A DNA stretch of 59,826 nucleotides, from the IMG/VR virus record IMGVR_UViG_3300042362_000235, positions 1 to 59,826 of that record. One strand, given 5' to 3'. This DNA is from a virus. A program made the position numbers and the translations under genes. Shown piece by piece: positions 1 through 59,826 of this stretch. Position 1 is the first letter of the stretch. Each line of letters starts with the position of its first letter. The notes under the pieces are model-generated. The model did not search any database. It was not told where the DNA came from and was given only the letters and a program-made list of their open reading frames with translations.

Positions 1-550
1 CAACCTGCTTCGCGAGGGCCTGGACCTGCCCGAGGTGAGCCTGGTGGCCATCCTGGACGCCGACAAGGAAGGCTTCCTGCGCGCCGAGCGCAGCCTGATC
101 CAGACCATCGGCCGTGCGGCGCGCAACCTCAACGGGCGCGCCATCCTCTACGCCGACCGCATCACCGACTCGATGCGCCGGGCGATCGACGAGACCGAGC
201 GCCGCCGCGCGCGCCAGATCGCCTGGAACGAGGCCCACGGCATCGTGCCGCGGGCCTTGAACAAGAAGGTGCGTGACCTGATCGACGGCGTCGTCTCCGA
301 CAAGGCGGCGCGCGAGGACCAGCGCGCTGCCGAGGCCGCGGCCGCCGTCGAGACGATGTCGGAGAAGGACCTGGGCAAGCGCATCAAGGCGCTGGAGAAG
401 CAGATGCTCGAGCACGCGCGCAACCTCGAGTTCGAGAAGGCGGCACGCATCCGCGACCAGCTCGCGCTGCTGCGCGAGCAGGCTTTCGGTGCCGATGGTC
501 ACGACACCAACGTGGTGCCGCTGGCGGCTGCCGGCGGCAAGGGGCGTTGA
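1..550 (+). CDS. uvrB: UvrB, excinuclease ABC subunit B (3' part only)
   Basis: This is the C-terminal part of the nucleotide-excision repair helicase subunit that loads UvrC onto damaged DNA. The frame is open from base 2 and starts in the helicase motif V/VI region ([25 protein letters not shown], then QTIGRAARN). The last 45 residues form the UVR domain that binds UvrC (from [13 protein letters not shown] to LLREQAF). The gene begins upstream of the window. It is a chromosomal host gene and ends 3 nt before the start of the truncated phosphatase gene. Confidence 0.96.
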
Positions 551-553
551 GCG

Positions 554-652
554 ATGGCGGCGCGCTTTCGCGTGCTGATGGTGTGCATGGGCAATATCTG
601 CTTTCCCTATGAGCGTGCGGTTCGCGTGCGGAATTCGTGCGGCATGCGCTGA
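554..652 (+). pseudogene. Stranded 5' end of the LMW protein tyrosine phosphatase gene
   Basis: The ATG at 554 lies 3 nt after uvrB. The frame reads [16 protein letters not shown], which is the start of a LMW phosphatase up to the P-loop cysteines. It then runs into unrelated phage sequence and stops at 650-652, giving a 32-residue peptide. The arginine that must follow in the CX5R loop is replaced by Phe. The rest of the enzyme is at 58162-58632, on the other side of the prophage. This is therefore the host half of the gene displaced by integration. Confidence 0.88.
584..601. other. attL: attL core (18-bp identity with attR)
   Basis: The sequence tgcatgggcaatatctgc is identical to 58189-58206. 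It encodes CMGNIC of the phosphatase catalytic loop. Host sequence lies to the left and prophage sequence to the right, and the integrase gene is the first phage gene inside. The true crossover lies somewhere within these 18 bp. Confidence 0.88.
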
Positions 653-688
653 GCTTTCCGGCCCTCCGGCGGCCTGATTCCGGGCATG

Positions 689-710
689 AAAAAGCCCGCC
701 GGAGCGGGCT
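689..710 (-). terminator. Rho-independent terminator after the integrase gene
   Basis: Read on the minus strand, this is a 7-bp GC stem (agcccgc/gcgggct) with a 4-nt loop, followed directly by a T run (689-693 read in reverse). It lies 23 nt beyond the integrase stop codon and fits an intrinsic terminator for the leftward operon. Confidence 0.8.
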
Positions 711-732
711 GTGACGAGGTCGCGCTGGGCCG

Positions 733-1794
733 TCATCCGACCTTGACCCGGATGGGCTCGACGCCCCGCGGGTTGGCGTACAGGTCGCTCATCCGCTCGG
801 TCTTGTGGCCGAGCAGCGCCTTGGTGTCGACGCCGCCCTGCTCGCGGTACAGGCGCTTGGCCAGGCTGCGGAGTTCGTGGAAGGTCGGCGCTGCTTCGTC
901 CGGGATGCCGGCCATCTCGCGCGCCCGCGTGAACGCCTTGCTCACCGTGTCAGCGAACACCGGCGAGCCGGCAGGCGCGTTGCCGTAGGGCGTGACGTGG
1001 TGAATCAGCCAGGGCGACACGACGCCAGTGCGCTGGGCCAGCACCTCGGCCAGCGACATGCCGACGACCTCCAGGCGGATCGAGGTCGGGATGGCCACGC
1101 GCGCGCCAGTCTTCGGCCTGGTGATGGTCAGCCAGCCATCGGCCACGTCGGCGCGCCGCAGGCCCACCAGCGTCGAGCGGTCGGCGCCGGTCAGCAGGCC
1201 GAGCAGCATCGCCCGGGGCAGCCAGCCCGCGGCCTTCGTGGCGTGCTCGAGGATCGCGCGGAATTGCTCCAGGGTCAGCCGGCCGCGCTTCACGGCGACC
1301 TTCGGCCGGTCGGTGATCTCGGCCGGGTTCGACTCCATCCATCCCAGCGCCTGGCCCTTGCGGCACACAGCCAGCAGGCGTGATCGCAGCGCCTCGGCGG
1401 TGCGTGCCTTGCCGGCCTCCTTGACCTCCTCGAGCAGCTCGGCAACGTCCCGCACGCGCAGCGCAGCGCAGTGGATGTCGCCGAGCTTCGCGCGGATCTT
1501 GGAGTCGAGGGTCTTGGTGCTCTTGCGGGTGTTGCGGTTCGCCGGCTCCGGCATCTTGTCGAGCAGGTCGGCCACGGTCTGCGATGCGCCGGCCAAGCGG
1601 TCGACCAGCGTCGTGCGGTGCTCGGCGATGTACAGGTTGGCCGCAGTCGCTTCTGACTTGGCCACCGCCAGCGGCACGCGACCGATCGGCAGGATGCGGC
1701 CGTCCGGGTGCTCCCAGGCGAAGTAGCCCGGGCGGGGCTCGCGCAGGCCGCGAGGCCAGTCGCGGCGCTTGATCGAGCGGCGTGCAGCGTTCAT
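733..1794 (-). CDS. int: Tyrosine-recombinase prophage integrase
   Basis: A 353-residue site-specific recombinase that inserts and excises the phage at the att core. The C-terminal catalytic half shows LLTGADRST (first Arg region), [16 protein letters not shown] (HxxR), [18 protein letters not shown] (H and the nucleophile Tyr). The N-terminal part carries a DNA-binding arm region. I start it at the ATG at 1794, which overlaps the xis stop in an ATGA junction, rather than at the longer upstream frame, because the extension would be a shadow of xis. It is adjacent to attL, as expected for an integrase. Confidence 0.95.
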
Positions 1795-1991
1795 GCGGCC
1801 CTCAGTCGGTCGACGAGCGACTCGGGCGCACCGGTGATGCGGCGGGCGTCCTCGCGCACGTAGTAGGTGCGCCCGACCTTCTCGGGCAGCGGGTGGATCT
1901 CGCCATCGCGCGCCCAGCGGCGCAGCACCCACAGCGACGGCGGCGGGTCATAGTGCCGTGCGGCCCAATTTTCTAGGGGCACTTTCTTCAT
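1791..1991 (-). CDS. xis: Lambda-Xis-like excisionase
   Basis: A 66-residue winged-helix protein of the lambda excisionase type. The segment VPLENWAARHYDPPPS, followed by LRRWARDGEIHPLPEKVGR and YYVREDARRI, matches the order of the lambda Xis helix-turn-helix, basic wing and C-terminal arm. Such proteins bend att-arm DNA and direct integrase toward excision. It overlaps int by 4 nt (ATGA), so the two are probably translationally coupled. Confidence 0.85.
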   Translation of the reverse strand: MKKVPLENWAARHYDPPPSLWVLRRWARDGEIHPLPEKVGRTYYVREDARRITGAPESLVDRLRAA

Positions 1992-2052
1992 TGCTTCCGC
2001 TCCAACGGGAGCGCCATCAGGATCATGGCGGATGCCCCCAGTTTCGACTCTC

Positions 2053-2151
2053 TCATCGCTTGTCGGTCGTCAACCAGTCGACCAGCGAGGCAATGAGGCC
2101 GATCACGGCCAGCACTGCCACGCAGACGCCAAGCAGTGCCAGCAGATTCAC
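2053..2151 (-). CDS. Very small membrane protein
   Basis: A 32-residue ORF beginning at a GTG that overlaps the stop of the preceding gene (GTGA at 2148-2151). It is almost entirely one hydrophobic helix (LLALLGVCVAVLAVIGLIASLV) followed by a short polar tail WLTTDKR. The tight overlap and the uniform operon pattern support it as real. No function can be assigned. A longer frame extends upstream but only in the shadow of the neighbouring gene. Confidence 0.55.
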   Translation of the reverse strand: MNLLALLGVCVAVLAVIGLIASLVDWLTTDKR

Positions 2152-2471
2152 GACGCAGCCCCGCGCTGTCCGCGAGCCTCGGCGATGGCTGCCTCGGTGT
2201 CTGCGTCGACTGCCCGCATCAAGGCCTCGGCATCGCCGGGATCGACGCCGCAGACCTTCAGGGTCCGCACCAGCGTCGCTTCGAGCACCTGCGCCATCAG
2301 GCACAGGGTCTCTTTGCTGGCGTCCTGGTGCAGCGCCGAGTGAAGCAGGGCGGCTTGGCGCGCCGAGCTGACCAAGGCCGCGGCGGTGCGCGCCCGCTCG
2401 TCGCCGATGCGCGCCGCCATCGCCGCGAAGACCTCGCCGACGCGCTCGCCCTTGGCGACGTGGACGTTCAC
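2148..2471 (-). CDS. Hypothetical early phage protein
   Basis: A 107-residue, mostly helical protein starting at a GTG that overlaps the stop of the upstream gene (GTGA). It begins VNVHVAKGERVGEVFAAMAARIGDERAR and ends in an Ala/Glu-rich tail. I do not recognise a domain. Its place in the recT/exonuclease operon suggests a role early after infection or in recombination, but that is context only. Confidence 0.7.
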   Translation of the reverse strand: MNVHVAKGERVGEVFAAMAARIGDERARTAAALVSSARQAALLHSALHQDASKETLCLMAQVLEATLVRTLKVCGVDPGDAEALMRAVDADTEAAIAEARGQRGAAS

Positions 2472-2713
2472 GGCGCCTCGCCGGCCGTTGCTGGGCCTTG
2501 GGGGTCGTCCTCGCGCGCGCCTGTGGCGTCCTCGATCTCCACGCGGTTGTCGCCGGTCAGCAGCGCGACCAGCTGGTCCTGGCTGGCGACCTCGGCCGTG
2601 TAGGACGTGCGCACGATGTGCGCCAGGGCGCGCGGCGCGTTGGTGGCGCGCACCAGACGCTCCTCGGCGGTGTCGATGTTGCGGACGAGGTAGATGCGGG
2701 TAGGGGTGCTCAC
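2468..2713 (-). CDS. Hypothetical small early protein
   Basis: An 81-residue protein that starts at a GTG overlapping the recT stop codon (GTGA at 2710-2713). It contains RIYLVRNIDTAEERLVRATNAPRALAHI and TSYTAEVASQDQLVALLT. This resembles short phage accessory proteins of alpha/beta pattern found beside recT, but I do not recognise a named family. Translation is probably coupled to recT. Confidence 0.72.
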   Translation of the reverse strand: MSTPTRIYLVRNIDTAEERLVRATNAPRALAHIVRTSYTAEVASQDQLVALLTGDNRVEIEDATGAREDDPQGPATAGEAP

Positions 2714-3585
2714 TTGCCACCCCCGGCGCGCTCGGTAGCTTCCATGTCGGCCACGAAGTCGTCCTGCGACGGATCGGGCGGTGGCGGTGCGCCGCCGGTG
2801 ATCTCGCCGGTGTCGGCGTCCACGGTGACCGGCTGCAGGGGGTTGTCCTGCGGCATGTCCAGATCGACGCGCTCGTCCTGCTCGACGGCGCTGGCCAGTT
2901 CGATGCTCACCGGCAGGTACTTGAACAGCCGGCGGATGACCGTCTTCTTGGCCATCTCCTCGTAGTGATCGACCCACGGCCCCGACTGGCCCGCCTTGCT
3001 CTTGGCGCGCACGCGCTCGATCTCGGCGCGGCTCATGACCTCGAACTGGGTGCCGCCGTCCTTGAGCTTGGCCACGGCGTAGACGAACCGCAGCGGGCCG
3101 CGGTCATCTGCCTCCCAGTCGGGCTCGTGCGTCAAGTCGGGGTTGAGGCCGAGGGCGACGTGGAAGCGATCGGCCGCGTAGACGGCGCGGGCCTCCAGCG
3201 ACAGGATCTGGCCGGAGCGCCGGGCGAGGTCGATCATGCCGCGGTAGCCGACGATGAACTGCACTTCGGTGATGCCCTTCTTGCGGTTCTCGAAGGGCAG
3301 CAGGTAGGCGTGGCCCAGTGCGCCGCCGGGCTCAAGCCCCAGCTGCGCGCACTGCATGATCGCGCCGAGGAAGCTGGCCTGGTCGCAACGACCCAGCGCC
3401 GGCACCTTGCGGACCTCGGTGAGGGCGATGCGGGCCAAGCGGTCGGCCGTCATGTGCTTGGGCAGGGCCAGCGCAAGCTGGGCCTTGATCTTGGGGTCGG
3501 TCAGCAGGCCGGCGATGGTCGTCGGCTGCTGCTGGGCGTTGGCCACCTTGCCGGTGACGTGCGCCTTGAGGGCGGTCGTACTCAT
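2710..3585 (-). CDS. recT: RecT-family single-strand annealing protein
   Basis: A 291-residue phage recombinase that anneals complementary single strands exposed by the partner exonuclease. The family core is clear: LGLEPGGALGHAYLLPF, then QFIVGYRGMIDLARRSGQILSLEARAVY, GPLRFVYAVAKLKDGGTQFEVMSRAEIE, and KKTVIRRLFKYLPVS. The acidic, proline-rich C-terminal tail (about residues 245-291) resembles tails thought to contact SSB. It sits directly after the YqaJ exonuclease, the usual RecT partner. Confidence 0.96.
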   Translation of the reverse strand: MSTTALKAHVTGKVANAQQQPTTIAGLLTDPKIKAQLALALPKHMTADRLARIALTEVRKVPALGRCDQASFLGAIMQCAQLGLEPGGALGHAYLLPFENRKKGITEVQFIVGYRGMIDLARRSGQILSLEARAVYAADRFHVALGLNPDLTHEPDWEADDRGPLRFVYAVAKLKDGGTQFEVMSRAEIERVRAKSKAGQSGPWVDHYEEMAKKTVIRRLFKYLPVSIELASAVEQDERVDLDMPQDNPLQPVTVDADTGEITGGAPPPPDPSQDDFVADMEATERAGGGK

Positions 3586-3588
3586 GGA

Positions 3589-4563
3589 TCAGATGCCTTT
3601 CGTGTCGAAGGACTTGACGGTGAAGACCCGCTTCTCCCACTTCCGGGCGAACTCACGGGCCAGCTTGGGGTGCGCCTCTTTCAGCGCCGTCTCGTCGAGG
3701 TACGACCCGCTGCGCTGCTTCCACTCCACGGCCGTCTTTCCGTTGGGCATGACCAAGGTGGTGCAGTCGCGCATCGCGCGCTTCAACGAGACCTCGATCG
3801 CCTCGGCCTCGGCCTCGCGGGCCTTGACCTCGGCGTTGATCGCGCGCAGCTGCATGACCTGTTCGGTCAGCGCGTCGTCGGCCAGCAGCGGCGCGGCGTC
3901 GGGGTTGTCCTTGTCGAACAACTTCGACAGGTCTTCCAGGGTGGTCGGCTCGGGCGCCACGCCCGCCAGGACGTGATCGAGCCAGAACGCGCTGGCGCGC
4001 TCGCGCAGGGCCGCGATGGTTTCGCCGTCGGCCGGCACGGGGTAGACGCGCAACTCGTCAGCGCCGAACAGCGCGGCCAGCATGCCGTCGCGCCGGCGGG
4101 TGACGCCCAGGCCGTGCATCACCTGCGCGGTGTAGTGAACGGGCAGGCTGTCGCTGCCGCTCTCGCCCCACTCGCGCAGGCGGAACGGGTGAACCGTCTT
4201 CAACTCGCAGTTCGTGATCTCCTCGGCGCCGTCGAGGCGGATCTCGAAGTCGATCTCGGCAGCCAGGAACGGCAACTCCGGGTCGCGGTAGCGGCGGTTG
4301 CTGGCCACGATCTCGACCGTGTGGCCCTGCTCCTGCAGCCGCTCGACCAGCATTTCGGCCACGGCGCCCTCCCAGCGGATGCCGCGCTTGAGAACGGCGC
4401 GCGTCGGGCCGTCGCCGCGCGGCTGGGTCTTGTCGCGCCACAGATCCAGCGGCGTCTTCCAGGGACTGATGCCCAGTACGGCAGCGATGTCACTGCCGCC
4501 CAGGAGCTTGCTGCGGTCGTGCGCGTCGGGCGCGATGACCGCCAACTCGGCGGGGGCGTTCAT
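3589..4563 (-). CDS. YqaJ-type phage recombination exonuclease
   Basis: A 324-residue PD-(D/E)XK nuclease that resects double-strand ends for RecT. The N-terminal motif LGGSDIAAVLGISPWKTPLDLW is characteristic of YqaJ. The catalytic residues are likely the Asp and Glu-x-Lys in FLAAEIDFEI and NCELKTVHPF, and HYTAQVMHGLGV is the usual substrate-binding helix. I start it at the ATG at 4563 (MNAPAELAV), because the longer frame upstream is a shadow of the next gene. It forms the recombination pair with recT, 3 nt away. Confidence 0.92.
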   Translation of the reverse strand: MNAPAELAVIAPDAHDRSKLLGGSDIAAVLGISPWKTPLDLWRDKTQPRGDGPTRAVLKRGIRWEGAVAEMLVERLQEQGHTVEIVASNRRYRDPELPFLAAEIDFEIRLDGAEEITNCELKTVHPFRLREWGESGSDSLPVHYTAQVMHGLGVTRRRDGMLAALFGADELRVYPVPADGETIAALRERASAFWLDHVLAGVAPEPTTLEDLSKLFDKDNPDAAPLLADDALTEQVMQLRAINAEVKAREAEAEAIEVSLKRAMRDCTTLVMPNGKTAVEWKQRSGSYLDETALKEAHPKLAREFARKWEKRVFTVKSFDTKGI

Positions 4564-4586
4564 GTGGGGTTGAACTCCTCGTGGGG

Positions 4587-4817
4587 TCAGGGGTGAACGT
4601 CGCCCAGGTACTGGGCGATCTCGCGGACTTCGCTGGCCACGTCGTCGCGGCTCTTGCGGCCGACGAACATCAGGTGGCGCAGGCTCTGCAACTCGTCGAT
4701 GGCCGCGTCCATCGCTTCGAGCAAATCGTCTTCGCCGTCGGGCGGCTCGGCGTTGTCCCAGGCCGCTTGGCCCGCAGCCATCGCGCGGCGCGCGGCGTGG
4801 AATCTGGTGTCGCTCAC
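4587..4817 (-). CDS. Hypothetical early protein
   Basis: A 76-residue helical protein starting at a GTG that overlaps the upstream stop (GTGA at 4814-4817). It reads VSDTRFHAARRAMAAGQAAW, then an acidic stretch EPPDGEDDLLEAMDAAIDEL, and ends EVREIAQYLGDVHP. No domain is recognised. Its position upstream of the exonuclease suggests an accessory early function. Confidence 0.72.
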   Translation of the reverse strand: MSDTRFHAARRAMAAGQAAWDNAEPPDGEDDLLEAMDAAIDELQSLRHLMFVGRKSRDDVASEVREIAQYLGDVHP

Positions 4818-5131
4818 GGCTGCCCCCCGGTCGCCTTGGCGACGGCGGCACGGGCCACCTTGTGCAAAGGGGACGCGACCCCATCGCCGTGCGCGCTGGC
4901 GTGGTGGTCCCACAAAGCCACGATGCGGCGCAGGGCGTCCAGCAGCTCGGGGGCGCTGGCGATCAGGCGCGCGTTGGCCTCCACCTCAAGCGACCCCATG
5001 CAGCCCGTCGCGTTGGACAGGTGATGCACGGAGGCGCCGGCCGAGCAGTAGCCCGGCATGAAGATGTTGAAGGCCGAGCGGTCCTCGATCTTGTCGGCGA
5101 ACCACGGGCCGGGGGTGTGCGACTTGCTCAC
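4814..5131 (-). CDS. HTPGPW-motif phage protein
   Basis: A 105-residue protein starting at a GTG within a GTGA overlap. It carries SHTPGPWFADK near the N terminus and EANARLIASAPELLDALRRIV in the middle. This pair of motifs recurs in many small phage proteins of unknown function. A longer frame runs in-phase upstream to 5332, but the overlap pattern suggests that this extension belongs to a separate, frameshifted gene. Confidence 0.78.
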   Translation of the reverse strand: MSKSHTPGPWFADKIEDRSAFNIFMPGYCSAGASVHHLSNATGCMGSLEVEANARLIASAPELLDALRRIVALWDHHASAHGDGVASPLHKVARAAVAKATGGQP

Positions 5132-5332
5132 AGCGGCCACACCACGGCAGCGATGGCGCCGAGCAGCGCCAAGAGCATCACCACGCACCAGCAGCGCCTC
5201 GATCCACTGCGCGGGGAAGTCCGGCTCAGGCTCCTCCTGGGGAACCTGGCAGGCTGCTGGAGAAGGGCAGGGACGACGCCCCTGCTCGCAGGCGTCGGCC
5301 TGACAGCGCATCGGGATGACGCGGCCGGTCAC
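5128..5332 (-). pseudogene. Frameshifted small Cys-rich membrane protein (probable)
   Basis: The ATG at 5332 overlaps the previous stop (ATGA). The frame reads MTGRVIPMRCQADACEQGRRPCPSPAAC, a cysteine-rich head, then EEPEPDFP. From there the same frame runs on into the HTPGPW gene. The neighbouring frame instead encodes a hydrophobic helix, WWCVVMLLALLGAIAAVVWPL, and stops at 5128-5130 inside a GTGA overlap with the next gene. The simplest reading is a one-base indel around 5190-5225 that separated the head from its membrane anchor. A sequencing error would look the same. Confidence 0.5.
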
Positions 5333-5532
5333 AGCAGCGCCCCCATCTCGTTGAGGGCCAGCGCCACCAGCGCCAGGGCGATCGCGACGGCCAGCGCGTC
5401 GCCAGCCAAGCGCTCACGGCGCGAGACGCGCCGGGCAAAACCTTCCAGCGCGCAGGCGTCGCGCACCGGGTCGGTGCTGCGCCGCTGTGCGCGGGTCCAT
5501 GCCTCGGGCGTGTCGAGGAACTGAGGCCGCAT
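5329..5532 (-). CDS. Hypothetical membrane-anchored early protein, first gene of the leftward operon
   Basis: A 67-residue protein. I choose the ATG at 5532 (MRPQFLDTPEAW) because a GGAG lies 8 nt upstream; the ATG at 5553 has no such site. The body is polar, RAQRRSTDPVRDACALEGFARRVSRRERL, followed by a C-terminal transmembrane helix (ALAVAIALALVALALNEM). It follows the PL-like promoter by about 45 nt. Confidence 0.68.
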   Translation of the reverse strand: MRPQFLDTPEAWTRAQRRSTDPVRDACALEGFARRVSRRERLAGDALAVAIALALVALALNEMGALL

Positions 5533-5577
5533 CAGCCGCTCCGCCCCCGGCATCAGCCGTTGTCTTGGGGTGCGACT

Positions 5578-5606
5578 ATGTTAGGTGCGCCTTAGTATCT
5601 AGTCAA
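5578..5606 (-). promoter_or_regulatory. PL-like promoter of the leftward early operon
   Basis: On the minus strand, TTGACT (5601-5606) is separated by 17 nt from TAACAT (5578-5583), a good sigma-70 pair. The operator at 5581-5594 occupies the end of the spacer and the start of the -10 box. A second operator begins at the -35 box. Repressor binding here would block leftward transcription. Confidence 0.72.
5581..5594. promoter_or_regulatory. Operator OL1-like site
   Basis: TTAGGTGCGCCTTA is an imperfect inverted repeat of the form TTAGG-N4-CCTWA. It is identical to the site at 7538-7551 and lies over the -10 side of the PL-like promoter. It is probably bound by the CI-type repressor and/or Cro. 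Confidence 0.7.
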
Positions 5607-5619
5607 TAGGGGCACCTAA
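5606..5619. promoter_or_regulatory. Operator OL2-like site
   Basis: ATAGGGGCACCTAA fits the same N4-spaced inverted repeat. It starts at the first base of the -35 box of the PL-like promoter, 25 bp centre-to-centre from the neighbouring operator. Confidence 0.62.
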
Positions 5620-5737
5620 GCACCTGGGTTTGAGTGCGTGCCACGCACCGCCGCGCTTCTTCCGCAACCCCCTTATGAGGCGGGCGCCTGGAACAGGGCT
5701 TTGCTACAACATGAGGCCGAGTGCTGCGGGAGAACGC

Positions 5738-6034
5738 ATGAACGCGCTGTATGTCGAGCTGGAAGAGGGGGGGTCTGGCGATGCAAACGGGCTGGTTGGC
5801 ATCGTGCTCTGGCTTGCGGTCTTCTCGGGCCTGCTGTGGGTTTCCGAAAAGCTGAGTCTGAGCGTTCGCGTCACCAGGGCGTTATGGGGCGCGTGCAACT
5901 TCGGCCCGCTTGCTGCATGGCTTGTGGCGGTGCCGACACTCGAAGTCCTGCCCGTGATCGGCGTTGGCGCGGTCGTGGCGTTCAGCTACTGGATGGGAGC
6001 CGAGGCCATCAATGACAAGGACCGAGAGCTGTGA
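5738..6034 (+). CDS. Small inner-membrane protein, lysogenic-conversion candidate
   Basis: A 98-residue protein with start ATG 5738, preceded by GGGAG at a 5-nt spacing. After a polar acidic head (ALYVELEEGGSGDAN) there are about three hydrophobic segments: LVGIVLWLAVFSGLLWV, FGPLAAWLVAVPTLEVLPVI and GVGAVVAFSYWMGAEAI. It is encoded opposite to the early operon, between PL and the repressor, where lambdoid phages carry rex or superinfection-exclusion genes. No family is recognised and the function is unknown. Confidence 0.72.
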   Translation: MNALYVELEEGGSGDANGLVGIVLWLAVFSGLLWVSEKLSLSVRVTRALWGACNFGPLAAWLVAVPTLEVLPVIGVGAVVAFSYWMGAEAINDKDREL

Positions 6035-6055
6035 GCGCGACAAGTCGCGTCGCGA

Positions 6056-6670
6056 CTAGAGTCGCAGCAGCAAATCGCTGTGCTCAAGCATGGTAGGGCG
6101 TACATGCTGGCCGAGCGGGCAGAGGAAGACCTGCGCTCCTTCTCGCCTGGCGAACTTCATCGCGGGAACGAAGTCGCTGTCGCCGGACACGAGCACGATG
6201 ACCTGCACTTGGCGCTTGAGCGTCAATGCGGCGATGTCCATGCCGATGCGCATGTCCACGCCCTTCTGGGTGATCTCGGGGCGCAAGTCGTCGGCGCCGA
6301 TGGTGATGGTAGGCCCGGTGGCCTTCGCCAGTTTGCGCGCCGACACCGTCCAGCCGTCGAACGCAAGTTCGCCAAGGCGAAGCGCAAGGAAAGGCTCCTG
6401 GCGGAGTTCTTCGAACAGCTTGAGCACGCGGGCAGCGGTCGGTTGGCGCCCAAAGTCCACACGCTCACCGCTCAGAGGCTTTTGCTCCGCACCCTCGAGC
6501 GGCGCCGAGTCGTAGTAGTAGGCACGATGCAAGCGCATGCCTGCTAGCGCGCCGTGCTGCGTGATGCTGGCCACAAGGGCGCGCACATCAGTGCTGGTCG
6601 CCGGGCGGCTGCTGGATCCAAGCTTGCGGCGGATGAAACCACCGTCTAGCAGCAACGCGAAATGCAGCAT
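6056..6670 (-). CDS. NYN/PIN-like nuclease domain protein
   Basis: A 204-residue protein of the NYN (LabA/DUF88) class of PIN-like metal-dependent ribonucleases. Conserved acidic positions are visible in FALLLDGGFIRRKLG, in QKGVDMRIGMDIAAL and in VIVLVSGDSDFVPAMKFARREG; together these make the usual Asp cluster. It lies next to and on the same strand as the repressor gene and may be expressed from the prophage. RNA cleavage as host protection or superinfection exclusion is a reasonable guess, not shown by the sequence. Confidence 0.88.
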   Translation of the reverse strand: MLHFALLLDGGFIRRKLGSSSRPATSTDVRALVASITQHGALAGMRLHRAYYYDSAPLEGAEQKPLSGERVDFGRQPTAARVLKLFEELRQEPFLALRLGELAFDGWTVSARKLAKATGPTITIGADDLRPEITQKGVDMRIGMDIAALTLKRQVQVIVLVSGDSDFVPAMKFARREGAQVFLCPLGQHVRPTMLEHSDLLLRL

Positions 6671-6974
6671 ACGTGAGTGGCGACCAAGGGGGTCGGGAGT
6701 CGAAGCCCCCTGTTATATGTCACCCCCGAGGCGGCCGGGTCTGCTATCGGCAGGGCCGAAGTGTGCCACATTGCTGCACCGCAGCGTGGCCAGGGTAAAC
6801 ACCGCTGTCGATCCCCCTCGTTCCCTCTCACGCTGCGTTCGGCTCACCGCCGCAGAGCCACGAAACGCACCACGACGCCACCCCCTTTCGAGTGAACTCC
6901 GTTAGAGGGGTCTTCACGGGTATTGCTGGGTCGCCGAGTGACGGGCTGTGCAAAGCTGTAAATGCGCGCCGAAG
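6671..6974. other. Intergenic region between the NYN gene and the repressor gene
   Basis: About 300 bp with no convincing ORF. It must hold the 5' signals of the NYN gene and the 3' end of the repressor transcript. A hairpin-like agggggtc...ccccct lies near 6687-6712, but it has no T run, so I do not call it a terminator. Confidence 0.4.
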
Positions 6975-7490
6975 TCAAGCCGCAAACCGACCCGGCGTTT
7001 CCTGAACCGGCGGCGGAGCGTCGTCCTGGCGCCGCTCGGCGCCGTGGCGCCGGTTGACGCCGTTCCACGGCTGCTCGCCGAGCGCCTGACCCAACCAGCG
7101 CGCCAGCTCGGCGCTGTCGGGGGCCAGCAACAGCGCAGCCCACTTCGCCGTCATGGCCGTGCGTTGCGCCTCGGGCAGTGCGCGCAGGGCGCTGAGCACG
7201 ACGGGCAGGGCTTGCTCGAGGGTAGGCGGGGTCGCCTGTAGCGCCGAGGCGGTTGGCGTCGCCGAGTCGAGCCAGTTCGGAGCCCCGATTCCCTCTCCAA
7301 GCCAAATCGGGTCGCACCTCCACAGCCGGGCGGCGCCCGTCGCGGTTTTCAGCTTGAGCCGCAGGGTCTTGCCGTTGAACCAATCCGTTACCGATGGTGC
7401 CTTGACCCCGGCTGCGCGAGCAATGTCCGCCCTGGAAACGGCTGGATGGCGGCGCTCGCATTCAGTGACTCGATCGCGCAGCGTACTCAT
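6975..7490 (-). CDS. CI-type prophage repressor (short form)
   Basis: A 171-residue protein with an N-terminal XRE helix-turn-helix: VSRADIARAAGVKAPSVTDWFNGKTLRL. It continues AARLWRCDPIWLGEGIGAP, typical of phage repressors. The C-terminal half is a helical segment (QALPVVLSALRALPEAQRTAM) rather than the S24/LexA-like autoprotease domain. Induction by RecA-stimulated self-cleavage is therefore unlikely. It faces away from cro, as in lambda. Its ATG has no clear ribosome-binding site and lies within an operator, suggesting autoregulation and possibly a leaderless transcript. Confidence 0.86.
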   Translation of the reverse strand: MSTLRDRVTECERRHPAVSRADIARAAGVKAPSVTDWFNGKTLRLKLKTATGAARLWRCDPIWLGEGIGAPNWLDSATPTASALQATPPTLEQALPVVLSALRALPEAQRTAMTAKWAALLLAPDSAELARWLGQALGEQPWNGVNRRHGAERRQDDAPPPVQETPGRFAA

Positions 7491-7503
7491 TAGGGGAGCC
7501 TAG
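7490..7503. promoter_or_regulatory. Operator overlapping the repressor start codon
   Basis: TTAGGGGAGCCTAG matches the N4-spaced operator pattern. Its first base is part of the repressor ATG, so binding should affect the repressor's own expression. Confidence 0.6.
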
Positions 7504-7525
7504 CGGATTGCATCGAAGGTACTCC

Positions 7526-7554
7526 TTGCTCAAATAGTTAGGTGCGCCTTATCA
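7526..7554 (+). promoter_or_regulatory. PR-like promoter for cro and the rightward genes
   Basis: TTGCTC (7526-7531), a 17-nt spacer and TTATCA (7549-7554) have the same geometry as the PL-like promoter: 6 nt after the -35 box, the 14-bp operator follows and runs into the -10 box. The predicted start of transcription falls close to the cro ATG at 7562, so the transcript may be leaderless or nearly so. Confidence 0.62.
7538..7551. promoter_or_regulatory. Operator OR-like site
   Basis: TTAGGTGCGCCTTA, identical to the site at 5581-5594, lies between the -35 and -10 boxes of the PR-like promoter. The exact repetition at both early promoters is strong evidence for a shared regulator. Confidence 0.72.
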
Positions 7555-7561
7555 TTCGAGG

Positions 7562-7840
7562 ATGGACATCATCACGACGCTTGGGGGACCCAGCGCGGTG
7601 GCCCGCTTGCTTGGCATCAAGCCGCCGTCTGTGATCGGCTGGCGCGGACGGGTTCCGGCTGACCGTTGCCCCGCCATCGAGCGCGCTACCAACGGCGCCG
7701 CCACCTGCGAGGAACTGCGGCCTGACGTGCGGTGGCATCGCATCCCCGATCCGGACTGGCCGCATGCGGACGGGCGCCCGCTGATCGACGTCGCACCCAC
7801 AGCCGCACCTGCCGCAGGGCAACTTGAGCGAGCGGCGTAG
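7562..7840 (+). CDS. Cro/YdaS-like regulator
   Basis: A 92-residue DNA-binding protein of the Cro or YdaS type. The segment LGGPSAVARLLGIKPPSVIGWRG is the helix-turn-helix, followed by PADRCPAIERATNGAATCEELRPDV, the usual continuation in these proteins. It is the first rightward gene, divergent from the repressor and behind the PR-like promoter. It should compete at the TTAGG-N4-CCTAA operators and favour the lytic programme. Confidence 0.85.
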   Translation: MDIITTLGGPSAVARLLGIKPPSVIGWRGRVPADRCPAIERATNGAATCEELRPDVRWHRIPDPDWPHADGRPLIDVAPTAAPAAGQLERAA

Positions 7841-7847
7841 GGGCGAC

Positions 7848-8147
7848 ATGCAGCCAGTGTCATCACCCGCCGCGGAGAAAGCACGCAACCTTGAGGCGTA
7901 CCTGCTGCGCCTTGTTGCGCAGCGTTCGCAGACGCGAATCGCCGACGAGATCGGCGTCGATGACTCGACGCTGAACCGCTGGTTGTCCAGCGACGCTGGC
8001 CTCAAGAGGGCGTGCGAGGTGCTGGCCGCGCTGCGCCTGCGGCTCAAGCCCGACGACGAGCCCGACTTTTCGGACTCCTATGTTGGGGCGTTGGAAACGC
8101 TCGCGAGCGTGCAGCTCGACGAGCGGCGCAAGAGGCGGGGCGCATGA
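7848..8147 (+). CDS. CII-like transcription activator
   Basis: A 99-residue protein with the order of lambda CII. RNLEAYLLRLVAQRSQTRIADEIGVDDSTLNRWLSS is the helix-turn-helix, then LKRACEVLAALRLRLKP. I take the ATG at 7848, preceded by GGGG, over an upstream TTG. Gene order repressor-cro-cII is lambda-like. It overlaps the methyltransferase gene by 4 nt (ATGA). Confidence 0.78.
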   Translation: MQPVSSPAAEKARNLEAYLLRLVAQRSQTRIADEIGVDDSTLNRWLSSDAGLKRACEVLAALRLRLKPDDEPDFSDSYVGALETLASVQLDERRKRRGA

Positions 8148-9253
8148 CCGGCCCGGCTTACTACAACGAGATCGACCCGTTCGCGGCCGAGTGGCTGCGC
8201 CGGCTGATTGCGCGCGGCCTCATTGCGCCGGGCGACGTGGACCAGCGGAGCATCGTCGATGTCCGACCCAGCGACTTGCGCGGATACGCGCAGTGCCACT
8301 TCTTCGCCGGGATCGGCGGATGGAGCCACGCCTTGCGACTTGCAGGCTGGCCCGACGACCGACCTGTTTGGACAGGCTCTTGCCCCTGCCAGCCGTTCAG
8401 CACCGCGGGCCAGCAGCGTGGCAGCAACGATGAGCGCCACCTATGGCCTTCGTTCTTTGGCCTCATCCCCGAGTGCCGCCCTGCAGCGGTCTTTGGCGAG
8501 CAGGTTGCCGGCGCTGCTGGACTCGCGTGGCTCGACCATGTTTGCGCTGATCTGGAGGGAGCAGGTTACGCCGCTGCGGCGGCGGATCTGTGCGCTGCGG
8601 GCGTCGGCGCCCCGCACATCCGCCAGCGGCTCTACTGGGTGGCCTACGACGACGCGGCAGGACGCCGCGGGCAGCGCGCGTCACGGCTACATGGTGACCG
8701 GGCACCCCGGCACGACGTTGCTGGATGCGGCGCGGATGGCGGCATGGCCGACCCCGAACGCCGGGCCGCAGAACGACACGGACTCGAACTGGCAGCGCAG
8801 GCGGGAGCAGCAGCGAGCTCTTGGCCGCAACGGCAACGGCTTCGGACTGAACCTGTCGATGGCCGCTTCGCTGACGGGCTGGGCGACACCCCAGTCGCGC
8901 GACTACAAGGGGGCGCCCAACCCGGGCAACGAGCTGACGCACAACGCGAGGCCGCTGAACGAGCAGGTGCGGCTGGTAGCGGCATGGGCGACCCCGCTGG
9001 TGAGGGACTCGCGCAACAGCGCGGGCGACGGGACGAACCCGCGAGACTTGCCGCGGCAGACCCGCTTGCTGCATGGCATGACGTCGAATGGCTCACCTGC
9101 AGCGACGGCAAGGCTCGGCCAACTGAACCCGGCCTTCAGCCGCTGGCTCATGGGGTTCCCGGCCGCGTGGGACGACTGCGCGCCTACGGCAACGCCATCG
9201 TCCCGCAGATCGCCGCTGCGTTCGTGATGGCGTGCATGGAGGGTGACGCATGA
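8144..9253 (+). CDS. Phage C5-cytosine DNA methyltransferase
   Basis: A 369-residue enzyme that methylates cytosine in DNA, probably protecting phage DNA or altering host regulation. Motif I is [19 protein letters not shown]; motif IV with the catalytic Cys is [14 protein letters not shown]; motif VI is AAVFGEQV (EQV instead of ENV); motif VIII is [11 protein letters not shown]; motif X is [17 protein letters not shown] at the C terminus. The middle (about residues 170-300) is Ala/Arg/Gly-rich and low in complexity, because the same DNA encodes a second ORF in another frame (8259-9227). Confidence 0.9.
8259..9227 (+). CDS. Second long ORF inside the methyltransferase gene, other frame
   Basis: A 322-residue ORF lying wholly within the methyltransferase gene in a different frame. 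The ATG at 8259 has GGAG 8 nt upstream. It contains repeated [12 protein letters not shown] and [12 protein letters not shown] motifs, [12 protein letters not shown], and ends [31 protein letters not shown]. Proteins with WPTP/RD repeats and the [12 protein letters not shown] ending are familiar from many phages and resemble target-recognition regions of other phage cytosine methyltransferases. Both frames look genuinely protein-like, so this may be dual coding. Function unknown. Confidence 0.62.
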
Positions 9254-9486
9254 CGCGCACCCTCCATGTGGTGAGCATCAGCGGCGGCAAGGACTCGGCC
9301 GCGGCCAGCAAGAGGCAGGAGGCCTCCTTCTTCCCTGACCCGCACCGCGATGCGCACCTGAACAAGCGCGGCATACGCAACGTCGTGGAGTGGAGCAAGA
9401 CGCAGCGCGGGGGCCGTCTGCTGGATTGGATTCGAGTCACGGAGGAGCCCCGGGCGTGCGCGAGCGCGTACGGGCTGTGCGAGTGA
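9250..9486 (+). pseudogene. Collapsed PAPS-reductase-like (PP-loop ATPase) gene
   Basis: The 78-residue ORF starts with the PP-loop nucleotide-binding signature VVSISGGKDSAA, the N-terminus of phage phosphoadenosine-phosphosulfate-reductase-like proteins. It then jumps to the family's C-terminal end: RNVVEWSKTQRGGRLLDWIR and ACASAYGLCE. Family members are usually over 200 residues, so roughly 150 or more internal codons are missing with the frame kept. The start overlaps the methyltransferase stop (ATGA) and the stop overlaps the next gene (GTGA), so translational coupling is preserved. Confidence 0.7.
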
Positions 9487-9821
9487 GCACTGAATGGACC
9501 GCACGCCAGCTTCTGGCTGCCACGAGGCAGCACGGCCTGGGGCTCGAGTCCCCCCGCTACAACCCGCGCCCGCCCGGCGTGATTCGCCTCGGATCGGCCA
9601 CCGAGGCCACGTTGCTGTTCCTGCGGGACGCTGCGCCGCGCTGGCTGGCGTTCCATCAGATCCAGGCCGGCACCGGGCGCAGCCGTGTGGCGGTGTCCTG
9701 GGCGCTGCTTTACCTGCGGTCGCAGCAACTTGTCGAGTGCGTGGGCGACGCCGCGCGCAACCCGCGCTACCTGCGCTACCGAGCCATTGCCGAGGCGCCC
9801 CCGAGCGCCAGGAGGAAGTGA
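9483..9821 (+). CDS. Hypothetical protein, possible winged helix
   Basis: A 112-residue protein starting at GTG in a GTGA overlap. After STEWTARQLLAATRQHGLGLESPRYNPRPPGVIRLGSAT, the second half (RWLAFHQIQAGTGRSRVAVSWALLYLRSQQLVECVG) reads like a winged-helix domain. This would suit a DNA-binding accessory protein in the delayed-early region. No named family is recognised. Confidence 0.72.
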   Translation: MSTEWTARQLLAATRQHGLGLESPRYNPRPPGVIRLGSATEATLLFLRDAAPRWLAFHQIQAGTGRSRVAVSWALLYLRSQQLVECVGDAARNPRYLRYRAIAEAPPSARRK

Positions 9822-10123
9822 TGCAACTGTCGATCGACTTCGCCGCGCCCAGCCGCGCCCGTCGCCGCGATCCGGCGACCAGCCACGCGGCTGCCGAGTC
9901 CATGCAGACCGCCGCGGCGCAGCAGGCCGAGCGCGTGCTGCAGGCGTTGCGCGCCCTCGGTGAGGCCGGCGCCGAGCAGATCGGCCTGGCGTGCGGCCTG
10001 GACGCCTACACGACCCGCAAGCGCCTGCCGGAACTGCAGCGCCTGGGGCTGGTCGAGCCCACCGGCGCCGTGCGCACGACGACGAGCGGCCGCGCCGAGC
10101 GCGTGTGGAGGGCAGCAGCATGA
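9821..10123 (+). CDS. Small winged-helix DNA-binding protein
   Basis: A 100-residue protein. The ATG at 9821 shares its A with the previous stop (TGATG) and is preceded by AGGAGGAAG. DPATSHAAAESM is followed by a winged helix: RVLQALRALGEAGAEQIGLACGLDAYTTRKRLPELQRLGLVEPTG. This type, with DPxTSHxAA at the start, is common near phage replication genes. It is probably regulatory, but the target is unknown. Confidence 0.78.
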   Translation: MQLSIDFAAPSRARRRDPATSHAAAESMQTAAAQQAERVLQALRALGEAGAEQIGLACGLDAYTTRKRLPELQRLGLVEPTGAVRTTTSGRAERVWRAAA

Positions 10124-10431
10124 CCAAGCCCCGCGCTGCGCATCTGGTGCGCCCGCCGCAGAAGCCTCAAGGCCGGCGTCCGCGACCGCAGTTGTTGCGC
10201 GAGTTCGCGCCGGGCTACTTCACGCAGCCGGTGCTGCGCTGGTGGCCCGGCTGGCAGCCCTACGTGCTGCCCGGTGACGTGCCCCGCAAGGGCCGCCCCG
10301 AGGGTGACATCGGGCAGTCGCAGCGCGCGGCACAGAGCCGCCGCCGTGCGCAGGAGGCCGGCGTGGGCTGGGGCAAGGGGACGATCCTGATGCACAACAC
10401 ACCCAAGAACGACGCGCCGGGGTGGCTGTGA
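10120..10431 (+). CDS. Hypothetical basic protein
   Basis: A 103-residue, strongly basic protein joined by ATGA to the previous gene. It is rich in Arg and Pro at the N terminus (LVRPPQKPQGRRPRPQLL), then EFAPGYFTQPVLRWWPGWQPYVLPGD, and ends ILMHNTPKNDAPGWL. I do not recognise it. Its overlaps on both sides support it as a real gene of the early operon. Confidence 0.68.
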   Translation: MTKPRAAHLVRPPQKPQGRRPRPQLLREFAPGYFTQPVLRWWPGWQPYVLPGDVPRKGRPEGDIGQSQRAAQSRRRAQEAGVGWGKGTILMHNTPKNDAPGWL

Positions 10432-10751
10432 TGACCCCGCGCATCTACGTGTCCGGGCCGATGTCGGGGCACCCCGACCTCAACTTCCCGGCGTTCCACG
10501 CTGCGGCGGACCAGCTGCGCGCCGCCGGCTACGACGTGGTGAACCCGGCCGAGTTTGGGGAGACGCCGGGCCGCGCCTGGGAGGACTACCTCCGCGAGGA
10601 CATCAAGGCGCTGATGGACTGCGCCGGCGTGGCTTTGCTGCCGGGCTACAAGCAGTCGCGCGGCGCGATGCTCGAACTGCACATCGCGGTGGCCCTCTCG
10701 ATGGACGTGCGGCCGCTGGAGCAGTGGCTGACGCAGGAGCAGGCGGCGTGA
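10431..10751 (+). CDS. DUF4406 nucleoside 2-deoxyribosyltransferase-like protein
   Basis: A 106-residue protein of the DUF4406 class. IYVSGPMSGHPDLNFPAFHAAADQLRAAGYDVVNPAEF matches the nucleotide-binding first half, and REDIKALMDCAGVALLPGYKQSRGAMLELHIA carries the expected D and E positions. The fold belongs to nucleoside deoxyribosyltransferases, so nucleotide metabolism is plausible, but substrate and activity are not known. It starts in a TGATG junction. Confidence 0.86.
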   Translation: MTPRIYVSGPMSGHPDLNFPAFHAAADQLRAAGYDVVNPAEFGETPGRAWEDYLREDIKALMDCAGVALLPGYKQSRGAMLELHIAVALSMDVRPLEQWLTQEQAA

Positions 10752-11746
10752 CCATCCCCGCCCCGTACCCACCAGACACCCGTGCCCGCGGCTGGCGCTA
10801 CGAGCTCGACTACGAGCGCATCCGCCAGTCGGACACCTGGGCACTGGCTGGCCCCGAGGCGCGCCCCTGGCTGCTGATGCTGTGGCTGGTCGCGTGGGAG
10901 CAGACCCCGTGCGGGTCGCTGCCGGGCGACGAGGCGCTGATCGCGGCCCGCATCGAGATGCCGGCGAAGCTGTGGGCCAAGCACCGCGCCGTGCTGTTGC
11001 GCGGCTGGGAACTGGCCGACGACGGGCGCCGCTACCACCGGGTGCTGACCGAGCGCGTCATCGAGATGATGGAGGCGCGGCGCCGGGAGTCCGACCGGAA
11101 GGCGCTGGCCCGCGCCCGGAAGGCCGCGGGAGAGGCCAAGGAATCCGGAGGAAGTCCCGCGGATGTCCCACGGGACAACCAAGGGACACCCACGGGACTC
11201 CACCCGGAATCCGACACCGGAACCGGAACCGGAACCGGAACCTATATGGGTGGTGAATACAACACCACACACTGCGACTCTCCGCGCGCGCCCGCGAGCG
11301 ACCCGCCGACGCCCGACGATCCGCCGCCGAAGGATCCGCCCCCCGAGCAGCAGCCACCCCGCCCGAGCGCCGCAGCGCAGGTGTGCATCGCGTTGCGCGC
11401 CGCCGGTGTGGCCGACGTGAACCCGGGCCACCCTCGGCTGCAGACGCTGCTGGAGGCCGGTGCTACCGCCGCGGAGTTCGTGGGGTTCGTCGACAAGGCC
11501 CGAGAGGTCGCGCCAGGCCGCGAGTTCGCCTACGTGCTGGGTGCCGTGGAGGGCGCCCGCACCCGCGCCGCTGCCGCGGCGCCCGGGCTGCACCGCGGGC
11601 CGATGCCGGCTGGGCCGCCCCGCACAACGGAATCGGCGCGGGATCGCGCAGCACGGAAGCGCGTCGAGGCATTCGCCCCTGACGCGGCGGTGAAGGTGGG
11701 TACGTTCACGGAGGTCGTCGATGTCGTTGCCCGAAGCGTGGGTTAA
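10748..11746 (+). CDS. Phage replication initiator-like protein (DUF1376-type N-terminus)
   Basis: A 332-residue protein starting at a GTG in a GTGA overlap. The N-terminal winged-helix region YELDYERIRQSDTWALAGPE, LMLWLVAWEQTPCGSLPGDEALIAARIEM and LRGWELADDGRRYHRVLTERV is typical of DUF1376-like or lambda-O-like initiators. A low-complexity linker (residues about 135-215, with a TGTGTGTGT run and Pro-rich stretches) joins it to a C-terminal helical domain. The linker DNA carries the repeats called here as a candidate origin. The next gene looks like the helicase loader. Confidence 0.82.
   Translation: MTIPAPYPPDTRARGWRYELDYERIRQSDTWALAGPEARPWLLMLWLVAWEQTPCGSLPGDEALIAARIEMPAKLWAKHRAVLLRGWELADDGRRYHRVLTERVIEMMEARRRESDRKALARARKAAGEAKESGGSPADVPRDNQGTPTGLHPESDTGTGTGTGTYMGGEYNTTHCDSPRAPASDPPTPDDPPPKDPPPEQQPPRPSAAAQVCIALRAAGVADVNPGHPRLQTLLEAGATAAEFVGFVDKAREVAPGREFAYVLGAVEGARTRAAAAAPGLHRGPMPAGPPRTTESARDRAARKRVEAFAPDAAVKVGTFTEVVDVVARSVG
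11147..11275. other. Candidate phage replication origin within the initiator gene
   Basis: Five copies of GGGAC/GTCCC in both orientations lie between 11154 and 11200. They are followed by a tandem 6-bp repeat, ccggaa, copied about four times at 11216-11241, and then a locally AT-richer stretch (tatatgggtggtgaatacaacacc). Lambdoid phages place their iterons and AT-rich unwinding region in the middle of the initiator gene, and this arrangement is the same. The call rests on pattern only. Confidence 0.45.
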
Positions 11747-12257
11747 GGCGCTGTTCATGCGGTTGACGGTGCGCTACGGCGAGGCGTTCTTTCGCCAGTA
11801 CGCAGGGATTGATCCCGCCCTCGTCCAGGCGGACTGGGCGCAGGTGCTCGACGGCACAAGCGGCCACTCGATCGAGTACGCGCTGCGCAACCTCCCGAGC
11901 GACTGGCCGCCCACGGCGCTGAAGTTCCGCGACCTGTGCCGCCAGGCGCCTGCCAAGCCGGTGCCTGCCGAGCAGCGGTTGGGGTACACGCCGGAGAAGC
12001 GCGACCCGCAGCGTGTGGCCGCGATGGTGGCCCAGGTGCAGATGAAGGCCCGGGAGGATCGCCGCAGCGAGCTCACGCCAGCCGAGCGGTGCTACGTCCA
12101 GATCATGAGCCTGACCAACGACGGGAAGAAGTTGAGCCCGCCGCAGAAGGCGCGGATCGAGGCGATGCGCAACGCCGGCCTGCTGCGCCGCTACTTCCCG
12201 GAGGAGGTCGTGCTGCGCGAGGAGGCTGCCGTGCCGATCAAGGCCATTTCGGCGTGA
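11721..12257 (+). CDS. Helicase-loader-like replication protein (P-type)
   Basis: A 178-residue protein overlapping the initiator gene by 26 nt. The N-terminal part, MSLPEAWVKALFMRLTVRYGEAFF, then DPALVQADWAQVLDG and ALRNLPSDWPPTALKFRDLCRQAP, matches small phage proteins found directly after DUF1376-type initiators and thought to act like lambda P in recruiting the host helicase. The C-terminal half is charged and helical. Assignment depends partly on gene order. Confidence 0.68.
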   Translation: MSLPEAWVKALFMRLTVRYGEAFFRQYAGIDPALVQADWAQVLDGTSGHSIEYALRNLPSDWPPTALKFRDLCRQAPAKPVPAEQRLGYTPEKRDPQRVAAMVAQVQMKAREDRRSELTPAERCYVQIMSLTNDGKKLSPPQKARIEAMRNAGLLRRYFPEEVVLREEAAVPIKAISA

Positions 12258-12520
12258 CCCCGGAGGAGCCCCAGCCATGTCCGTCCCCACCGGATCCAAC
12301 CTCGCCGCCATGTCCGGCCTGCTTGCACGCCGCCGCCACGCCCTTCGCCGGGGGCTTCCGCATGCAGTGCTTGGCCTGCTGCACGCGGCTGGTGCTGTCG
12401 GCGCACCCGCTGCGCCACGCGGCCCAGGCCATGCTGGCCGCGATCGCGCGGCACCCGGACGCCCCTGGCCGGGCGCAGGTGTTGGCATCCGTCCGCCTGG
12501 CCCTGGAGAGACGCCCCTGA
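12254..12520 (+). CDS. Small zinc-finger-like phage protein
   Basis: An 88-residue protein starting at GTG in a GTGA overlap. It has PPCPACLHAAATPFAGGFRMQCLACCTRLVLS, a CxxC...CxxC pattern that should bind zinc. This is followed by AAQAMLAAIARHPDAPGRAQVLASVRLAL. Similar short proteins are common in the early region of Burkholderiales phages. The frame at 12277-12567 is its shadow. Function unknown. Confidence 0.75.
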   Translation: MTPEEPQPCPSPPDPTSPPCPACLHAAATPFAGGFRMQCLACCTRLVLSAHPLRHAAQAMLAAIARHPDAPGRAQVLASVRLALERRP

Positions 12521-12572
12521 CCCTCGACGAGATCGCCGTGGCTCTGCGCCACGGGGTGAGGCTCTGACCGCC

Positions 12573-13055
12573 ATGCGCAAGCGTTCCAAGTACCGCCCGC
12601 GCGCCGTGCTGAGCGACCCGCTGCTGCTGCTGCGCCCGGCCCCGAAGGCCGACGCCGATGCGGTGATGCTCCGGTTCCTCACGGCGCTGGAGACGGTCGC
12701 CGGCGGCAGCCACCCGGGCGAGGCCGAGTGGCGCGACCTGGCCGACGCGATCAACACCGTCGAGACGCTGGCCCTGACGATGCACCGGCTGGTGCCCCAG
12801 GAGGTCATGCCGACCGTCAACGCGGCCATCGCCGCGATGGTGGGCGCCGCCAACCGCTACCGGGCTGGGGGCGGCATGCGCGTAGACGGCCCCGGGCTGG
12901 TGGCGCTGCGCGAGGTCGTCGGCATCTACGGCCAGTGCCTCGACGAACTGACCGGCCGCGAGATGGCGATGGCCCGCGCCGAGACAATCCGCCGCATGCA
13001 GGCCGTGCTGCGCCGCCGCAGCGAGGACACCGACGCCAAGGTGGTGGCCCTGTGA
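12573..13055 (+). CDS. Hypothetical phage protein
   Basis: A 160-residue protein beginning MRKRSKYRPRAVLSDPLLLL. The rest is helical, with EAEWRDLADAINTVETLALTMHRL and LREVVGIYGQCLDELTGREMAMARAETIRRM. The MRKRSKYRPR start is familiar from phage proteins of unknown role. It overlaps the next gene by GTGA. Confidence 0.78.
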   Translation: MRKRSKYRPRAVLSDPLLLLRPAPKADADAVMLRFLTALETVAGGSHPGEAEWRDLADAINTVETLALTMHRLVPQEVMPTVNAAIAAMVGAANRYRAGGGMRVDGPGLVALREVVGIYGQCLDELTGREMAMARAETIRRMQAVLRRRSEDTDAKVVAL

Positions 13056-13420
13056 CGCTGCGCCTGGACACGTTCAAGCGGGCGCCGAAGTACGGCAACC
13101 GCCGGGTGCCGGCCAGCGACGGCGGCAAGCCCTTCGACAGCCAGGCCGAGGCCCGCCGCTACGCGGAACTGCTGCTGCTGCAGCGCGCCGGCGAGATCAG
13201 CGGCCTGCAGCGCCAGGTGCCCTACGAGCTGGTGCCTGCGCAGCGCGACAGCGCCGGCAAGGCCGTGCGTGCGGTCACCTACGTGGCCGACTTCCACTAC
13301 CGCACCAAGGACGGCACCGCCGTCGTCGAGGACGTGAAGGGCGTGCTGACGCCCGACTACCGCATCAAGGCGAAGCTGATGCTGTGGCGCCACGGCATCG
13401 AGGTCAGGGAGGTGCGCTGA
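13052..13420 (+). CDS. DUF1064 PD-(D/E)XK-type endonuclease
   Basis: A 122-residue protein starting at GTG in a GTGA overlap. KYGNRRV...FDSQAEARRYAELLLLQRAGEISGLQRQVPYEL is the DUF1064 signature. Catalytic residues are likely the Asp in YVADFHYRT and Glu-x-x-Lys in VVEDVKGVLT, followed by YRIKAKLMLWRHGIEV. Proteins of this group are taken to be phage Holliday-junction or VSR-like nucleases and may resolve branched DNA before packaging. Confidence 0.88.
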   Translation: MTLRLDTFKRAPKYGNRRVPASDGGKPFDSQAEARRYAELLLLQRAGEISGLQRQVPYELVPAQRDSAGKAVRAVTYVADFHYRTKDGTAVVEDVKGVLTPDYRIKAKLMLWRHGIEVREVR

Positions 13421-13989
13421 TGGGGCGCCCGAGCAAGCTGGCGCCGCACCAGTGGGCCGAGGTCGAGCGCAGGCTGCTGGCCGGGGAGGGAGCGAGCGCG
13501 CTGGGACGCGAGTTCGGCGTGAGCGAGGCCGCGATCCGAAAGCGGTTCGGAGAAACGCGGAAGTACGAAAGTGCGAACGTCCAAAAGACGGCCCGGCTGG
13601 TGGCCGACGCCAACGACGCGCTCGAAGCCCTGCCGCCTGCGCAGCGCCAGGTGGCCGTCGCCCTGGCCGACGAACTGCGCGCGATCAGCCGCAACCTCGC
13701 CGCCGCGGCCCGGCTGGGCAGCGCCACGGCACAGATCCTGGCCCAGCAAGCGCACCAGCAGGCGCAGGACGTGAGCGACGAGGCCGGGCTGCGCGCGGTG
13801 GCCATGCTGACCCGCACCGCCAACGAGGCCGCGGCCACGGGCCTGCAGCTGCTGCGCAGCAACGAGAACGTGGTGGCCGACGAGGAGGCCGAGCGCGGGC
13901 GCCAGGCGCGCCGTGTGACGCGGATCGAGATCGTGCCGATGGAGCCCGAGAATGATCGGGTGATGGATGCACCTCGAGGCGAGCGATGA
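13420..13989 (+). CDS. Putative terminase small subunit (HTH protein)
   Basis: A 189-residue protein starting in a TGATG junction. The N-terminus GRPSKLAPHQWAEVERRLLAGEGASALGREFGVSEAAIRKRF is a helix-turn-helix suited to recognising packaging-site DNA. The rest is helical and suited to oligomerisation. Its place before HNH nuclease and TerL is that of TerS. It could instead be a regulator, so the name rests mainly on context. Confidence 0.65.
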   Translation: MGRPSKLAPHQWAEVERRLLAGEGASALGREFGVSEAAIRKRFGETRKYESANVQKTARLVADANDALEALPPAQRQVAVALADELRAISRNLAAAARLGSATAQILAQQAHQQAQDVSDEAGLRAVAMLTRTANEAAATGLQLLRSNENVVADEEAERGRQARRVTRIEIVPMEPENDRVMDAPRGER

Positions 13990-14507
13990 GCGACTTTCTG
14001 TCAATGCAGGCGCAGGCGCGTAGCGATCTCACCGCGCGGTTCACATGCGAGCACGAGCATACCGAGGTTCGGCGGCGCGTCATCAAGGGCGGCGCCGTGC
14101 AGTACGTCCGACAGTGCCTGCGCTGTGGTGAGCCGCAGGGCAACCCCATTGCCAAGGCCAAGGTGTTGGCCGAAAGCGGCGGCGAGCCACCCGATTTCGA
14201 CGACGAACTGAACGAGCAGTGGAAGGCCGAGTACGCCGCCGGGTGGGAAGACATCCGCAAACGCTTCGACCGCGAAGCGTTCTTGAAGGAGTGGTATGCC
14301 GACTATCTGCGCTCTCCGGAGTGGGGCAGACGGCGAGCCGCGGTGATGAGGCGCGCCAACGGCGTGTGTGAGGGGTGTGGCGAGTGCCCCCCGACTGAGG
14401 TGCATCACCTGACCTACAAGCACGTCGGCCGCGAGTTCCTGTTCGAGCTGGTGGCGCTTTGCGAGGGTTGCCACACGCGCGCCCATCAAGACGAGGAGGG
14501 GGTGTAG
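13986..14507 (+). CDS. HNH endonuclease
   Basis: A 173-residue protein joined by ATGA to the preceding gene. A first Cys pair is near the N terminus (CEHEH...VRQCLRCGEPQG). The C-terminal HNH module is visible: ADYLRSPEWGRRRAAVMRRANGVCEGCGECPPTEVHHLTY, then FELVALCEGCHTRAHQ. HNH proteins beside terminase genes commonly take part in DNA packaging, nicking near cos or helping terminase. The stop is TAG. Confidence 0.86.
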   Translation: MSDFLSMQAQARSDLTARFTCEHEHTEVRRRVIKGGAVQYVRQCLRCGEPQGNPIAKAKVLAESGGEPPDFDDELNEQWKAEYAAGWEDIRKRFDREAFLKEWYADYLRSPEWGRRRAAVMRRANGVCEGCGECPPTEVHHLTYKHVGREFLFELVALCEGCHTRAHQDEEGV

Positions 14508-14542
14508 CCCATGCGGTTGGCCCTTGCGACGAGCACGCCGGC

Positions 14543-15424
14543 ATGACTGGCATGCGTCTTGGAGACATGATGGAGCACCTGAATTACTGCCGCCAACTGA
14601 TGAAGCATTGCAAATCAATGCTGGAGGCGCCCAGCCTTGATCCCGTGGCACGCGCCCTACTCAGCCGCGTGGTGGACTTGCACGGCGCTTCAACCAAGTT
14701 TCATCTTCCCGTTGGCGGGAGGTTGTTCGATGATCCGCAGTACCGCGCGCTGGACGAGTCGCAGCCGCTGCACCTGCCCTACCCATGCATTGCGCTGGAA
14801 TACCAGAGCGGCGGCCGAGAGCGCAGACCAGATGAGCCGATGTGGGGGCGCAACGGACCGACATACGAAGACGATTCCTTCGTCATCGCACCCAAGCGGG
14901 TTGTATTTGCTAGAGAACAAGGCGACTGGATCGTCATCAACGTCGCATTCTGGACGACTGACGACGCGGTTTGGCGCGTGCTCCCAGAGTGCGCGATACC
15001 CAGGACGGGCTATCTTGACCGCGCGAAAGAAGATCGCGGCCGGGTACCGATCAGGTTTGGGCTGGCAGACGAGCGCGTGCCGCTGTCGGACTACATGGAT
15101 GAACTGGGCGCGCTGCTTTGTTTCCTGAACGCGCTGCAGTGTTCAAACGTCCATGTCGAGCGCAGCGAGCCCAAGAAGGCCGGCAAGAAGATTAAGGCCG
15201 CGCTGCCTTTCGACACATACCACTTCCTGACGATTGAGGCACCTGGCAAGGCTGGGTGCGGCACACCGACTGGCGGACACCGTTCGCCCCGCGAGCACCT
15301 GCGACGCGGGCACATCCGTCGCCTGGCAGACGGACGGCGCAGTTGGGTGAACGCCACAGTGGTCGCGGCAGGGCGTGGCGCTGGCGTGGTGACAAAGGAC
15401 TATGCGGTGCGGTGCGCTGCATAA
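14543..15424 (+). CDS. Conserved phage protein, last gene before the attC cluster
   Basis: A 293-residue protein. MRLGDMMEHLNYCRQLMKH opens the conserved part; an ATG at 14567 behind GGAG is another possible start. It contains LPYPCIALEYQ, YMDELGALLCFLNALQCSNVHVE and a strongly conserved-looking C-terminus REHLRRGHIRRLADGRRSWVNATVV. The C-terminal region is familiar from many tailed-phage proteins of unknown function. Its TAA stop lies inside the R'' box of the first attC site, the way integron cassette genes often end. Confidence 0.8.
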   Translation: MTGMRLGDMMEHLNYCRQLMKHCKSMLEAPSLDPVARALLSRVVDLHGASTKFHLPVGGRLFDDPQYRALDESQPLHLPYPCIALEYQSGGRERRPDEPMWGRNGPTYEDDSFVIAPKRVVFAREQGDWIVINVAFWTTDDAVWRVLPECAIPRTGYLDRAKEDRGRVPIRFGLADERVPLSDYMDELGALLCFLNALQCSNVHVERSEPKKAGKKIKAALPFDTYHFLTIEAPGKAGCGTPTGGHRSPREHLRRGHIRRLADGRRSWVNATVVAAGRGAGVVTKDYAVRCAA

Positions 15425-15470
15425 CGCCCGAGTTCAGCCGCCGTAGGTCGGCTGGAACGAAGTGTTAGGC
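15419..15470 (+). other. attC: attC-like site 1 (integron cassette recombination site)
   Basis: A 52-bp site with R'' GCATAAC and R' GTTAGGC at its ends. Inner arms are GTTCAGCCG and CGGCTGGAAC, which pair with one unpaired base, the usual extrahelical base of attC. An 8-nt loop separates them. R'' differs from the complement of R' at one position. The gene before it ends inside R''. Confidence 0.82.
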
Positions 15471-15487
15471 AGCATGTTGGAGAAACG

Positions 15488-15805
15488 ATGAGACAGACGC
15501 ACGAATGGCCCGGCCACTGGACGCGAGTAGCGCCCAGCGTGGAAGACCACCCGCAGGGCGGCGAACTGGCCTGGATGGCGCGTGGCTACCCGTTCACCCG
15601 CCCGGTGCTGGCGCGCTCGAATGTGGGCGTGAAGCGTGCGCCGACGTGGGCAGCAATGGAGCCGGTGTACCAACAGTTTGTGCGCGTCGAGTTGATGGCC
15701 GACAACTTCCACGGCCAGGACGCCAGCAACTTCGGCTGGTTCCGCGACTTGGAGTGGCTGGGGCCGCTGGTGCTGCCTAACGCCCGAGGTAAGCCGCGCC
15801 GCTAG
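15488..15805 (+). CDS. Cassette ORF 1, unknown function
   Basis: A 105-residue soluble protein. The ATG at 15488 follows GGAG by 5 nt, just after attC site 1. It is rich in Trp and aromatic residues: HEWPGHWTRVAPS, WMARGYPFTRPVL, DNFHGQDASNFGWFRDLEWLGPLV. The C-terminus LPNARGKPRR is encoded inside the next attC site, a usual feature of cassette genes. No family is recognised. Confidence 0.7.
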   Translation: MRQTHEWPGHWTRVAPSVEDHPQGGELAWMARGYPFTRPVLARSNVGVKRAPTWAAMEPVYQQFVRVELMADNFHGQDASNFGWFRDLEWLGPLVLPNARGKPRR

Positions 15806-15831
15806 GCGTCGGCTTGAGCGAAGTGTTAGGC
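15775..15831 (+). other. attC: attC-like site 2
   Basis: A 57-bp site with R'' GCCTAAC and R' GTTAGGC perfectly complementary. Inner arms are GGTAAGCCG and CGGCTTGAGC with an extrahelical base, and a small hairpin loop CGCC-GCTA-GGCG lies between. It shares GCCCGAG after R'' and CGAAGTGTTAGGC at the 3' end with site 1, so the two are closely related. Confidence 0.88.
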
Positions 15832-15855
15832 GTCTTGGTGAGCGGAGAGGAAACG

Positions 15856-16158
15856 ATGGAATACACAGCGACTTTGCCGACCGAGGTTGGCGCCTACCGG
15901 CACCGCTGGTCCGATGCGCGCGGCACACTGCGAGAGCAAGTGCTGTTCGTTGGCTACACCAACGCCAGCGCGCCTCGCTTGCAGGGCGACAGGCCAAACG
16001 CCTACATGCCGCGCAAGCTGAAGTGCTGCCGGCCTGACGAGCACCTACACGCCGACAGACTGACGCCGGCCGAGTGGGGCGGGTGGTGGGCGCGCATTGA
16101 GACGCCTAACGCAGAAGTAACCGGCCTTGGCCGCAACAGGAGCAACGATGAACGATGA
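15856..16158 (+). CDS. Cassette ORF 2, unknown function
   Basis: A 100-residue protein with ATG 15856 behind GGAGAGG at a 5-nt spacing. It reads YTATLPTEVGAYRHRWSDARG, then VLFVGYTNASAPRLQGDRPNAYMPRK and ADRLTPAEWGGWWARIETPNAEVTG. The last residues are encoded inside attC site 3. The start AAACGATG resembles the leader of ORF 1. It overlaps ORF 3 by 11 nt. No family is recognised. Confidence 0.7.
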   Translation: MEYTATLPTEVGAYRHRWSDARGTLREQVLFVGYTNASAPRLQGDRPNAYMPRKLKCCRPDEHLHADRLTPAEWGGWWARIETPNAEVTGLGRNRSNDER

Positions 16159-16198
16159 ACTTTCGCCGGCCAAGGTCCGGTTGACTGACGGGTTAGGC
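16104..16198 (+). other. attC: attC-like site 3 (long form)
   Basis: A 95-bp site with complementary R'' GCCTAAC and R' GTTAGGC. Inner arms GTAACCGGCCTTGGCCG and CGGCCAAGGTCCGGTTGAC form a long stem with two unpaired bases on one side. The loop contains a ribosome-binding site and the ATG of ORF 3. The size and layout fit a longer attC of the usual 57-141 bp range. Confidence 0.85.
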
Positions 16199-16456
16199 CC
16201 GCTGGTGGATGCCGAGATGGCGGCTTACTACGAGGGTGAATATGGTGACCACAGCACGGCCCGCGCCCGACTGCTGGACTTTGCGCGGGCGGTGATCGCA
16301 TCCGAGTGCGTGGATCTGAGACAGGCCGCCGAGTACGCGGCGCACAAACTTGAAGGGGCGCGCATCTGGAACGGGCAAGAGTGGCACTACAACCCGCTGC
16401 ACCCGCTGCACTACCGGAGCGCGCTGGAGCGCCTGCGCGATGCGCTGCGGGCCTAA
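16148..16456 (+). CDS. Cassette ORF 3, unknown function
   Basis: A 102-residue protein whose best start, ATG 16148 after GGAG, lies in the loop of attC site 3. An in-frame ATG at 16217 (MAAYYEGEYGDHS) would lie fully inside the third cassette. It reads ARLLDFARAVIASECVDLRQAAEYAAHKLEGARIWNG, then HPLHYRSALERLRDALRA. It stops inside the terminal GCCTAAC half-site. No family is recognised. Confidence 0.65.
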   Translation: MNDELSPAKVRLTDGLGPLVDAEMAAYYEGEYGDHSTARARLLDFARAVIASECVDLRQAAEYAAHKLEGARIWNGQEWHYNPLHPLHYRSALERLRDALRA

Positions 16457-16457
16457 C
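16451..16457 (+). other. Terminal attC half-site
   Basis: GCCTAAC matches an attC R'' box and overlaps the stop of ORF 3, but no GTTRRRY partner or inner arms follow before the TerL start. This looks like the broken right end of the cassette run. Confidence 0.55.
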
Positions 16458-16474
16458 GCGAAATAGACAAACCC

Positions 16475-17809
16475 GTGGCCGAAACCCGCCGCATCGAGAT
16501 CCCACCCAAGCTCATCCCGGTCTTCTCCGGCGCCGCCGACGTGCGCGGCGCCTGGGGCGGACGCGGCTCCGGCAAGACGCGCAGCTTCGCCAAGATGACC
16601 GCGGTGCGCGCCTATGCGTTCGCCCAGGCCGGCATCAGCGGGCAGATCCTGTGCGGCCGGCAGTTTCAGAACAGCCTGGCCGACAGCTCGCTGGAGGAGA
16701 TCAAGCGGGCGATCGAGGACGAGCCCTGGCTGGCCGACGCCTTCGAGGTCGGGGAAACCTACGTGCGCACGCGCGACGGCCGGGTGAGCTACACCTTCGC
16801 GGGCCTTGAACGGAACATCGACAGCATCAAGTCCAAGGGCCGCATCCTGCTGTGCTGGGTGGACGAGGCCGAAGGCGTCAGCGACCACGCCTGGGACGTG
16901 CTGGCGCCGACGCTGCGGGAGGAGGGTGAGGGCTGGTCGGCCGAGCTATGGGTGACGTGGAACCCGAAGCGCCGCGGCTCGGCCACCGATCGCCGGTTCC
17001 GCCAGGCCAAGGATCCGCGCATCAAGGTCGTCGAGCTCAACTGGCGCGACAACCCGCGCTTCCCGGCGGTGCTGGAGCGCCAGCGCCAGCGCGACCTGGC
17101 CGAGCGGCCGGACACCTACGACTGGGTGTGGGAGGGCGCCTATGCCACGACGGTGGCCGGCGCCTACTACGCCAAGCACTTGACCGCGGCGCGCGCGGCT
17201 GGCCGCATCGGCCGGGTGGCGCCCGATCCGCTGATGACCCTGCGGGCGTTCACCGACATCGGCGGCACGGGCAAGCGCGCCGACTCCTTCGTCTGGTGGG
17301 TGGCCCAGTTCATCGGGCGCGAGGTCCGGGTGCTGGATCACTACGAGGCGGTGGGCCAGCCGCTGGAGGCCCACCTGACCTGGGCGCGCAACCGCGGCTA
17401 CACCCACGAGCGCATGCAGGTCTGGCTGCCGCACGACGGCGTGACCCACGATCGCATCTACGACGTGACCTACGAGTCGGCGCTGACGCGCGCGGGCTAC
17501 AACGTCACCATCGTGCCCAACCAGGGCGCCGGCGCGGCCATTGCCCGCATCGAGGCGCTGCGTCGGGTGTTCCCCTCGACGTGGTGGGACAGCGAGCGGT
17601 GCGCCGCCGGCCTCGAGGCGCTGGGTTGGTACCACGAGAAGCGCGACGAAGTGCGCGACGTGGGCCTGGGGCCGGAACACGACTGGTCGAGCCACAGCGC
17701 GGACGCGGCCGGGATGATGGCCATCGTCGCCGAGGATCACATGCGCAGCGGCACCCAGTCGGCCGCGGCGCAACTGTTCAAGCGGCGCCGCAGCGGCATG
17801 GCCGTCTGA
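16475..17809 (+). CDS. terL: Terminase large subunit
   Basis: A 444-residue packaging motor. The ATPase has GAWGGRGSGKTRSFAKM (Walker A) and ILLCWVDEAEGV (Walker B), followed by LWVTWNPKR (motif III-like). The RNase H-like nuclease shows RAFTDIGGTGKRADSFVWW and a final HDWSSHSADAAGMM acidic site. It is the PBSX/Terminase_3 type. The only in-frame start is GTG 16475, since a stop lies at 16454, and no ribosome-binding site is visible. The upstream leader ends in the broken attC, so the original leader may have been replaced. Confidence 0.96.
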   Translation: MAETRRIEIPPKLIPVFSGAADVRGAWGGRGSGKTRSFAKMTAVRAYAFAQAGISGQILCGRQFQNSLADSSLEEIKRAIEDEPWLADAFEVGETYVRTRDGRVSYTFAGLERNIDSIKSKGRILLCWVDEAEGVSDHAWDVLAPTLREEGEGWSAELWVTWNPKRRGSATDRRFRQAKDPRIKVVELNWRDNPRFPAVLERQRQRDLAERPDTYDWVWEGAYATTVAGAYYAKHLTAARAAGRIGRVAPDPLMTLRAFTDIGGTGKRADSFVWWVAQFIGREVRVLDHYEAVGQPLEAHLTWARNRGYTHERMQVWLPHDGVTHDRIYDVTYESALTRAGYNVTIVPNQGAGAAIARIEALRRVFPSTWWDSERCAAGLEALGWYHEKRDEVRDVGLGPEHDWSSHSADAAGMMAIVAEDHMRSGTQSAAAQLFKRRRSGMAV

Positions 17810-17833
17810 CCCCCCGCCGGCCCTGGCCGGAAT

Positions 17834-17853
17834 CGTGACAAGCATGGCACCGT
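17834..17853 (+). repeat. Repeated intergenic element, copy 1
   Basis: CGTGACAAGCATGGCACCGT lies between terL and the next gene, 31 nt before its ATG. Near copies occur at 22357, 23814, 23836, 37520 and 40361. It is preceded by a CCGGCC-CT-GGCCGG hairpin and followed by a CCCGC...GCGGG inverted repeat. A phage-specific late promoter or regulator site is possible. Confidence 0.65.
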
Positions 17854-17884
17854 CGCCCGCGGTTCAACGCTGCGGGGCTCGCCA

Positions 17885-18301
17885 ATGGGCGTCACTCTCG
17901 ATCTGCGCCGGGCGCATCTCAGCCGCTACCACGGCGACATCCTGGCGATCTACACCTGGGTCAACGACGAGCGCGCGCTGGTGCTGATGCCGGCGTTCCG
18001 CAAGGGCGCGCCCTGGTACATCGTGTGCGAGTCGGCCGCGTTCAAGTACGACGACCCGACCTACCTGGCCACGCAGTGCGTCAAGGCGTGCGAGGTGCTG
18101 GGCCTGGAGCCCAGCCGCGCCAACTGGGTGCGCGTGGCGTCGATCATCCACGATGGGCTGCCAGACCTCATCCGCATGCCGTCGGCGCCGCCGGCCGAGT
18201 ACCTGCGCGGCTCGATGGGCGCGATGGAACTCCGCGCCGACGGGCAGGTGATTGCCGGCGACGACATCCGCATCGAGCGCGAGGGCGCTACCTATGGCTG
18301 A
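17885..18301 (+). CDS. Hypothetical protein between terminase and portal
   Basis: A 138-residue protein with a mixed alpha/beta pattern: RRAHLSRYHGDILAIYTWVNDERALVLMPAF, WYIVCESAAFKYDDPTYLATQCVKACEVLGLEPSRANW, then RVASIIHDGLPDLIRMPSAPP. A gene of this kind between terL and a P22-like portal is common in related phages. Its role is not known. The portal start overlaps its 3' end by 8 nt. Confidence 0.8.
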   Translation: MGVTLDLRRAHLSRYHGDILAIYTWVNDERALVLMPAFRKGAPWYIVCESAAFKYDDPTYLATQCVKACEVLGLEPSRANWVRVASIIHDGLPDLIRMPSAPPAEYLRGSMGAMELRADGQVIAGDDIRIEREGATYG

Positions 18302-20651
18302 CCCGTTCGACGTGTTCCCGCGTCGCGGCCGGGCGCCTGGCGACGACTACTTCCGCCGCCAGGGTGCCAGCAGCGGCGCCGATGTGGTCGAGCGCCGCGT
18401 GCATCGACTGGACACCGAGGAGGCGCGCGCCGAACTGCGCCAACTGCTGGAGTGGTACTTCTACGAGCGGGAGCGGCAGAGCCTCAATCGCCTGGACATG
18501 GCGATGGACTGCGACGTCTACGACAACCTGCAGTGGGATCCCGAGGATGCCGCGGCCCTGCGCGAGCGCGGCCAGATGCCGCTGGTCTACAACGAAGTGG
18601 CGCCGATGGTCGACTGGCTGATCGGCACCGAGCGCCGGTCGCGCGTGGACTGGCGCGTGCTTCCCCGCACCGAGGATGACGTCGAGCTGGCCGACGTGAA
18701 GACCAAGGTCTTGAAGTACGTCAGCGACATCAACCGGGTGCAGTTCCTGCGCAGCCGGGCGTTCGCGGACGCGATCAAGAGCGGCGTGGGCTGGATGGAC
18801 GACGGCGTGCGCGACGACCCGACGCAGGACATCCTCTACTCCAAGTACGAGGACTGGCGCCAGGTGCTGTGGGATTCGTCGGCCTACGAGCACGACCTGT
18901 CTGACGCGCGCTATCTGTTCCGCTGGCGCTGGGTGGACGAGGACATCGCGCTGCTGATGTTCCCCGACCGCGCCGCGGCCATCCGCGAGGCCGTCGAGGA
19001 GGGCACCCACCTGACCACCGACGGGTGGGAAGAGGAGACGTGGTACACGGCCCAGGATCTGCAGCAACTCAAGACGGGCACCATCTACGCGGCCGGCGTG
19101 GGTCAACTGGCCGACGCCCGGCGCCGCCGGGTCAAGCTCATCGAGTGCCAGTACCGCAAGCCGGCCCAGGTGCGCATCGTGATGGACGGCCCGCTGCAGG
19201 GCGCCGTGCTGAGCCCGCGCGATAACGCGCTGGCCGAGGCGGTGGGCAAGCTGGGCAGCGCCGTGGTGGACAAGCTGATGATGCGGGTTCACTTCGCCGT
19301 GTTCACCGACAGCCGGCTGCTGGCGCTGGCGCCGAGCCCGTACCGCCACAACCGCTTCAGCCTGACGCCGATCTGGTGCTACCGCCGCAGCCGTGACCGC
19401 CTGCCCTACGGGGTGATCCGCCGCGTGCGCGACATCCAGCAGGACCTGAACAAGCGCGCGAGCAAGGCGCTCTTCATGCTCAACTCGAACCAGATCCTGG
19501 CCGAGGAGGGCGCCACCGAGGACTGGGACACGCTGCGCGACGAGGCCGATCGGCCCGACGGCGTGCTGGTGTTCAAGCCTGGCCGCAAGGTGGAACTGCG
19601 CCGCGACACCGACGCGGCCACGGGCCAACTCAACATGATGGAGATGGCCACCCGCAGCATCCAACGCAGCGGTGGCGTGGCCGACGAGAACATGGGCCGG
19701 CAGACCAATGCCGTGTCCGGCGAGGCGATCAAGGCGCGGCAACTGCAGGGCTCGATCGTCACCACCGAGCCCTTCGACAACCTGCGCCTGGCCACGCAGG
19801 AGCAGGGCGCCAAGCAACTCAGCCTGGTCGAGCAGTGGTACACGCAGGAGAAGGTGGTGCGCCTGACCGGCGCCAAGGGCGCGCTGGAGTGGGTCAAGGT
19901 CAACGTGCCCGAGGTGCAGCCCGACGGCTCGGTGCGCTTCATCAACGACATCACCAGCAGCATGGCCGACTTCGTGGTCAGCGAGCAGGACTACGCCGGC
20001 ACGCTGCGCCAGGTGATGTTCGAGGCGCTGAACCAGCTGGCCACACGGCTGCCGCCGGAGGTCAGCCTGCGCATCATGACAATCGCCATGGAGTTCTCGG
20101 ACTTGCCCAACAAGGACGAGATCGCCGAGCAGTTCCGCAAGCTCACCGGCGAGCGCGACCCGAACAAGCCCATGTCGCCCGAGGAGCAAGCCCAGGCCGA
20201 GCAGCAGGCCATGGCCCAGGCCGAGGCGATGCAGATGCAGCGCGAGGCTGCGCGCGCGGCGCTGGGTGAACAGCAGGCCAAGGTGCGCGAGCTCAACGCC
20301 CGCGCCGCCAAGCTCGAAGCCGAGGCGCAGGCCGCGATGGCCGCTGCGGCCGGCGGTGCGGGTGACGGCGACATGCAGCAGGCCATCCTGCAAGTGCGCT
20401 CCGAGGCCGCGGCCGAGATCGACCGCGTGAGCGAGGAACTGCGGCGCGCCCAGGCTGCACTGGCCAACCGCACGATCCAGATCAACCGCGACGCCGACAC
20501 CAAGGTCGAGGTCGCCCGCATCGACGCCGACGCCAAGACAAGGGTGGCCGGGATCCAGGCCGCGAGCGACCGGGCCATTGCACAACTCGAACGCCGGCTC
20601 GAGGACATGGCGCGCACGATCAATCGCGACACCGAGACTTCAACATCATGA
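18294..20651 (+). CDS. P22-like portal protein
   Basis: A 785-residue dodecameric portal through which DNA enters and leaves the capsid. Family features include RLDMAMDCDVYDNLQWDPED, GQMPLVYNEVAPMVDWLIGTERRSRVDW, KSGVGWMDDGVRDDP and YGVIRRVRDIQQDLNKRASKALFML, then TNAVSGEAIKARQLQGSIVTTE. The last 200 residues are a long charged coiled coil (from PEEQAQAEQQAMAQAEAM to AQLERRLEDMARTIN), longer than in P22 and probably forming the portal barrel or an internal extension. Start ATG 18294. Confidence 0.95.
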   Translation: MADPFDVFPRRGRAPGDDYFRRQGASSGADVVERRVHRLDTEEARAELRQLLEWYFYERERQSLNRLDMAMDCDVYDNLQWDPEDAAALRERGQMPLVYNEVAPMVDWLIGTERRSRVDWRVLPRTEDDVELADVKTKVLKYVSDINRVQFLRSRAFADAIKSGVGWMDDGVRDDPTQDILYSKYEDWRQVLWDSSAYEHDLSDARYLFRWRWVDEDIALLMFPDRAAAIREAVEEGTHLTTDGWEEETWYTAQDLQQLKTGTIYAAGVGQLADARRRRVKLIECQYRKPAQVRIVMDGPLQGAVLSPRDNALAEAVGKLGSAVVDKLMMRVHFAVFTDSRLLALAPSPYRHNRFSLTPIWCYRRSRDRLPYGVIRRVRDIQQDLNKRASKALFMLNSNQILAEEGATEDWDTLRDEADRPDGVLVFKPGRKVELRRDTDAATGQLNMMEMATRSIQRSGGVADENMGRQTNAVSGEAIKARQLQGSIVTTEPFDNLRLATQEQGAKQLSLVEQWYTQEKVVRLTGAKGALEWVKVNVPEVQPDGSVRFINDITSSMADFVVSEQDYAGTLRQVMFEALNQLATRLPPEVSLRIMTIAMEFSDLPNKDEIAEQFRKLTGERDPNKPMSPEEQAQAEQQAMAQAEAMQMQREAARAALGEQQAKVRELNARAAKLEAEAQAAMAAAAGGAGDGDMQQAILQVRSEAAAEIDRVSEELRRAQAALANRTIQINRDADTKVEVARIDADAKTRVAGIQAASDRAIAQLERRLEDMARTINRDTETSTS

Positions 20652-20881
20652 ATCTACCCACCATCGCTCATGACAAGGCGCTGCATGTCGCGTACGGCGC
20701 GGCCATTGCATCACTTGGCACGCTGATCTTGTCCTGGCAAGTCGGCGCGATTTCCTGTGCGGCTGTCGCCGTCGGCTGGGAGGCGTTGCAGCGCCTGCGT
20801 AGCAGCGGCCATCCCTCTGTGCAAGACGCCATCGCCACAGTCTGCGGCGGCGCGATCGTCGTGCTCCCCTGGGTATTCTAA
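20648..20881 (+). CDS. Small membrane protein, lysis cassette
   Basis: A 77-residue protein joined by ATGA to portal. IAHDKALHVAYGAAIASLGTLILS is followed by a second hydrophobic stretch VGAISCAAVAVGWEALQRL and a third, VQDAIATVCGGAIVVLPWVF. The DKxLHxxxG start occurs in small phage and host membrane proteins of unknown role. It may be a second holin or antiholin, given the adjacent holin gene. Confidence 0.72.
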   Translation: MNLPTIAHDKALHVAYGAAIASLGTLILSWQVGAISCAAVAVGWEALQRLRSSGHPSVQDAIATVCGGAIVVLPWVF

Positions 20882-20891
20882 GGAGCTAGGC

Positions 20892-21098
20892 GTGACAACG
20901 ACCAAGCACGAGATTGCCAGCGAGGCCGTCAAGGCGGCGCCGCCCATTACGGTGGCAGGCGCCACGGTAGCCGGCGTGGCGGTGAACGATCTGATCCTTT
21001 GGGCGACGCTGCTCTACCTTGTGTTGCAGATCGGCTTCCTGATCTATCGCTGGTGGCGCTTGGGGACTGGCCGCGACCAAGGGAGTACAGGCGCGTGA
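20892..21098 (+). CDS. Holin
   Basis: A 68-residue protein starting at GTG 20892 behind GGAG at a 6-nt spacing. It has two likely membrane segments, ITVAGATVAGVAVNDLILWA and TLLYLVLQIGFLIYRWW, and a charged C-terminus RLGTGRDQGSTGA. Size and position directly before the endolysin fit a holin that opens or depolarises the inner membrane at lysis time. It overlaps the endolysin by GTGA. Confidence 0.82.
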   Translation: MTTTKHEIASEAVKAAPPITVAGATVAGVAVNDLILWATLLYLVLQIGFLIYRWWRLGTGRDQGSTGA

Positions 21099-21601
21099 CA
21101 GCAAAGCTGCGTGTGGCTGTCGGCGCGCTGGGCCTGAGTGCCGCCGGTCTGGTCGGCATCGCCCTGTCCGAGGGCTACACCGACCGCGCCGTGCGTCCAC
21201 TGCCTGGCGACGTGCCGACGGTCGGGTTCGGCAGCACGACGCGGCCCGACGGCAGCCCGGTGCGCATGGGCGACACCACGACACCGACCGAGGCGCTGAC
21301 ACGCAAGCTGCGCGACGTGCAGCGCTTCGAGGGGGTGCTGCAGCAGTGCATCCGCATGCCGCTGTTCCAGCACGAGTACGATGCCATCGTGTCCTGGGCC
21401 TACAACGTCGGCCCGGGCGCCGCGTGCCGCTCGACGCTGGTGCGCAAGCTCAACGCGGGAGACTACGCCGGCGCCTGCGCCGAGTTCGACCGCTGGACCT
21501 ACTTCCAGGGCCGCGACTGCCGCGATCCGACCAACCGCTGCAGCGGGCTGGCCAAGCGGCGCGCCGAGGAGCGCGCGCTTTGCGAGGGCCGGGCACCGTG
21601 A
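21095..21601 (+). CDS. GH24 endolysin with signal-arrest-release N-terminus
   Basis: A 168-residue muramidase of glycoside hydrolase family 24. The N-terminal helix LRVAVGALGLSAAGLVGIAL is Gly/Ala-rich and not strongly hydrophobic, as in SAR endolysins that are exported by Sec and later released. The catalytic region is SEGYTDRAVRPLPGDVPTVGFGST, with the Glu and the Thr of PTVGFG. HEYDAIVSWAYNVGPGAACRSTLVRKLN and GLAKRRAEERALC complete the family. It starts at GTG in a GTGA overlap. Confidence 0.93.
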   Translation: MTAKLRVAVGALGLSAAGLVGIALSEGYTDRAVRPLPGDVPTVGFGSTTRPDGSPVRMGDTTTPTEALTRKLRDVQRFEGVLQQCIRMPLFQHEYDAIVSWAYNVGPGAACRSTLVRKLNAGDYAGACAEFDRWTYFQGRDCRDPTNRCSGLAKRRAEERALCEGRAP

Positions 21602-21843
21602 GCGACCGCCTCTACAACACCCGGCTGCGCTGGGCCAACGGCCGCGGCGCCGCGATGCTGCACGGGCGCATCGTGCCGCTGACCGAGCCGCCTGCGCTGT
21701 GCGGCGCCACGGTAGCGCAGCTGGACTACACGCCCGAGGTCCGCTGCTTCGAGATCCGCCGCGCGCCGGCCGATCCGGTGAGCGAGATGACCGCGGCCGA
21801 GATTGCCGAGACTGACGCCCTGCTGCGGAGGCTGCTGCCGTGA
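21598..21843 (+). CDS. Hypothetical protein in the lysis cassette
   Basis: An 81-residue protein with GTGA overlaps at both ends. It reads YNTRLRWANGRGAAMLHGRIVPLTEPP, CGATVAQLDYTPEVRCFEIRRAP and MTAAEIAETDALLRRLLP. It has no signal or membrane segment. Its place between endolysin and Rz suggests co-expression at lysis. No function is recognised. Confidence 0.7.
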   Translation: MSDRLYNTRLRWANGRGAAMLHGRIVPLTEPPALCGATVAQLDYTPEVRCFEIRRAPADPVSEMTAAEIAETDALLRRLLP

Positions 21844-22340
21844 CGTGGTTCGGTGTGGGTTGGCGTCTGCTGGTGGTAGCCGGCCTAGCCGCGGCGGCGC
21901 TGTGGGCCGCCGGCTGGATGTACCGCACCGGGCACGCCAAGGCCACCGCGGAGTGCAACGCCCGCCAGGCCGCGGCCCAGGAGGCTGCGCGGCTGGCCGA
22001 TCGCGCGCGCTTGGCCGCACAGAGTGACGCCACCCGGAGGATCGACCATGACGCCCACCAGGCGCTTCGCGCCGCCCAGGCCCGTGCTGCTGCTGCTCGC
22101 GCTGATGCTGACGGCCTGCGCCGCGCCCTCGACGACCTTCGCGCCGATCGAGCCGACGCCACCACCACCGCCGCCGGCTGCGATCGCCTCCGGCACCAGC
22201 GTGACGGACTGGCAGACCTACTCGCAGAAGGTGCAGAGCTACTTGCAGAAGGCGCGCAGGCAGGCGATCGACTTGCTGCTGCCCACGCCGGGCTGCGACG
22301 TTACGTCACCGAAGTCTGCCGAGTGCCTGTAAGAGATTGA
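21840..22340 (+). CDS. Rz: Rz-like inner-membrane spanin
   Basis: A 166-residue i-spanin. One N-terminal transmembrane helix (WRLLVVAGLAAAALWAAGWMY) is followed by a periplasmic coiled-coil region rich in Ala, Arg and Asp, and a C-terminus with Cys (EVCRVPVRD). With Rz1 it should fuse inner and outer membranes at the last step of lysis. It starts at GTG in a GTGA overlap, and Rz1 is nested inside it. Confidence 0.86.
   Translation: MTWFGVGWRLLVVAGLAAAALWAAGWMYRTGHAKATAECNARQAAAQEAARLADRARLAAQSDATRRIDHDAHQALRAAQARAAAARADADGLRRALDDLRADRADATTTAAGCDRLRHQRDGLADLLAEGAELLAEGAQAGDRLAAAHAGLRRYVTEVCRVPVRD
22048..22332 (+). CDS. Rz1: Rz1-like outer-membrane lipoprotein spanin, nested in Rz
   Basis: A 94-residue ORF in another frame, wholly inside Rz. 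The start ATG 22048 gives a basic head TPTRRFAPPRP, a hydrophobic stretch LLLLALMLTA and a lipobox LTAC. After the lipidated Cys comes a Pro-rich segment FAPIEPTPPPPPPAAI, typical of Rz1, and then a helical tail. An in-frame ATG at 22024 is a weaker start. Confidence 0.86.
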   Translation: MTPTRRFAPPRPVLLLLALMLTACAAPSTTFAPIEPTPPPPPPAAIASGTSVTDWQTYSQKVQSYLQKARRQAIDLLLPTPGCDVTSPKSAECL

Positions 22341-22356
22341 CGCCGATGCGTCGGCT

Positions 22357-22376
22357 CGATCCAAGCATGGCAGCCT
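22357..22376 (+). repeat. Repeated intergenic element, copy 2
   Basis: CGATCCAAGCATGGCAGCCT lies after Rz and 28 nt before the next ATG. It is flanked by GGCTCGATCC and GGATCGAGC, which can pair to enclose it. Confidence 0.6.
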
Positions 22377-22404
22377 GCGCCCGTTCGCAATCAGAGGATC
22401 GAGC

Positions 22405-22593
22405 ATGCCCAAGAAGTCTATGAACGTGGCCATGGTCAAGGAAGACGAGCGCTGGCGCGTCGAGAGCGACCTGTCCACGCTGATGGAGGCCGAGAAGATC
22501 AAGGCCGACCCGAAGCGCTTCGCCAGGGCTCAGGCGCTGGCCAAGGAAAAGATGATGGCCGTGGCCAAGGTCGCATCCGACGACGCGGACTGA
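22405..22593 (+). CDS. Small hypothetical protein before scaffold
   Basis: A 62-residue charged helical protein: KKSMNVAMVKEDERWRVESDLSTLMEAEKIKADPKRFARAQALAKEKM. The start ATG 22405 has GGA 8 nt upstream. Short proteins of this type with ESDLSTLMEA are often found just before the scaffold or capsid genes in podoviruses. Function unknown. Confidence 0.78.
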   Translation: MPKKSMNVAMVKEDERWRVESDLSTLMEAEKIKADPKRFARAQALAKEKMMAVAKVASDDAD

Positions 22594-22630
22594 TCCCTCC
22601 TCACCACCCCCACGCTGAAAGGAAGCGCGC

Positions 22631-23614
22631 ATGAGTACGCTGGACGCCGACACCCTGGCCACGCTGACCCCCGAGGAACGCGAGGCGATCGAATCGGCCG
22701 AGATGAGCCCCGAGGAACTGGCCGCGATGCAGCGCATCGCCGGCTCCGACAACGACGACGACACCGACGCCGGCAACGACGACGCCGGCAACGACGACGC
22801 CGGCAACGACGACGCCGGCAACGACGACGCCGGCAACGACGACGCCGGCAACGACGACGATGGCAACGACGTTGCAGCCGCTGCGGGCGCCGCCAGCAAC
22901 GCTGCTGCCGACGGCGGTGCTGCTGCTGCTGCTGCCGCACGCCCCGCAGCCCAGGCGCCCGACGCCGCGGCGCCGCGCTACGAGGCCAAGCTGCCGGACA
23001 ACTTCGACCAACAGGTCAAGACGCTGGCCGATCGTGAGGCGGAGCTCAAGCGCCAGTTCCGCACGGGCGAGATCGAATTCGACGAGTACGAGGAGCAGCG
23101 GTCGCAACTGCTGACCAAGCGCGAAGCGCTGACCATCGCGCGCACCAAGGCCGAGATCAGCCAGGAGATGACGGTGCAGACGGCCGAGCGGCAGTGGAAG
23201 ACCACGGTCAACCGCTTCCTTGATGCCGCAGCCAAGGACGGCCTGGACTACCGCGGCGACGCGGCGAAGATGGGCGACCTGGACCTGTTCGTCAAGACGC
23301 TGGCGCAGCGCACCGAGTACGCCGACAAGCCGCCCGAGTGGTTCCTGCAAGAGGCCGACCGCCGCGTGCGCGCGCTGTACGGCATGAGCACCCCGCAGGC
23401 CCGCCGCAGCGACCCGGTGGCCGACGCGACCGCGCGCCGCCGCGTGGATCCGGCCGACGCGCCGCGCTCGCTGGCCCAGGTGCCCGGCTCGGACGGCCCG
23501 GGTGACGTGGCCGGCGAGTTCGCAGACGTGGATGCCCTCGGAGGCGACGATCTCGAGATGGCGCTGGCCCGCATGACGCCCGCCCAGCGCGAGAAGTACG
23601 CCCTCGGGCGCTGA
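22631..23614 (+). CDS. Putative capsid scaffold protein
   Basis: A 327-residue, very acidic and helical protein upstream of the capsid gene, the usual scaffold position. The N-terminus LTPEEREAIESAEMSPEEL leads into a tandem AGNDD repeat (residues about 46-80) and an Ala-rich linker. The charged coiled region FDQQVKTLADREAELKRQFRTGEIEF and RSQLLTKREALTIARTKAEI follows. C-terminal positives are limited, but LARMTPAQREKYALGR is typical of scaffold ends that touch capsid. Confidence 0.78.
   Translation: MSTLDADTLATLTPEEREAIESAEMSPEELAAMQRIAGSDNDDDTDAGNDDAGNDDAGNDDAGNDDAGNDDAGNDDDGNDVAAAAGAASNAAADGGAAAAAAARPAAQAPDAAAPRYEAKLPDNFDQQVKTLADREAELKRQFRTGEIEFDEYEEQRSQLLTKREALTIARTKAEISQEMTVQTAERQWKTTVNRFLDAAAKDGLDYRGDAAKMGDLDLFVKTLAQRTEYADKPPEWFLQEADRRVRALYGMSTPQARRSDPVADATARRRVDPADAPRSLAQVPGSDGPGDVAGEFADVDALGGDDLEMALARMTPAQREKYALGR
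22766..22870 (+). repeat. 15-bp tandem repeat coding AGNDD units
   Basis: Six exact copies of gacgccggcaacgac are followed by one variant unit. Being a multiple of three, copy-number change keeps the scaffold frame open. Slippage in this tract would alter only the length of a disordered acidic linker. Confidence 0.88.
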
Positions 23615-23631
23615 TCCGGAGCCCGCGCGGC

Positions 23632-23832
23632 ATGAGCACCACCGTGGACACATCCAGCCTGGTGATCGACGTTCGCCCCGGTGAGCGCCTGGTCGTGGCC
23701 GGTGGCGTCACGGTGGAGCTCGTGCAGAAGTCCGGCCAACTGGCGCGGCTGCGGGTCACCGCGCCGCGCGACGTGAAGATCGAGCGCAAGCAGGCCGTGC
23801 GCGATGCGCATGTCGTGCCAAGCATGGCCTGA
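23632..23832 (+). CDS. CsrA-like RNA-binding protein encoded by the phage
   Basis: A 66-residue protein whose central part aligns without gaps to CsrA/RsmA. VRPGERLVVAGGVTVELVQ corresponds to the RxGETLxIGDxVTVTVL region, and ARLRVTAPRDVKIERKQ to VRIGVNAPKEVSVHREE. The key Arg near the end (IERK) and the GE, VTV and AP positions are kept. CsrA dimers bind GGA motifs in mRNA leaders. It lies between scaffold and capsid genes, so control of late mRNA is possible. A tail VRDAHVVPSMA overlaps a copy of the 20-bp repeated element. Confidence 0.68.
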   Translation: MSTTVDTSSLVIDVRPGERLVVAGGVTVELVQKSGQLARLRVTAPRDVKIERKQAVRDAHVVPSMA

Positions 23833-23833
23833 T
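23814..23833 (+). repeat. Repeated intergenic element, copy 3
   Basis: CGTGCCAAGCATGGCCTGAT overlaps the end of the CsrA-like gene, where it encodes the last residues VPSMA and the stop. It is the least conserved copy and lies 22 bp before the next. Confidence 0.55.
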
Positions 23834-23835
23834 GT

Positions 23836-23855
23836 CGTGACAAGCATGGCAGTCT
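23836..23855 (+). repeat. Repeated intergenic element, copy 4
   Basis: CGTGACAAGCATGGCAGTCT lies in the leader of the capsid gene, 70 nt before its ATG. The first 16 bases are identical to copy 1. Confidence 0.62.
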
Positions 23856-23925
23856 GAAGGCTTCCAATCGTGAGTGAGCGCAGGAGTGCTCTTTGAGGTT
23901 CAACACCTGAAGGAGAGCGTTTCCT

Positions 23926-25044
23926 ATGGCTCGCACCATCGTCGGGGTCAACGATCCCAAGGCCGTCAAGCGCTGGAGTGGCCTCATGGCCCTGGAAACC
24001 AGCCAGAAGTCCTACTTCAACCAGCGCTTCATGGCCCGGGGCGCGAACGCCGAAGTGCCCATCCAGATCCTGACCGATCTGGAGTCGGACGCCGGCGAGC
24101 AGATCAGCTACGACCTCCTGGCCGAGCTGAAGATGGCGCCCGTCGAGGGCGAGGACATCCTCGAAGGCAAGGAAGAAGCGCAGAAGTTCTACACCGACCA
24201 GATCTACATCGACCAGGCGCGGTGCGGTGTGAACACGGGCGGCAAGATGACGCGCAAGCGCACGCTGCACGATCTGCGCGAGAAGGCCAAGCGCCAGCAG
24301 TCCAGCTGGTGGGCGCGCCTGATGGACGAACTGCTGTTCATCTACCTGTCCGGCGCCCGCGGGGTCAACCCCAACTTCCTGCTGCCGGCGGACTACACCG
24401 GCCGCGCCAACAATGGCCTGGTGACGCCGGACAGCAACCACCGCCTGTTCGGTGGCGACGCCACGGCGTTCAACAACATCGACTCCGCCGACAAGTTCAG
24501 CCTGCGGATGATCGACCGCGCCAAGACCAAGGCCGACAGCCAGGGCGGCGGCGCGACCAACATTCCGGTCCTGCAGCCGTGCAAGATCGACGGCAACGAG
24601 ACGTTCGTGTGCGTGATGCACACGTTCCAGGAAGACGACCTGCGCGCCGACACCAGCACCGGCCAGTGGCTCGACATCCAGAAGGCGGCCGCCGGCGCCG
24701 AGGGCCGCAACAACCCGCTGTTCAAGGGCAGCCTGGGCATGTACCGCGGCGTGATCCTGCACTCGCACCGCAACGTGATCCGCTTCGCCAACGCGGGCGC
24801 CGGTGCCAACGTCGAGGCCGCGCGCGCCCTGTTCCTGGGCTCGCAGGCTGCCGTGATGGCGTTCGGCTCGCCGGGCACCAACATGCGCTTCGACTGGCAC
24901 GAGGAGACGCGCGACAACGGCGACAAGGTGGTCATCACCACCAGCTCGATCTTCGGCATCAAGAAGGTCACGTTCACGCACGACGGCACCGGCGCGCAGG
25001 ACTTCGGGGTGTTCAGCCTCGACACCGCCGCGGCCAGCCGCTGA
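23926..25044 (+). CDS. Major capsid protein, N4-gp56 type
   Basis: A 372-residue HK97-fold coat protein. The start ATG 23926 has AAGGAGA about 9 nt upstream, a strong site fitting high expression. Family features: ETSQKSYFNQRFMARGANAEVPIQILTDLE, GEQISYDLLAELKMAPVEGEDILEGKEE, RTLHDLREKAKRQQSSWWARLMDELLFIYLSG and GVILHSHRNVIRF near the end. It follows the scaffold and CsrA-like genes. Confidence 0.95.
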   Translation: MARTIVGVNDPKAVKRWSGLMALETSQKSYFNQRFMARGANAEVPIQILTDLESDAGEQISYDLLAELKMAPVEGEDILEGKEEAQKFYTDQIYIDQARCGVNTGGKMTRKRTLHDLREKAKRQQSSWWARLMDELLFIYLSGARGVNPNFLLPADYTGRANNGLVTPDSNHRLFGGDATAFNNIDSADKFSLRMIDRAKTKADSQGGGATNIPVLQPCKIDGNETFVCVMHTFQEDDLRADTSTGQWLDIQKAAAGAEGRNNPLFKGSLGMYRGVILHSHRNVIRFANAGAGANVEAARALFLGSQAAVMAFGSPGTNMRFDWHEETRDNGDKVVITTSSIFGIKKVTFTHDGTGAQDFGVFSLDTAAASR

Positions 25045-25080
25045 TCGCCCGCCAAGCACTCACGACAAGGAGCACAACCC

Positions 25081-25530
25081 ATGCCCTTCAGCAACTCCAA
25101 CGACTACCTGACCGGCCGCAAGCCGGCGCCGTTCCCGGCTGGCGGCGAAGTGGTCGCCTGCCGCTTCCCGATCGCCCTGGTGGCGGCGGACCTCGACGCC
25201 AACGACACCGGTGCCGTGGCCATCCTGCCGGCCGGCTGCGTGCCCGTCGGCCTGGTGTACGACTCGGACGACCTCGACACCAACGCGAGCCCGACCATCG
25301 CGGCCAGCGTGGGGCCGGTCAATGCCGCGCGCGACGACCTGACCGCCACCTGGGCCAGCGGCATCACCGCCAGCCAGGGCGGCACGTCGGCCAACGTGGT
25401 GCTCTCGCCGGCCGCCATGAAGCTGGCGCCGTCGACCTCCGACTTGGTGATCGGGATCCGCTTCACCGCCGCGGCTGCCACCAAGGCCGCCGGCGAAGTG
25501 GGCCTGACGCTGCTTTACCGCGCGGCCTGA
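25081..25530 (+). CDS. Head protein after capsid, possible decoration protein
   Basis: A 149-residue beta-rich protein: DYLTGRKPAPFPAGGEVVACRFPIALVAADLDAND, GAVAILPAGCVPVGLVYDSDDLD and DLVIGIRFTAAAATKAAGEVGLTLLYRAA. The fold pattern and position directly after the capsid gene fit a capsid-surface or stabilising protein. No named family is certain. A strong terminator follows. Confidence 0.76.
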   Translation: MPFSNSNDYLTGRKPAPFPAGGEVVACRFPIALVAADLDANDTGAVAILPAGCVPVGLVYDSDDLDTNASPTIAASVGPVNAARDDLTATWASGITASQGGTSANVVLSPAAMKLAPSTSDLVIGIRFTAAAATKAAGEVGLTLLYRAA

Positions 25531-25575
25531 CGGCGCACTGACGATCCTCCTCGGAGAAGGCGCGTGGGGCGCCTT

Positions 25576-25609
25576 GGGGAGGGGGAGGTAACTTCCCCTC
25601 CCCATTTTT
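25576..25609 (+). terminator. Rho-independent terminator after the capsid genes
   Basis: A GC-rich stem (ggggagggg paired with cccctcccc, loop about 10 nt) is followed by attttt. It separates the highly expressed capsid genes from the connector genes and is the clearest terminator inside the late region. Confidence 0.85.
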
Positions 25610-25625
25610 CATGGAGCACCTGACG

Positions 25626-25982
25626 ATGAAGCTGCTGACCTCGATCCCGCTGCGCCGCGACGGCACGGTGCGTGCCACCGGCCCGGATGGCCGCGAGTGG
25701 GTGTTCCGCGCGGTCGAAGGCTCCGACGAAGCCGGCTGCGACGTGGATGACCCCGCTGCGGTGGCCGCGCTGCTGGCGACCGGCAACTTCTACCCGGCCG
25801 ATGCCGCCGATCTGGAGGCGGCGCTGGCGCTGGTCGGCAGCGTGGCGGGCGACCGCGACGACGAGGGCGACGACGAGGGTGACGAGGACGACGAAGCCGC
25901 CGTCGCAGGCAGCGCGTTGCCCGTCGAGGCCAACACCCCGCCGGTGCCGGCTCGCGGCCGCAAGGGCCGCGCTGCGCGCTGA
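25626..25982 (+). CDS. Hypothetical head protein with acidic segment
   Basis: A 118-residue protein; I choose ATG 25626 (MKLLTSIPLRRDGTVRATGPDG) with GGAG 9 nt upstream. REWVFRAVEGSDEAGCDVDDPAAVAALLATGNFYPAD leads into an acidic run DRDDEGDDEGDEDDE and a basic tail. Similar small proteins sit between capsid and connector genes in related phages. Role unknown. Confidence 0.75.
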   Translation: MKLLTSIPLRRDGTVRATGPDGREWVFRAVEGSDEAGCDVDDPAAVAALLATGNFYPADAADLEAALALVGSVAGDRDDEGDDEGDEDDEAAVAGSALPVEANTPPVPARGRKGRAAR

Positions 25983-25996
25983 TGCAGGACTGACCG

Positions 25997-26611
25997 ATGG
26001 CCGTCTGGTCGGACTTCCACCCGCACGCACTGGTGTTCGTGCCGGGCTGCCCCGACCCGCTCCTCGAGCAGGAACTGCGCGGCGCGGCCATCGAGTTCTT
26101 CCGGCGCACCCGTGCCTGGAGGCAGTGGCTGGACGAGATCACGACGACGGCGGGCGTCCGCCAGTACCCGATCGTGCTGCCATCCGGCTCGGAGATCGTG
26201 CGCATCGAGCAGGCCACCGCCGACGACCGGCCCATTGAGGTGCAGATCCATCACGCACAGCGCGCGGATCCGGCGGCCGTACAAAGCAGCGACTACGCGC
26301 TGGCCAGCGATGACCGCCGCACCTTGACCATCCTGCGCGACGTGGCGGCCGGCACGCGCCTGCGGCTGCAGGCCGCGCTGATGCCCAGCCTGACGGCCGC
26401 CGGAATCCCTGACGACCTGTTCGCGCAGCACGTGGACGCCATCGTGGCTGGCGCGCGTTACCGCTTGAAGCGCATGCCCGGGCCGCTTGCCGACGGCGCT
26501 GGCGCCAAGGTCGCGCTGGGCGAGTTCGAGAGCGCCATCGCCACCGGCGCGCTGGATGCCTGGCGTGGCGACACCAACAACGTGCCGCGGGCGCGGCCGA
26601 AGTGGTGCTGA
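25997..26611 (+). CDS. Head-tail adaptor-like protein
   Basis: A 204-residue protein: MAVWSDFHPHALVFVPGCPDPLLEQELRGAAIEFFRRTRAWRQWL, then SEIVRIEQATADDRPIEV, RTLTILRDVAAGTRLRLQAALMPS and DDLFAQHVDAIVAGARYRLKRMP. It combines helices with a beta module and precedes a DUF6682-like gene, as in connector gene pairs of podoviruses. It probably forms part of the neck below the portal. Confidence 0.75.
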   Translation: MAVWSDFHPHALVFVPGCPDPLLEQELRGAAIEFFRRTRAWRQWLDEITTTAGVRQYPIVLPSGSEIVRIEQATADDRPIEVQIHHAQRADPAAVQSSDYALASDDRRTLTILRDVAAGTRLRLQAALMPSLTAAGIPDDLFAQHVDAIVAGARYRLKRMPGPLADGAGAKVALGEFESAIATGALDAWRGDTNNVPRARPKWC

Positions 26612-26647
26612 TGACCTGCTGACCCTACCCGACGAAGGAACTGCCAC

Positions 26648-27367
26648 ATGCCTCTGACCGCGCAATCCATCGTCCGCCGCGTCGTCGAAACGCTGCAGGA
26701 CACGACCTCGATCCGCTGGCCGGTGGCCGAGCTGGTGCGCTACCTCAACGACGGGCAGCGCGAGATCATCATCCACCGGCCCGACAGCATGGTGACCAAC
26801 GCGGCGCACACGCTGTCGGCCGGCAGCCGGCAGACGCTGCCTGCCAACGGCGCCAAGCTCATGGACGTGGTGCGCAACAGCGGCGGCAATCGCCGGTCGG
26901 TGCGCCTGTGCGCGCGTGAAATCCTCGACTCGCAGTCGCCGGGCTGGCACAACCTGGCGGGCGTGACCGAGATCCTGCACTTCATGTTCGACCCGCGCGA
27001 CCCGCGCACGTTCTACGTGTACCCGCCGGCCGCCGCCTCGGGCGCCTCGGTGGACATCGTCTACACCGCGCTGCCCAGCGACGTGGCCGAGCCCGCGGCC
27101 GGCAGCGACTACACCACGGTGACAGGCAACATCAGCGTGCCCGACATCTACGGCAACTCGCTGCAGGACTACATCCTGTACCGCGCATACACCAAGGACA
27201 GCCAGTTTGCGGGCAACGCTGCGCGCGCTCAGGCGCACTACGCCGCCTTCGCCAACGCGCTGGGCATCGAGATCAAGGCCACGGTGGCCGTGGCGCCGAC
27301 CTCGCCCGGCAACCCCAACCACCCCATGGCCTCGGCTGCGGTGGCCGGCGCTGCTGCGGCGGGCTGA
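26648..27367 (+). CDS. Phage adaptor protein (DUF6682-like)
   Basis: A 239-residue neck protein. The N-terminal signature QSIVRRVVETLQDTTSIRWPVAELVRYLNDGQREIIIHRPD is typical of these adaptors, followed by RQTLPANGAKLMDVVRNSGG, FYVYPPAAASGASVDIVYTALP and DIYGNSLQDYILYRAYTKDSQFAGNAARAQAHYAAFANALG. It should connect portal to the tail. Confidence 0.85.
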   Translation: MPLTAQSIVRRVVETLQDTTSIRWPVAELVRYLNDGQREIIIHRPDSMVTNAAHTLSAGSRQTLPANGAKLMDVVRNSGGNRRSVRLCAREILDSQSPGWHNLAGVTEILHFMFDPRDPRTFYVYPPAAASGASVDIVYTALPSDVAEPAAGSDYTTVTGNISVPDIYGNSLQDYILYRAYTKDSQFAGNAARAQAHYAAFANALGIEIKATVAVAPTSPGNPNHPMASAAVAGAAAAG

Positions 27368-27389
27368 CGCAACGCATTGAGGGAACGCG

Positions 27390-29747
27390 GTGGCCATCAT
27401 CCGCTTGGGCGGGTTTGCTGGGGAGAACCGCGCGCTGCATCCATCGCTCTTGCCGGAGTCGGTGGGGGTGGCCAGCCGCAACCAACGGCCAGGCCGCGGC
27501 GATCTGCGTCCGTGGCGGCAACCGTCTACGGTGGCCACGGTGCCAGCGGGGCGGCAAACCATCTACCGAATGGGCCGCGACACGGCGACCGACGCCACGT
27601 ACTGGCTGAGCTGGGCCGGCACGGTGCATGCGGTGCGCGGCTTCGATCCCAACGACACCACCGAGCGCACCTACTACACCGGCGACGGCATCCCCAAGGT
27701 CACCGACAACACCGCGCTCGACGGCGTGGGGACGCAGGACAACCCGGGCGCCAACTGGCGCCCGCTCGGCGTACCTGCGCCCGCTACTGCGCCCACGGTG
27801 GCTGCTGTGGCCGCACCCGCAGTCGCCGACGCTGGCAAGTTCGAGTTCGTCATCGACGATGCGACGATCGCCGGCCTGACCGTGGGCGCAGTGCTGCGGT
27901 TCACGCGGATCATCGACGGGACCGACCAGACTGCGCAGCAGATCACGCTGACGGCGGGGCAGGGTGGCGGTGTCACGCGGGCGTCGCTGGCCGGGCAGAT
28001 TGACGCGCTGCAAGGCTTTGACGCCACCGCGCAGGACGGCGCCAGCGGGGCCGTGGCCGGCGTGCGTGTCATCACAAGCGTTGTCGGCGTGGGGTTTCGA
28101 GTCGACAAGAAGACGAGCACTACGCAGAGCTACGACCCGGCGGTCGTCACCTACGCCAACCTGTTCGGCGGGCAGGCTGCAGGCACCGCGGCAGCGGGGC
28201 AAGTCCCTGCTGGTCCTGCCGTCATCACGATCGCCAGCACGTCGATCAATGCCACCGACACGCCTGTCGGCGATGTGTGGGCCTTGACGATCAACGGCGC
28301 CCAGCCGGTCAGGGTCACGTTGCCGGCAGGTGCCGGCACATTCCCGCCAGCGGTGACGGCAGCCAGTCTCGCAAGCGCGCTGAGCGTGGCCGGCGTCGCG
28401 GCATCGGTGGTTGTTGCAGCCAACGGCGTCACGCAGGACGTGCGCGTGCAAACACAGGCTGCTGGCACGGCCGCCACACTGCTGATCCGGCGGGTCAGCC
28501 CAGCCGCATCCGATGTGTTTTCAGCCATCGGTGTTGGCAACGAAATTGGTCAGACCGAGGCTACCAAGGTGACGACGTTCTACGTCTACACCTACGTGAC
28601 CGACTGGGGCTGGGAAAGCGCTCCAAGCCCTCCCAGCGCCGAGCTCACCCGCGCGGGCGACGCGACGGCGACCATCAGCGCGTTCGCCACGCCGCCCGCG
28701 GGCAACTACGGCATCAACAAGCTGCGGATCTACCGCACGCAGACCGGCGCCAGCGGCGCGACGGACTTCTTCTTCCTGCGCGAGATTGCCCTCGGCACGG
28801 CCAGCACCACGGACGACAACCGCGACTTGGGCGAGCCGCTCCCGACCACGACCTGGGTGATGCCGCCTGCCGACATGACCCACCTGACGGCGCTGTGGGC
28901 TGGCATGCTGGCTGGCATCAGCGGCAACCGCGTGCGGTTCTCCGAGCCGTTCACCGCCTACGCCTGGCCGGAGGAGTACGACGTGATCCCGCCGGACTCC
29001 AAGCCGGTGGCGCTGGGTGTCTTCGGCCAGCAACTGCTGGTGCTGACCACCGGGCGCCCGCTGCTGGTGACCGGCTCCAGCCCCGACTCGCTCGACCAGC
29101 AGCCGCTCGAGCTGCCGCAGGGCTGCGTCTCGGCGCGATCGGTCGTCAGCATGGGTTCGGGCGTAGCGTGGGCCAGCGAGGACGGCCTGTGCTGGTACGG
29201 CGTGGGCGGCGCTCGCGTGCTCACTGCCAGCGTCATGCGGCGCGAAGACTGGCAGGCGCTGGCCCCCAGCACCATCGTCGGCCGGCTTTACGAGGGCATG
29301 TACTTTGGAAGCTACGACGACGGCAGCGGCCGCAAGGGCTTCATGATCGACCCGGCCAACCCGCTGGGCATCTATTTCCTTGATGCCGGCTACGAGGGCA
29401 TGCACTTCGACGAGTTGCGCGACCAGCTCTACGTTCTGTCGGGCACGTCCGTGCAGAAGTGGGATGCGGGCACGAGCCTGATGACTTGCCGGTTCCGCAG
29501 CAAGGTCTTCAGGGCACCACAGCCCCTCAACTTCGCGTGCGCAGAAGTGAAAGCAGACGCCTTTCCAGTCACCCTACGCATTTGGGCCGACGGTGTGTTT
29601 CGCCACACACAGACGGTCTCGAACATCGCTGCGTTCCGGCTGCCTGGCGGGTTCCTGGCCGACGAGTGGCAGTTCGAGGTGGAAAGCTCTGCCGCGGTGC
29701 AAAGCGTGGCGGTCGCGACCAGCGTCGAAGAACTTGCGCAGGCTTGA
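27390..29747 (+). CDS. Large tail/neck structural protein
   Basis: A 785-residue protein starting at GTG 27390 behind GAGGG. The N-terminus MAIIRLGGFAGENRALHPSLLP and the C-terminal half with TALWAGMLAGISGNRVRFSEPF, YAWPEEYDVIPPDSKPVALGVFGQQLLVLTTG are familiar from podovirus tail-tube or stabilisation proteins. Between them is an Ala/Thr-rich insert (residues about 130-390) with several short beta-repeat domains. It probably extends the short tail and may hold the fibre. Exact role not shown. Confidence 0.78.
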   Translation: MAIIRLGGFAGENRALHPSLLPESVGVASRNQRPGRGDLRPWRQPSTVATVPAGRQTIYRMGRDTATDATYWLSWAGTVHAVRGFDPNDTTERTYYTGDGIPKVTDNTALDGVGTQDNPGANWRPLGVPAPATAPTVAAVAAPAVADAGKFEFVIDDATIAGLTVGAVLRFTRIIDGTDQTAQQITLTAGQGGGVTRASLAGQIDALQGFDATAQDGASGAVAGVRVITSVVGVGFRVDKKTSTTQSYDPAVVTYANLFGGQAAGTAAAGQVPAGPAVITIASTSINATDTPVGDVWALTINGAQPVRVTLPAGAGTFPPAVTAASLASALSVAGVAASVVVAANGVTQDVRVQTQAAGTAATLLIRRVSPAASDVFSAIGVGNEIGQTEATKVTTFYVYTYVTDWGWESAPSPPSAELTRAGDATATISAFATPPAGNYGINKLRIYRTQTGASGATDFFFLREIALGTASTTDDNRDLGEPLPTTTWVMPPADMTHLTALWAGMLAGISGNRVRFSEPFTAYAWPEEYDVIPPDSKPVALGVFGQQLLVLTTGRPLLVTGSSPDSLDQQPLELPQGCVSARSVVSMGSGVAWASEDGLCWYGVGGARVLTASVMRREDWQALAPSTIVGRLYEGMYFGSYDDGSGRKGFMIDPANPLGIYFLDAGYEGMHFDELRDQLYVLSGTSVQKWDAGTSLMTCRFRSKVFRAPQPLNFACAEVKADAFPVTLRIWADGVFRHTQTVSNIAAFRLPGGFLADEWQFEVESSAAVQSVAVATSVEELAQA

Positions 29748-29748
29748 C

Positions 29749-32700
29749 GTGACCCAGCGAAACGATCTACCCCCAGCAACGTCCGTCAACTTCGAGCAGC
29801 GCGTTCGCGAAACGCTGATGACGTACCTGGGGCGTCAAGGCGATCCACTGGACCGCGGCGTCACGCTGCGCGATCTCGTCGATGCCGGCATCGCCAAGGT
29901 GTCGGACCGATACCTGTCGCGGCGCGGCGGGCCGCAAGGCGGCGGGCCTGTGCTCATCCCGGGAAGCGCAGAGTCTGCGGAACGGGACTTGACCCCGCCG
30001 CCAACGCCCACCGGGTTCAAGGTGACGGCCGGCATCTCTCACGTCTTCATCGAGCACGATGTGCCGCGCTATACGCAGGGCCGCGGGCACTTGAGGACGC
30101 ACGTCTACGCTGCAGCCGTCAACGAAGGCCAGGGGCTCCCCACGTTCGATGCGGCAGCCCCGGTGGGCCAGTTCGAGGGGACGTTCTACGCGCTGCCGAC
30201 AAACCCTTCGACGACGCTGTGCCTGTGGATCAAGTGGGAAACGCGCGATCAGGTCTTGAGTGTCGGCCCTGCCGGGGGCATCAACGGCCTGCAAGTCACT
30301 ACCGGCCAGGACGTATCTCTGCTGCTGGACGCACTCACGGGGGCGATCACCGAAGGCCAGCTCTACCAGACGCTGCGTGACCGCATCGACCTCATCGACG
30401 GCGTGCAGCCGGGGTCGGTCAACGACCGCATCCAGACTGAAGTCGGCAACCGTGCCGCCGCGCTCCTGGCGGAGGCTGACGCCCGGGCTGCAGCCGACGC
30501 AATCCTGTCGGCGGTCCAAGGAGCTTTTGGGGGAAGCGCCGGGCAGCTTGCGGCAGCAGTCCAGATCGAACAGCAGACGAGAATTGACCAAGACGCCGCA
30601 CTAGCTTCCCGGTCTGAGTTCGTGGCCGCGCAGTCGGCCAGCTCTGCCGCGGCCGTCGTTGTCGAGCAGCAAGCCCGATCCGACGCCGACTCAGCCATGG
30701 CGTCGCAGACCACCGCCCTGGCGGCGCGCCTGGGCGACAACGCCGCCGCGCTCCAGCTTGAGCAGCAGGCCAGGGCGGATGCCGATTCATCGCTGTCCTC
30801 GCAGGTGCTCACGCTGTCGTCTGCCGTCGGCGATGCCGACGCCGCCATCGAGGTCGAGCAGCAGGTCCGCGCCAGCGCGGATTCCGCCGTCGCCTCGCAG
30901 GCCACCACGCTGGCCACGGCGCTGGGCGCCAACTCTGCCGGCCTGTTCGAGGAAGCCCAGGCCCGCACCACGGCCGACGCGGCGGCCTCCAGCGTCGTCG
31001 CAGGGCTCAACGCCGCAGCCGGCGCCAACTCGGCCGGGCTGCTGACCGAGCAGCAAGCGCGGGCGGATGCCGACAGCGCCGCCGCGTCGAGCGTGGCGTC
31101 GCTGTCCGCGGCCGCCGGCAGCAACGCCGCGGCCATCGTGGCCGAGCAGACGACCCGGGCCAACGAAGACTCGACGCTGTCCAGCCAGATCACGACGCTG
31201 TCGAGCGACTACAGCACCAACAAGGCGCTGGTGCAGTCGCAGATCACGACGCTGACCAATGCCGACAGCGCCTTCGCCCAGCAGATCAACACCGTCCAGG
31301 CCGTGGCCAATGGGGTTGCGTTCGAGCCCGCAATCTCTTGGAACTTCGATGCCACCGTCGAGGGGTGGAACGTCGGCGGCGCGACGGGCTCCATCGTCAG
31401 GGGCGCGCTGCGGGTTGTCTCGACCGGCACCGACCCGATCATCAGCTCGCCGACGGCCTTAAGCGTCAACGGCGCCGTCAACACGCTGATCCGGGCTCGC
31501 GTGCGCCGGCTCGCCGGCACCGGCTGGCAGGGGCAGGTCTACTACTCCACCGCCGGCCACGGCTGGACGGAGGGGTTCCGCAAGATCATCCCGGACACCA
31601 CCGTCCTCAACGAGTGGCGCGTGCTCGAGTGGGACATGGCGGCGCTGACGACCGGCGGCAACGACTGGATCACCAGCACCATCGACACCATTCGCATCGA
31701 CCTGGGGACGACCGCGTCCGACCAGTTCGATGTCGACTGGATCGCCATCGGCCGCACGGGACAGGTCGCCTACACCGCGGCCATCCAGCAGGAATCGAGC
31801 GCCCGAGCCACCGCGGTTGGCACCATCGAGTCCAGGTTCACCGTCAAGGTGAACGCGGCGAACCACGTTGCCGGCTTCGGCCTCATCGCCACGGCCAACA
31901 ACGGCACGACGGTCAGCGACTTTGGCGTTGCCGCAGACCGCTTCTTCATCGCCCCGGCCGCCGTGGCCCAGGCCACCGCGCCCAGCGCAAACCTGTACAG
32001 CGGCTTCGTGTGGCTCGACACCAGCGTGACGCCCAACGTCACCCGGTACTGGAACGGCTCGACCTGGACGACGACCCCGCCCCGGCTGCCGTTCATCGTG
32101 CAGGCCACGCCGACCACGATCAACGGCGTGAGCGTGCCGGCCGGCGTCTACATCGACACGGCCTTCATCCGCGACGGCACGATCACCAGCGCGAAGATCG
32201 GCAACGCGACCATCGACAACGCCAAGATCGCAGACGTATCGGCCGGCAAGATCACTGGCGGCGCGATGCAGGTGGGCTCGTTCATCCAGTCGACGAACTA
32301 CACCAGCGGGACCAGCGGAGCCGGGTGGCGCATCAACGCTGACGGCACCGCAGAGCTTCAGGCCGCCTACATCCGGGGCAACATCTCCGCAGCGAACATT
32401 GGCGCCAACACGATCACGGCCGACAAGATCGACACCCGCGGCCTCGACATCAAGGATGCCAGTGGCAACGTCATCTTCTCGTCCGGGGTCAACCTTGCTT
32501 CCAGCCGCGTCAACCCGGCCGCCGGCTGGCTGAACTCCAACATCACGGTCAGCGCAGGCCAGCTCGCCGGCATCGGCACGCCGGGCGTCGTGGTGGACAA
32601 CTCGTACCAGACCATCGGCCAGAACCTGCTTCCGGCCTCGGACCAGACGCAGGGCTCAACGTGGATGCGGGCCTACAGCCCCAACGGGGCGACGTTCAAC

Positions 32701-35700
32701 AACGGTTCGGGCGGCGTTTTCCCGCAGCTTTCGCGCCTGATCTGGTCGACGGCACCAAACAGCAACCTATTCGTCCTTCGCGGCGGCACGCTGAATTCCG
32801 TGGCAGTTCAGCAGACCAACCGCCACACCGGCACCGTAGACGGCGACAACGACGGTTCCAGCAATACGACTGCAGCCGACTTTGTCTTTGGCATCGCCAG
32901 CGGCATCTACATCGACACCGAGCAGCACGCATGGGTGCCGGTCACCCCGGGCGAGCGCATCTGCGCCTCGGCCTACGTTGCCACGCACCGCTGCCGGACG
33001 CTGCTGTTCATTGCCTTTCAGTCGTTCGATGACAACGGGAACGTCACGGAGTCTTACGCAGGCTTTGTGGAGCCGACCTCCAGAACGACGTGGTCCGCAG
33101 ACGGGCAGACCCGTCGACTTGACCAGTTCCAGCGCCCCTACGTCGTTGCCACGGTGCCTGCCGGGGCAACTCGCGCGGGCCTTCGCATCCGCAAGTACAA
33201 CACGGTTGCCGGTCAATCAGATTCGTGGGTCTGGATCGCCGGCCCGCAGATCGAGAAGGTCGCCGCCAACACTACCGGCCCGAGCCCGTACATGCCCGGC
33301 CCGCCGTCCGACACCCGGCAGCTTGGCTTTGCAGGCGACATCGACGCTCAGCGCAACAGCCGCATCACGGTCGACGGCAGCGGCGTGCTTCAGGGCGTTG
33401 GTACGACCGGCGTCACCGTCGCCAACAACCAGATCGGCATCAACGCCAGCGGTCAGGTCTATGGGCTCGGTGCTGGCAACGGGATCGCGGTCAGCAACAA
33501 CCAGATCACCGTCAATTCAGACGGCCAGCTTGCCGGCATTGGATCGTCGGGGGTCGTTGTCGACGTTGACTACGCCCCGAGCGACTCCAACGCCATCACC
33601 GACCCCAACTTCACGAAGTACGCCACCGGCCGGCTGGGTCACTTCAACCTATGGAATGGCTGGTCGATCACATCCACCGCGGGAGAAAACAACTCCCCGG
33701 GCGCGATTCTCAATGTCACGGGGGGCGGGGTATTTCGGGACATCTACCATCGCCGCCGCATCGTGGCCGAGCCTGGAGAGCGCTGGTACATCCGTGCCCG
33801 TATTCGCGTCAGCGCATCGTTTACCGACGGCGGCGGCCTGATGCTTGGCTGCAGCTCGCTCAACTCCAGCGGCACCGACTTGGCGAACTGGCCTGCCATC
33901 AGCGTCAACACTAGCGTCAGCGGGGGCATTGCCCGAAACACCTGGGTGTGGGTCGAGGGCGAGATCACAACTTCGCCGTCGCTTGCCATTGCATACGTCC
34001 AGCCTTGGATCAGCGTTCGTGAAACTGCCGCGGACGGCACTGTGCGAGTGTCGTACTGGTACTTCGGCAAAGTGGCCCAGGGCGCGACTGTCGGCGCAAC
34101 GTGGGGCACGAACGTCTCAGGCCGACCGTCGAACCTTGCCGGCCTGTCGGGCAGCGAGGCGATCCAGAACACACAGATCACGGTCAGCAACGGCGCCATC
34201 CAGGGCATCGGCACAGGCGCCGGCACGCTGATCGACGCCACGAAGGTCGCGGGCGACAACCTGATCCCTGACCCGACCTTCCTGAACCCGGCCTACTGGA
34301 CGGGCGGGTGGGAAGCCACCCCAGGCAGCACCTTCGCGTCGATGTCCGCGTTCCGGTGGGTCAGCAGCGGCGCTGCCAACGAGCCGCCAGCAGCGCTGCA
34401 GTTAAACAACTCCGCCGGCAGCGGCGACTTCACCGGAGGACGCATCGTTGTCGAGCAAGGCGGCACATACCGGTTGCGGATGCGCGTTTACAAGGCTGGC
34501 GCGTGTTCGGGCGTGGTGTGGGCGGGTTTGCACGTTCCCAATCAGGCGTGGTGGACGGCGCTGCCGCAGAACACTCCCGGCGACCCGACGGCCGGTATCA
34601 ACTGGTCAGCCATTCCGCAAGACGCCTGGGCGACCTATGAGTCGTTCTTGACCGTCACTGGGGCCGGTACGGCGCAGATGCAGCCCCGCATCCGCAACGT
34701 CATCACGGCTGGCAACTTCTACTTCACGATGGAGTTGCAGCGGGCGACGACCGCTGAACTGTTCCGCGTGCAGTACGGGACCGGCAACCTGATGCGGAAC
34801 TCCAGCTTCGAGCTTTACACGGGCACAAGCGGGATCCCGGATACGTTCCAGCTCATCGGCGCGAACGGTGCGACGGTGACGCCTTCGGTCGTGACGTCCC
34901 CCGCCCTGCACGGAAGCCGCGCGTTCCAGATCGCCGTGACCAGCACGACTGGCGCGTCCGGCGTCGGCGTGATCTACGGCCAGACCGCGGCCGATGCGGT
35001 CACTGTGGTCGAGGGGCTGCGGTACTGTCTGTCGGGCTACTTCCGCAGCACAACGACGGCGTACAGGGCGCGCCTGGACATCCTGTGGTACTCCGACGCA
35101 GCCGCGACCGTGCAGGTTGGCTCGACCGTTGCATACGACCAAGCTCTGACGACGGCCAACGCTTGGGAGCGCGTCACGGCGCCTGCCGTTGTCGCGCCGT
35201 CAGGAGCCGTGCGGGCGCGCGTGCGCGTTGGGCTGCAGCGGCCCAGTACCGGAGACACGACCCTGGGAACGGTCCAGATTGACGCCGTGCAATTCCAGGC
35301 GTCTGACGCCTCCACTGCGTACAACGTCAGCCAGTTTGACAAGGTCGGAACCGACAACCCGATCAACACGGCCAACATCTCGACGTACATCGCGGCTGGC
35401 GCCATTGGCAACGCCTACATCGGCAACTTCATCCAGTCGACGAACTTCAACGGGGTCATCGACGAGAGCGGCAACATCACCAGCAACGGCACTGTTGGCT
35501 GGGCTATTGGCAAGGGCGGCCAGCTCGTAGCGCACTCCGGCACGTTCCGGGGGACGGTGTCGGCAGGAAGCAGCCCTGCGGTCAGTGGCAACACGATGAG
35601 CGGCTCGGGTGCCGTATTCAACCCGAGCGGCACGTTCGCCATCGGCAACTCGTCCGGCAACCTGTCCTTCAACGGCACGACGCTGACGGTCAACGGCAAC

Positions 35701-36102
35701 CTCATCGCTACCGGCAACCTGCAGGCCAACGCAATCACCAAGAGCTACGGCGTGACGTCCACGAGCGCCACTGGTACTGGCGCAGGCTCTCAGACGGCGG
35801 CCATCATCACGGTGACAAACAGCAACACCGAGATTTCGATCTTCTCTGGCGGAATTGTCAACGGCGCGGGTGGTAGTGGAAACGCGACCCTCCAGCTCCA
35901 GCGGTACGAAGGCAACAACCCCGGCAACAAGGTCAACCTGACCACCCTGTTCGGCCCCATCGACGTTCCGTTCGGCGCCGTCTTCTCGTTCCCGCCATTC
36001 GTCGATGTCCGCAACGCGGGTACGTTCACCTACGAAATCTGGAAGACGACCGGCCCAGGCATCGGCGCCAGGACGATCCTGCTTCAGGAGTTCAAGCGAT
36101 GA
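29749..36102 (+). CDS. Giant tail-fibre/host-recognition protein with gpJ-like modules
   Basis: A 2117-residue protein starting at GTG 29749. Residues about 1-210 form a fibre-base domain. Residues 230-520 are a long coiled coil with EQQARADADS repeats, like those of gpJ-type tip proteins. About residues 520-680 (ISWNFDATVEGWNVGG) and four later modules beginning NLLPASDQ, AITDPNFTKY, NLIPDPTFL and NLMRNSSFEL look like carbohydrate-binding beta sandwiches. Five short G-x-GIG motifs separate modules. SAKIGNATIDNAKI and FIQST repeats resemble the central domain of gpJ. It should determine host range. Confidence 0.85.
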   Translation: MTQRNDLPPATSVNFEQRVRETLMTYLGRQGDPLDRGVTLRDLVDAGIAKVSDRYLSRRGGPQGGGPVLIPGSAESAERDLTPPPTPTGFKVTAGISHVFIEHDVPRYTQGRGHLRTHVYAAAVNEGQGLPTFDAAAPVGQFEGTFYALPTNPSTTLCLWIKWETRDQVLSVGPAGGINGLQVTTGQDVSLLLDALTGAITEGQLYQTLRDRIDLIDGVQPGSVNDRIQTEVGNRAAALLAEADARAAADAILSAVQGAFGGSAGQLAAAVQIEQQTRIDQDAALASRSEFVAAQSASSAAAVVVEQQARSDADSAMASQTTALAARLGDNAAALQLEQQARADADSSLSSQVLTLSSAVGDADAAIEVEQQVRASADSAVASQATTLATALGANSAGLFEEAQARTTADAAASSVVAGLNAAAGANSAGLLTEQQARADADSAAASSVASLSAAAGSNAAAIVAEQTTRANEDSTLSSQITTLSSDYSTNKALVQSQITTLTNADSAFAQQINTVQAVANGVAFEPAISWNFDATVEGWNVGGATGSIVRGALRVVSTGTDPIISSPTALSVNGAVNTLIRARVRRLAGTGWQGQVYYSTAGHGWTEGFRKIIPDTTVLNEWRVLEWDMAALTTGGNDWITSTIDTIRIDLGTTASDQFDVDWIAIGRTGQVAYTAAIQQESSARATAVGTIESRFTVKVNAANHVAGFGLIATANNGTTVSDFGVAADRFFIAPAAVAQATAPSANLYSGFVWLDTSVTPNVTRYWNGSTWTTTPPRLPFIVQATPTTINGVSVPAGVYIDTAFIRDGTITSAKIGNATIDNAKIADVSAGKITGGAMQVGSFIQSTNYTSGTSGAGWRINADGTAELQAAYIRGNISAANIGANTITADKIDTRGLDIKDASGNVIFSSGVNLASSRVNPAAGWLNSNITVSAGQLAGIGTPGVVVDNSYQTIGQNLLPASDQTQGSTWMRAYSPNGATFNNGSGGVFPQLSRLIWSTAPNSNLFVLRGGTLNSVAVQQTNRHTGTVDGDNDGSSNTTAADFVFGIASGIYIDTEQHAWVPVTPGERICASAYVATHRCRTLLFIAFQSFDDNGNVTESYAGFVEPTSRTTWSADGQTRRLDQFQRPYVVATVPAGATRAGLRIRKYNTVAGQSDSWVWIAGPQIEKVAANTTGPSPYMPGPPSDTRQLGFAGDIDAQRNSRITVDGSGVLQGVGTTGVTVANNQIGINASGQVYGLGAGNGIAVSNNQITVNSDGQLAGIGSSGVVVDVDYAPSDSNAITDPNFTKYATGRLGHFNLWNGWSITSTAGENNSPGAILNVTGGGVFRDIYHRRRIVAEPGERWYIRARIRVSASFTDGGGLMLGCSSLNSSGTDLANWPAISVNTSVSGGIARNTWVWVEGEITTSPSLAIAYVQPWISVRETAADGTVRVSYWYFGKVAQGATVGATWGTNVSGRPSNLAGLSGSEAIQNTQITVSNGAIQGIGTGAGTLIDATKVAGDNLIPDPTFLNPAYWTGGWEATPGSTFASMSAFRWVSSGAANEPPAALQLNNSAGSGDFTGGRIVVEQGGTYRLRMRVYKAGACSGVVWAGLHVPNQAWWTALPQNTPGDPTAGINWSAIPQDAWATYESFLTVTGAGTAQMQPRIRNVITAGNFYFTMELQRATTAELFRVQYGTGNLMRNSSFELYTGTSGIPDTFQLIGANGATVTPSVVTSPALHGSRAFQIAVTSTTGASGVGVIYGQTAADAVTVVEGLRYCLSGYFRSTTTAYRARLDILWYSDAAATVQVGSTVAYDQALTTANAWERVTAPAVVAPSGAVRARVRVGLQRPSTGDTTLGTVQIDAVQFQASDASTAYNVSQFDKVGTDNPINTANISTYIAAGAIGNAYIGNFIQSTNFNGVIDESGNITSNGTVGWAIGKGGQLVAHSGTFRGTVSAGSSPAVSGNTMSGSGAVFNPSGTFAIGNSSGNLSFNGTTLTVNGNLIATGNLQANAITKSYGVTSTSATGTGAGSQTAAIITVTNSNTEISIFSGGIVNGAGGSGNATLQLQRYEGNNPGNKVNLTTLFGPIDVPFGAVFSFPPFVDVRNAGTFTYEIWKTTGPGIGARTILLQEFKR

Positions 36103-36683
36103 GTCTGTTTGCCATCATCAAGCAGGGCAGCGGCATCATTGACCGTGTCTTCTCCGGGCGCGCAGAAGATGCGCAGCTTCAGGTCATGGCTGGTGAGGAG
36201 CTGGCGCCGCTGGACGCCCCGCTGATCGACCCTCCATCGCCGGTTTACACCCCTGTGCTCGACGAGGGTGTTGTGGTGTGGCGCGACTTGCGATCCATGG
36301 ATAGCCTGCGCCACGACAAATGGGAAGCGATCAAGGCTGATCGCAAACACCGCATCGACGCGGGCTTTGCCTGGGGCGAGTGTGTCTTCGACTCAAGTGA
36401 GGCGTCCCGTGCAAACATCAGCGGCGCGGCAACCGGCGCAGTCGCTGCCATGTCGGCCGGTCTGCCGTTCTCAGTGATCTGGACGCTCAAGGACAACACG
36501 ACTGTCCGGCTTGATGCCCGTCAGATGATCGAGGTCGGGCTGGCGCTCATGGCGCATGTCGACGCCCAGCACGAGGTGGCTCGGAATCTGCGCCTGCAGA
36601 TCGACGCTGCGCAGACCCCGGAGGAAATCGACGCCATCACCTGGGCAGAAGATGACCCTTCCAATGCCTCGACCGCAGCTTAA
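36099..36683 (+). CDS. DUF4376-type tail-fibre-associated protein
   Basis: A 194-residue protein joined by ATGA to the fibre gene. The C-terminal DUF4376 region is clear: RHDKWEAIKADRKHRIDAGF, DSSEASRANISGAATGAV, WTLKDNTTVRLDARQMIEVGLALMAHVDAQHEVARNLRLQI and TPEEIDAITWAED. Such proteins follow tail-fibre genes and are probably fibre tips or assembly factors. Confidence 0.86.
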   Translation: MSLFAIIKQGSGIIDRVFSGRAEDAQLQVMAGEELAPLDAPLIDPPSPVYTPVLDEGVVVWRDLRSMDSLRHDKWEAIKADRKHRIDAGFAWGECVFDSSEASRANISGAATGAVAAMSAGLPFSVIWTLKDNTTVRLDARQMIEVGLALMAHVDAQHEVARNLRLQIDAAQTPEEIDAITWAEDDPSNASTAA

Positions 36684-36701
36684 CCACGACAGGAGGGTTA
36701 C

Positions 36702-37511
36702 ATGCCCAAGTCCACCCGCCGCGTCACCTTCACCCGCTCGGTGACCTTCACCTTCACGGCCGAATTCGCCAACTACGTCGGGCAAACCGACGCCGACGCC
36801 CTGACGGCGGCCAACCTGCCCGGCGGCGTCAACTCCATCGGCGAGCTGCTGGCCGGCTCCCTGGCAGCCAACGGGCAGCGCTCCCCGGGCGCTTGGAGCG
36901 TGTCTGGCTCGGGCGTCTTGGTCGAGCCCATTGGCCTGTTCGTCCCCGGCTTCGTCTACACGATCGGCCAGCGCGTGGCGCCCTCGAGCAACCCAGCCGA
37001 CCGCATCTTCATCGTGTCTGCGCGCACCGGCAACTTCCAGTCCGGCGCCAGCGAGCCGACCTGGAACACCACCATCGGGCAGACCACGGCCAGCACCAAC
37101 GTCACCTTCATGGCGGTAGCCAAGTTCACCGCCCCGCTGACGCGAGCCAACTCGACGGCCTACACCGCCGGCCAGATCATCCGGCCGGCGGCCAACTCGC
37201 TCAAGGAGTTCCTCGTCACCACCGGCGGCACCTCCGCGGCATCGGCGCCCAGCTTCGTCGGCGCCAACGACGCCATTGGCGCCAGCTTTGCCGACGGCAC
37301 GGCGACGCTGCTGTGCATCGCGGGCGCAGCCGACTATGCCGCGCTGACCAGCTACTTCCTGGGCGACGTCGTGACACCCAACAGTTCCAGCTCGGAGGAG
37401 TACGTCTGCGTCACCGCCGGCCGCACCGACACGTCGGCCAGCACGGCGCTGACGGCCACGGTGGGCAACAACGTCACCGTTGGCACCGCGGCCTTCCGCC
37501 GCGTGGTTTGA
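36702..37511 (+). CDS. Fibre or tail-spike accessory protein with three beta repeats
   Basis: A 269-residue protein, start ATG 36702 behind AGGAGGG. After SVTFTFTAEFANYVGQTDADALTAANLPGGV come three related units: YTIGQRVAPSSNPADRIFIV, YTAGQIIRPAANSLKEFLVT and YFLGDVVTPNSSSSEEYVCV, each followed by a Gly/Thr-rich strand. They look like carbohydrate-binding (CBM5/12-like) hairpins. It is probably part of the receptor-binding apparatus. Confidence 0.74.
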   Translation: MPKSTRRVTFTRSVTFTFTAEFANYVGQTDADALTAANLPGGVNSIGELLAGSLAANGQRSPGAWSVSGSGVLVEPIGLFVPGFVYTIGQRVAPSSNPADRIFIVSARTGNFQSGASEPTWNTTIGQTTASTNVTFMAVAKFTAPLTRANSTAYTAGQIIRPAANSLKEFLVTTGGTSAASAPSFVGANDAIGASFADGTATLLCIAGAADYAALTSYFLGDVVTPNSSSSEEYVCVTAGRTDTSASTALTATVGNNVTVGTAAFRRVV

Positions 37512-37519
37512 CACGTCGT

Positions 37520-37539
37520 CGTGGCAAGCATGGCACCGT
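37520..37539 (+). repeat. Repeated intergenic element, copy 5, part of a perfect inverted repeat
   Basis: CGTGGCAAGCATGGCACCGT. Its core GCAAGCATGGC (37524-37534) is repeated inverted as GCCATGCTTGC (37545-37555), giving an 11-bp stem with a 10-nt loop. The ATG of the acetyltransferase gene (37548) lies in the right arm. Confidence 0.7.
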
Positions 37540-37547
37540 AGCGCGCC

Positions 37548-37964
37548 ATGCTTGCGCTCGACTACGACCTCGCCCGGGTGGCCGCGTTCATGCGCGGCCT
37601 GCTGCCCGGCCTGGCGCTGTCGGAGCGGATGCAGGCGATCGGCCTGCGCCGCGGCAGCCGGCTGGTGGCCGGGGTGCTCTACGAGGGGCACAACGGCCGC
37701 AACGTCTGGATGCACGTCGCGGCCGAGCCCGGAGCGCACTGGCTCAACCGCGACTACCTGCGGGCCTGCTTCGCCTACCCGTTCGTCGTCTGCGGAGTGG
37801 ATCGAGTCAGCGGCTACGTGGATGCGAGCAATGCACGCTCGCGGCGGTTCTGCGAGCGCCTGGGGTTCCGCGAGGAGGCGCGCCTGATCGGCGCCGCCCC
37901 CGACGGCGGTGACGTGGTGATCTACGCGATGTGGCGGCTGGAATGCCGCTGGCTAGGAGGGTGA
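37548..37964 (+). CDS. GNAT-family acetyltransferase
   Basis: A 138-residue protein of the GNAT fold. SRLVAGVLYEGHNGRNVWMHVAAEPGAHWLNRDYLRACFAYPF and GYVDASNARSRRFCERLGFREEARL carry the expected acetyl-CoA binding pattern near the NARSRRFCERLGF helix. Related podoviruses often encode such an enzyme near fibre genes. The start has no visible ribosome-binding site and lies in an inverted repeat, so translation may be controlled. Substrate unknown. Confidence 0.84.
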   Translation: MLALDYDLARVAAFMRGLLPGLALSERMQAIGLRRGSRLVAGVLYEGHNGRNVWMHVAAEPGAHWLNRDYLRACFAYPFVVCGVDRVSGYVDASNARSRRFCERLGFREEARLIGAAPDGGDVVIYAMWRLECRWLGG

Positions 37965-37967
37965 ACG

Positions 37968-38996
37968 ATGGGTTCCAAGGGAGGCTCCAGCGCGCCGCCG
38001 CCGGATCCGCGCCTGGTCGAGGCGCAGATTCGCTCGATGGGCGTGCAGGATGATGTCATCCAGCGCATCATGGCCAACGCCGACACGCTGGCCCCGATCC
38101 AGCGCGAGCAGATGGAGTTCGGGCTCGACGCCGCGCGCGCGGGCTTTGCTCAGTCGCAGGCCGACCGCGAGTGGATGCTGACGCGCCGGGCGATGCTCTC
38201 CGGCGTGCAGGACCGCCTGGTGCAGGACGCCCGCGACTTTGACCGCGCGCAGCGCACCGACGAGCTGGCCACCGAGGCCGGCGCCGACGTGAACGCTGCG
38301 GCAGCCAACGCGCGCGACCAGTCGCAGCGTGCAATGACGCGCATGGGCGTGATGCCCGGTTCCGGGCGCGCCGCCGGGCAGGACGCCCGCATGGTGCTGG
38401 GACAGACCGCCATGCTGGCCGGCGCCAAGAACAACGCGCGCCGCGCCGCCAGGGCCGAGGGCTACGCGCTGACCGACCGCGCCACCAACGCGCTGGCCGG
38501 CTACCCGGCGATGGGCATGCAGGCCACCGGCGCCGGGGCTGGGCTGGCCGCCAGCGGCGTCAACATCGTCAACGCGGCCGGCGCCGGCATGAATGCCGGG
38601 TACGGCGCCGCGGCCGGTGTGGCCGGGCAGATGGGCTCGAACGCCACCGGCATGTACGGCGCGCAGGCCAGCTACAAGAACGCGCAGGACCAGCTGGCCG
38701 CGCAGAACGACCCCTGGAACACCATCCTGGGCGCTGCTGCTGGCGTGGGCACGTCGTGGGCACTGGGCAAGGCGTCCGATCGCCGCCTCAAGACCGACAT
38801 CGTGCAGGTGGACCGCGACGAGCGCACCGGGCTGAACCTCTACGAGTTCGCCTACCGCGACGGCGACGGCCGACGCTTCCGCGGCGTCATGGCCGACGAG
38901 GTGGAGCGCGTGGATCCGCAGGCGGTGAGCTACGACGACCTAGGCTTCGCGCGCGTGGACTACGCGCGCCTCGGGCTCGAGATGACGGAGGCGTGA
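37968..38996 (+). CDS. Virion protein with C-terminal S74 chaperone domain
   Basis: A 342-residue protein. The N-terminal two thirds are helical and Ala/Gly-rich (RMGVMPGSGRAAGQDARMVLGQTAMLAGAKNNARRAA), as in ejection proteins. The C-terminus has the Peptidase_S74 intramolecular chaperone: KASDRRLKTDIVQVDRDERTGLNLYEFAYRD, RRFRGVMADEVERVDPQAVSYDD and DYARLGLEM. The Ser in SDRRLKTD is the likely self-cleavage site. It is probably cleaved and packaged as an internal virion protein. Confidence 0.82.
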   Translation: MGSKGGSSAPPPDPRLVEAQIRSMGVQDDVIQRIMANADTLAPIQREQMEFGLDAARAGFAQSQADREWMLTRRAMLSGVQDRLVQDARDFDRAQRTDELATEAGADVNAAAANARDQSQRAMTRMGVMPGSGRAAGQDARMVLGQTAMLAGAKNNARRAARAEGYALTDRATNALAGYPAMGMQATGAGAGLAASGVNIVNAAGAGMNAGYGAAAGVAGQMGSNATGMYGAQASYKNAQDQLAAQNDPWNTILGAAAGVGTSWALGKASDRRLKTDIVQVDRDERTGLNLYEFAYRDGDGRRFRGVMADEVERVDPQAVSYDDLGFARVDYARLGLEMTEA

Positions 38997-38997
38997 C

Positions 38998-40365
38998 GTG
39001 GCGGCATTCCAGAGTGGCTTCTCGATGGGCGCGGCCCTGTACCAGCAGGCGCAGGCCAACAAGGAGCGCGACGAGCAGCGCAAGGCCCAGGAGGAGGAGC
39101 GCAAGCTGCGCATGGAGCAGCTTCGGCTCGGCCTGGACACGCAGCGCGCTGCCGTCACACGCGAGCAGGAGCGCGCGGCGCTGCTGCGCGGCATGCGCGA
39201 CTTCGCCACCGGTGTGGACCCCGCGGCGACCAGCACGGCCCTCAACGCCGACTTCGACCAGGCGCTGGCCGCATCCGACGCTGCGGTGAAGGCCGAGAAC
39301 GCCGCCCGCGTGCAGGGCGTCGCGCCGGAAGCTGCGCCGGCGATGCCGGCGGTGCGCGGCGGCTCGAACGCGGCCAACGAGGCGGCGCTGACCGTGCGCA
39401 ATGCCGTGGACCCGACCGCGCCCGAGTACCGCCAGGGCATGAACCGGCGCATGCTGGATCTGGCGCTGTTCGACGGCAACACCCAGGCTGCGCAGACGCT
39501 GCAGACCGAGGGGCGCAAGATGGCCGACGACGACCTCGTGGCGGCCAAGGTCAAGGAGTACAAGGGCACCGACGAGCAGATCGGCGCCACCGCGATGTGG
39601 CTCAACGAGACGAGCAAGCGCATCACGATGGGCGACGCGGACAAGAACGGGCTGGTGCGGGTGTCCGTGGTCGGGCCGGATCGGCGCGCCGAATTCCTCA
39701 AGCTCTCGCGCGCCGACCAGGCGCGTCTCTACGCCGCCGGGCACCTGCTGGAGCGCAACCCCGAGCAGGCGCTGCAGATGATGGCCGGCATCAACAAGAC
39801 GCTGGCCGAGGCGGTTGCCGCCGAGAACAACCTGACCTCGCTGCTGGCGGGCAACACGAACGACGTGGCATCGAAGGGCCAGAGCATGACCCTGGCGCGC
39901 AACGCCGACTCGCGCGCGGGCGCCGCAGTGACCGATGCGCGCACCGAGCGCGATCGGGTGCAGAAGGAGGCCCAGGCCCGGGCCGATGCGGCGGTGGCGC
40001 TCTACAAGGAGCAGAACCCGAACGCGACGCCAGCCCAGCTGGAGGCGGTGCGCCGCGGCGTGATGCCGACGGCCGAGAAGGTGCAGTCCGACTTCAAGCC
40101 CGACGCCATTGGCGCCGGCGGGACGGTGGTGCAGCGCGAGCCGGACGGCTCGCTGACCGTCACCCGTGTCGACCAGCAGGGCAAGACGGCGCCGGCCGTG
40201 CGGGTGCCGCGGCCTGGCGCGCAGGCGGCGCAGCCGCGCCCGAATGCGTCCGCTGCGCTGCCGCCGGTGGACAAGCGCGTGGTCGGTCAGGTCTACGACA
40301 GCCCGCGCGGGCCGGTCATCTGGCGCGGCACTGGCTGGGAGTTGGTCAACAAGCCCGCTCCGTAA
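38998..40365 (+). CDS. Internal virion/ejection protein
   Basis: A 455-residue protein starting at GTG 38998. It is nearly all helical and charged, with MGAALYQQAQANKERDEQRKAQEEERKLRMEQLRLGLDTQ at the start, AADQARLYAAGHLLERNPEQALQMMAGINKT-like segments in the middle and a Pro/Ala linker to a C-terminal PPVDKRVVGQVYDSPRGPVIWRGTGWEL module. It sits between the S74 protein and the giant polyvalent protein, where podoviruses encode proteins injected with the DNA. Function by context. Confidence 0.75.
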   Translation: MAAFQSGFSMGAALYQQAQANKERDEQRKAQEEERKLRMEQLRLGLDTQRAAVTREQERAALLRGMRDFATGVDPAATSTALNADFDQALAASDAAVKAENAARVQGVAPEAAPAMPAVRGGSNAANEAALTVRNAVDPTAPEYRQGMNRRMLDLALFDGNTQAAQTLQTEGRKMADDDLVAAKVKEYKGTDEQIGATAMWLNETSKRITMGDADKNGLVRVSVVGPDRRAEFLKLSRADQARLYAAGHLLERNPEQALQMMAGINKTLAEAVAAENNLTSLLAGNTNDVASKGQSMTLARNADSRAGAAVTDARTERDRVQKEAQARADAAVALYKEQNPNATPAQLEAVRRGVMPTAEKVQSDFKPDAIGAGGTVVQREPDGSLTVTRVDQQGKTAPAVRVPRPGAQAAQPRPNASAALPPVDKRVVGQVYDSPRGPVIWRGTGWELVNKPAP

Positions 40366-40380
40366 CAAGCATGGCACCGT
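40361..40380 (+). repeat. Repeated intergenic element, copy 6
   Basis: CGTAACAAGCATGGCACCGT begins at the end of the preceding gene and ends 30 nt before the giant-protein ATG. It is followed by a perfect GGGTCT...AGACCC hairpin. Confidence 0.62.
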
Positions 40381-40410
40381 CCGTGGGTCTAGTTTCAGAC
40401 CCCGGCGGCA

Positions 40411-43400
40411 ATGACCAAGCTCCTCTCCGACGATCAACTGCTGGGTCAGCAGACCCTTCTGTCCGACGATGATCTGCTGACGCCTGCCGCCGAGGGGAAG
40501 CCCGCTGCGCCAGCGCGCGCGATCGTGCCCGACCTGACCGTTGGCAGCGCGCTGCTCGACGCCTTTGCTGGTGCGCTGCAGATCGGCCCCGTGGCGGTCA
40601 AGGGCGTGGCCGACGTGGCCCGCCTAGCCACGGGCGACCGCGTGGGTCGCGGCGTGTCGCAGGCGATGGACAAGGGCATGACCGCCATCCGCGACGAGGT
40701 GGGCTCCGAGCGTGCGCGCGTCCAGCGCGCCAACTTCGAGGCCGACATGGACGACGATTCGGTCGGCATCGGCGAGACGCTGGCCCGCAACAAGGGTGCG
40801 CTGGCCGACCAGATCCTGCCGACCATCGGCAGCATGTTCCTGCCGGTGGGTGTGGCCAACGCCGCCACGAAGCTCGCCACGGTCGGCCAGACCGCCCAGG
40901 CGCTCGACAAGGCGGCGCTGGCGGCCCGCGTGGCCCGCGTGCAGCAAGCGGCTGGTGTTGGCACCGTCGCCGCGCAGAACGCGGCCTCGACGTTCGCGGA
41001 ACTGGTCGACAAGGGCGAGTCGCTGGAGAACGCCTATCTGGCGGCGGGCATCACGGTGCCGTTCTCGGTGGTGGCCGGGGTGCTCACCCGCGGTGGCGCC
41101 GAGGGCGCCATCACGCGCACGCTGACGGGCACCCAGGCTGCGAGGGCCGGCGTCAAGCAGTTCCTGGGCGCCACGGCGCGCGAGGGTGCGCAGGAGTCCG
41201 GCGAGGAGCTTGGCCAGATCGTGGGCGAGGCCGTCGGCACCGGCGAGGTGCCCAGCCTGACCGGCGCCGGCAAGCAGCTTGCCGTGGCTGGCGTGCTGGG
41301 TGCGGCAATGGGCGGCGGTGTCGATGTGGCGACCCAGGCTGGCGCGCTCACCAAGCCGAAGCCGACTGTCGCCCCTCCGGCGCCCCCGGCGCCTCCCGCA
41401 CCGCAGCCGGCCGCCACAGTTGACCCGCTGGTGCGTCTGGCGGAACTGGACGTGCTGGCGCGCGCGCGCAACCTCACCGCGGACGAGCAGGCCGAGCGTG
41501 CGCGGCTGGCTGGCTCGCTGGACAACGAGGACACGGCTGCGCCGCCTGCCGTTGCGCCCGCAACCCCCGCAGCAGATGGCACAAGCCTGCTGCCGGCAGC
41601 GGGCTCGGATGCCCCAGGCGCAGCTCCGGGAGCCGAAAGCGCAACCGGGGACGCGGACACCGAACTCCAGAACCGTGACCGCGCCCGCGCTGCCTCGATC
41701 GCGCAGATGCAGAACATCGCGGCGCGCCCGGACTACCTGCGCCTCGGCCCCAGCCGCACGCCCGACTCCGGCGCGCCGATGGTGTTCGCCCCGGGCGATG
41801 ACACGACCGCCATCCCGCCGGCAGCGTTCGGCCGCGAGGACGTGGCCGTCATGTCGGACGGCCAGCGCGTGCCGTTCCGGTATGCCGTGGTCGACGCCGC
41901 GCTGCTGCAGCCCAGCAACTTCGCGGACGGCACGACCAACCCGGTGTTCAGCCGGCGCACCCCGGGCACGCTGATCGCGCTGAACAACGGCCGCAGCGCC
42001 GGCCTGCGCGAGGCCTGGAGACGCGGCACGACCGATGCCTACAAGGCCGAGATGGTGGCCGACGCGGCCAACCACGGCGTCGACCTGGCCGCCATCGCCA
42101 GCGTGCGCAACCCGGTGCTGGTGCGGGTCTACAGCGAGCAGTCCAACACCGCGAACATGGGTGCGCGCAGCCAGGGCCAGGGGTTGGGCATGTCGCCGGC
42201 GGAACTGGCGCGCCAGGATGCGCAGCTGATCGACGGCAGCGTGCTGGCGGTTTGGCAGGGCGGCGACGTGACGGCTGCCGCCAACCGCGACTTCGCGCGA
42301 GCGTTCGTCGGCAAGCTGGTGGGCGCCGGCCAGGACGTGGCCGGCATGGTCACCGACAACGGCGAACTGTCGCCGGCCGGGCGCACGCGCATTCAGGCGG
42401 CGATGGCGCAGGCCGCATATGGCGATGCGGACCTGATCGGGGAGATGTTCGACTCCACCGACACCGACATCAAGACCATCGGCGAAGCACTCAAGGTCGC
42501 GGCCGGCACCTGGGCCAACATGCGCGACTCCGCGCGCACGGGGGTCATCGTTCCGACGGCCGACATCACCCCGGCGCTGCTGGGTGCGGTCAACCTGATC
42601 CGCCGGGCACGGCAGGAGCGCAAGAGCCTGTTCGACCTGACGCGGCAGACCGACATCGCCACCGGGCAGACGCCCGACCCACAGGTGCTGCAGGCCCTGC
42701 GGCTGTTCTACGGCGGCGAGTTCTACAGCCGCCCGCTGGGCCGTGACCGCGTGGCCGGCCTGTTGGAGGAGTACGCCCGGCTGGCCGCCGGGGCGACCCA
42801 GGATGGCGGGCTGTTCGGCACCACGCCGACGCCGGCCGATGTGCTGGCGGCCGTCACCAACAAGGTCGAGCAGGATGGACAAGTCACTCAACCAGCCGCG
42901 CAACCTGCCGGCACCGGCACCAGCATCAGCCAACCCGATGGGAACGGCGATCCTCGGGGCGCTTCTGGTGCGCGAGGGGCAGCGGGACCGCGACCCGGCG
43001 ATGACCAGGGCGGGGCACAAGCTGCTGCGGGCGGCCGAGGACAACTGGATCAGCCCGGTGCCGCCGGACAAGCGGCTGCCCCGGTAGCGGCGCCGCCCGC
43101 ACAGCCGGGCTACGACGCCCGGCGCGCGGATCGACGCCAGCGCATCGCCCAGGCCAAGACCAAGGACGAGGCGCAGGCCGTTCTTCAGGAGGAGTACCGG
43201 GACACCGAGCGCCACTTCGAGGGCACCAGCGGGCTCGAGAGCGCAGTGCGCGCCCGCGGCCGGGAGCTTGACGGCGAGGCGGCTGCCAGACAGCGCGAGG
43301 CGGATGCCCGCAAGCGGCTGGATGCCGGCGAGTGGGTCGAAGACGACAACCTCAGCCGCCTCTACCGGCAGACCCTTCTGCGCGGCACGGTCCAGGCCGA

Positions 43401-46134
43401 CGAGGCCAATCGAAAGCGCTTCGAGGACGCAATGGCGGCGGCTCGCGCTGCCAACCCCGGCTTCGAGTACGAGGCCACGCGAGAGCAGGGCGCCTCGTGG
43501 GACATGGACCGCGACGTGGTGCGCTTCCGCAAGAAGGACGGGCCGGATGGCGCGGGTGCCGCGGCACCTTCCGCGCCGCTGTTGACCGCGCAGACTCCCG
43601 ACGAGCTGCAGGCCAAGGCCGAACGCGAGGCCGCGGCGCAGAAGGCGCAGGAAGACGAGCAGCGGCGCCTGGCCGACAAGGCCCGCGCTGACGCGCAGCG
43701 GGACGACTTCACGCTGACCGGCTCGGACCGGCCGGCCGACGCGGCCGGGCAGAACGACATCTTCGGGAACTCGCCCGCGCCGACCTCGGACAGCGACGGG
43801 CTCGACGCGATGTTCGCAGACGTGCTTGATGAGGAGCTCGGCAAGGGCAAGCCAGCCGACGCCGCACCCGCACCTGCGCCAGCGCCAGCGCCCACGCCAG
43901 CAGAAGGCGCCCGCACCGCAGGCCAAGCCGCGGCGTCCGCGGCGCAGAACGTCGGCCAGGGCCTGACCAATGCCATTGACGGCCTGGGCGCGCTGTTCGG
44001 AGGCAAGAGCCCGGGCCGGCTGGGCTCCGGCCCGACGTTCGACGAGGAGACCTACGCCAAGGCCAAGCCGCTGTTCCAGGCGGCCCTGGCCAACTTCCAG
44101 GATGCCGCCAGCGACATCAAGGAGGCCATGCGCGCGATCGTGCGCATGGTGCTGGACAAGTTCGGCGAAGACGCCGCACGCAACATGCAGCCCTACGTGG
44201 TGCGCTTCATCCGCGACGTGCGCGACGGGGTGGTGGCGCTCGCCGGGACGCGCAGCGCGGCGCAGGACACCCCCGCTGCGGCGGCTGACGCGGCGGCCGA
44301 GCCGCCGCAGGCGGCCCAGGACCACGCTCGCGACCTGGGCGGTCGTGTGGTCTGGTTTCGCGGTGACCTGGCGCTGATCCAGGGCTACTCGATGCTGTCG
44401 GGCGACCCGGTGTTCGCCGCTGCCAAGGGCAGCACCCGCACGCGGGTGGACATCAGCAGCTACACCGGCAATGCCTTCACGGCACAGGAGCGCGCCGAAC
44501 TGCTGGCGGCTCGCGCCGATGCACTGCGCGCCGACGCCGACGCCGAGGCCCGCAACCCCGACGGTCCGTTCACCGACGGCCAGCGCCTGGTGTTCGCTGA
44601 CGACATCAGCGAGCGCGTGGTCAACGTCATCCGCGGCTGGGTGCCGTTGCTCGGCCTGGAGGGCGTGCGCATCGTCGTGACGACGCCGCAGTCCGGCGCC
44701 ACGATGGCCCGCAACCTCGTCGGCCGCTTCTGGCGGATCGGCAAGGCCAGCCTGGGCGGCGGCAACATTAACGGCGTGATGCAGCCGCTGGGCAAGGGCG
44801 ACTATCACATCGCCATGCGCCCGGGCGTCTCCGTGCTGAAGCAACTAGAGGTCGCGGCCCACGAGCTCGGGCACATCGTCGAGCGCGAGGCGCTGGCGTC
44901 TGCCTTGCCGGAAGTGCAGACGGCGATCCGCGCCGAGCACGCGCGCTGGCTGGAGGCCAACCGGCGCGGCCCGGCGATCGACATGGCCCGCGCCATGCGC
45001 GCGTTCCGCTCGGGGCGCACGGCCGGCGATTTCGGCAGCCGCGCGGGCGATGAAGCCGACGCCTACTGGCGCTCGTTCGGTGAGTGGTTCGCGGATCAGG
45101 TCTCGCGCTGGGCGACCACCCAGGACAAGCCGCTGACCGTCGTCGAGCAGTTCTTCCAGCGGCTCGCCGCGCGGCTGCGCAACTTCTTCGTCGGTGAGCG
45201 TGCGCGCTTCCAGCCGACTGCATCCGTGTCCGCCTGGCTGGACTCGCTGGCCAAGACGGTGCCGCCTCCGGGCGACCTCGCCAACGACGTGAACCCGCCC
45301 GCGCAAGAGACCCCCGCTGCGGCGGCTGACGCGGCGGCCGGCTCGGCGCAAAATGCCAGCCCGAGCCCGCAGGAGCCCGTCAATGCAGACCCTCTACAGA
45401 CCCAGCAGCTACCCGCCGGAAGTGCGCCGCAAGATCAAGTCGATGCCGCCGCTGGCGACCGAGATCGCCAACCGGTGGATGCTGGGATGGCCCAAGCGGG
45501 TGAAGGCGCTGCTGGCGGCGGGCGAGTACCTGCCGGCGCTCAAGGCGCAGGAGGAGCAGGAACGTCGGGTGCTGGCGGACGAGACGGCCAGGCATCTGGC
45601 GCGCCACGAGATCGCGCAGGAGTGGGGCCTGAGCCTGGAGCCGCCGGAGACTTCGACCTCGACGGGCAGGACATCGGAACCGGAGGACTGACCCGCAAGT
45701 ACCGCGACAACATCGCGGCCATCAAGATCATCAAGGCCCTCGAAGCCGAGGGCCGGCCCTCGACGGCCGACGAACGGCGCGCGCTGGCGCGCTACGTCGG
45801 ATGGGGCGCCCTCAAGGGGGTGTTCGACCCGGCCAACAAGCAGTGGACCAAGCAGCACGCCGAGCTGCGTGCACTGCTGACAGATCGAGAGTGGGATGCC
45901 GCCAAGGCATCGACGCTCAACGCGCACTACACCAGCCCGGTGGTGGTCAAGGCCATGTATTCGGTGCTCGAGCGGCTGGGCGCAACCCGCGGCCGGGTGC
46001 TGGAACCCTCGGTGGGCTCGGGCAACTTCTTCGGCCTGATGCCCAAGTCGATGCGCGCGACGGCGCAGCTGTTCGGTGTGGAGCTCGACCCGATCACGAG
46101 CCGCATCGCGGCCGGGCTGTACCCCTCGGCCTAG
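40411..46134 (+). CDS. Giant DarB-like polyvalent virion protein, N-terminal part up to an amber codon
   Basis: A 1907-residue frame that ends at TAG 46132-46134 and continues in the same frame to 57378. Residues about 45-330 contain hydrophobic stretches, suited to a membrane-interacting ejected protein. Residues about 410-815 resemble the DdrB-like ParB domain (FRYAVVDAALLQPSNF...TLIALNNGRSAGLREA...ARSQGQGLGMSPAELARQDA). A zincin metallopeptidase has HELGH at residues 1484-1488. From about 1810 an N6-adenine methyltransferase begins (RYVGWGALKGVF), with motif I EPSVGSGNFFG at 1865-1875. Such proteins are injected with phage DNA and are thought to protect it from restriction, as P1 DarB does. 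Confidence 0.85.
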   Translation: MTKLLSDDQLLGQQTLLSDDDLLTPAAEGKPAAPARAIVPDLTVGSALLDAFAGALQIGPVAVKGVADVARLATGDRVGRGVSQAMDKGMTAIRDEVGSERARVQRANFEADMDDDSVGIGETLARNKGALADQILPTIGSMFLPVGVANAATKLATVGQTAQALDKAALAARVARVQQAAGVGTVAAQNAASTFAELVDKGESLENAYLAAGITVPFSVVAGVLTRGGAEGAITRTLTGTQAARAGVKQFLGATAREGAQESGEELGQIVGEAVGTGEVPSLTGAGKQLAVAGVLGAAMGGGVDVATQAGALTKPKPTVAPPAPPAPPAPQPAATVDPLVRLAELDVLARARNLTADEQAERARLAGSLDNEDTAAPPAVAPATPAADGTSLLPAAGSDAPGAAPGAESATGDADTELQNRDRARAASIAQMQNIAARPDYLRLGPSRTPDSGAPMVFAPGDDTTAIPPAAFGREDVAVMSDGQRVPFRYAVVDAALLQPSNFADGTTNPVFSRRTPGTLIALNNGRSAGLREAWRRGTTDAYKAEMVADAANHGVDLAAIASVRNPVLVRVYSEQSNTANMGARSQGQGLGMSPAELARQDAQLIDGSVLAVWQGGDVTAAANRDFARAFVGKLVGAGQDVAGMVTDNGELSPAGRTRIQAAMAQAAYGDADLIGEMFDSTDTDIKTIGEALKVAAGTWANMRDSARTGVIVPTADITPALLGAVNLIRRARQERKSLFDLTRQTDIATGQTPDPQVLQALRLFYGGEFYSRPLGRDRVAGLLEEYARLAAGATQDGGLFGTTPTPADVLAAVTNKVEQDGQVTQPAAQPAGTGTSISQPDGNGDPRGASGARGAAGPRPGDDQGGAQAAAGGRGQLDQPGAAGQAAAPVAAPPAQPGYDARRADRRQRIAQAKTKDEAQAVLQEEYRDTERHFEGTSGLESAVRARGRELDGEAAARQREADARKRLDAGEWVEDDNLSRLYRQTLLRGTVQADEANRKRFEDAMAAARAANPGFEYEATREQGASWDMDRDVVRFRKKDGPDGAGAAAPSAPLLTAQTPDELQAKAEREAAAQKAQEDEQRRLADKARADAQRDDFTLTGSDRPADAAGQNDIFGNSPAPTSDSDGLDAMFADVLDEELGKGKPADAAPAPAPAPAPTPAEGARTAGQAAASAAQNVGQGLTNAIDGLGALFGGKSPGRLGSGPTFDEETYAKAKPLFQAALANFQDAASDIKEAMRAIVRMVLDKFGEDAARNMQPYVVRFIRDVRDGVVALAGTRSAAQDTPAAAADAAAEPPQAAQDHARDLGGRVVWFRGDLALIQGYSMLSGDPVFAAAKGSTRTRVDISSYTGNAFTAQERAELLAARADALRADADAEARNPDGPFTDGQRLVFADDISERVVNVIRGWVPLLGLEGVRIVVTTPQSGATMARNLVGRFWRIGKASLGGGNINGVMQPLGKGDYHIAMRPGVSVLKQLEVAAHELGHIVEREALASALPEVQTAIRAEHARWLEANRRGPAIDMARAMRAFRSGRTAGDFGSRAGDEADAYWRSFGEWFADQVSRWATTQDKPLTVVEQFFQRLAARLRNFFVGERARFQPTASVSAWLDSLAKTVPPPGDLANDVNPPAQETPAAAADAAAGSAQNASPSPQEPVNADPLQTQQLPAGSAPQDQVDAAAGDRDRQPVDAGMAQAGEGAAGGGRVPAGAQGAGGAGTSGAGGRDGQASGAPRDRAGVGPEPGAAGDFDLDGQDIGTGGLTRKYRDNIAAIKIIKALEAEGRPSTADERRALARYVGWGALKGVFDPANKQWTKQHAELRALLTDREWDAAKASTLNAHYTSPVVVKAMYSVLERLGATRGRVLEPSVGSGNFFGLMPKSMRATAQLFGVELDPITSRIAAGLYPSA
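42875..43087 (+). CDS. Small ORF nested out of frame in the giant gene
   Basis: A 70-residue ORF in another frame: MDKSLNQPRNLPAPAPASANPMGTAILGALLV, then REGQRDRDPAMTRAGHKLLRAAEDNWISPVPPDKRLPR. Its composition is normal for a protein, whereas the giant frame here is a low-complexity Gly/Ala/Gln linker. That contrast suggests the small frame is the selected one. The ribosome-binding site is weak. Function unknown. Confidence 0.52.
   Translation: MDKSLNQPRNLPAPAPASANPMGTAILGALLVREGQRDRDPAMTRAGHKLLRAAEDNWISPVPPDKRLPR
44269..44299 (+). repeat. 31-bp direct repeat, left copy
   Basis: Identical to 45310-45340 over 31 bp. Both encode TPAAAADAAA in linkers of the giant protein, one on each side of the metallopeptidase module. 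Confidence 0.85.
45310..45340 (+). repeat. 31-bp direct repeat, right copy
   Basis: Identical to 44269-44299. The two copies lie 1041 bp (347 codons) apart in the same frame, so recombination between them would delete the zincin domain without a frameshift. Confidence 0.85.
45383..45691 (+). CDS. Second small ORF nested out of frame in the giant gene
   Basis: A 102-residue ORF with ATG 45383 behind GGAG at a 7-nt spacing. It reads MQTLYRPSSYPPEVRRKIKSMPPLATEIANRWMLGWPKRVKALL, then AAGEYLPALKAQEEQERRVLADETARHLARHEIAQEWGL. This looks like a real helical protein. The giant frame over the same DNA is a low-complexity Gly/Ala/Arg linker. It may have been inserted into the giant gene at a linker. 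Function unknown. Confidence 0.6.
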   Translation: MQTLYRPSSYPPEVRRKIKSMPPLATEIANRWMLGWPKRVKALLAAGEYLPALKAQEEQERRVLADETARHLARHEIAQEWGLSLEPPETSTSTGRTSEPED

Positions 46135-49100
46135 GTGCGCAACCAGGGCTTCGAGGACTTCGATGTTCCGGGCGGCTTCTTCGACATCGCGATCGGCAAC
46201 CCGCCGTTCGGCAACGAGCCGCTGGCGGACATGCACAGCAGCCCGTACAGCGGCTGGTCGATCCACAACTACTTCTTCGCCAAGACCATCGACAAGCTGC
46301 GCCCGGGTGGCGTGATGGTGATGGTGGTGTCGCACAACTTCCTCGACGCCCAGGACAGCAAGGCGCGGCAGTGGATTGCCAAGCGCGCACGTCTCGTGGG
46401 TGCCGTCCGGCTGCCGCGCACCGCGTTCATGGAAAACGCCGGCACCGAGGTGGTGACGGACATCATCGTGTTCCAGAAGACCACGGCGGGCGAGAGCGCG
46501 CCGAACTGGCTGGACATAGGCGAGCAGCGCAACGCGAACCCGAAGACGGGCGACGTGGTGGCGCACCGCGTCAACCGCTACTTCCTGGACAACCCAGGCA
46601 GCGTGCTCGGCACGCCCGGCGCCGGCGGCACCATGTACCGGCCGAACGAATACACGGTGGAGCCCGTCGGCAATCTCGAGGATGGGCTGGCCCGCTGGGC
46701 GCAGACGCTGCCCGAGAACATCTTCGTGCCCATCGACCGCACTGAGCAGATGCAGGCCGACGAGGTGCCGGAGGGCGTGAAGGTCGGCAGCTTCTTCGTG
46801 GCCGGCGACGGCTCGGTCAAGATCCGCGCCCAGGACGAGGCCGGCGAGCGGCGGGCGACTTCCTGGGCGGCGCCCAACGAGAAGGCGGCGCTGCGAGTCA
46901 AGGGCATGATCCGGCTGCGCAACGCGCTTCGCGCGCAGATGCGCCTGGAGCGTTCGCCGCAGGCCAACGAGCAGCAGATCGAGGCGCACCGGCGCGACTT
47001 GAACCGCTTCTACGACGAGTTCCAGAAGGACTACGGCTACGTCAACGACCCGACGAACCGCCGGCTGTTCCTCGACGACACCGAGGCCAGCCTCCTGCTG
47101 GCGCTGGAGTTCGACTACGACCGCGGGATGAGCGAAGCGGCGGCGGCGCGCGAGGGCGTGGAGCCGCGCAAGCCGTCGGCGAAGAAGGCGGACATCTTCA
47201 AGCGTCGGGTGCTGTTTCCGCCGCAGGACGGCATGGTGGTGACCAGCGCCCGCGACGCGATGCTGGCGAGCCTGAATTTCCGCGGCACGCTGGACATGGC
47301 CTACATGAGCCGGCTGTACGGCAAGGATGAGGCGGCGATCGTGGCCGAGTTGGGCGATCTGGTGTTTGCCGAACCCGGCGGCCGGATCGTGACGGCCGAC
47401 GAGTACCTGTCCGGCGACGTGAAGACCAAGCTGGCGCAGGCCGAGGCGGCGGCGCGGGACGATGCGGGCCTGCGGCGCAACGTGGAGGCGCTGCGCAAGG
47501 TCATCCCCGAGGACAAGCGGCCCAGCGAGATCCACGCCGCCATCGGCGCCAAGTTCATTGCCGGCGGCGTGCTCGAGCAGTTCGCCAAGATCATCAGCGG
47601 CGCCGACGTCCGGGCGCACTACGTGTCCAGCCTGGGCCGCTGGCTGGTGTCGGTGACCGGCAACCCCGATGCGACCCTCAACCGCGGCAAGTGGGGCACG
47701 GCGCGCATGCCGGCGCTCGAGATACTGGATGCCACCATCGCCGGCAAGTCGGTGGTGGTGACGGACACGCATCGCAACGGCGACGGCTCGACGACGACGA
47801 CGGTCAACGAGAAGGAGACCGAGGCCGCGCGGGACAAGCAGCGCGCCATCCAACAGGAGTGGCAGACCTGGCTGTGGTCCGACCCGGATCGCGCATCGCG
47901 CATCGCGGCCGACTACAACGAGCAGATGAACCGCTGGGTGGACCGCCGCTACGACGGCTCGCACCTGACGCTGCCCGGCAAGGTGCCCGACGAGGTGATC
48001 GGGCTGCTGCCGCACCAGAAGAACGGCGTCTGGCGTGCGCTGCAGTCGCGGCAGATCCTCCTCGACCATGTGGTCGGTGCGGGCAAGACCTTCCAGATGG
48101 TCAGCATCGCCATGGAGTTGCGCCGCACGGGCGTGGCCCGCAAGCCCCTGTTTGCGGTGCCGAATCATCTGACGCTGCAGTGGTTCAGCGAGTTCGCGCG
48201 GCTGTACCCCGGTGCCAACGTGCTGGCGGCCACGCCGGACGACTTCGCCAAGGGCAACCGCGAGAAGTTCTTCTCCAAGATCATCACCGGCGACTGGGAT
48301 GCGGTCATCGTCGGGCACTCCTCGCTCAAGAAGATCGCGCTGCCGCCGGAGACTGAGCGCGCGGTGCTCGAGGAGCAGGTGCGCGAGATCAGCGACGCCA
48401 TCGAGCAGATGAAACGCGCCCGCGGCGACTCTCGCATCGTCGGCGACATGGAGCGCATCAAGCGCACCCTCGAGGCGAAGATGAAGACCAAGCTCGCGGC
48501 GCTCGGCTCCCGCGACAAGGTGGTCACGTTCGACGAACTGGGTGTCGACGCCTTCTTCGTCGATGAGCTGCACGAGTTCAAGAACCTGTTCTACACGTCG
48601 ACGATGGACCGCGTGCCCGGGATGGGCAACCCCAACGGCTCTGACAAGGCGTTCGACCTGTTCGTCAAGTTGCAGTGGATGTTCAACACCCTCGGCAAGC
48701 AGGCGCCGATCGTAGGCGCGACGGGCACGCCGGTGAGCAACTCCCTGGTGGAGATGTTCAACATGCAGCGCTTCATGCAGTACCCGCTGCTCAAGGAGGA
48801 GGGGCTGCACGTCTTTGATGCCTGGGCGCGCCAGTTCGGCAGCGTCGAGAACGTCTACGAGGTGTCGCCCTCGGGCACGGGATACCGCAGCAGCACCCGC
48901 TTCTCGAAGTTCAAGAACCTCGGCGCGCTGATGGCGCACTACAACGCCTTCGCGGACGTGGTGACGCTGGACGACCTGAAGTCGCAGGAGGAGGCAAGGG
49001 GCAGCAAGTTCCCGGTGCCGCGCATCCGTGGTGGCCGGCCTACGGTGGTGGTGGCCGACCGCTCGCCGCAGGTGGCGTCTTTCATGGGCGTGCCGCAGCT

Positions 49101-52100
49101 CGAGATCGACATCAACAACCGCCCCGTCTTCGGCTTCATGGTGGCCGACGGCGACAAGGTGAAGTTCGAGCAGAAGGACGGCAAGACCCGTGTTCTGGTG
49201 GAGTCGCAGGTTCAGGGCCAGGCCCCTGTGACGCGGCTGCTTGGCGCCTTCGAGACTGAAGGCGAGGCGCGCATGGCGGCCGTGGAGGCTGCGCTGTCGC
49301 CCCGCATCTTCGTCGACCCCAGGAGCATCCTCGGGCAGTTCCAGAACCTGCGCCAACTGACCAAGGACACCAAGGGCAAGATCAACGCGCTGTCGCTCAC
49401 GGGCGCGGCCAACAAGGCGGGCCTGGACTACCGGCTGGTCGACCCGGCGGCGGCGGACTTCGCGGGCTCGAAGATCAACCTCGCCATCGACAACATGATG
49501 GACGAGTACCGCCGCTGGGCCGACGACAAGGGCGCGCAGCTGATTTTCTGCGACCTTTCGGTCCCGCTGTCGGAGCGCGGCAGCCTGGCCAGCACGCCGC
49601 GGCGCCTGTACGTGCGCGAGGACGGCCAGGTGGTGCACAAGCGCGGCACGATGCACACGGTCGAGGGCTACGAGGCGCTGCCGTTCTTCGTCGTGCAGTC
49701 GGGCAGCGGCGACGCCAAGACGCAGGCGGTGTATGACGCCGCCAGCGGGACGCTGCTGCGTTCGGGCTTCAAGAGCAAGGGCGAGGCCCTGGTGTGGGCC
49801 GCCGACGCTGCCCGCAACGAGGACAAGCGCCAGAGGTGGATCGACGAGCGCGAGCGGGTCGGGGAGATCACGCAAGACCTCATCGACGACTACGACAACG
49901 CCAACGAGATCGACGCCAACGAGTCGCCCTACATCGCCCCGCAGGACATCGCTGGCGTCAGCGCCACCGCAAAGTTCAGCGTCTACGACGACATCCGCAC
50001 CAAGTTGATCGCCCGCGGCGTGCCCGAATCGGAGATCGCCTTCATCCACGACTACGCCACGCCCGCGGCCAAGGACAAGCTGTTCAAGGCCGTCAGGCGC
50101 GGCGACGTGCGGTTCCTGCTGGGGTCGACGCCCAAGATGGGTGCCGGCACGAACGTGCAGGACCGGCTGGTGGCGCTGCACCACATCGACGCGCCTTGGC
50201 GGCCGTCGGATCTGGAGCAGCGCGAGGGCCGCATCATCCGGCGCGGCAACTTGCTGTACCAGCGCGATCCAGAAGGCTTCGAGGTGGGCATCTACCGCTA
50301 CGCCACCAAGCAGACCTACGACACCCGACGCTGGCAGATCCTCGAGCACAAGGCCCGCGGCATCGAGCAGCTGCGCAACTACGACGGCACGGCCAACGAG
50401 ATCGAGGACATCGACGGCGAGGCCGCCAACGCCGCCGAGATGAAGGCCGCGGCGTCCGGCGACCCGCTGATCCTGCGCGAGACGCAACTGCGCAACGAGG
50501 TCAAGCGGCTCGAGAACCTTCAAGCGGCGCACGCCGACGCCGTGGCCGACGCGGCGCGGCGGGCACGGTGGGCGCGCGAGTACGTCGAGATCGCCGGGCC
50601 GGCCGAACTGGCGGGGTGGAAGCGCCTGATCGGCGCCGCGGCCAAGCATCCCGTGCCCGAGGAAGGACTTCCGTCGGGCGTGACCATCGGCGGCCAGGCG
50701 TTCACCGATCGCAAGGAGTTCACGCAGGCCATCGCCAGGGCGGTTGCAGAAACGGCCAGCGCGGGCAGCCCGAAGACGACAGACGTCACCTTCCGGGGGC
50801 TGCGGTTCCGCATGGACGGATCTTCCGCCGATGGCGTCAGGCTGGCCGATGTCAATGACTCGATCGACCGCACGATGGGCTACTGGCCCGCCAAGGAGCC
50901 GATCAGTGCGACGGGCATCATCCAGCGAATGGCCAACTTCGTCGAGCGGATGGATGCGCACCGCGCCGACACCGAGCAGGGGATCGAGCGGGAGCGGCAG
51001 AACGAACAGAAGTGGATCGCGCAGAGCCGCAAGGCTTTTGCCCAGGCGCAGGAGCTGGCCGACGTGCGGATGCAGCACACGCAGGTGCAGCGGCTGCTGC
51101 TGGCCCGCGGGCCGGAGATCCCGGAGGCGCAGAAGCCCTTGCTCGCGAAGGCGCAGGAGCGGCAGCGCCGCGCGCTGCGCGCTGCCGGCCTGGGCGACGC
51201 GCTCGACGAGATCATGGAGTTCGCCCAGGCGCCTGGCGACGCGGCGCCGCCGACGCTGGATGAAGGGCGAGGCACGCCGGCTGGCACCGGAAGCCTGGCG
51301 CAGACGGGGGCCGTGGAAGCCAACGAGGCCGACGTCCTGTTCGACATTCGCCGCAACAACCCCACTCGCGCCCAGGTGCGCGCCGCGCGGGCCGCTCTGG
51401 AGCGCATTCGCGCCGCGGATGCAATACGATCCTCGGATGATCTGGCAGCCCTCTTGCGAGTGTCCGGTTTCTCGCAGTGGTCTCGTTCCGCCGTCATGCG
51501 GGACGTGGACGCCGCCGCCCGCCTACGGCAGCGACTCACCGAGCGATTCCCCGGCGACCAGTTCGGAGACTGGCGTGCCCCCCGACTCAACGAGCAAGGG
51601 GTCATCACCACCAGCGCCTTCGGACTGCTGTCCGACAGGGACTTGAGCGACCTTGCGGCCCTGGCTGACGAGTTCGGCGCGCCGGTCGCGCTGCGCGGCG
51701 CCCTGGCTGGCGATGTGCGCGCCGCGAACGATCGGTTCACCACGCGGCTGAAGCCGCTGGGGTTCGCGGTCTACACCGGCGCGCAGGAGCTGGACAGCCG
51801 CCCTTCCGGCGTGCTGTTCAGCTACATCCGCCCGGGCGGAGGGATCGGGCGCAACACGCCGCTGTGGGACATCTCCGCCGGCGCACGCGGCCCGGCTTCC
51901 GCACAAGAGGCAGCCGCCGCCGTGGCCGGGCCGGCCTTTGCCGGCTACGAGCGCAAGAGCGTGCCGCGCGTTCAGGCAGGCCAGCGGCTGGGCCGGCTCG
52001 TCGACCGGCTGGATCGGGGCGCGCTGACGGAGGAGGGGTTCGTCACCGCTGCGCGTGTGCTGGCCGATGACCTCGAGCGCGCAGCGGGCGCCAAGCGCCG

Positions 52101-55100
52101 CAACCGCGACTTTGCCGAGCGTGAGCGCGGCGCCGACTGGGTGCGCGAGAAGCTGATCGCGGCGCGGCGGCGCGGCGATCTCGACGCCGACACCGCGGAG
52201 TTCGCCCTGTGGGCGCTCGGGCGCAACGAGGCGCTGGCCGCAGACCTGGGCATCAGTGTTCGCCAGCCCGGCGATCGCCCTGACGCCGGCCAATACAACC
52301 CGGCCGAGCGCGTGATGACCCTGTTCAAGGGCGCGACCAACCCGGGCACGGCGGTGCACGAGATCCTGCATCACGCCGAGCGCATGATGACGCCGCAGCA
52401 GCAGGCGCGCATCCGGTTCGAGTGGGCTCGCAGCCTGGCGCGTGCCGTCAAGCGCGCCACGCCCGCGCAGCGCGAGGCCCTGGCGCTGATCGGCCCCGCC
52501 ATGGCCGGCGACCAGCGCGCGCGGCAGACCCTGGTCAAGGCGTTCGCCGACGGCGTGCTCGACTACGACGCGCACTACCAGCTCGTGAACCCGAGCGAGT
52601 TCTGGGCCGTCAACGCCACCGACTTGCTGCAGCGCCGGTTCGACGCGCGCGGCAGTGTCTGGCAAGGCATCTGGACGTGGCTGCGCGAGATGGCACAGCG
52701 CGCCGCCGGCATCCTGGGAGTGAACGCCAGCGCCGAGATCCTGCGCGGCCTCGACGAGGTGCTGGGCTCCGCCAACGACGGCGCCTTCCGCTCACGAAGG
52801 ATGCTCACCGACATGGGCGCCCAGGCGGGCCTGGCGGACCCGGCGGGCGCCGGCCGCAGCCGAGGCGAAGAAGTGCGCCGCGGATCTGCGGAGCAGGCTA
52901 TCGCAGCCGGATACACCATGCGGGCGTGGCGCGGTGTCAGCGCGGCCGCACCGTTCAACGACTCGGGCTCGACGTGGCTGACCACGAGCCGCGAGGTGGC
53001 CGAAGCCTATGCCGAGGAGGTGATGGGCTACGACGACCCCGCGGTCATTGAGGTGATGGTCAAGCCTGACGATCTGCCGCGCCACGACGCCAGCCGACTG
53101 ACCGACGAGGAGCGCGCCGGGCTGCAGGCCGACGAGTTCGGCAACCCGCAGGCCATCGGCATCTACGACCGCAGCGACGACCATCCGCTGGGAGGCAGCC
53201 GCCGCAACGTGACGGTGATCCATGCGCCCAAGTCGGCGGTGTGGCTGGTGGACGAGCGCGCGGCACCCTCGGAGGCCGTTGCCGACCTTCGCCGGCCAGA
53301 GGAGGCCGAGCCGGAAGATGGCGACATCGACAGCGCGCTGCGCCGGGAGTTCCAGCAGACCGAGCGCGCCTACGGCGGGCGCGATGCCCACGGCCGCGCC
53401 AAGGCCGCCGGGAACACCAAGCTGACCTATGGCCAGTGGGTGCAGGTGCGCACCCCGCGCTTCAAGGCCTGGTTCGGGGATTGGGAGGCGTCAGCCATCA
53501 TCAATGGTGAGCCTGTTGCAAGCCTTGACAGCGGCATCGTGCCGCAAGACGGTCCGGCACACGTGCGCCAGTGGGCCGCAAAGATGTTCGCTTCGCAGGG
53601 CGGCCGGGCCACGCACCCAGTCATTGGCGAGATCGCGCTGGACATGCGATCAGTGCGGGACTCCATGGCCCACGGTAAGCCAAGCAGATTCAAGTACGCA
53701 GCGTTTGCGGCAGTCAAGGATGTGCTGGAGAGGGGCGCGCTGGTCCATAAGGCAACAGATGGCGGCGTCGATAGTCTGTACGTCTCAGCGCCCGTGAAGA
53801 TCGACGGGGTGGATGACGTCGTGACGGTGCTTGTTCACCGCGACACCAACAGCAGGCGCATGTACCTGCACAGCGTTGCCACAAAAGAAAGCCTCCTGAA
53901 CCGCCGAGTTTCCGGGGCCGACGCCGAGGCATCCGAGCGATCCGGCTCATCCAGTTCAGAAGGCGTTGCGATTGTACTGCGCGGCCTGCTGAAAGGGGAC
54001 ACCGTCTCCAAGGCCGTCGACCCCGACACGGGCGAGCCGCTGGTGGTGTATCACGGCACGCACCGCGACTTCAGCGCCTTTGACGCCAAGGCGCCCTCTA
54101 CCCACATTCCTCTGCCGGGCTTCTACTTCACCCCGGACGCAAAGATCGCCAGCGCGTTCGCCGAGAACGGCGCGCGGATGACCGAGAACCGCGCTGGCCG
54201 CGCCTTCCAGCCCGTGGGGGCGAGCGTGATGCCGGCGTATCTGTCGATGAAGAACCCGCTCGAAGTCGACGCCTCGGAGGGCGCGATGAAAGGGTTCGTC
54301 AGCGAGAAGGTCATCAAGGAGGTGATCCTCGATGCTCGGCGCAAAGGCCACGACGGCGTGATCCTGCGCGGCTGGAAGGACGGCAGTGGGCCGGTGCAGT
54401 ACATCGCCTTCGAGCCCGAGCAGATCAAGAGCGCCATCGGCAACCGCGGCACCTTCGATCCGGCCGACAACGGCATCCTGCGCGACGTGCGAAGGCCACC
54501 GCGCAACGGCATCGGCCCCAACCCGCCGCCGCAGCCAGCGCCGGCCCAGCGTAACCGCTGGCAGGCGCTGAAGCAGAGGGCGATGAACCTCACCAGCCCC
54601 GAGGCGCTGGACAAGCTGATCTACGAGCTGCAGGACCGCTTTGTCGACCTCAAGCGCGTCCAGGCCCACATTCAGGCCCTGGGCGGCACCGTCAATGACC
54701 TCAACGACGCCTACCTGGGCGAGGAGCTGTTCCACAAGCGGCTGGCCACGCGCACCGAGCGGTTCCTTGACGACGAGCTCACGCCGCTGCTGAAGGACAT
54801 GCGCGAGCGCGGGATCGGCATCGAGGACTTCGAGCGCTTCCTGCACGCCCGCCACGCGCCCGAGGCGAACGCGGCGATGGCCAAGCGCAACCCGAGCCGC
54901 ATGGAACTGGCCAACCTGCAGACGCAGGCCGAGCAGGAGCTGCGCGATCTGCAGGTGCAGCGACAGCGGGCAGCGGCGCAGGGCACGGCCACGGCTGCGC
55001 TGGACGACGCGGTGGCCCAGGCCCGCGAGCGGCTGGCAGAGGTCAACCGCATGCAAGCCTACCCGGGCACCGAGGAGGAGCGGCTGGCACTGTCGGGCAT

Positions 55101-57378
55101 GTCCGACGCCGATGCCGCGGCCGTCATGGCCGGCCTGACGCCGGCGCAGCGCGCCGACATGGACGCGCTGGCGGCGCGGGTGGACGCCATCAACGCCAAG
55201 ACGCTCGAGACGCTGGAGCAGTACGGGCTGGTGCCCCGCGCGACGCTGGACACCTGGCGCGCCGCGTACCGCCACTACGTGCCTCTGCACCGCGACGAGG
55301 CGCACCCGGACTCGCATGCGCACCCGATCGGCCAGGGCTTCAACGTGCGCGGCATGGGCATGCGCCAGCGTGTGGGCTCGACGCAGAAGGTCACGAACAT
55401 CCTGGGGCACATCGCCATGCAGCGCGAGGCGGCGCTGACCCGTGGCGAAAAGAACCTTGTGCTGCAGAAGTTGTACGTCCTGGTCGGCCAGAACCCCCTG
55501 CGCGACTTCTGGCGCCTGGACAGCCCGCCGATGACCAAGACGGTCGACCCGGTGACGGGCACGGTGCGCCGCCAGATCGACGGCGCGTATCGCAACCTTT
55601 CCAACGTGGTGACGCTGCGCATCGCCGGCAAGGACGCCTCGATCATCTTCGAGGAGGGCAACCCGCAAGCCATGCGGCTGGCCACGGCGATGAAGGGGGC
55701 CGACGTCGGCGACCTCGGTTTCGTCAGCAGCGTGGTGTCGAAGTACACCCGATGGTTCGCCGCCGTCAACACCCAGTACAACCCGATCTTCGGCGTCGTC
55801 AACATGCTGCGCGACGTGCAGGGCGCGGCACTGAACCTCAGCACCACGCCGATAGCCGGCCAGGAGCGCCGGGTGCTGGCCGGCGTTCTTCCGGCACTGC
55901 GAGCAGTGTGGCGCAAGGAACGTGGCTCGCGAGCCGCCAACCCGGTCAATGCGCAGTGGATCGCGCTGTGGAAAGACCTCGAGCAGGTCGGCGGCGCCAC
56001 CGGCTTCCGCGACCTGTTCGCGGACATCAACGATCGCGCCAAGGAGATGCAGAAGGAGCTGGCCGCGCTGGACCGCGGCCGGCTTGCGCGCGGCTTCGTC
56101 TGGTTCGGAAAGCTGCTGTCGGACTACAACGAGGCGCTGGAGAACGCCGTGCGGGTGTCGGCCTACAAGGCGGCGCTGGACAGCGGCATGACCAAGGAGC
56201 GTGCGGCGAGCTTGGCCAAGAACCTGACGGTGAACTTCAACCGCAAGGGCCGCGCGGGGCGTCACATCAGTGCTTGGTACGCATTCTTCAACTCGTCCGT
56301 TCAAGGCACGACGCGGATGGTCGAGACGCTGCGCGGGCCGAAGGGGCGCGCCATCATGGTCGGTGGTGTGCTGGTGGGCGTGCTCAACACCACTCTGGGT
56401 ATGCTGATGATGGGAGGCGGCGGCGACGACGGCGAGGAGGACAACTGGGACAAGATCCCGGAGTGGGTCAAGGAGCGGAACCTCATCATCCCGCTGTCGA
56501 ACAAGGACTACGTCACCATTCCGATGCCGCTGGGCTTCCACTTCCTGCCCAACCTGGGGCGGCTTGCAACCGAGTGGGCCGTGGGAGGCTCGGAGAAGTC
56601 AGCGGGCAAGCAAGTGGCTGGGATGTTGCAGATCCTGCTCGACGCCTTCAACCCGTTGGGCGGCGCCCAGCCGATCGGGCAGATGGCAATGCCCACGGTC
56701 GTCGATCCGTTCTGGGCGCTGGCCACCAACACCGACTGGAACGGGCGCCCGATCTACCGCGAGGACAGCAGCCCGCTGGATCCACAGCCGGGCATGGCAC
56801 TGGCGAAGGGTGCAGCCACGCCGTGGGGCAAGGTCATCGCCGAGAGCGTGAACGTCGCTACCGGCGGTACGAAGTACCAGCCCGGGGCCTTGAGCCCGAC
56901 CCCTGACCAGATCGACTACATCATCGGCCAGTTGACCGGCGGTGTCGGCCGCGAGATCGGCAAGCTGGCGACGACCGTCTCGGCCCCGATCGCCGGCGAC
57001 GAGCTGCCCATCTACAAGGTTCCGCTGCTCGGCCGCTTCGCCGGCTCGGTGCGGGGCAGCGCCGGCCAGGCCGACACGTTCTACGAGAACGTCAAGGAGA
57101 TCAACCAGATCGAGAACGAACTGCGCGGGCGCGCCAAGGCCGGCGAGGACGTGGCCGCGGTGCAGCGCGAGGAGCCGCTGGCGGCGCTGGCCGGTGCGGG
57201 CAACGCCTATACACGCAAGGTGTCGGAACTGCGCCGGCTGCGCCGCGAGGTTGCGGCGGCAGAGGCGCCGGGATACCGCGAGCAGTTGGCTCAGATCGAC
57301 GAGCAGATCACGGCCGTGATGACCGACCTGAACCGCCGGGTGAACGAGGTGCGCCGGACCGCAGACGCCGCGCAGTGA
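46135..57378 (+). CDS. Giant DarB-like polyvalent virion protein, C-terminal part after the amber codon
   Basis: The same frame continues for 3747 codons (GTG 46135 is the first codon). Numbering on the full frame: methyltransferase motif IV NPPFG at 1930; SNF2-like helicase with GAGKT at 2556, DELHEF at 2718 and REGRIIRRG near 3271; a second zincin HEILHH at 3983; an ADP-ribosyltransferase-like module near 4168-4290 (MRAWRGVSAAAPFNDSGSTWL); an LPD3/PBECR-like insert near 4357-4533; a second ART-like module starting LVVYHGTHRDF; and a C-terminal LPD38-like region with ISAWYAFFNSSVQGTTRM and a membrane helix. No ribosome-binding site precedes 46135, so expression would need readthrough or reinitiation. 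Confidence 0.82.
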   Translation: MRNQGFEDFDVPGGFFDIAIGNPPFGNEPLADMHSSPYSGWSIHNYFFAKTIDKLRPGGVMVMVVSHNFLDAQDSKARQWIAKRARLVGAVRLPRTAFMENAGTEVVTDIIVFQKTTAGESAPNWLDIGEQRNANPKTGDVVAHRVNRYFLDNPGSVLGTPGAGGTMYRPNEYTVEPVGNLEDGLARWAQTLPENIFVPIDRTEQMQADEVPEGVKVGSFFVAGDGSVKIRAQDEAGERRATSWAAPNEKAALRVKGMIRLRNALRAQMRLERSPQANEQQIEAHRRDLNRFYDEFQKDYGYVNDPTNRRLFLDDTEASLLLALEFDYDRGMSEAAAAREGVEPRKPSAKKADIFKRRVLFPPQDGMVVTSARDAMLASLNFRGTLDMAYMSRLYGKDEAAIVAELGDLVFAEPGGRIVTADEYLSGDVKTKLAQAEAAARDDAGLRRNVEALRKVIPEDKRPSEIHAAIGAKFIAGGVLEQFAKIISGADVRAHYVSSLGRWLVSVTGNPDATLNRGKWGTARMPALEILDATIAGKSVVVTDTHRNGDGSTTTTVNEKETEAARDKQRAIQQEWQTWLWSDPDRASRIAADYNEQMNRWVDRRYDGSHLTLPGKVPDEVIGLLPHQKNGVWRALQSRQILLDHVVGAGKTFQMVSIAMELRRTGVARKPLFAVPNHLTLQWFSEFARLYPGANVLAATPDDFAKGNREKFFSKIITGDWDAVIVGHSSLKKIALPPETERAVLEEQVREISDAIEQMKRARGDSRIVGDMERIKRTLEAKMKTKLAALGSRDKVVTFDELGVDAFFVDELHEFKNLFYTSTMDRVPGMGNPNGSDKAFDLFVKLQWMFNTLGKQAPIVGATGTPVSNSLVEMFNMQRFMQYPLLKEEGLHVFDAWARQFGSVENVYEVSPSGTGYRSSTRFSKFKNLGALMAHYNAFADVVTLDDLKSQEEARGSKFPVPRIRGGRPTVVVADRSPQVASFMGVPQLEIDINNRPVFGFMVADGDKVKFEQKDGKTRVLVESQVQGQAPVTRLLGAFETEGEARMAAVEAALSPRIFVDPRSILGQFQNLRQLTKDTKGKINALSLTGAANKAGLDYRLVDPAAADFAGSKINLAIDNMMDEYRRWADDKGAQLIFCDLSVPLSERGSLASTPRRLYVREDGQVVHKRGTMHTVEGYEALPFFVVQSGSGDAKTQAVYDAASGTLLRSGFKSKGEALVWAADAARNEDKRQRWIDERERVGEITQDLIDDYDNANEIDANESPYIAPQDIAGVSATAKFSVYDDIRTKLIARGVPESEIAFIHDYATPAAKDKLFKAVRRGDVRFLLGSTPKMGAGTNVQDRLVALHHIDAPWRPSDLEQREGRIIRRGNLLYQRDPEGFEVGIYRYATKQTYDTRRWQILEHKARGIEQLRNYDGTANEIEDIDGEAANAAEMKAAASGDPLILRETQLRNEVKRLENLQAAHADAVADAARRARWAREYVEIAGPAELAGWKRLIGAAAKHPVPEEGLPSGVTIGGQAFTDRKEFTQAIARAVAETASAGSPKTTDVTFRGLRFRMDGSSADGVRLADVNDSIDRTMGYWPAKEPISATGIIQRMANFVERMDAHRADTEQGIERERQNEQKWIAQSRKAFAQAQELADVRMQHTQVQRLLLARGPEIPEAQKPLLAKAQERQRRALRAAGLGDALDEIMEFAQAPGDAAPPTLDEGRGTPAGTGSLAQTGAVEANEADVLFDIRRNNPTRAQVRAARAALERIRAADAIRSSDDLAALLRVSGFSQWSRSAVMRDVDAAARLRQRLTERFPGDQFGDWRAPRLNEQGVITTSAFGLLSDRDLSDLAALADEFGAPVALRGALAGDVRAANDRFTTRLKPLGFAVYTGAQELDSRPSGVLFSYIRPGGGIGRNTPLWDISAGARGPASAQEAAAAVAGPAFAGYERKSVPRVQAGQRLGRLVDRLDRGALTEEGFVTAARVLADDLERAAGAKRRNRDFAERERGADWVREKLIAARRRGDLDADTAEFALWALGRNEALAADLGISVRQPGDRPDAGQYNPAERVMTLFKGATNPGTAVHEILHHAERMMTPQQQARIRFEWARSLARAVKRATPAQREALALIGPAMAGDQRARQTLVKAFADGVLDYDAHYQLVNPSEFWAVNATDLLQRRFDARGSVWQGIWTWLREMAQRAAGILGVNASAEILRGLDEVLGSANDGAFRSRRMLTDMGAQAGLADPAGAGRSRGEEVRRGSAEQAIAAGYTMRAWRGVSAAAPFNDSGSTWLTTSREVAEAYAEEVMGYDDPAVIEVMVKPDDLPRHDASRLTDEERAGLQADEFGNPQAIGIYDRSDDHPLGGSRRNVTVIHAPKSAVWLVDERAAPSEAVADLRRPEEAEPEDGDIDSALRREFQQTERAYGGRDAHGRAKAAGNTKLTYGQWVQVRTPRFKAWFGDWEASAIINGEPVASLDSGIVPQDGPAHVRQWAAKMFASQGGRATHPVIGEIALDMRSVRDSMAHGKPSRFKYAAFAAVKDVLERGALVHKATDGGVDSLYVSAPVKIDGVDDVVTVLVHRDTNSRRMYLHSVATKESLLNRRVSGADAEASERSGSSSSEGVAIVLRGLLKGDTVSKAVDPDTGEPLVVYHGTHRDFSAFDAKAPSTHIPLPGFYFTPDAKIASAFAENGARMTENRAGRAFQPVGASVMPAYLSMKNPLEVDASEGAMKGFVSEKVIKEVILDARRKGHDGVILRGWKDGSGPVQYIAFEPEQIKSAIGNRGTFDPADNGILRDVRRPPRNGIGPNPPPQPAPAQRNRWQALKQRAMNLTSPEALDKLIYELQDRFVDLKRVQAHIQALGGTVNDLNDAYLGEELFHKRLATRTERFLDDELTPLLKDMRERGIGIEDFERFLHARHAPEANAAMAKRNPSRMELANLQTQAEQELRDLQVQRQRAAAQGTATAALDDAVAQARERLAEVNRMQAYPGTEEERLALSGMSDADAAAVMAGLTPAQRADMDALAARVDAINAKTLETLEQYGLVPRATLDTWRAAYRHYVPLHRDEAHPDSHAHPIGQGFNVRGMGMRQRVGSTQKVTNILGHIAMQREAALTRGEKNLVLQKLYVLVGQNPLRDFWRLDSPPMTKTVDPVTGTVRRQIDGAYRNLSNVVTLRIAGKDASIIFEEGNPQAMRLATAMKGADVGDLGFVSSVVSKYTRWFAAVNTQYNPIFGVVNMLRDVQGAALNLSTTPIAGQERRVLAGVLPALRAVWRKERGSRAANPVNAQWIALWKDLEQVGGATGFRDLFADINDRAKEMQKELAALDRGRLARGFVWFGKLLSDYNEALENAVRVSAYKAALDSGMTKERAASLAKNLTVNFNRKGRAGRHISAWYAFFNSSVQGTTRMVETLRGPKGRAIMVGGVLVGVLNTTLGMLMMGGGGDDGEEDNWDKIPEWVKERNLIIPLSNKDYVTIPMPLGFHFLPNLGRLATEWAVGGSEKSAGKQVAGMLQILLDAFNPLGGAQPIGQMAMPTVVDPFWALATNTDWNGRPIYREDSSPLDPQPGMALAKGAATPWGKVIAESVNVATGGTKYQPGALSPTPDQIDYIIGQLTGGVGREIGKLATTVSAPIAGDELPIYKVPLLGRFAGSVRGSAGQADTFYENVKEINQIENELRGRAKAGEDVAAVQREEPLAALAGAGNAYTRKVSELRRLRREVAAAEAPGYREQLAQIDEQITAVMTDLNRRVNEVRRTADAAQ

Positions 57379-57413
57379 TGCTGGGCGAGCGGCGCTGGGG
57401 GCGCGGTGAGCGC

Positions 57414-57599
57414 TCAGAAGCGGTGATCGAGCCCGGCCTGCTTCATGATGCCGTTGGCGGTGTGGCGCGAATCGCAGTTGGTCGAGACGACCTGGTTGCG
57501 CTTGCCATTTGTCCAGATCTGGTGCGAGCCAGTCTGGCGGATCAGCGTGTAGCCGGCCTTCTTGAGCTGTTCGATGACCAGCTTGTAGTAGCCGTTCAT
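57414..57599 (-). CDS. hicA: HicA-type mRNA interferase toxin
   Basis: A 61-residue toxin of the HicA dsRNA-binding fold. YYKLVIEQLKKAGYTLIRQTGSHQIWTNG carries the catalytic His in GSHQIW, and QVVSTNCDSRHTANGIMKQAGL completes the family. It would cleave mRNA and arrest growth when the antitoxin is lost. Its ATG overlaps the hicB stop (ATGA), so the antitoxin gene comes first. Confidence 0.92.
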   Translation of the reverse strand: MNGYYKLVIEQLKKAGYTLIRQTGSHQIWTNGKRNQVVSTNCDSRHTANGIMKQAGLDHRF

Positions 57600-57880
57600 G
57601 CCCCGTGAGGGACGGGGCTGCTCAGGTGGAACTCGGTGCTGGCCAGCGGGTGTCGCCCTTCGAGCTGCAGCTCGAGCAGCGCGTCTGCGCACCGCAGGGT
57701 CTCTTCCTTGAGCTCGTCGAGCGTCTTGGCTTCGCAGATCAGGCCATCTAGGTCTGGACTGCGCGCGATGTAGACGTCTGCGTCTTCGTCCCGGGTGATG
57801 CGGACGCGGAGACGCACCCGACCGCCAGCCTTGGCGACCGCTTTCCATCCCCAAATTCCAACCCGATAGGCCAGCGTCAC
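57596..57880 (-). CDS. hicB: HicB-type antitoxin
   Basis: A 94-residue antitoxin. I choose GTG 57880 because AGGAG lies 5 nt upstream; a TTG further upstream has no site. The RNase H-like HicB core is RLRVRITRDEDADVYIARSPDLDGLICEAKTLDELKEE. The C-terminal end lacks an evident helix-turn-helix. It neutralises HicA and may stabilise the prophage. Confidence 0.88.
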   Translation of the reverse strand: MTLAYRVGIWGWKAVAKAGGRVRLRVRITRDEDADVYIARSPDLDGLICEAKTLDELKEETLRCADALLELQLEGRHPLASTEFHLSSPVPHGA

Positions 57881-58161
57881 TTCATCTCCTCGCCGACTTT
57901 GCGGCAGCCCCGTTCCCCTGCCGACGTTCGTCAATGCTTACGCCGTGCGGCCCGAACTGTACGCCTTCACGTTGGTGTATGCGCGTGAATCAGCGGGGCT
58001 ACGCGGTGCGCTGTGGGGAATTGTGTGCATCCGGTGGTGGCGGGTGGTGTCGCTACAACGCGTGCGGCATGCTGCGCTAAGCTGTTGATTTCACACAACG
58101 CACCGCAATGTTTTTCGGGGTGGAAGACAACCCAAAAAACGGCCCTAAGTCCTTGTCGCAC
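57881..58161. other. Region between hicB and attR, with a possible integrase arm site
   Basis: No convincing ORF. It must hold the hicBA promoter and the phage arm of attR. The stretch gtgcggcatgctgcgctaag at 58061-58080 is an imperfect copy of 637-655 in attL, so it may be an integrase arm-type or excisionase site. The DNA just before the new phosphatase ATG (58162) shows no clear ribosome-binding site. Confidence 0.45.
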
Positions 58162-58632
58162 ATGAGAAAAGCGGCTGTTTTGTTCGTCTGCATGGGCAAT
58201 ATCTGCCGCTCGCCCACCGCCGAGGGCGTGCTGCGGGCGCGATTGCGCTCTGCCGGACTGGAGCGCCATGTCGAGGTCGACTCGGCGGGCACCCACGGCC
58301 ATCACGCTGGCCAGCCGCCCGACCGCCGCGCACTGAGGCACGCGGCGTCGCGCGGCTACGACCTTTCCAGGATCCGCGCGCGGCGCGTCGTGCCGGCGGA
58401 CTTCGAGCGCTTCGACTGGGTGCTGGCGATGGACACCGGCAACCTGCAGCGACTGCGCGACCTCTGTCCGGCAGGCGCACCGGCACGCCTGGGCCTGCTG
58501 ATGGAGCACGCCTTGCGGCACCGGGACGTCGGCGAGGTGCCTGACCCCTACTACGGCCCGCCGGCAGGCTTCGAGCGGGTGCTCGACCTGGTCGAGGACG
58601 CATGCGAGGGTTTACTCTTACGTTTGGGTTAA
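58162..58632 (+). CDS. LMW protein tyrosine phosphatase, rebuilt with a phage-supplied 5' end
   Basis: A 156-residue enzyme that removes phosphate from tyrosine. The P-loop is VCMGNICRSPTAEG, with Cys10 and Arg16 in CX5R. The general-acid loop is VPDPYYGPP. The start ATG 58162 and first residues MRKAAVLF are phage DNA; sequence from the attR core onward is host. An in-frame ATG at 58108 is possible but adds an unrelated N-terminus. The original host start (MAARFRVLM) is at 554. Activity is likely kept, but promoter and translation signals have changed. Confidence 0.92.
   Translation: MRKAAVLFVCMGNICRSPTAEGVLRARLRSAGLERHVEVDSAGTHGHHAGQPPDRRALRHAASRGYDLSRIRARRVVPADFERFDWVLAMDTGNLQRLRDLCPAGAPARLGLLMEHALRHRDVGEVPDPYYGPPAGFERVLDLVEDACEGLLLRLG
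58189..58206. other. attR: attR core
   Basis: tgcatgggcaatatctgc, identical to attL at 584-601. Prophage lies to the left and host phosphatase sequence to the right. Confidence 0.88.
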
Positions 58633-58639
58633 GACGGGC

Positions 58640-58845
58640 AGTTTTGACCAGGGAACTTCCTGAACAAAGGCTGGAACAAAGCTCGACAAAATCGGTCGAC
58701 TTCGGATAAACTTGAGCAAACAAGTCGGGATCGACGGGGCCTGGACGGGCTCGACGACAGACCGGCCGGCGCAAGCCTCTCTCCGCAGTTCGCAGTCCGC
58801 CGCAGTTCCGCTTCGTTGCACAGTTCTTCCGACAGGAGATTCCCG
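58640..58845 (+). promoter_or_regulatory. Leader and probable IscR-regulated promoter of the isc operon
   Basis: The 200-bp gap before iscR contains gataaacttgagc (58705-58717) followed by aaacaagtcggg (58718-58729). This resembles a type 1 IscR box (YYGACT...AGTCRR), with one arm degenerate. A -10-like TAAACT lies inside it. AGGAG is placed 7 nt before the iscR ATG. Autorepression by Fe-S IscR is the usual control. Confidence 0.5.
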
Positions 58846-59379
58846 ATGCGTCTCACCACCAAGGGCCGATTTGCCGTCACCGCGATGATCGACCTCGCAC
58901 TCAGGTCGAACAGCGGCCCGGTCGCGCTGGCGGCCATCAGCCAGCGCCAGCAGATCTCGTTGTCGTACCTCGAGCAGCTGTTCGGCAAGCTGCGCCGGCA
59001 CGAGCTCGTCGAGAGCACCCGTGGCCCCGGCGGCGGCTACTCGCTGGGCCGTGCGGCCTCCGAGATCACCGTCGCCGACATCATCGTGGCCGTCGACGAA
59101 CCGATCGACGCCACCGGCTGCGGCGGCAAGGAGAACTGCATGGGCGAGGACACCGGTCGCTGCATGACGCATGACCTGTGGACCAGCCTGAACACCCGCA
59201 TGATCGAGTACCTCGACTCGATCACCTTGCAGAAGCTCGTCGATGAGCAGCTCGCCAAGGGCGTCAGCATCGAGGAGGTGCCGGTCAAGCGCGCCATCTC
59301 GACGACCCCGGTGGTCAAGCCGATCAAGGTGACCGCGCCGAACTCGGTGTTCGCGCTCGGCTCTGCATTCACGAAGTGA
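58846..59379 (+). CDS. iscR: IscR, Fe-S cluster-sensing Rrf2 regulator
   Basis: A 177-residue regulator of iron-sulfur cluster genes. [19 protein letters not shown] and [32 protein letters not shown] form the winged helix. The [2Fe-2S] ligands are the three Cys in [24 protein letters not shown], with the nearby His. I use ATG 58846; a longer frame from 58816 lacks a ribosome-binding site. It heads the isc operon, followed by iscS. Confidence 0.96.
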
Positions 59380-59416
59380 GCGCCGTCGTCTCCACGAACC
59401 TGCCTCCCATCCTGCG

Positions 59417-59826
59417 ATGACCCCGCACTTTCCGATCTACATGGACTACGGCGCGACGACGCCGGTCGACCCCCGCGTCGTCGACGCGATGATCCCCTGG
59501 CTGCGCGAGCACTTCGGCAACCCGGCCTCGCGCAGTCACGCCTGGGGCTGGGAAGCCGAGGAGGCCGTCGAGAAGGCCCGGGCCCAGGTGGCCGAGCTGC
59601 TCGGCGCCGACCCGCGCGAGATCGTCTGGACCTCCGGCGCCACCGAGAGCAACAACCTCGCGATCAAGGGTGCCGCGCACTTCTACGCGTCGCGTGGCAA
59701 GCACCTCGTGACCGTGAAGACCGAGCACAAGGCCGTGCTCGACACCATGCGCGAGCTGGAGCGCCAGGGCTTCGAGGTCACCTACCTCGACGTGCAGGAG
59801 AACGGCCTGCTCGACCTCGACCGCTT
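59417..59826 (+). CDS. iscS: IscS cysteine desulfurase (5' part, runs off the window)
   Basis: The ATG at 59417 opens a frame to the end of the window: [25 protein letters not shown], then [48 protein letters not shown] and [20 protein letters not shown]. This is the N-terminal region of a PLP-dependent cysteine desulfurase, with the conserved SGATESNN and TEHKAVLD. It supplies sulfur for Fe-S clusters. About 135 codons are present. Confidence 0.96.

Follow-up and report, generated by a model that had tools for sequence, protein, structure and literature searches.

The locus: an attC array in a prophage

The window, that is, the whole stretch of 59,826 nucleotides analysed here, is an integrated temperate phage. 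Its prophage hallmarks are an integrase, RecT and RecE-like genes, a P22-like portal, a capsid gene, an endolysin, an 18-bp repeat, and host genes for a low-molecular-weight phosphotyrosine phosphatase and an Rrf2-type regulator. The main features are given below in window coordinates, with covariance model (CM) scores for the attC sites.

584–601: left copy of the 18-bp repeat TGCATGGGCAATATCTGC, putative prophage attachment core
733–1788, minus strand: prophage tyrosine integrase, not an integron integrase
13384–13989, plus strand: terS-like gene, with a counterpart directly before terL in the relative L001
13986–14507, plus strand: HNH endonuclease (phrog_144, E=7e-9)
14546–15424, plus strand: ORF0, upstream of the array; its stop is the TAA of the attC1 left box; no significant family
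15419–15470, plus strand: attC1, 52 nt (45.7 bits, E=6.7e-10)
15488–15805, plus strand: cassette gene B, with its own Shine-Dalgarno sequence; ends inside attC2; no family
15775–15831, plus strand: attC2, 57 nt (58.6 bits, E=2e-13)
15856–16158, plus strand: cassette gene C; its last codons lie in the attC3 loop and overlap the gene D start
16104–16198, plus strand: attC3, 95 nt, long loop with Shine-Dalgarno and ATG (33.4 bits, E=1.5e-6)
16138–16142, plus strand: AGGAG, Shine-Dalgarno-like, in the attC3 loop, 5 nt before the ATG at 16148
16148–16456, plus strand: cassette gene D; begins within the attC3 loop, passes across the right box and has the half-site TAA as its stop
16451–16457, plus strand: terminal half-site GCCTAAC at the right array junction (inferred insertion junction); its TAA is the gene D stop
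16475–17809, plus strand: terminase large subunit gene, terL (phrog_3717, E=1e-59)
58189–58206: right copy of the 18-bp repeat, inside the low-molecular-weight phosphotyrosine phosphatase gene, which is followed by the Rrf2-type regulator

At the right end of the prophage, positions 46135–57378 hold an open reading frame of 3,747 codons, in which an NPPFG motif could be read that is typical of DNA methyltransferase-helicases, for example those of the DarB type.

Integrons are the gene-capture platforms of bacteria, in which attC-type sites are used to shuffle antibiotic-resistance genes. An earlier note on this DNA had placed three attC sites in the window, and their positions proved exact. 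Sites were called here with a home-made scanner and with a CM trained on classical-polarity attCs only (twelve attCs from two records of that polarity, Lysobacter L168 and the IMG/VR record L092), which identified all three as attCs of the same polarity. Each match is significant, and nothing comparable was found elsewhere in the 60 kb: the model matched the window only once more, on the minus strand of attC2 (E=0.012), with 19.0 bits against 58.6 bits for the plus strand. The classical-type control, L092/L097, comes from an isolate genome and has a full, strong intI and classical-polarity attCs; its integron may be a piece of chromosome that was taken into a viral call. An Rfam scan of the window gave no match.

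All three sites display the R''/L''–L'/R' inverted repeats with RYYYAAC and GTTRRRY core boxes, the left box of attC1 carrying one mismatch (GCATAAC, with GTTAGGC on the right), and the extrahelical base that defines strand polarity lies on the same side in each. A fourth box, GCCTAACG, lies at 16451; the broken half-site reported there is indeed the terminal half-site of the array. The motif GCMTAACG occurs four times in the window, always on the plus strand and inside the cluster. The fold of attC3 has a z-score of -5.4. Folding of the bottom strand, also proposed earlier, was carried out, and it is the gene-sense plus strand that folds slightly better (-11.7, -18.6 and -25.7 kcal/mol for the three sites, against -8.8, -16.7 and -23.9 for the bottom strand).

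The three sites differ in their distribution. The attC2 segment (15770–15836) is matched by plasmid integron attCs in 4,375 records, at about 80–90% identity (best about 86–90%), and attC2 looks like the attCs of resistance cassettes. The core of attC1 is found identical in L081, L083, L087, L088, L093 and L096, with a left box that reads GCATAAC in the window, GCCTAAC in L081, L083, L087 and L096, and GGCTAAC in L088 and L093; the attC3 core also recurs in L081. One strict scan of bacterial genomes for the attC1/attC2 type returned nothing, and DNA searches of 72,556 plasmids and 50,697 isolated phages gave no match to the long, attC3-type sites.

As the note had described, genes B and C finish inside the following attC; ORF0 and gene D stop at the TAA of a box. 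The overlap of the gene C stop with the gene D start in the attC3 loop (16148–16158) suggests translational coupling through the hairpin. Family searches gave no assignment for genes B, C and D; a homologue of gene B, 75% identical, stands behind the same attC1 in L087. No integron integrase was found in the window record with TIGR02249, in line with the note, and the locus is not a complete integron, since intI is absent. With three attCs within 0.8 kb and no intI nearby, the locus falls within the definition of a CALIN (at least two attCs within 4 kb, without intI nearby), and the description of a CALIN-like cluster inside a phage packaging region was right. In L001, whose TerL is 86% identical, the terS-like gene is directly followed by terL, without the HNH gene, ORF0 or the cassettes, which identifies the HNH–ORF0–cassette block as extra. 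In the comparison of related phages suggested in the note, this close relative lacks the whole block, and array content differs between phages.

Gene orientation relative to attC polarity

In the window, it is the gene-sense strand that matches the attC model, so that the genes run opposite to classical cassettes. The reference orientation comes from the annotated class 1 integrons of pF3 and pKAM645_7. Turning their attCs to the orientation of the window puts the cassette genes aadB, aac(6')-Ib and catB8 on the other, minus strand, and intI1 of pF3 comes to lie to the right. Coding strands between neighbouring attCs were called by codon bias. Across 46 viral loci, 114 calls had the phage sense, none the opposite one and 14 were undecided, whereas bacterial-type loci gave 2 calls of phage sense versus 32 opposite. 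Calls from the longest reading frame (76/21/34) were noisy in this GC-rich DNA and were replaced by the codon-bias calls. A reading of the phage orientation as the classical one was overturned by the annotated plasmid integrons, and with it the simple idea that an attC donates a start to the next cassette.

A classical cassette has its attC at the 3' end of the gene, with polarity along the gene, and this arrangement is not the one seen in phage arrays. The cassette reading of the earlier note therefore stands for the attCs and for the CALIN; it does not hold for the genes as ordinary cassettes from a bacterial integron, because they are inverted relative to attC polarity.

Related phage arrays and their cargo

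The integrase-less cluster of the window is not isolated, dozens of IMG/VR phage contigs carrying similar arrays. The attC1/attC2-type pattern was found in 16 viral stretches, most with several attCs, and the long-type pattern with AGGAG in the loop in 71 viral and 17 bacterial stretches; after filtering, the viral set comprised 80 loci and 245 sites. Most of these contigs are metagenomic fragments. A single TerL family was matched in 23 of 50 of these records, the terminase of G048 belonging to a different family. The view that arrays lie mainly upstream of terL was dropped, since the L093 array is far from terL and those of L249 and L250 precede a phage integrase.

Most of the 61 array proteins have no family; some belong to phage families of unknown function, to DNA methyltransferases or to DUF551. 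This cargo looks like phage accessory genes, and their shuffling, for instance of methyltransferases and DUF551 proteins, may benefit the phages. In the G048 array (L247), two genes, at 32149–32865 and about 34361–35056, read as DNA methyltransferase-like, in agreement with the methyltransferase cassettes of published phage CALINs. Recurring attC subtypes (e.g., GTTGCAAATAAGCTGCCGCC...) were noticed in different phage contigs (L087 710–767, L090 11369–11426, L249 8840–8898) and hint at a common cassette pool. A possible link to a named host is offered by L171/L286 (positions 1–7300), the end of a Rubrivivax MAG contig, where a phage-type inverted attC array lies near the purA-hisZ-hflCK-hfq chromosome genes. 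It adjoins an excisionase-like HTH gene and a protein which, on reading, resembles Cas7 of type IV CRISPR; the contig is broken.

The mobile unit and its junctions

Near-identical segments common to several phages often run from the left box of one attC to about 7 nt into the next, and they leave differing downstream attCs, as in L088/L136, or in L102 and L113 versus L164 and L118. Likewise, attC1 and gene B are common to the window and L087 from the left box on. Where identical attC cores stand in different contexts, the outer letters vary for the left box in eight groups and for the right box in three. The shared segments show a mobile unit that consists mostly of an attC and the gene behind it and runs as far as the next R box. 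The simplest reading would place the junction in the left box, at the position that corresponds to G↓TTRRRY in the complementary strand (the arrow marking the junction), and a left-box junction implies a unit made of the attC and the gene behind it.

The junctions are not all of one kind, as L149 and L164 differ by one gene and its downstream attC, a clean gain or loss with its junction at the right box. Another exception is the pair L093/L163, which has a gene body alone in common, the attCs on either side of it being different. The number of independent exchange events mapped is below ten. The suggestion in the note that phage could be moving cassettes was right, as movement between phages.

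attC sites as predicted start and stop signals

The Shine-Dalgarno/ATG arrangement of attC3 was found in 68 distinct long phage attCs. The frame it sets is open for at least 150 nt past the right box in 65 of the 68, versus 29 of 136 other frames. Start phases are distributed 34:33:1, the phase that would meet the TAG of GTTAGGC being avoided 67:1. At loci that had not been picked by the AGGAG pattern, the start frame is open in 23 of 30 cases, against 2 of 30 on the other strand and 2 of 27 in bacterial long attCs. Only 6 of 64 genes behind such long attCs have a start signal of their own after the box, versus 41 of 90 behind short attCs. In predicted RNA pairing, the Shine-Dalgarno sequence and start are more open than the site average in 60 of 65 cases, and 41 of 63 loop-started frames stop exactly at the TAA of an R box. 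In L093/L163, one gene body stands in the same frame behind two different attCs. Gene D is the example of this loop-start build in the window.

Because the loop holds the Shine-Dalgarno sequence and ATG and the gene reads through the L'–R' half, such an attC would be at once a recombination site and a translation start, with translation predicted to begin in the loop.

Integron integrases and attI-like blocks in relatives

Apart from the record of L092, G048 was the only attC-bearing viral record above the cut-off in a TIGR02249 search (268.8 bits for a curated cut-off of 265, though its intI is truncated). A search with the G048 protein led to six viral contigs including G048 itself, the relatives being 72–96% identical to it. 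L249, L250, G048 and L251 carry the intI of a complete integron, relatives being placed through their identity to G048. The catalytic residues R, K, H, R, H and Y are kept in the four full-length enzymes. Five of the six group in one supported clade that is separate from IntI1 and from the chromosomal IntIs. The nearest bacterial IntI is 55–56% identical, among 300 genomes from Burkholderiales, the order of a Rubrivivax MAG.

Upstream sequence is available for five contigs; in all of them attCs lie ahead of intI and on its strand, so that they have their classical place on the 5' side of intI. In the five-member clade, intI is preceded by a block of the form GCCYAAC-TTSAATTC...GACACC...CTGTCCGCTAAC, with a looser box in L248, L249 and L251, and sequences diverge from the R box of this block on, as expected of attI. 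By its conservation, this block is a putative attI adjoining intI in five contigs. L249 continues with phage integrase, tail fibre and tape measure genes, and L250, L248, L252 and G048 carry lysis, tail, integrase or terminase genes. In L098 (record of L085, 18420–18620, minus strand), a contig with seven attCs, a 139-amino-acid frame matches only the N-terminal part of an integron integrase (E=2e-19), as if intI were decayed or split.

Proposed mechanism and alternative explanations

The window can be read with good confidence as an integrase-less, three-cassette array of a phage integron lineage that shuffles phage accessory genes, with inverted genes and a unit made of attC plus gene. It also seems probable, at a slightly lower level of confidence, that environmental phages, whose hosts are probably betaproteobacterial, evolved this integron lineage as their own. 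Cassettes would be inverted in it, each attC would serve as recombination site, start donor and, through the next box, stop, and accessory genes would be swapped as self-contained frames expressed from the phage operon.

In this scheme, attC polarity and the attI/intI geometry would be those of ordinary integrons, with each gene lying inverted 3' of its own attC and read in the direction of intI, as is the phage operon. Since the junction would lie in the left core box (GCYTAA↓C in the gene direction, G↓TTRRRY on the other strand), the TAA stop of a gene would fall at the junction. Behind short attCs a gene would keep its own ribosome-binding site, and in long attCs the loop would provide ribosome entry, the gene being read through the L'–R' half. 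The most likely course is that an integrase encoded by a phage recombines attCs folded from the gene-sense strand and brings attC plus gene into attI or other boxes. In the window, three units (about 15425–15780, 15781–16109 and 16110–16456) were probably inserted at GCATAAC, the ORF0 stop, ahead of terL, which would have left the half-site at 16451. As the window has no intI, activity there would depend on an integrase acting in trans; otherwise the array may be a frozen copy.

A different process could account for the spread of the attC cores, namely homologous recombination between phages in which the conserved attC ends provide short stretches of homology, the site-specific integron reaction having ceased to operate. 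The window does carry RecT and RecE-like genes, left-box and right-box junctions both occur, and most contigs lack a detectable integrase. However, the junctions fall at the core boxes and are not spread over the attC, integron integrases have been kept in six contigs, with an intact active site in the four full-length ones, and the putative attI is conserved up to the box. We regard this explanation as unlikely overall, though it deserves real weight. It is quite improbable that the loop start codons are coincidental and that the true starts lie further downstream in the gene body. GC-rich sequence does leave frames open by chance, as the 29 of 136 other frames illustrate, and some bodies have an internal Met (L137/L141); chance would yet have to explain open frames in 65 of 68 sites, the 67:1 avoidance of TAG, a separate Shine-Dalgarno sequence in only 6 of 64 genes and the absence of the arrangement from bacterial long attCs.

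The origin of the array could also be sought in bacteria. The window would then hold an ordinary CALIN of the kind published for other phages, taken up by a phage as a piece of a chromosomal integron of bacteria, and its sites do match bacterial attCs. The opposite gene orientation in bacterial integrons speaks against it, as do the lack of attC3-type matches in the 72,556 plasmids and 50,697 phages, and the separate clade of the phage integrases, whose identity to any found in the 300 genomes is about 56% at most; such a capture appears very doubtful. Finally, hairpins are common between phage genes, and the sites might represent a terminator hairpin or a fixed phage repeat that has nothing to do with integrons, but this idea is refuted by the CM E-values, and the bulge polarity, core boxes, varying content and empty relative also oppose it, which leaves it practically no credence. 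The earlier note's own counter-hypothesis of a fixed phage-specific repeat fails on the independent attC model match, the varying content and the empty relative L001.

Relation to known integrons

Simple phage CALINs are already known. Qi et al. 2023 (PMC9892861) described CALINs and complete integrons in phages, for example TJE1, P12002L, PH101, Shewanella M16-3 and Vibrio p16, and IntI1 recombined five of the six attCs tested from virulent phages. These phages resemble the present ones in having attC clusters in their genomes, some with intI; neither inverted arrays nor start-codon-bearing attCs are mentioned in the text consulted. The TJE1 CALIN appears classical, judging from visual reading and from a weak CM match (E=0.09), its only one, which does not fall on the strand of the genes but on the other. 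The IntIs of these published phages are 39–53% identical to that of L249. No earlier description of inverted arrays or of attC start codons was found in the open-licence literature, preprints excluded. Beyond the CALIN itself, the features that appear new from the sequences are the inverted genes, the unit of attC plus gene, the loop start codons and a phage intI clade with a conserved attI-like block.

If this is true, a phage lineage would possess an integrase, an attI and inverted cassettes ready for translation, as a gene-shuffling device owned by viruses. This would help to explain the fast turnover of small phage accessory genes, bear on the origin of cassettes and add a route for attC-linked genes between hosts. 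The role of attC as a translation start becomes a testable claim.

Another related system is the class 1 integron (IntI1, attI1, aadA-type attC). The phage IntI is about 53% identical to IntI1, the putative attI stands between the array and the 5' end of intI, and attC2 is about 80–86% identical to plasmid attCs; the differences are that the phage genes point the other way, that a gene starts in its own attC and that there is no Pc-driven outward array. A start signal within a recombination site has a precedent in ORF-11 of attI1 (PMC8876359), which aids translation of the neighbouring cassette; ORF-11 ends at the core-box TAG, with re-initiation, whereas TAG is avoided by the phage attC frames, which continue into the gene. 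In Treponema integrons (PMC3607928), a reversed intI is transcribed toward attI, intI and the cassette genes running in the same direction. The phage arrays share this common direction, but reach it in another way: their putative attI is at the usual intI 5' end, the inversion affecting the cassette genes instead.
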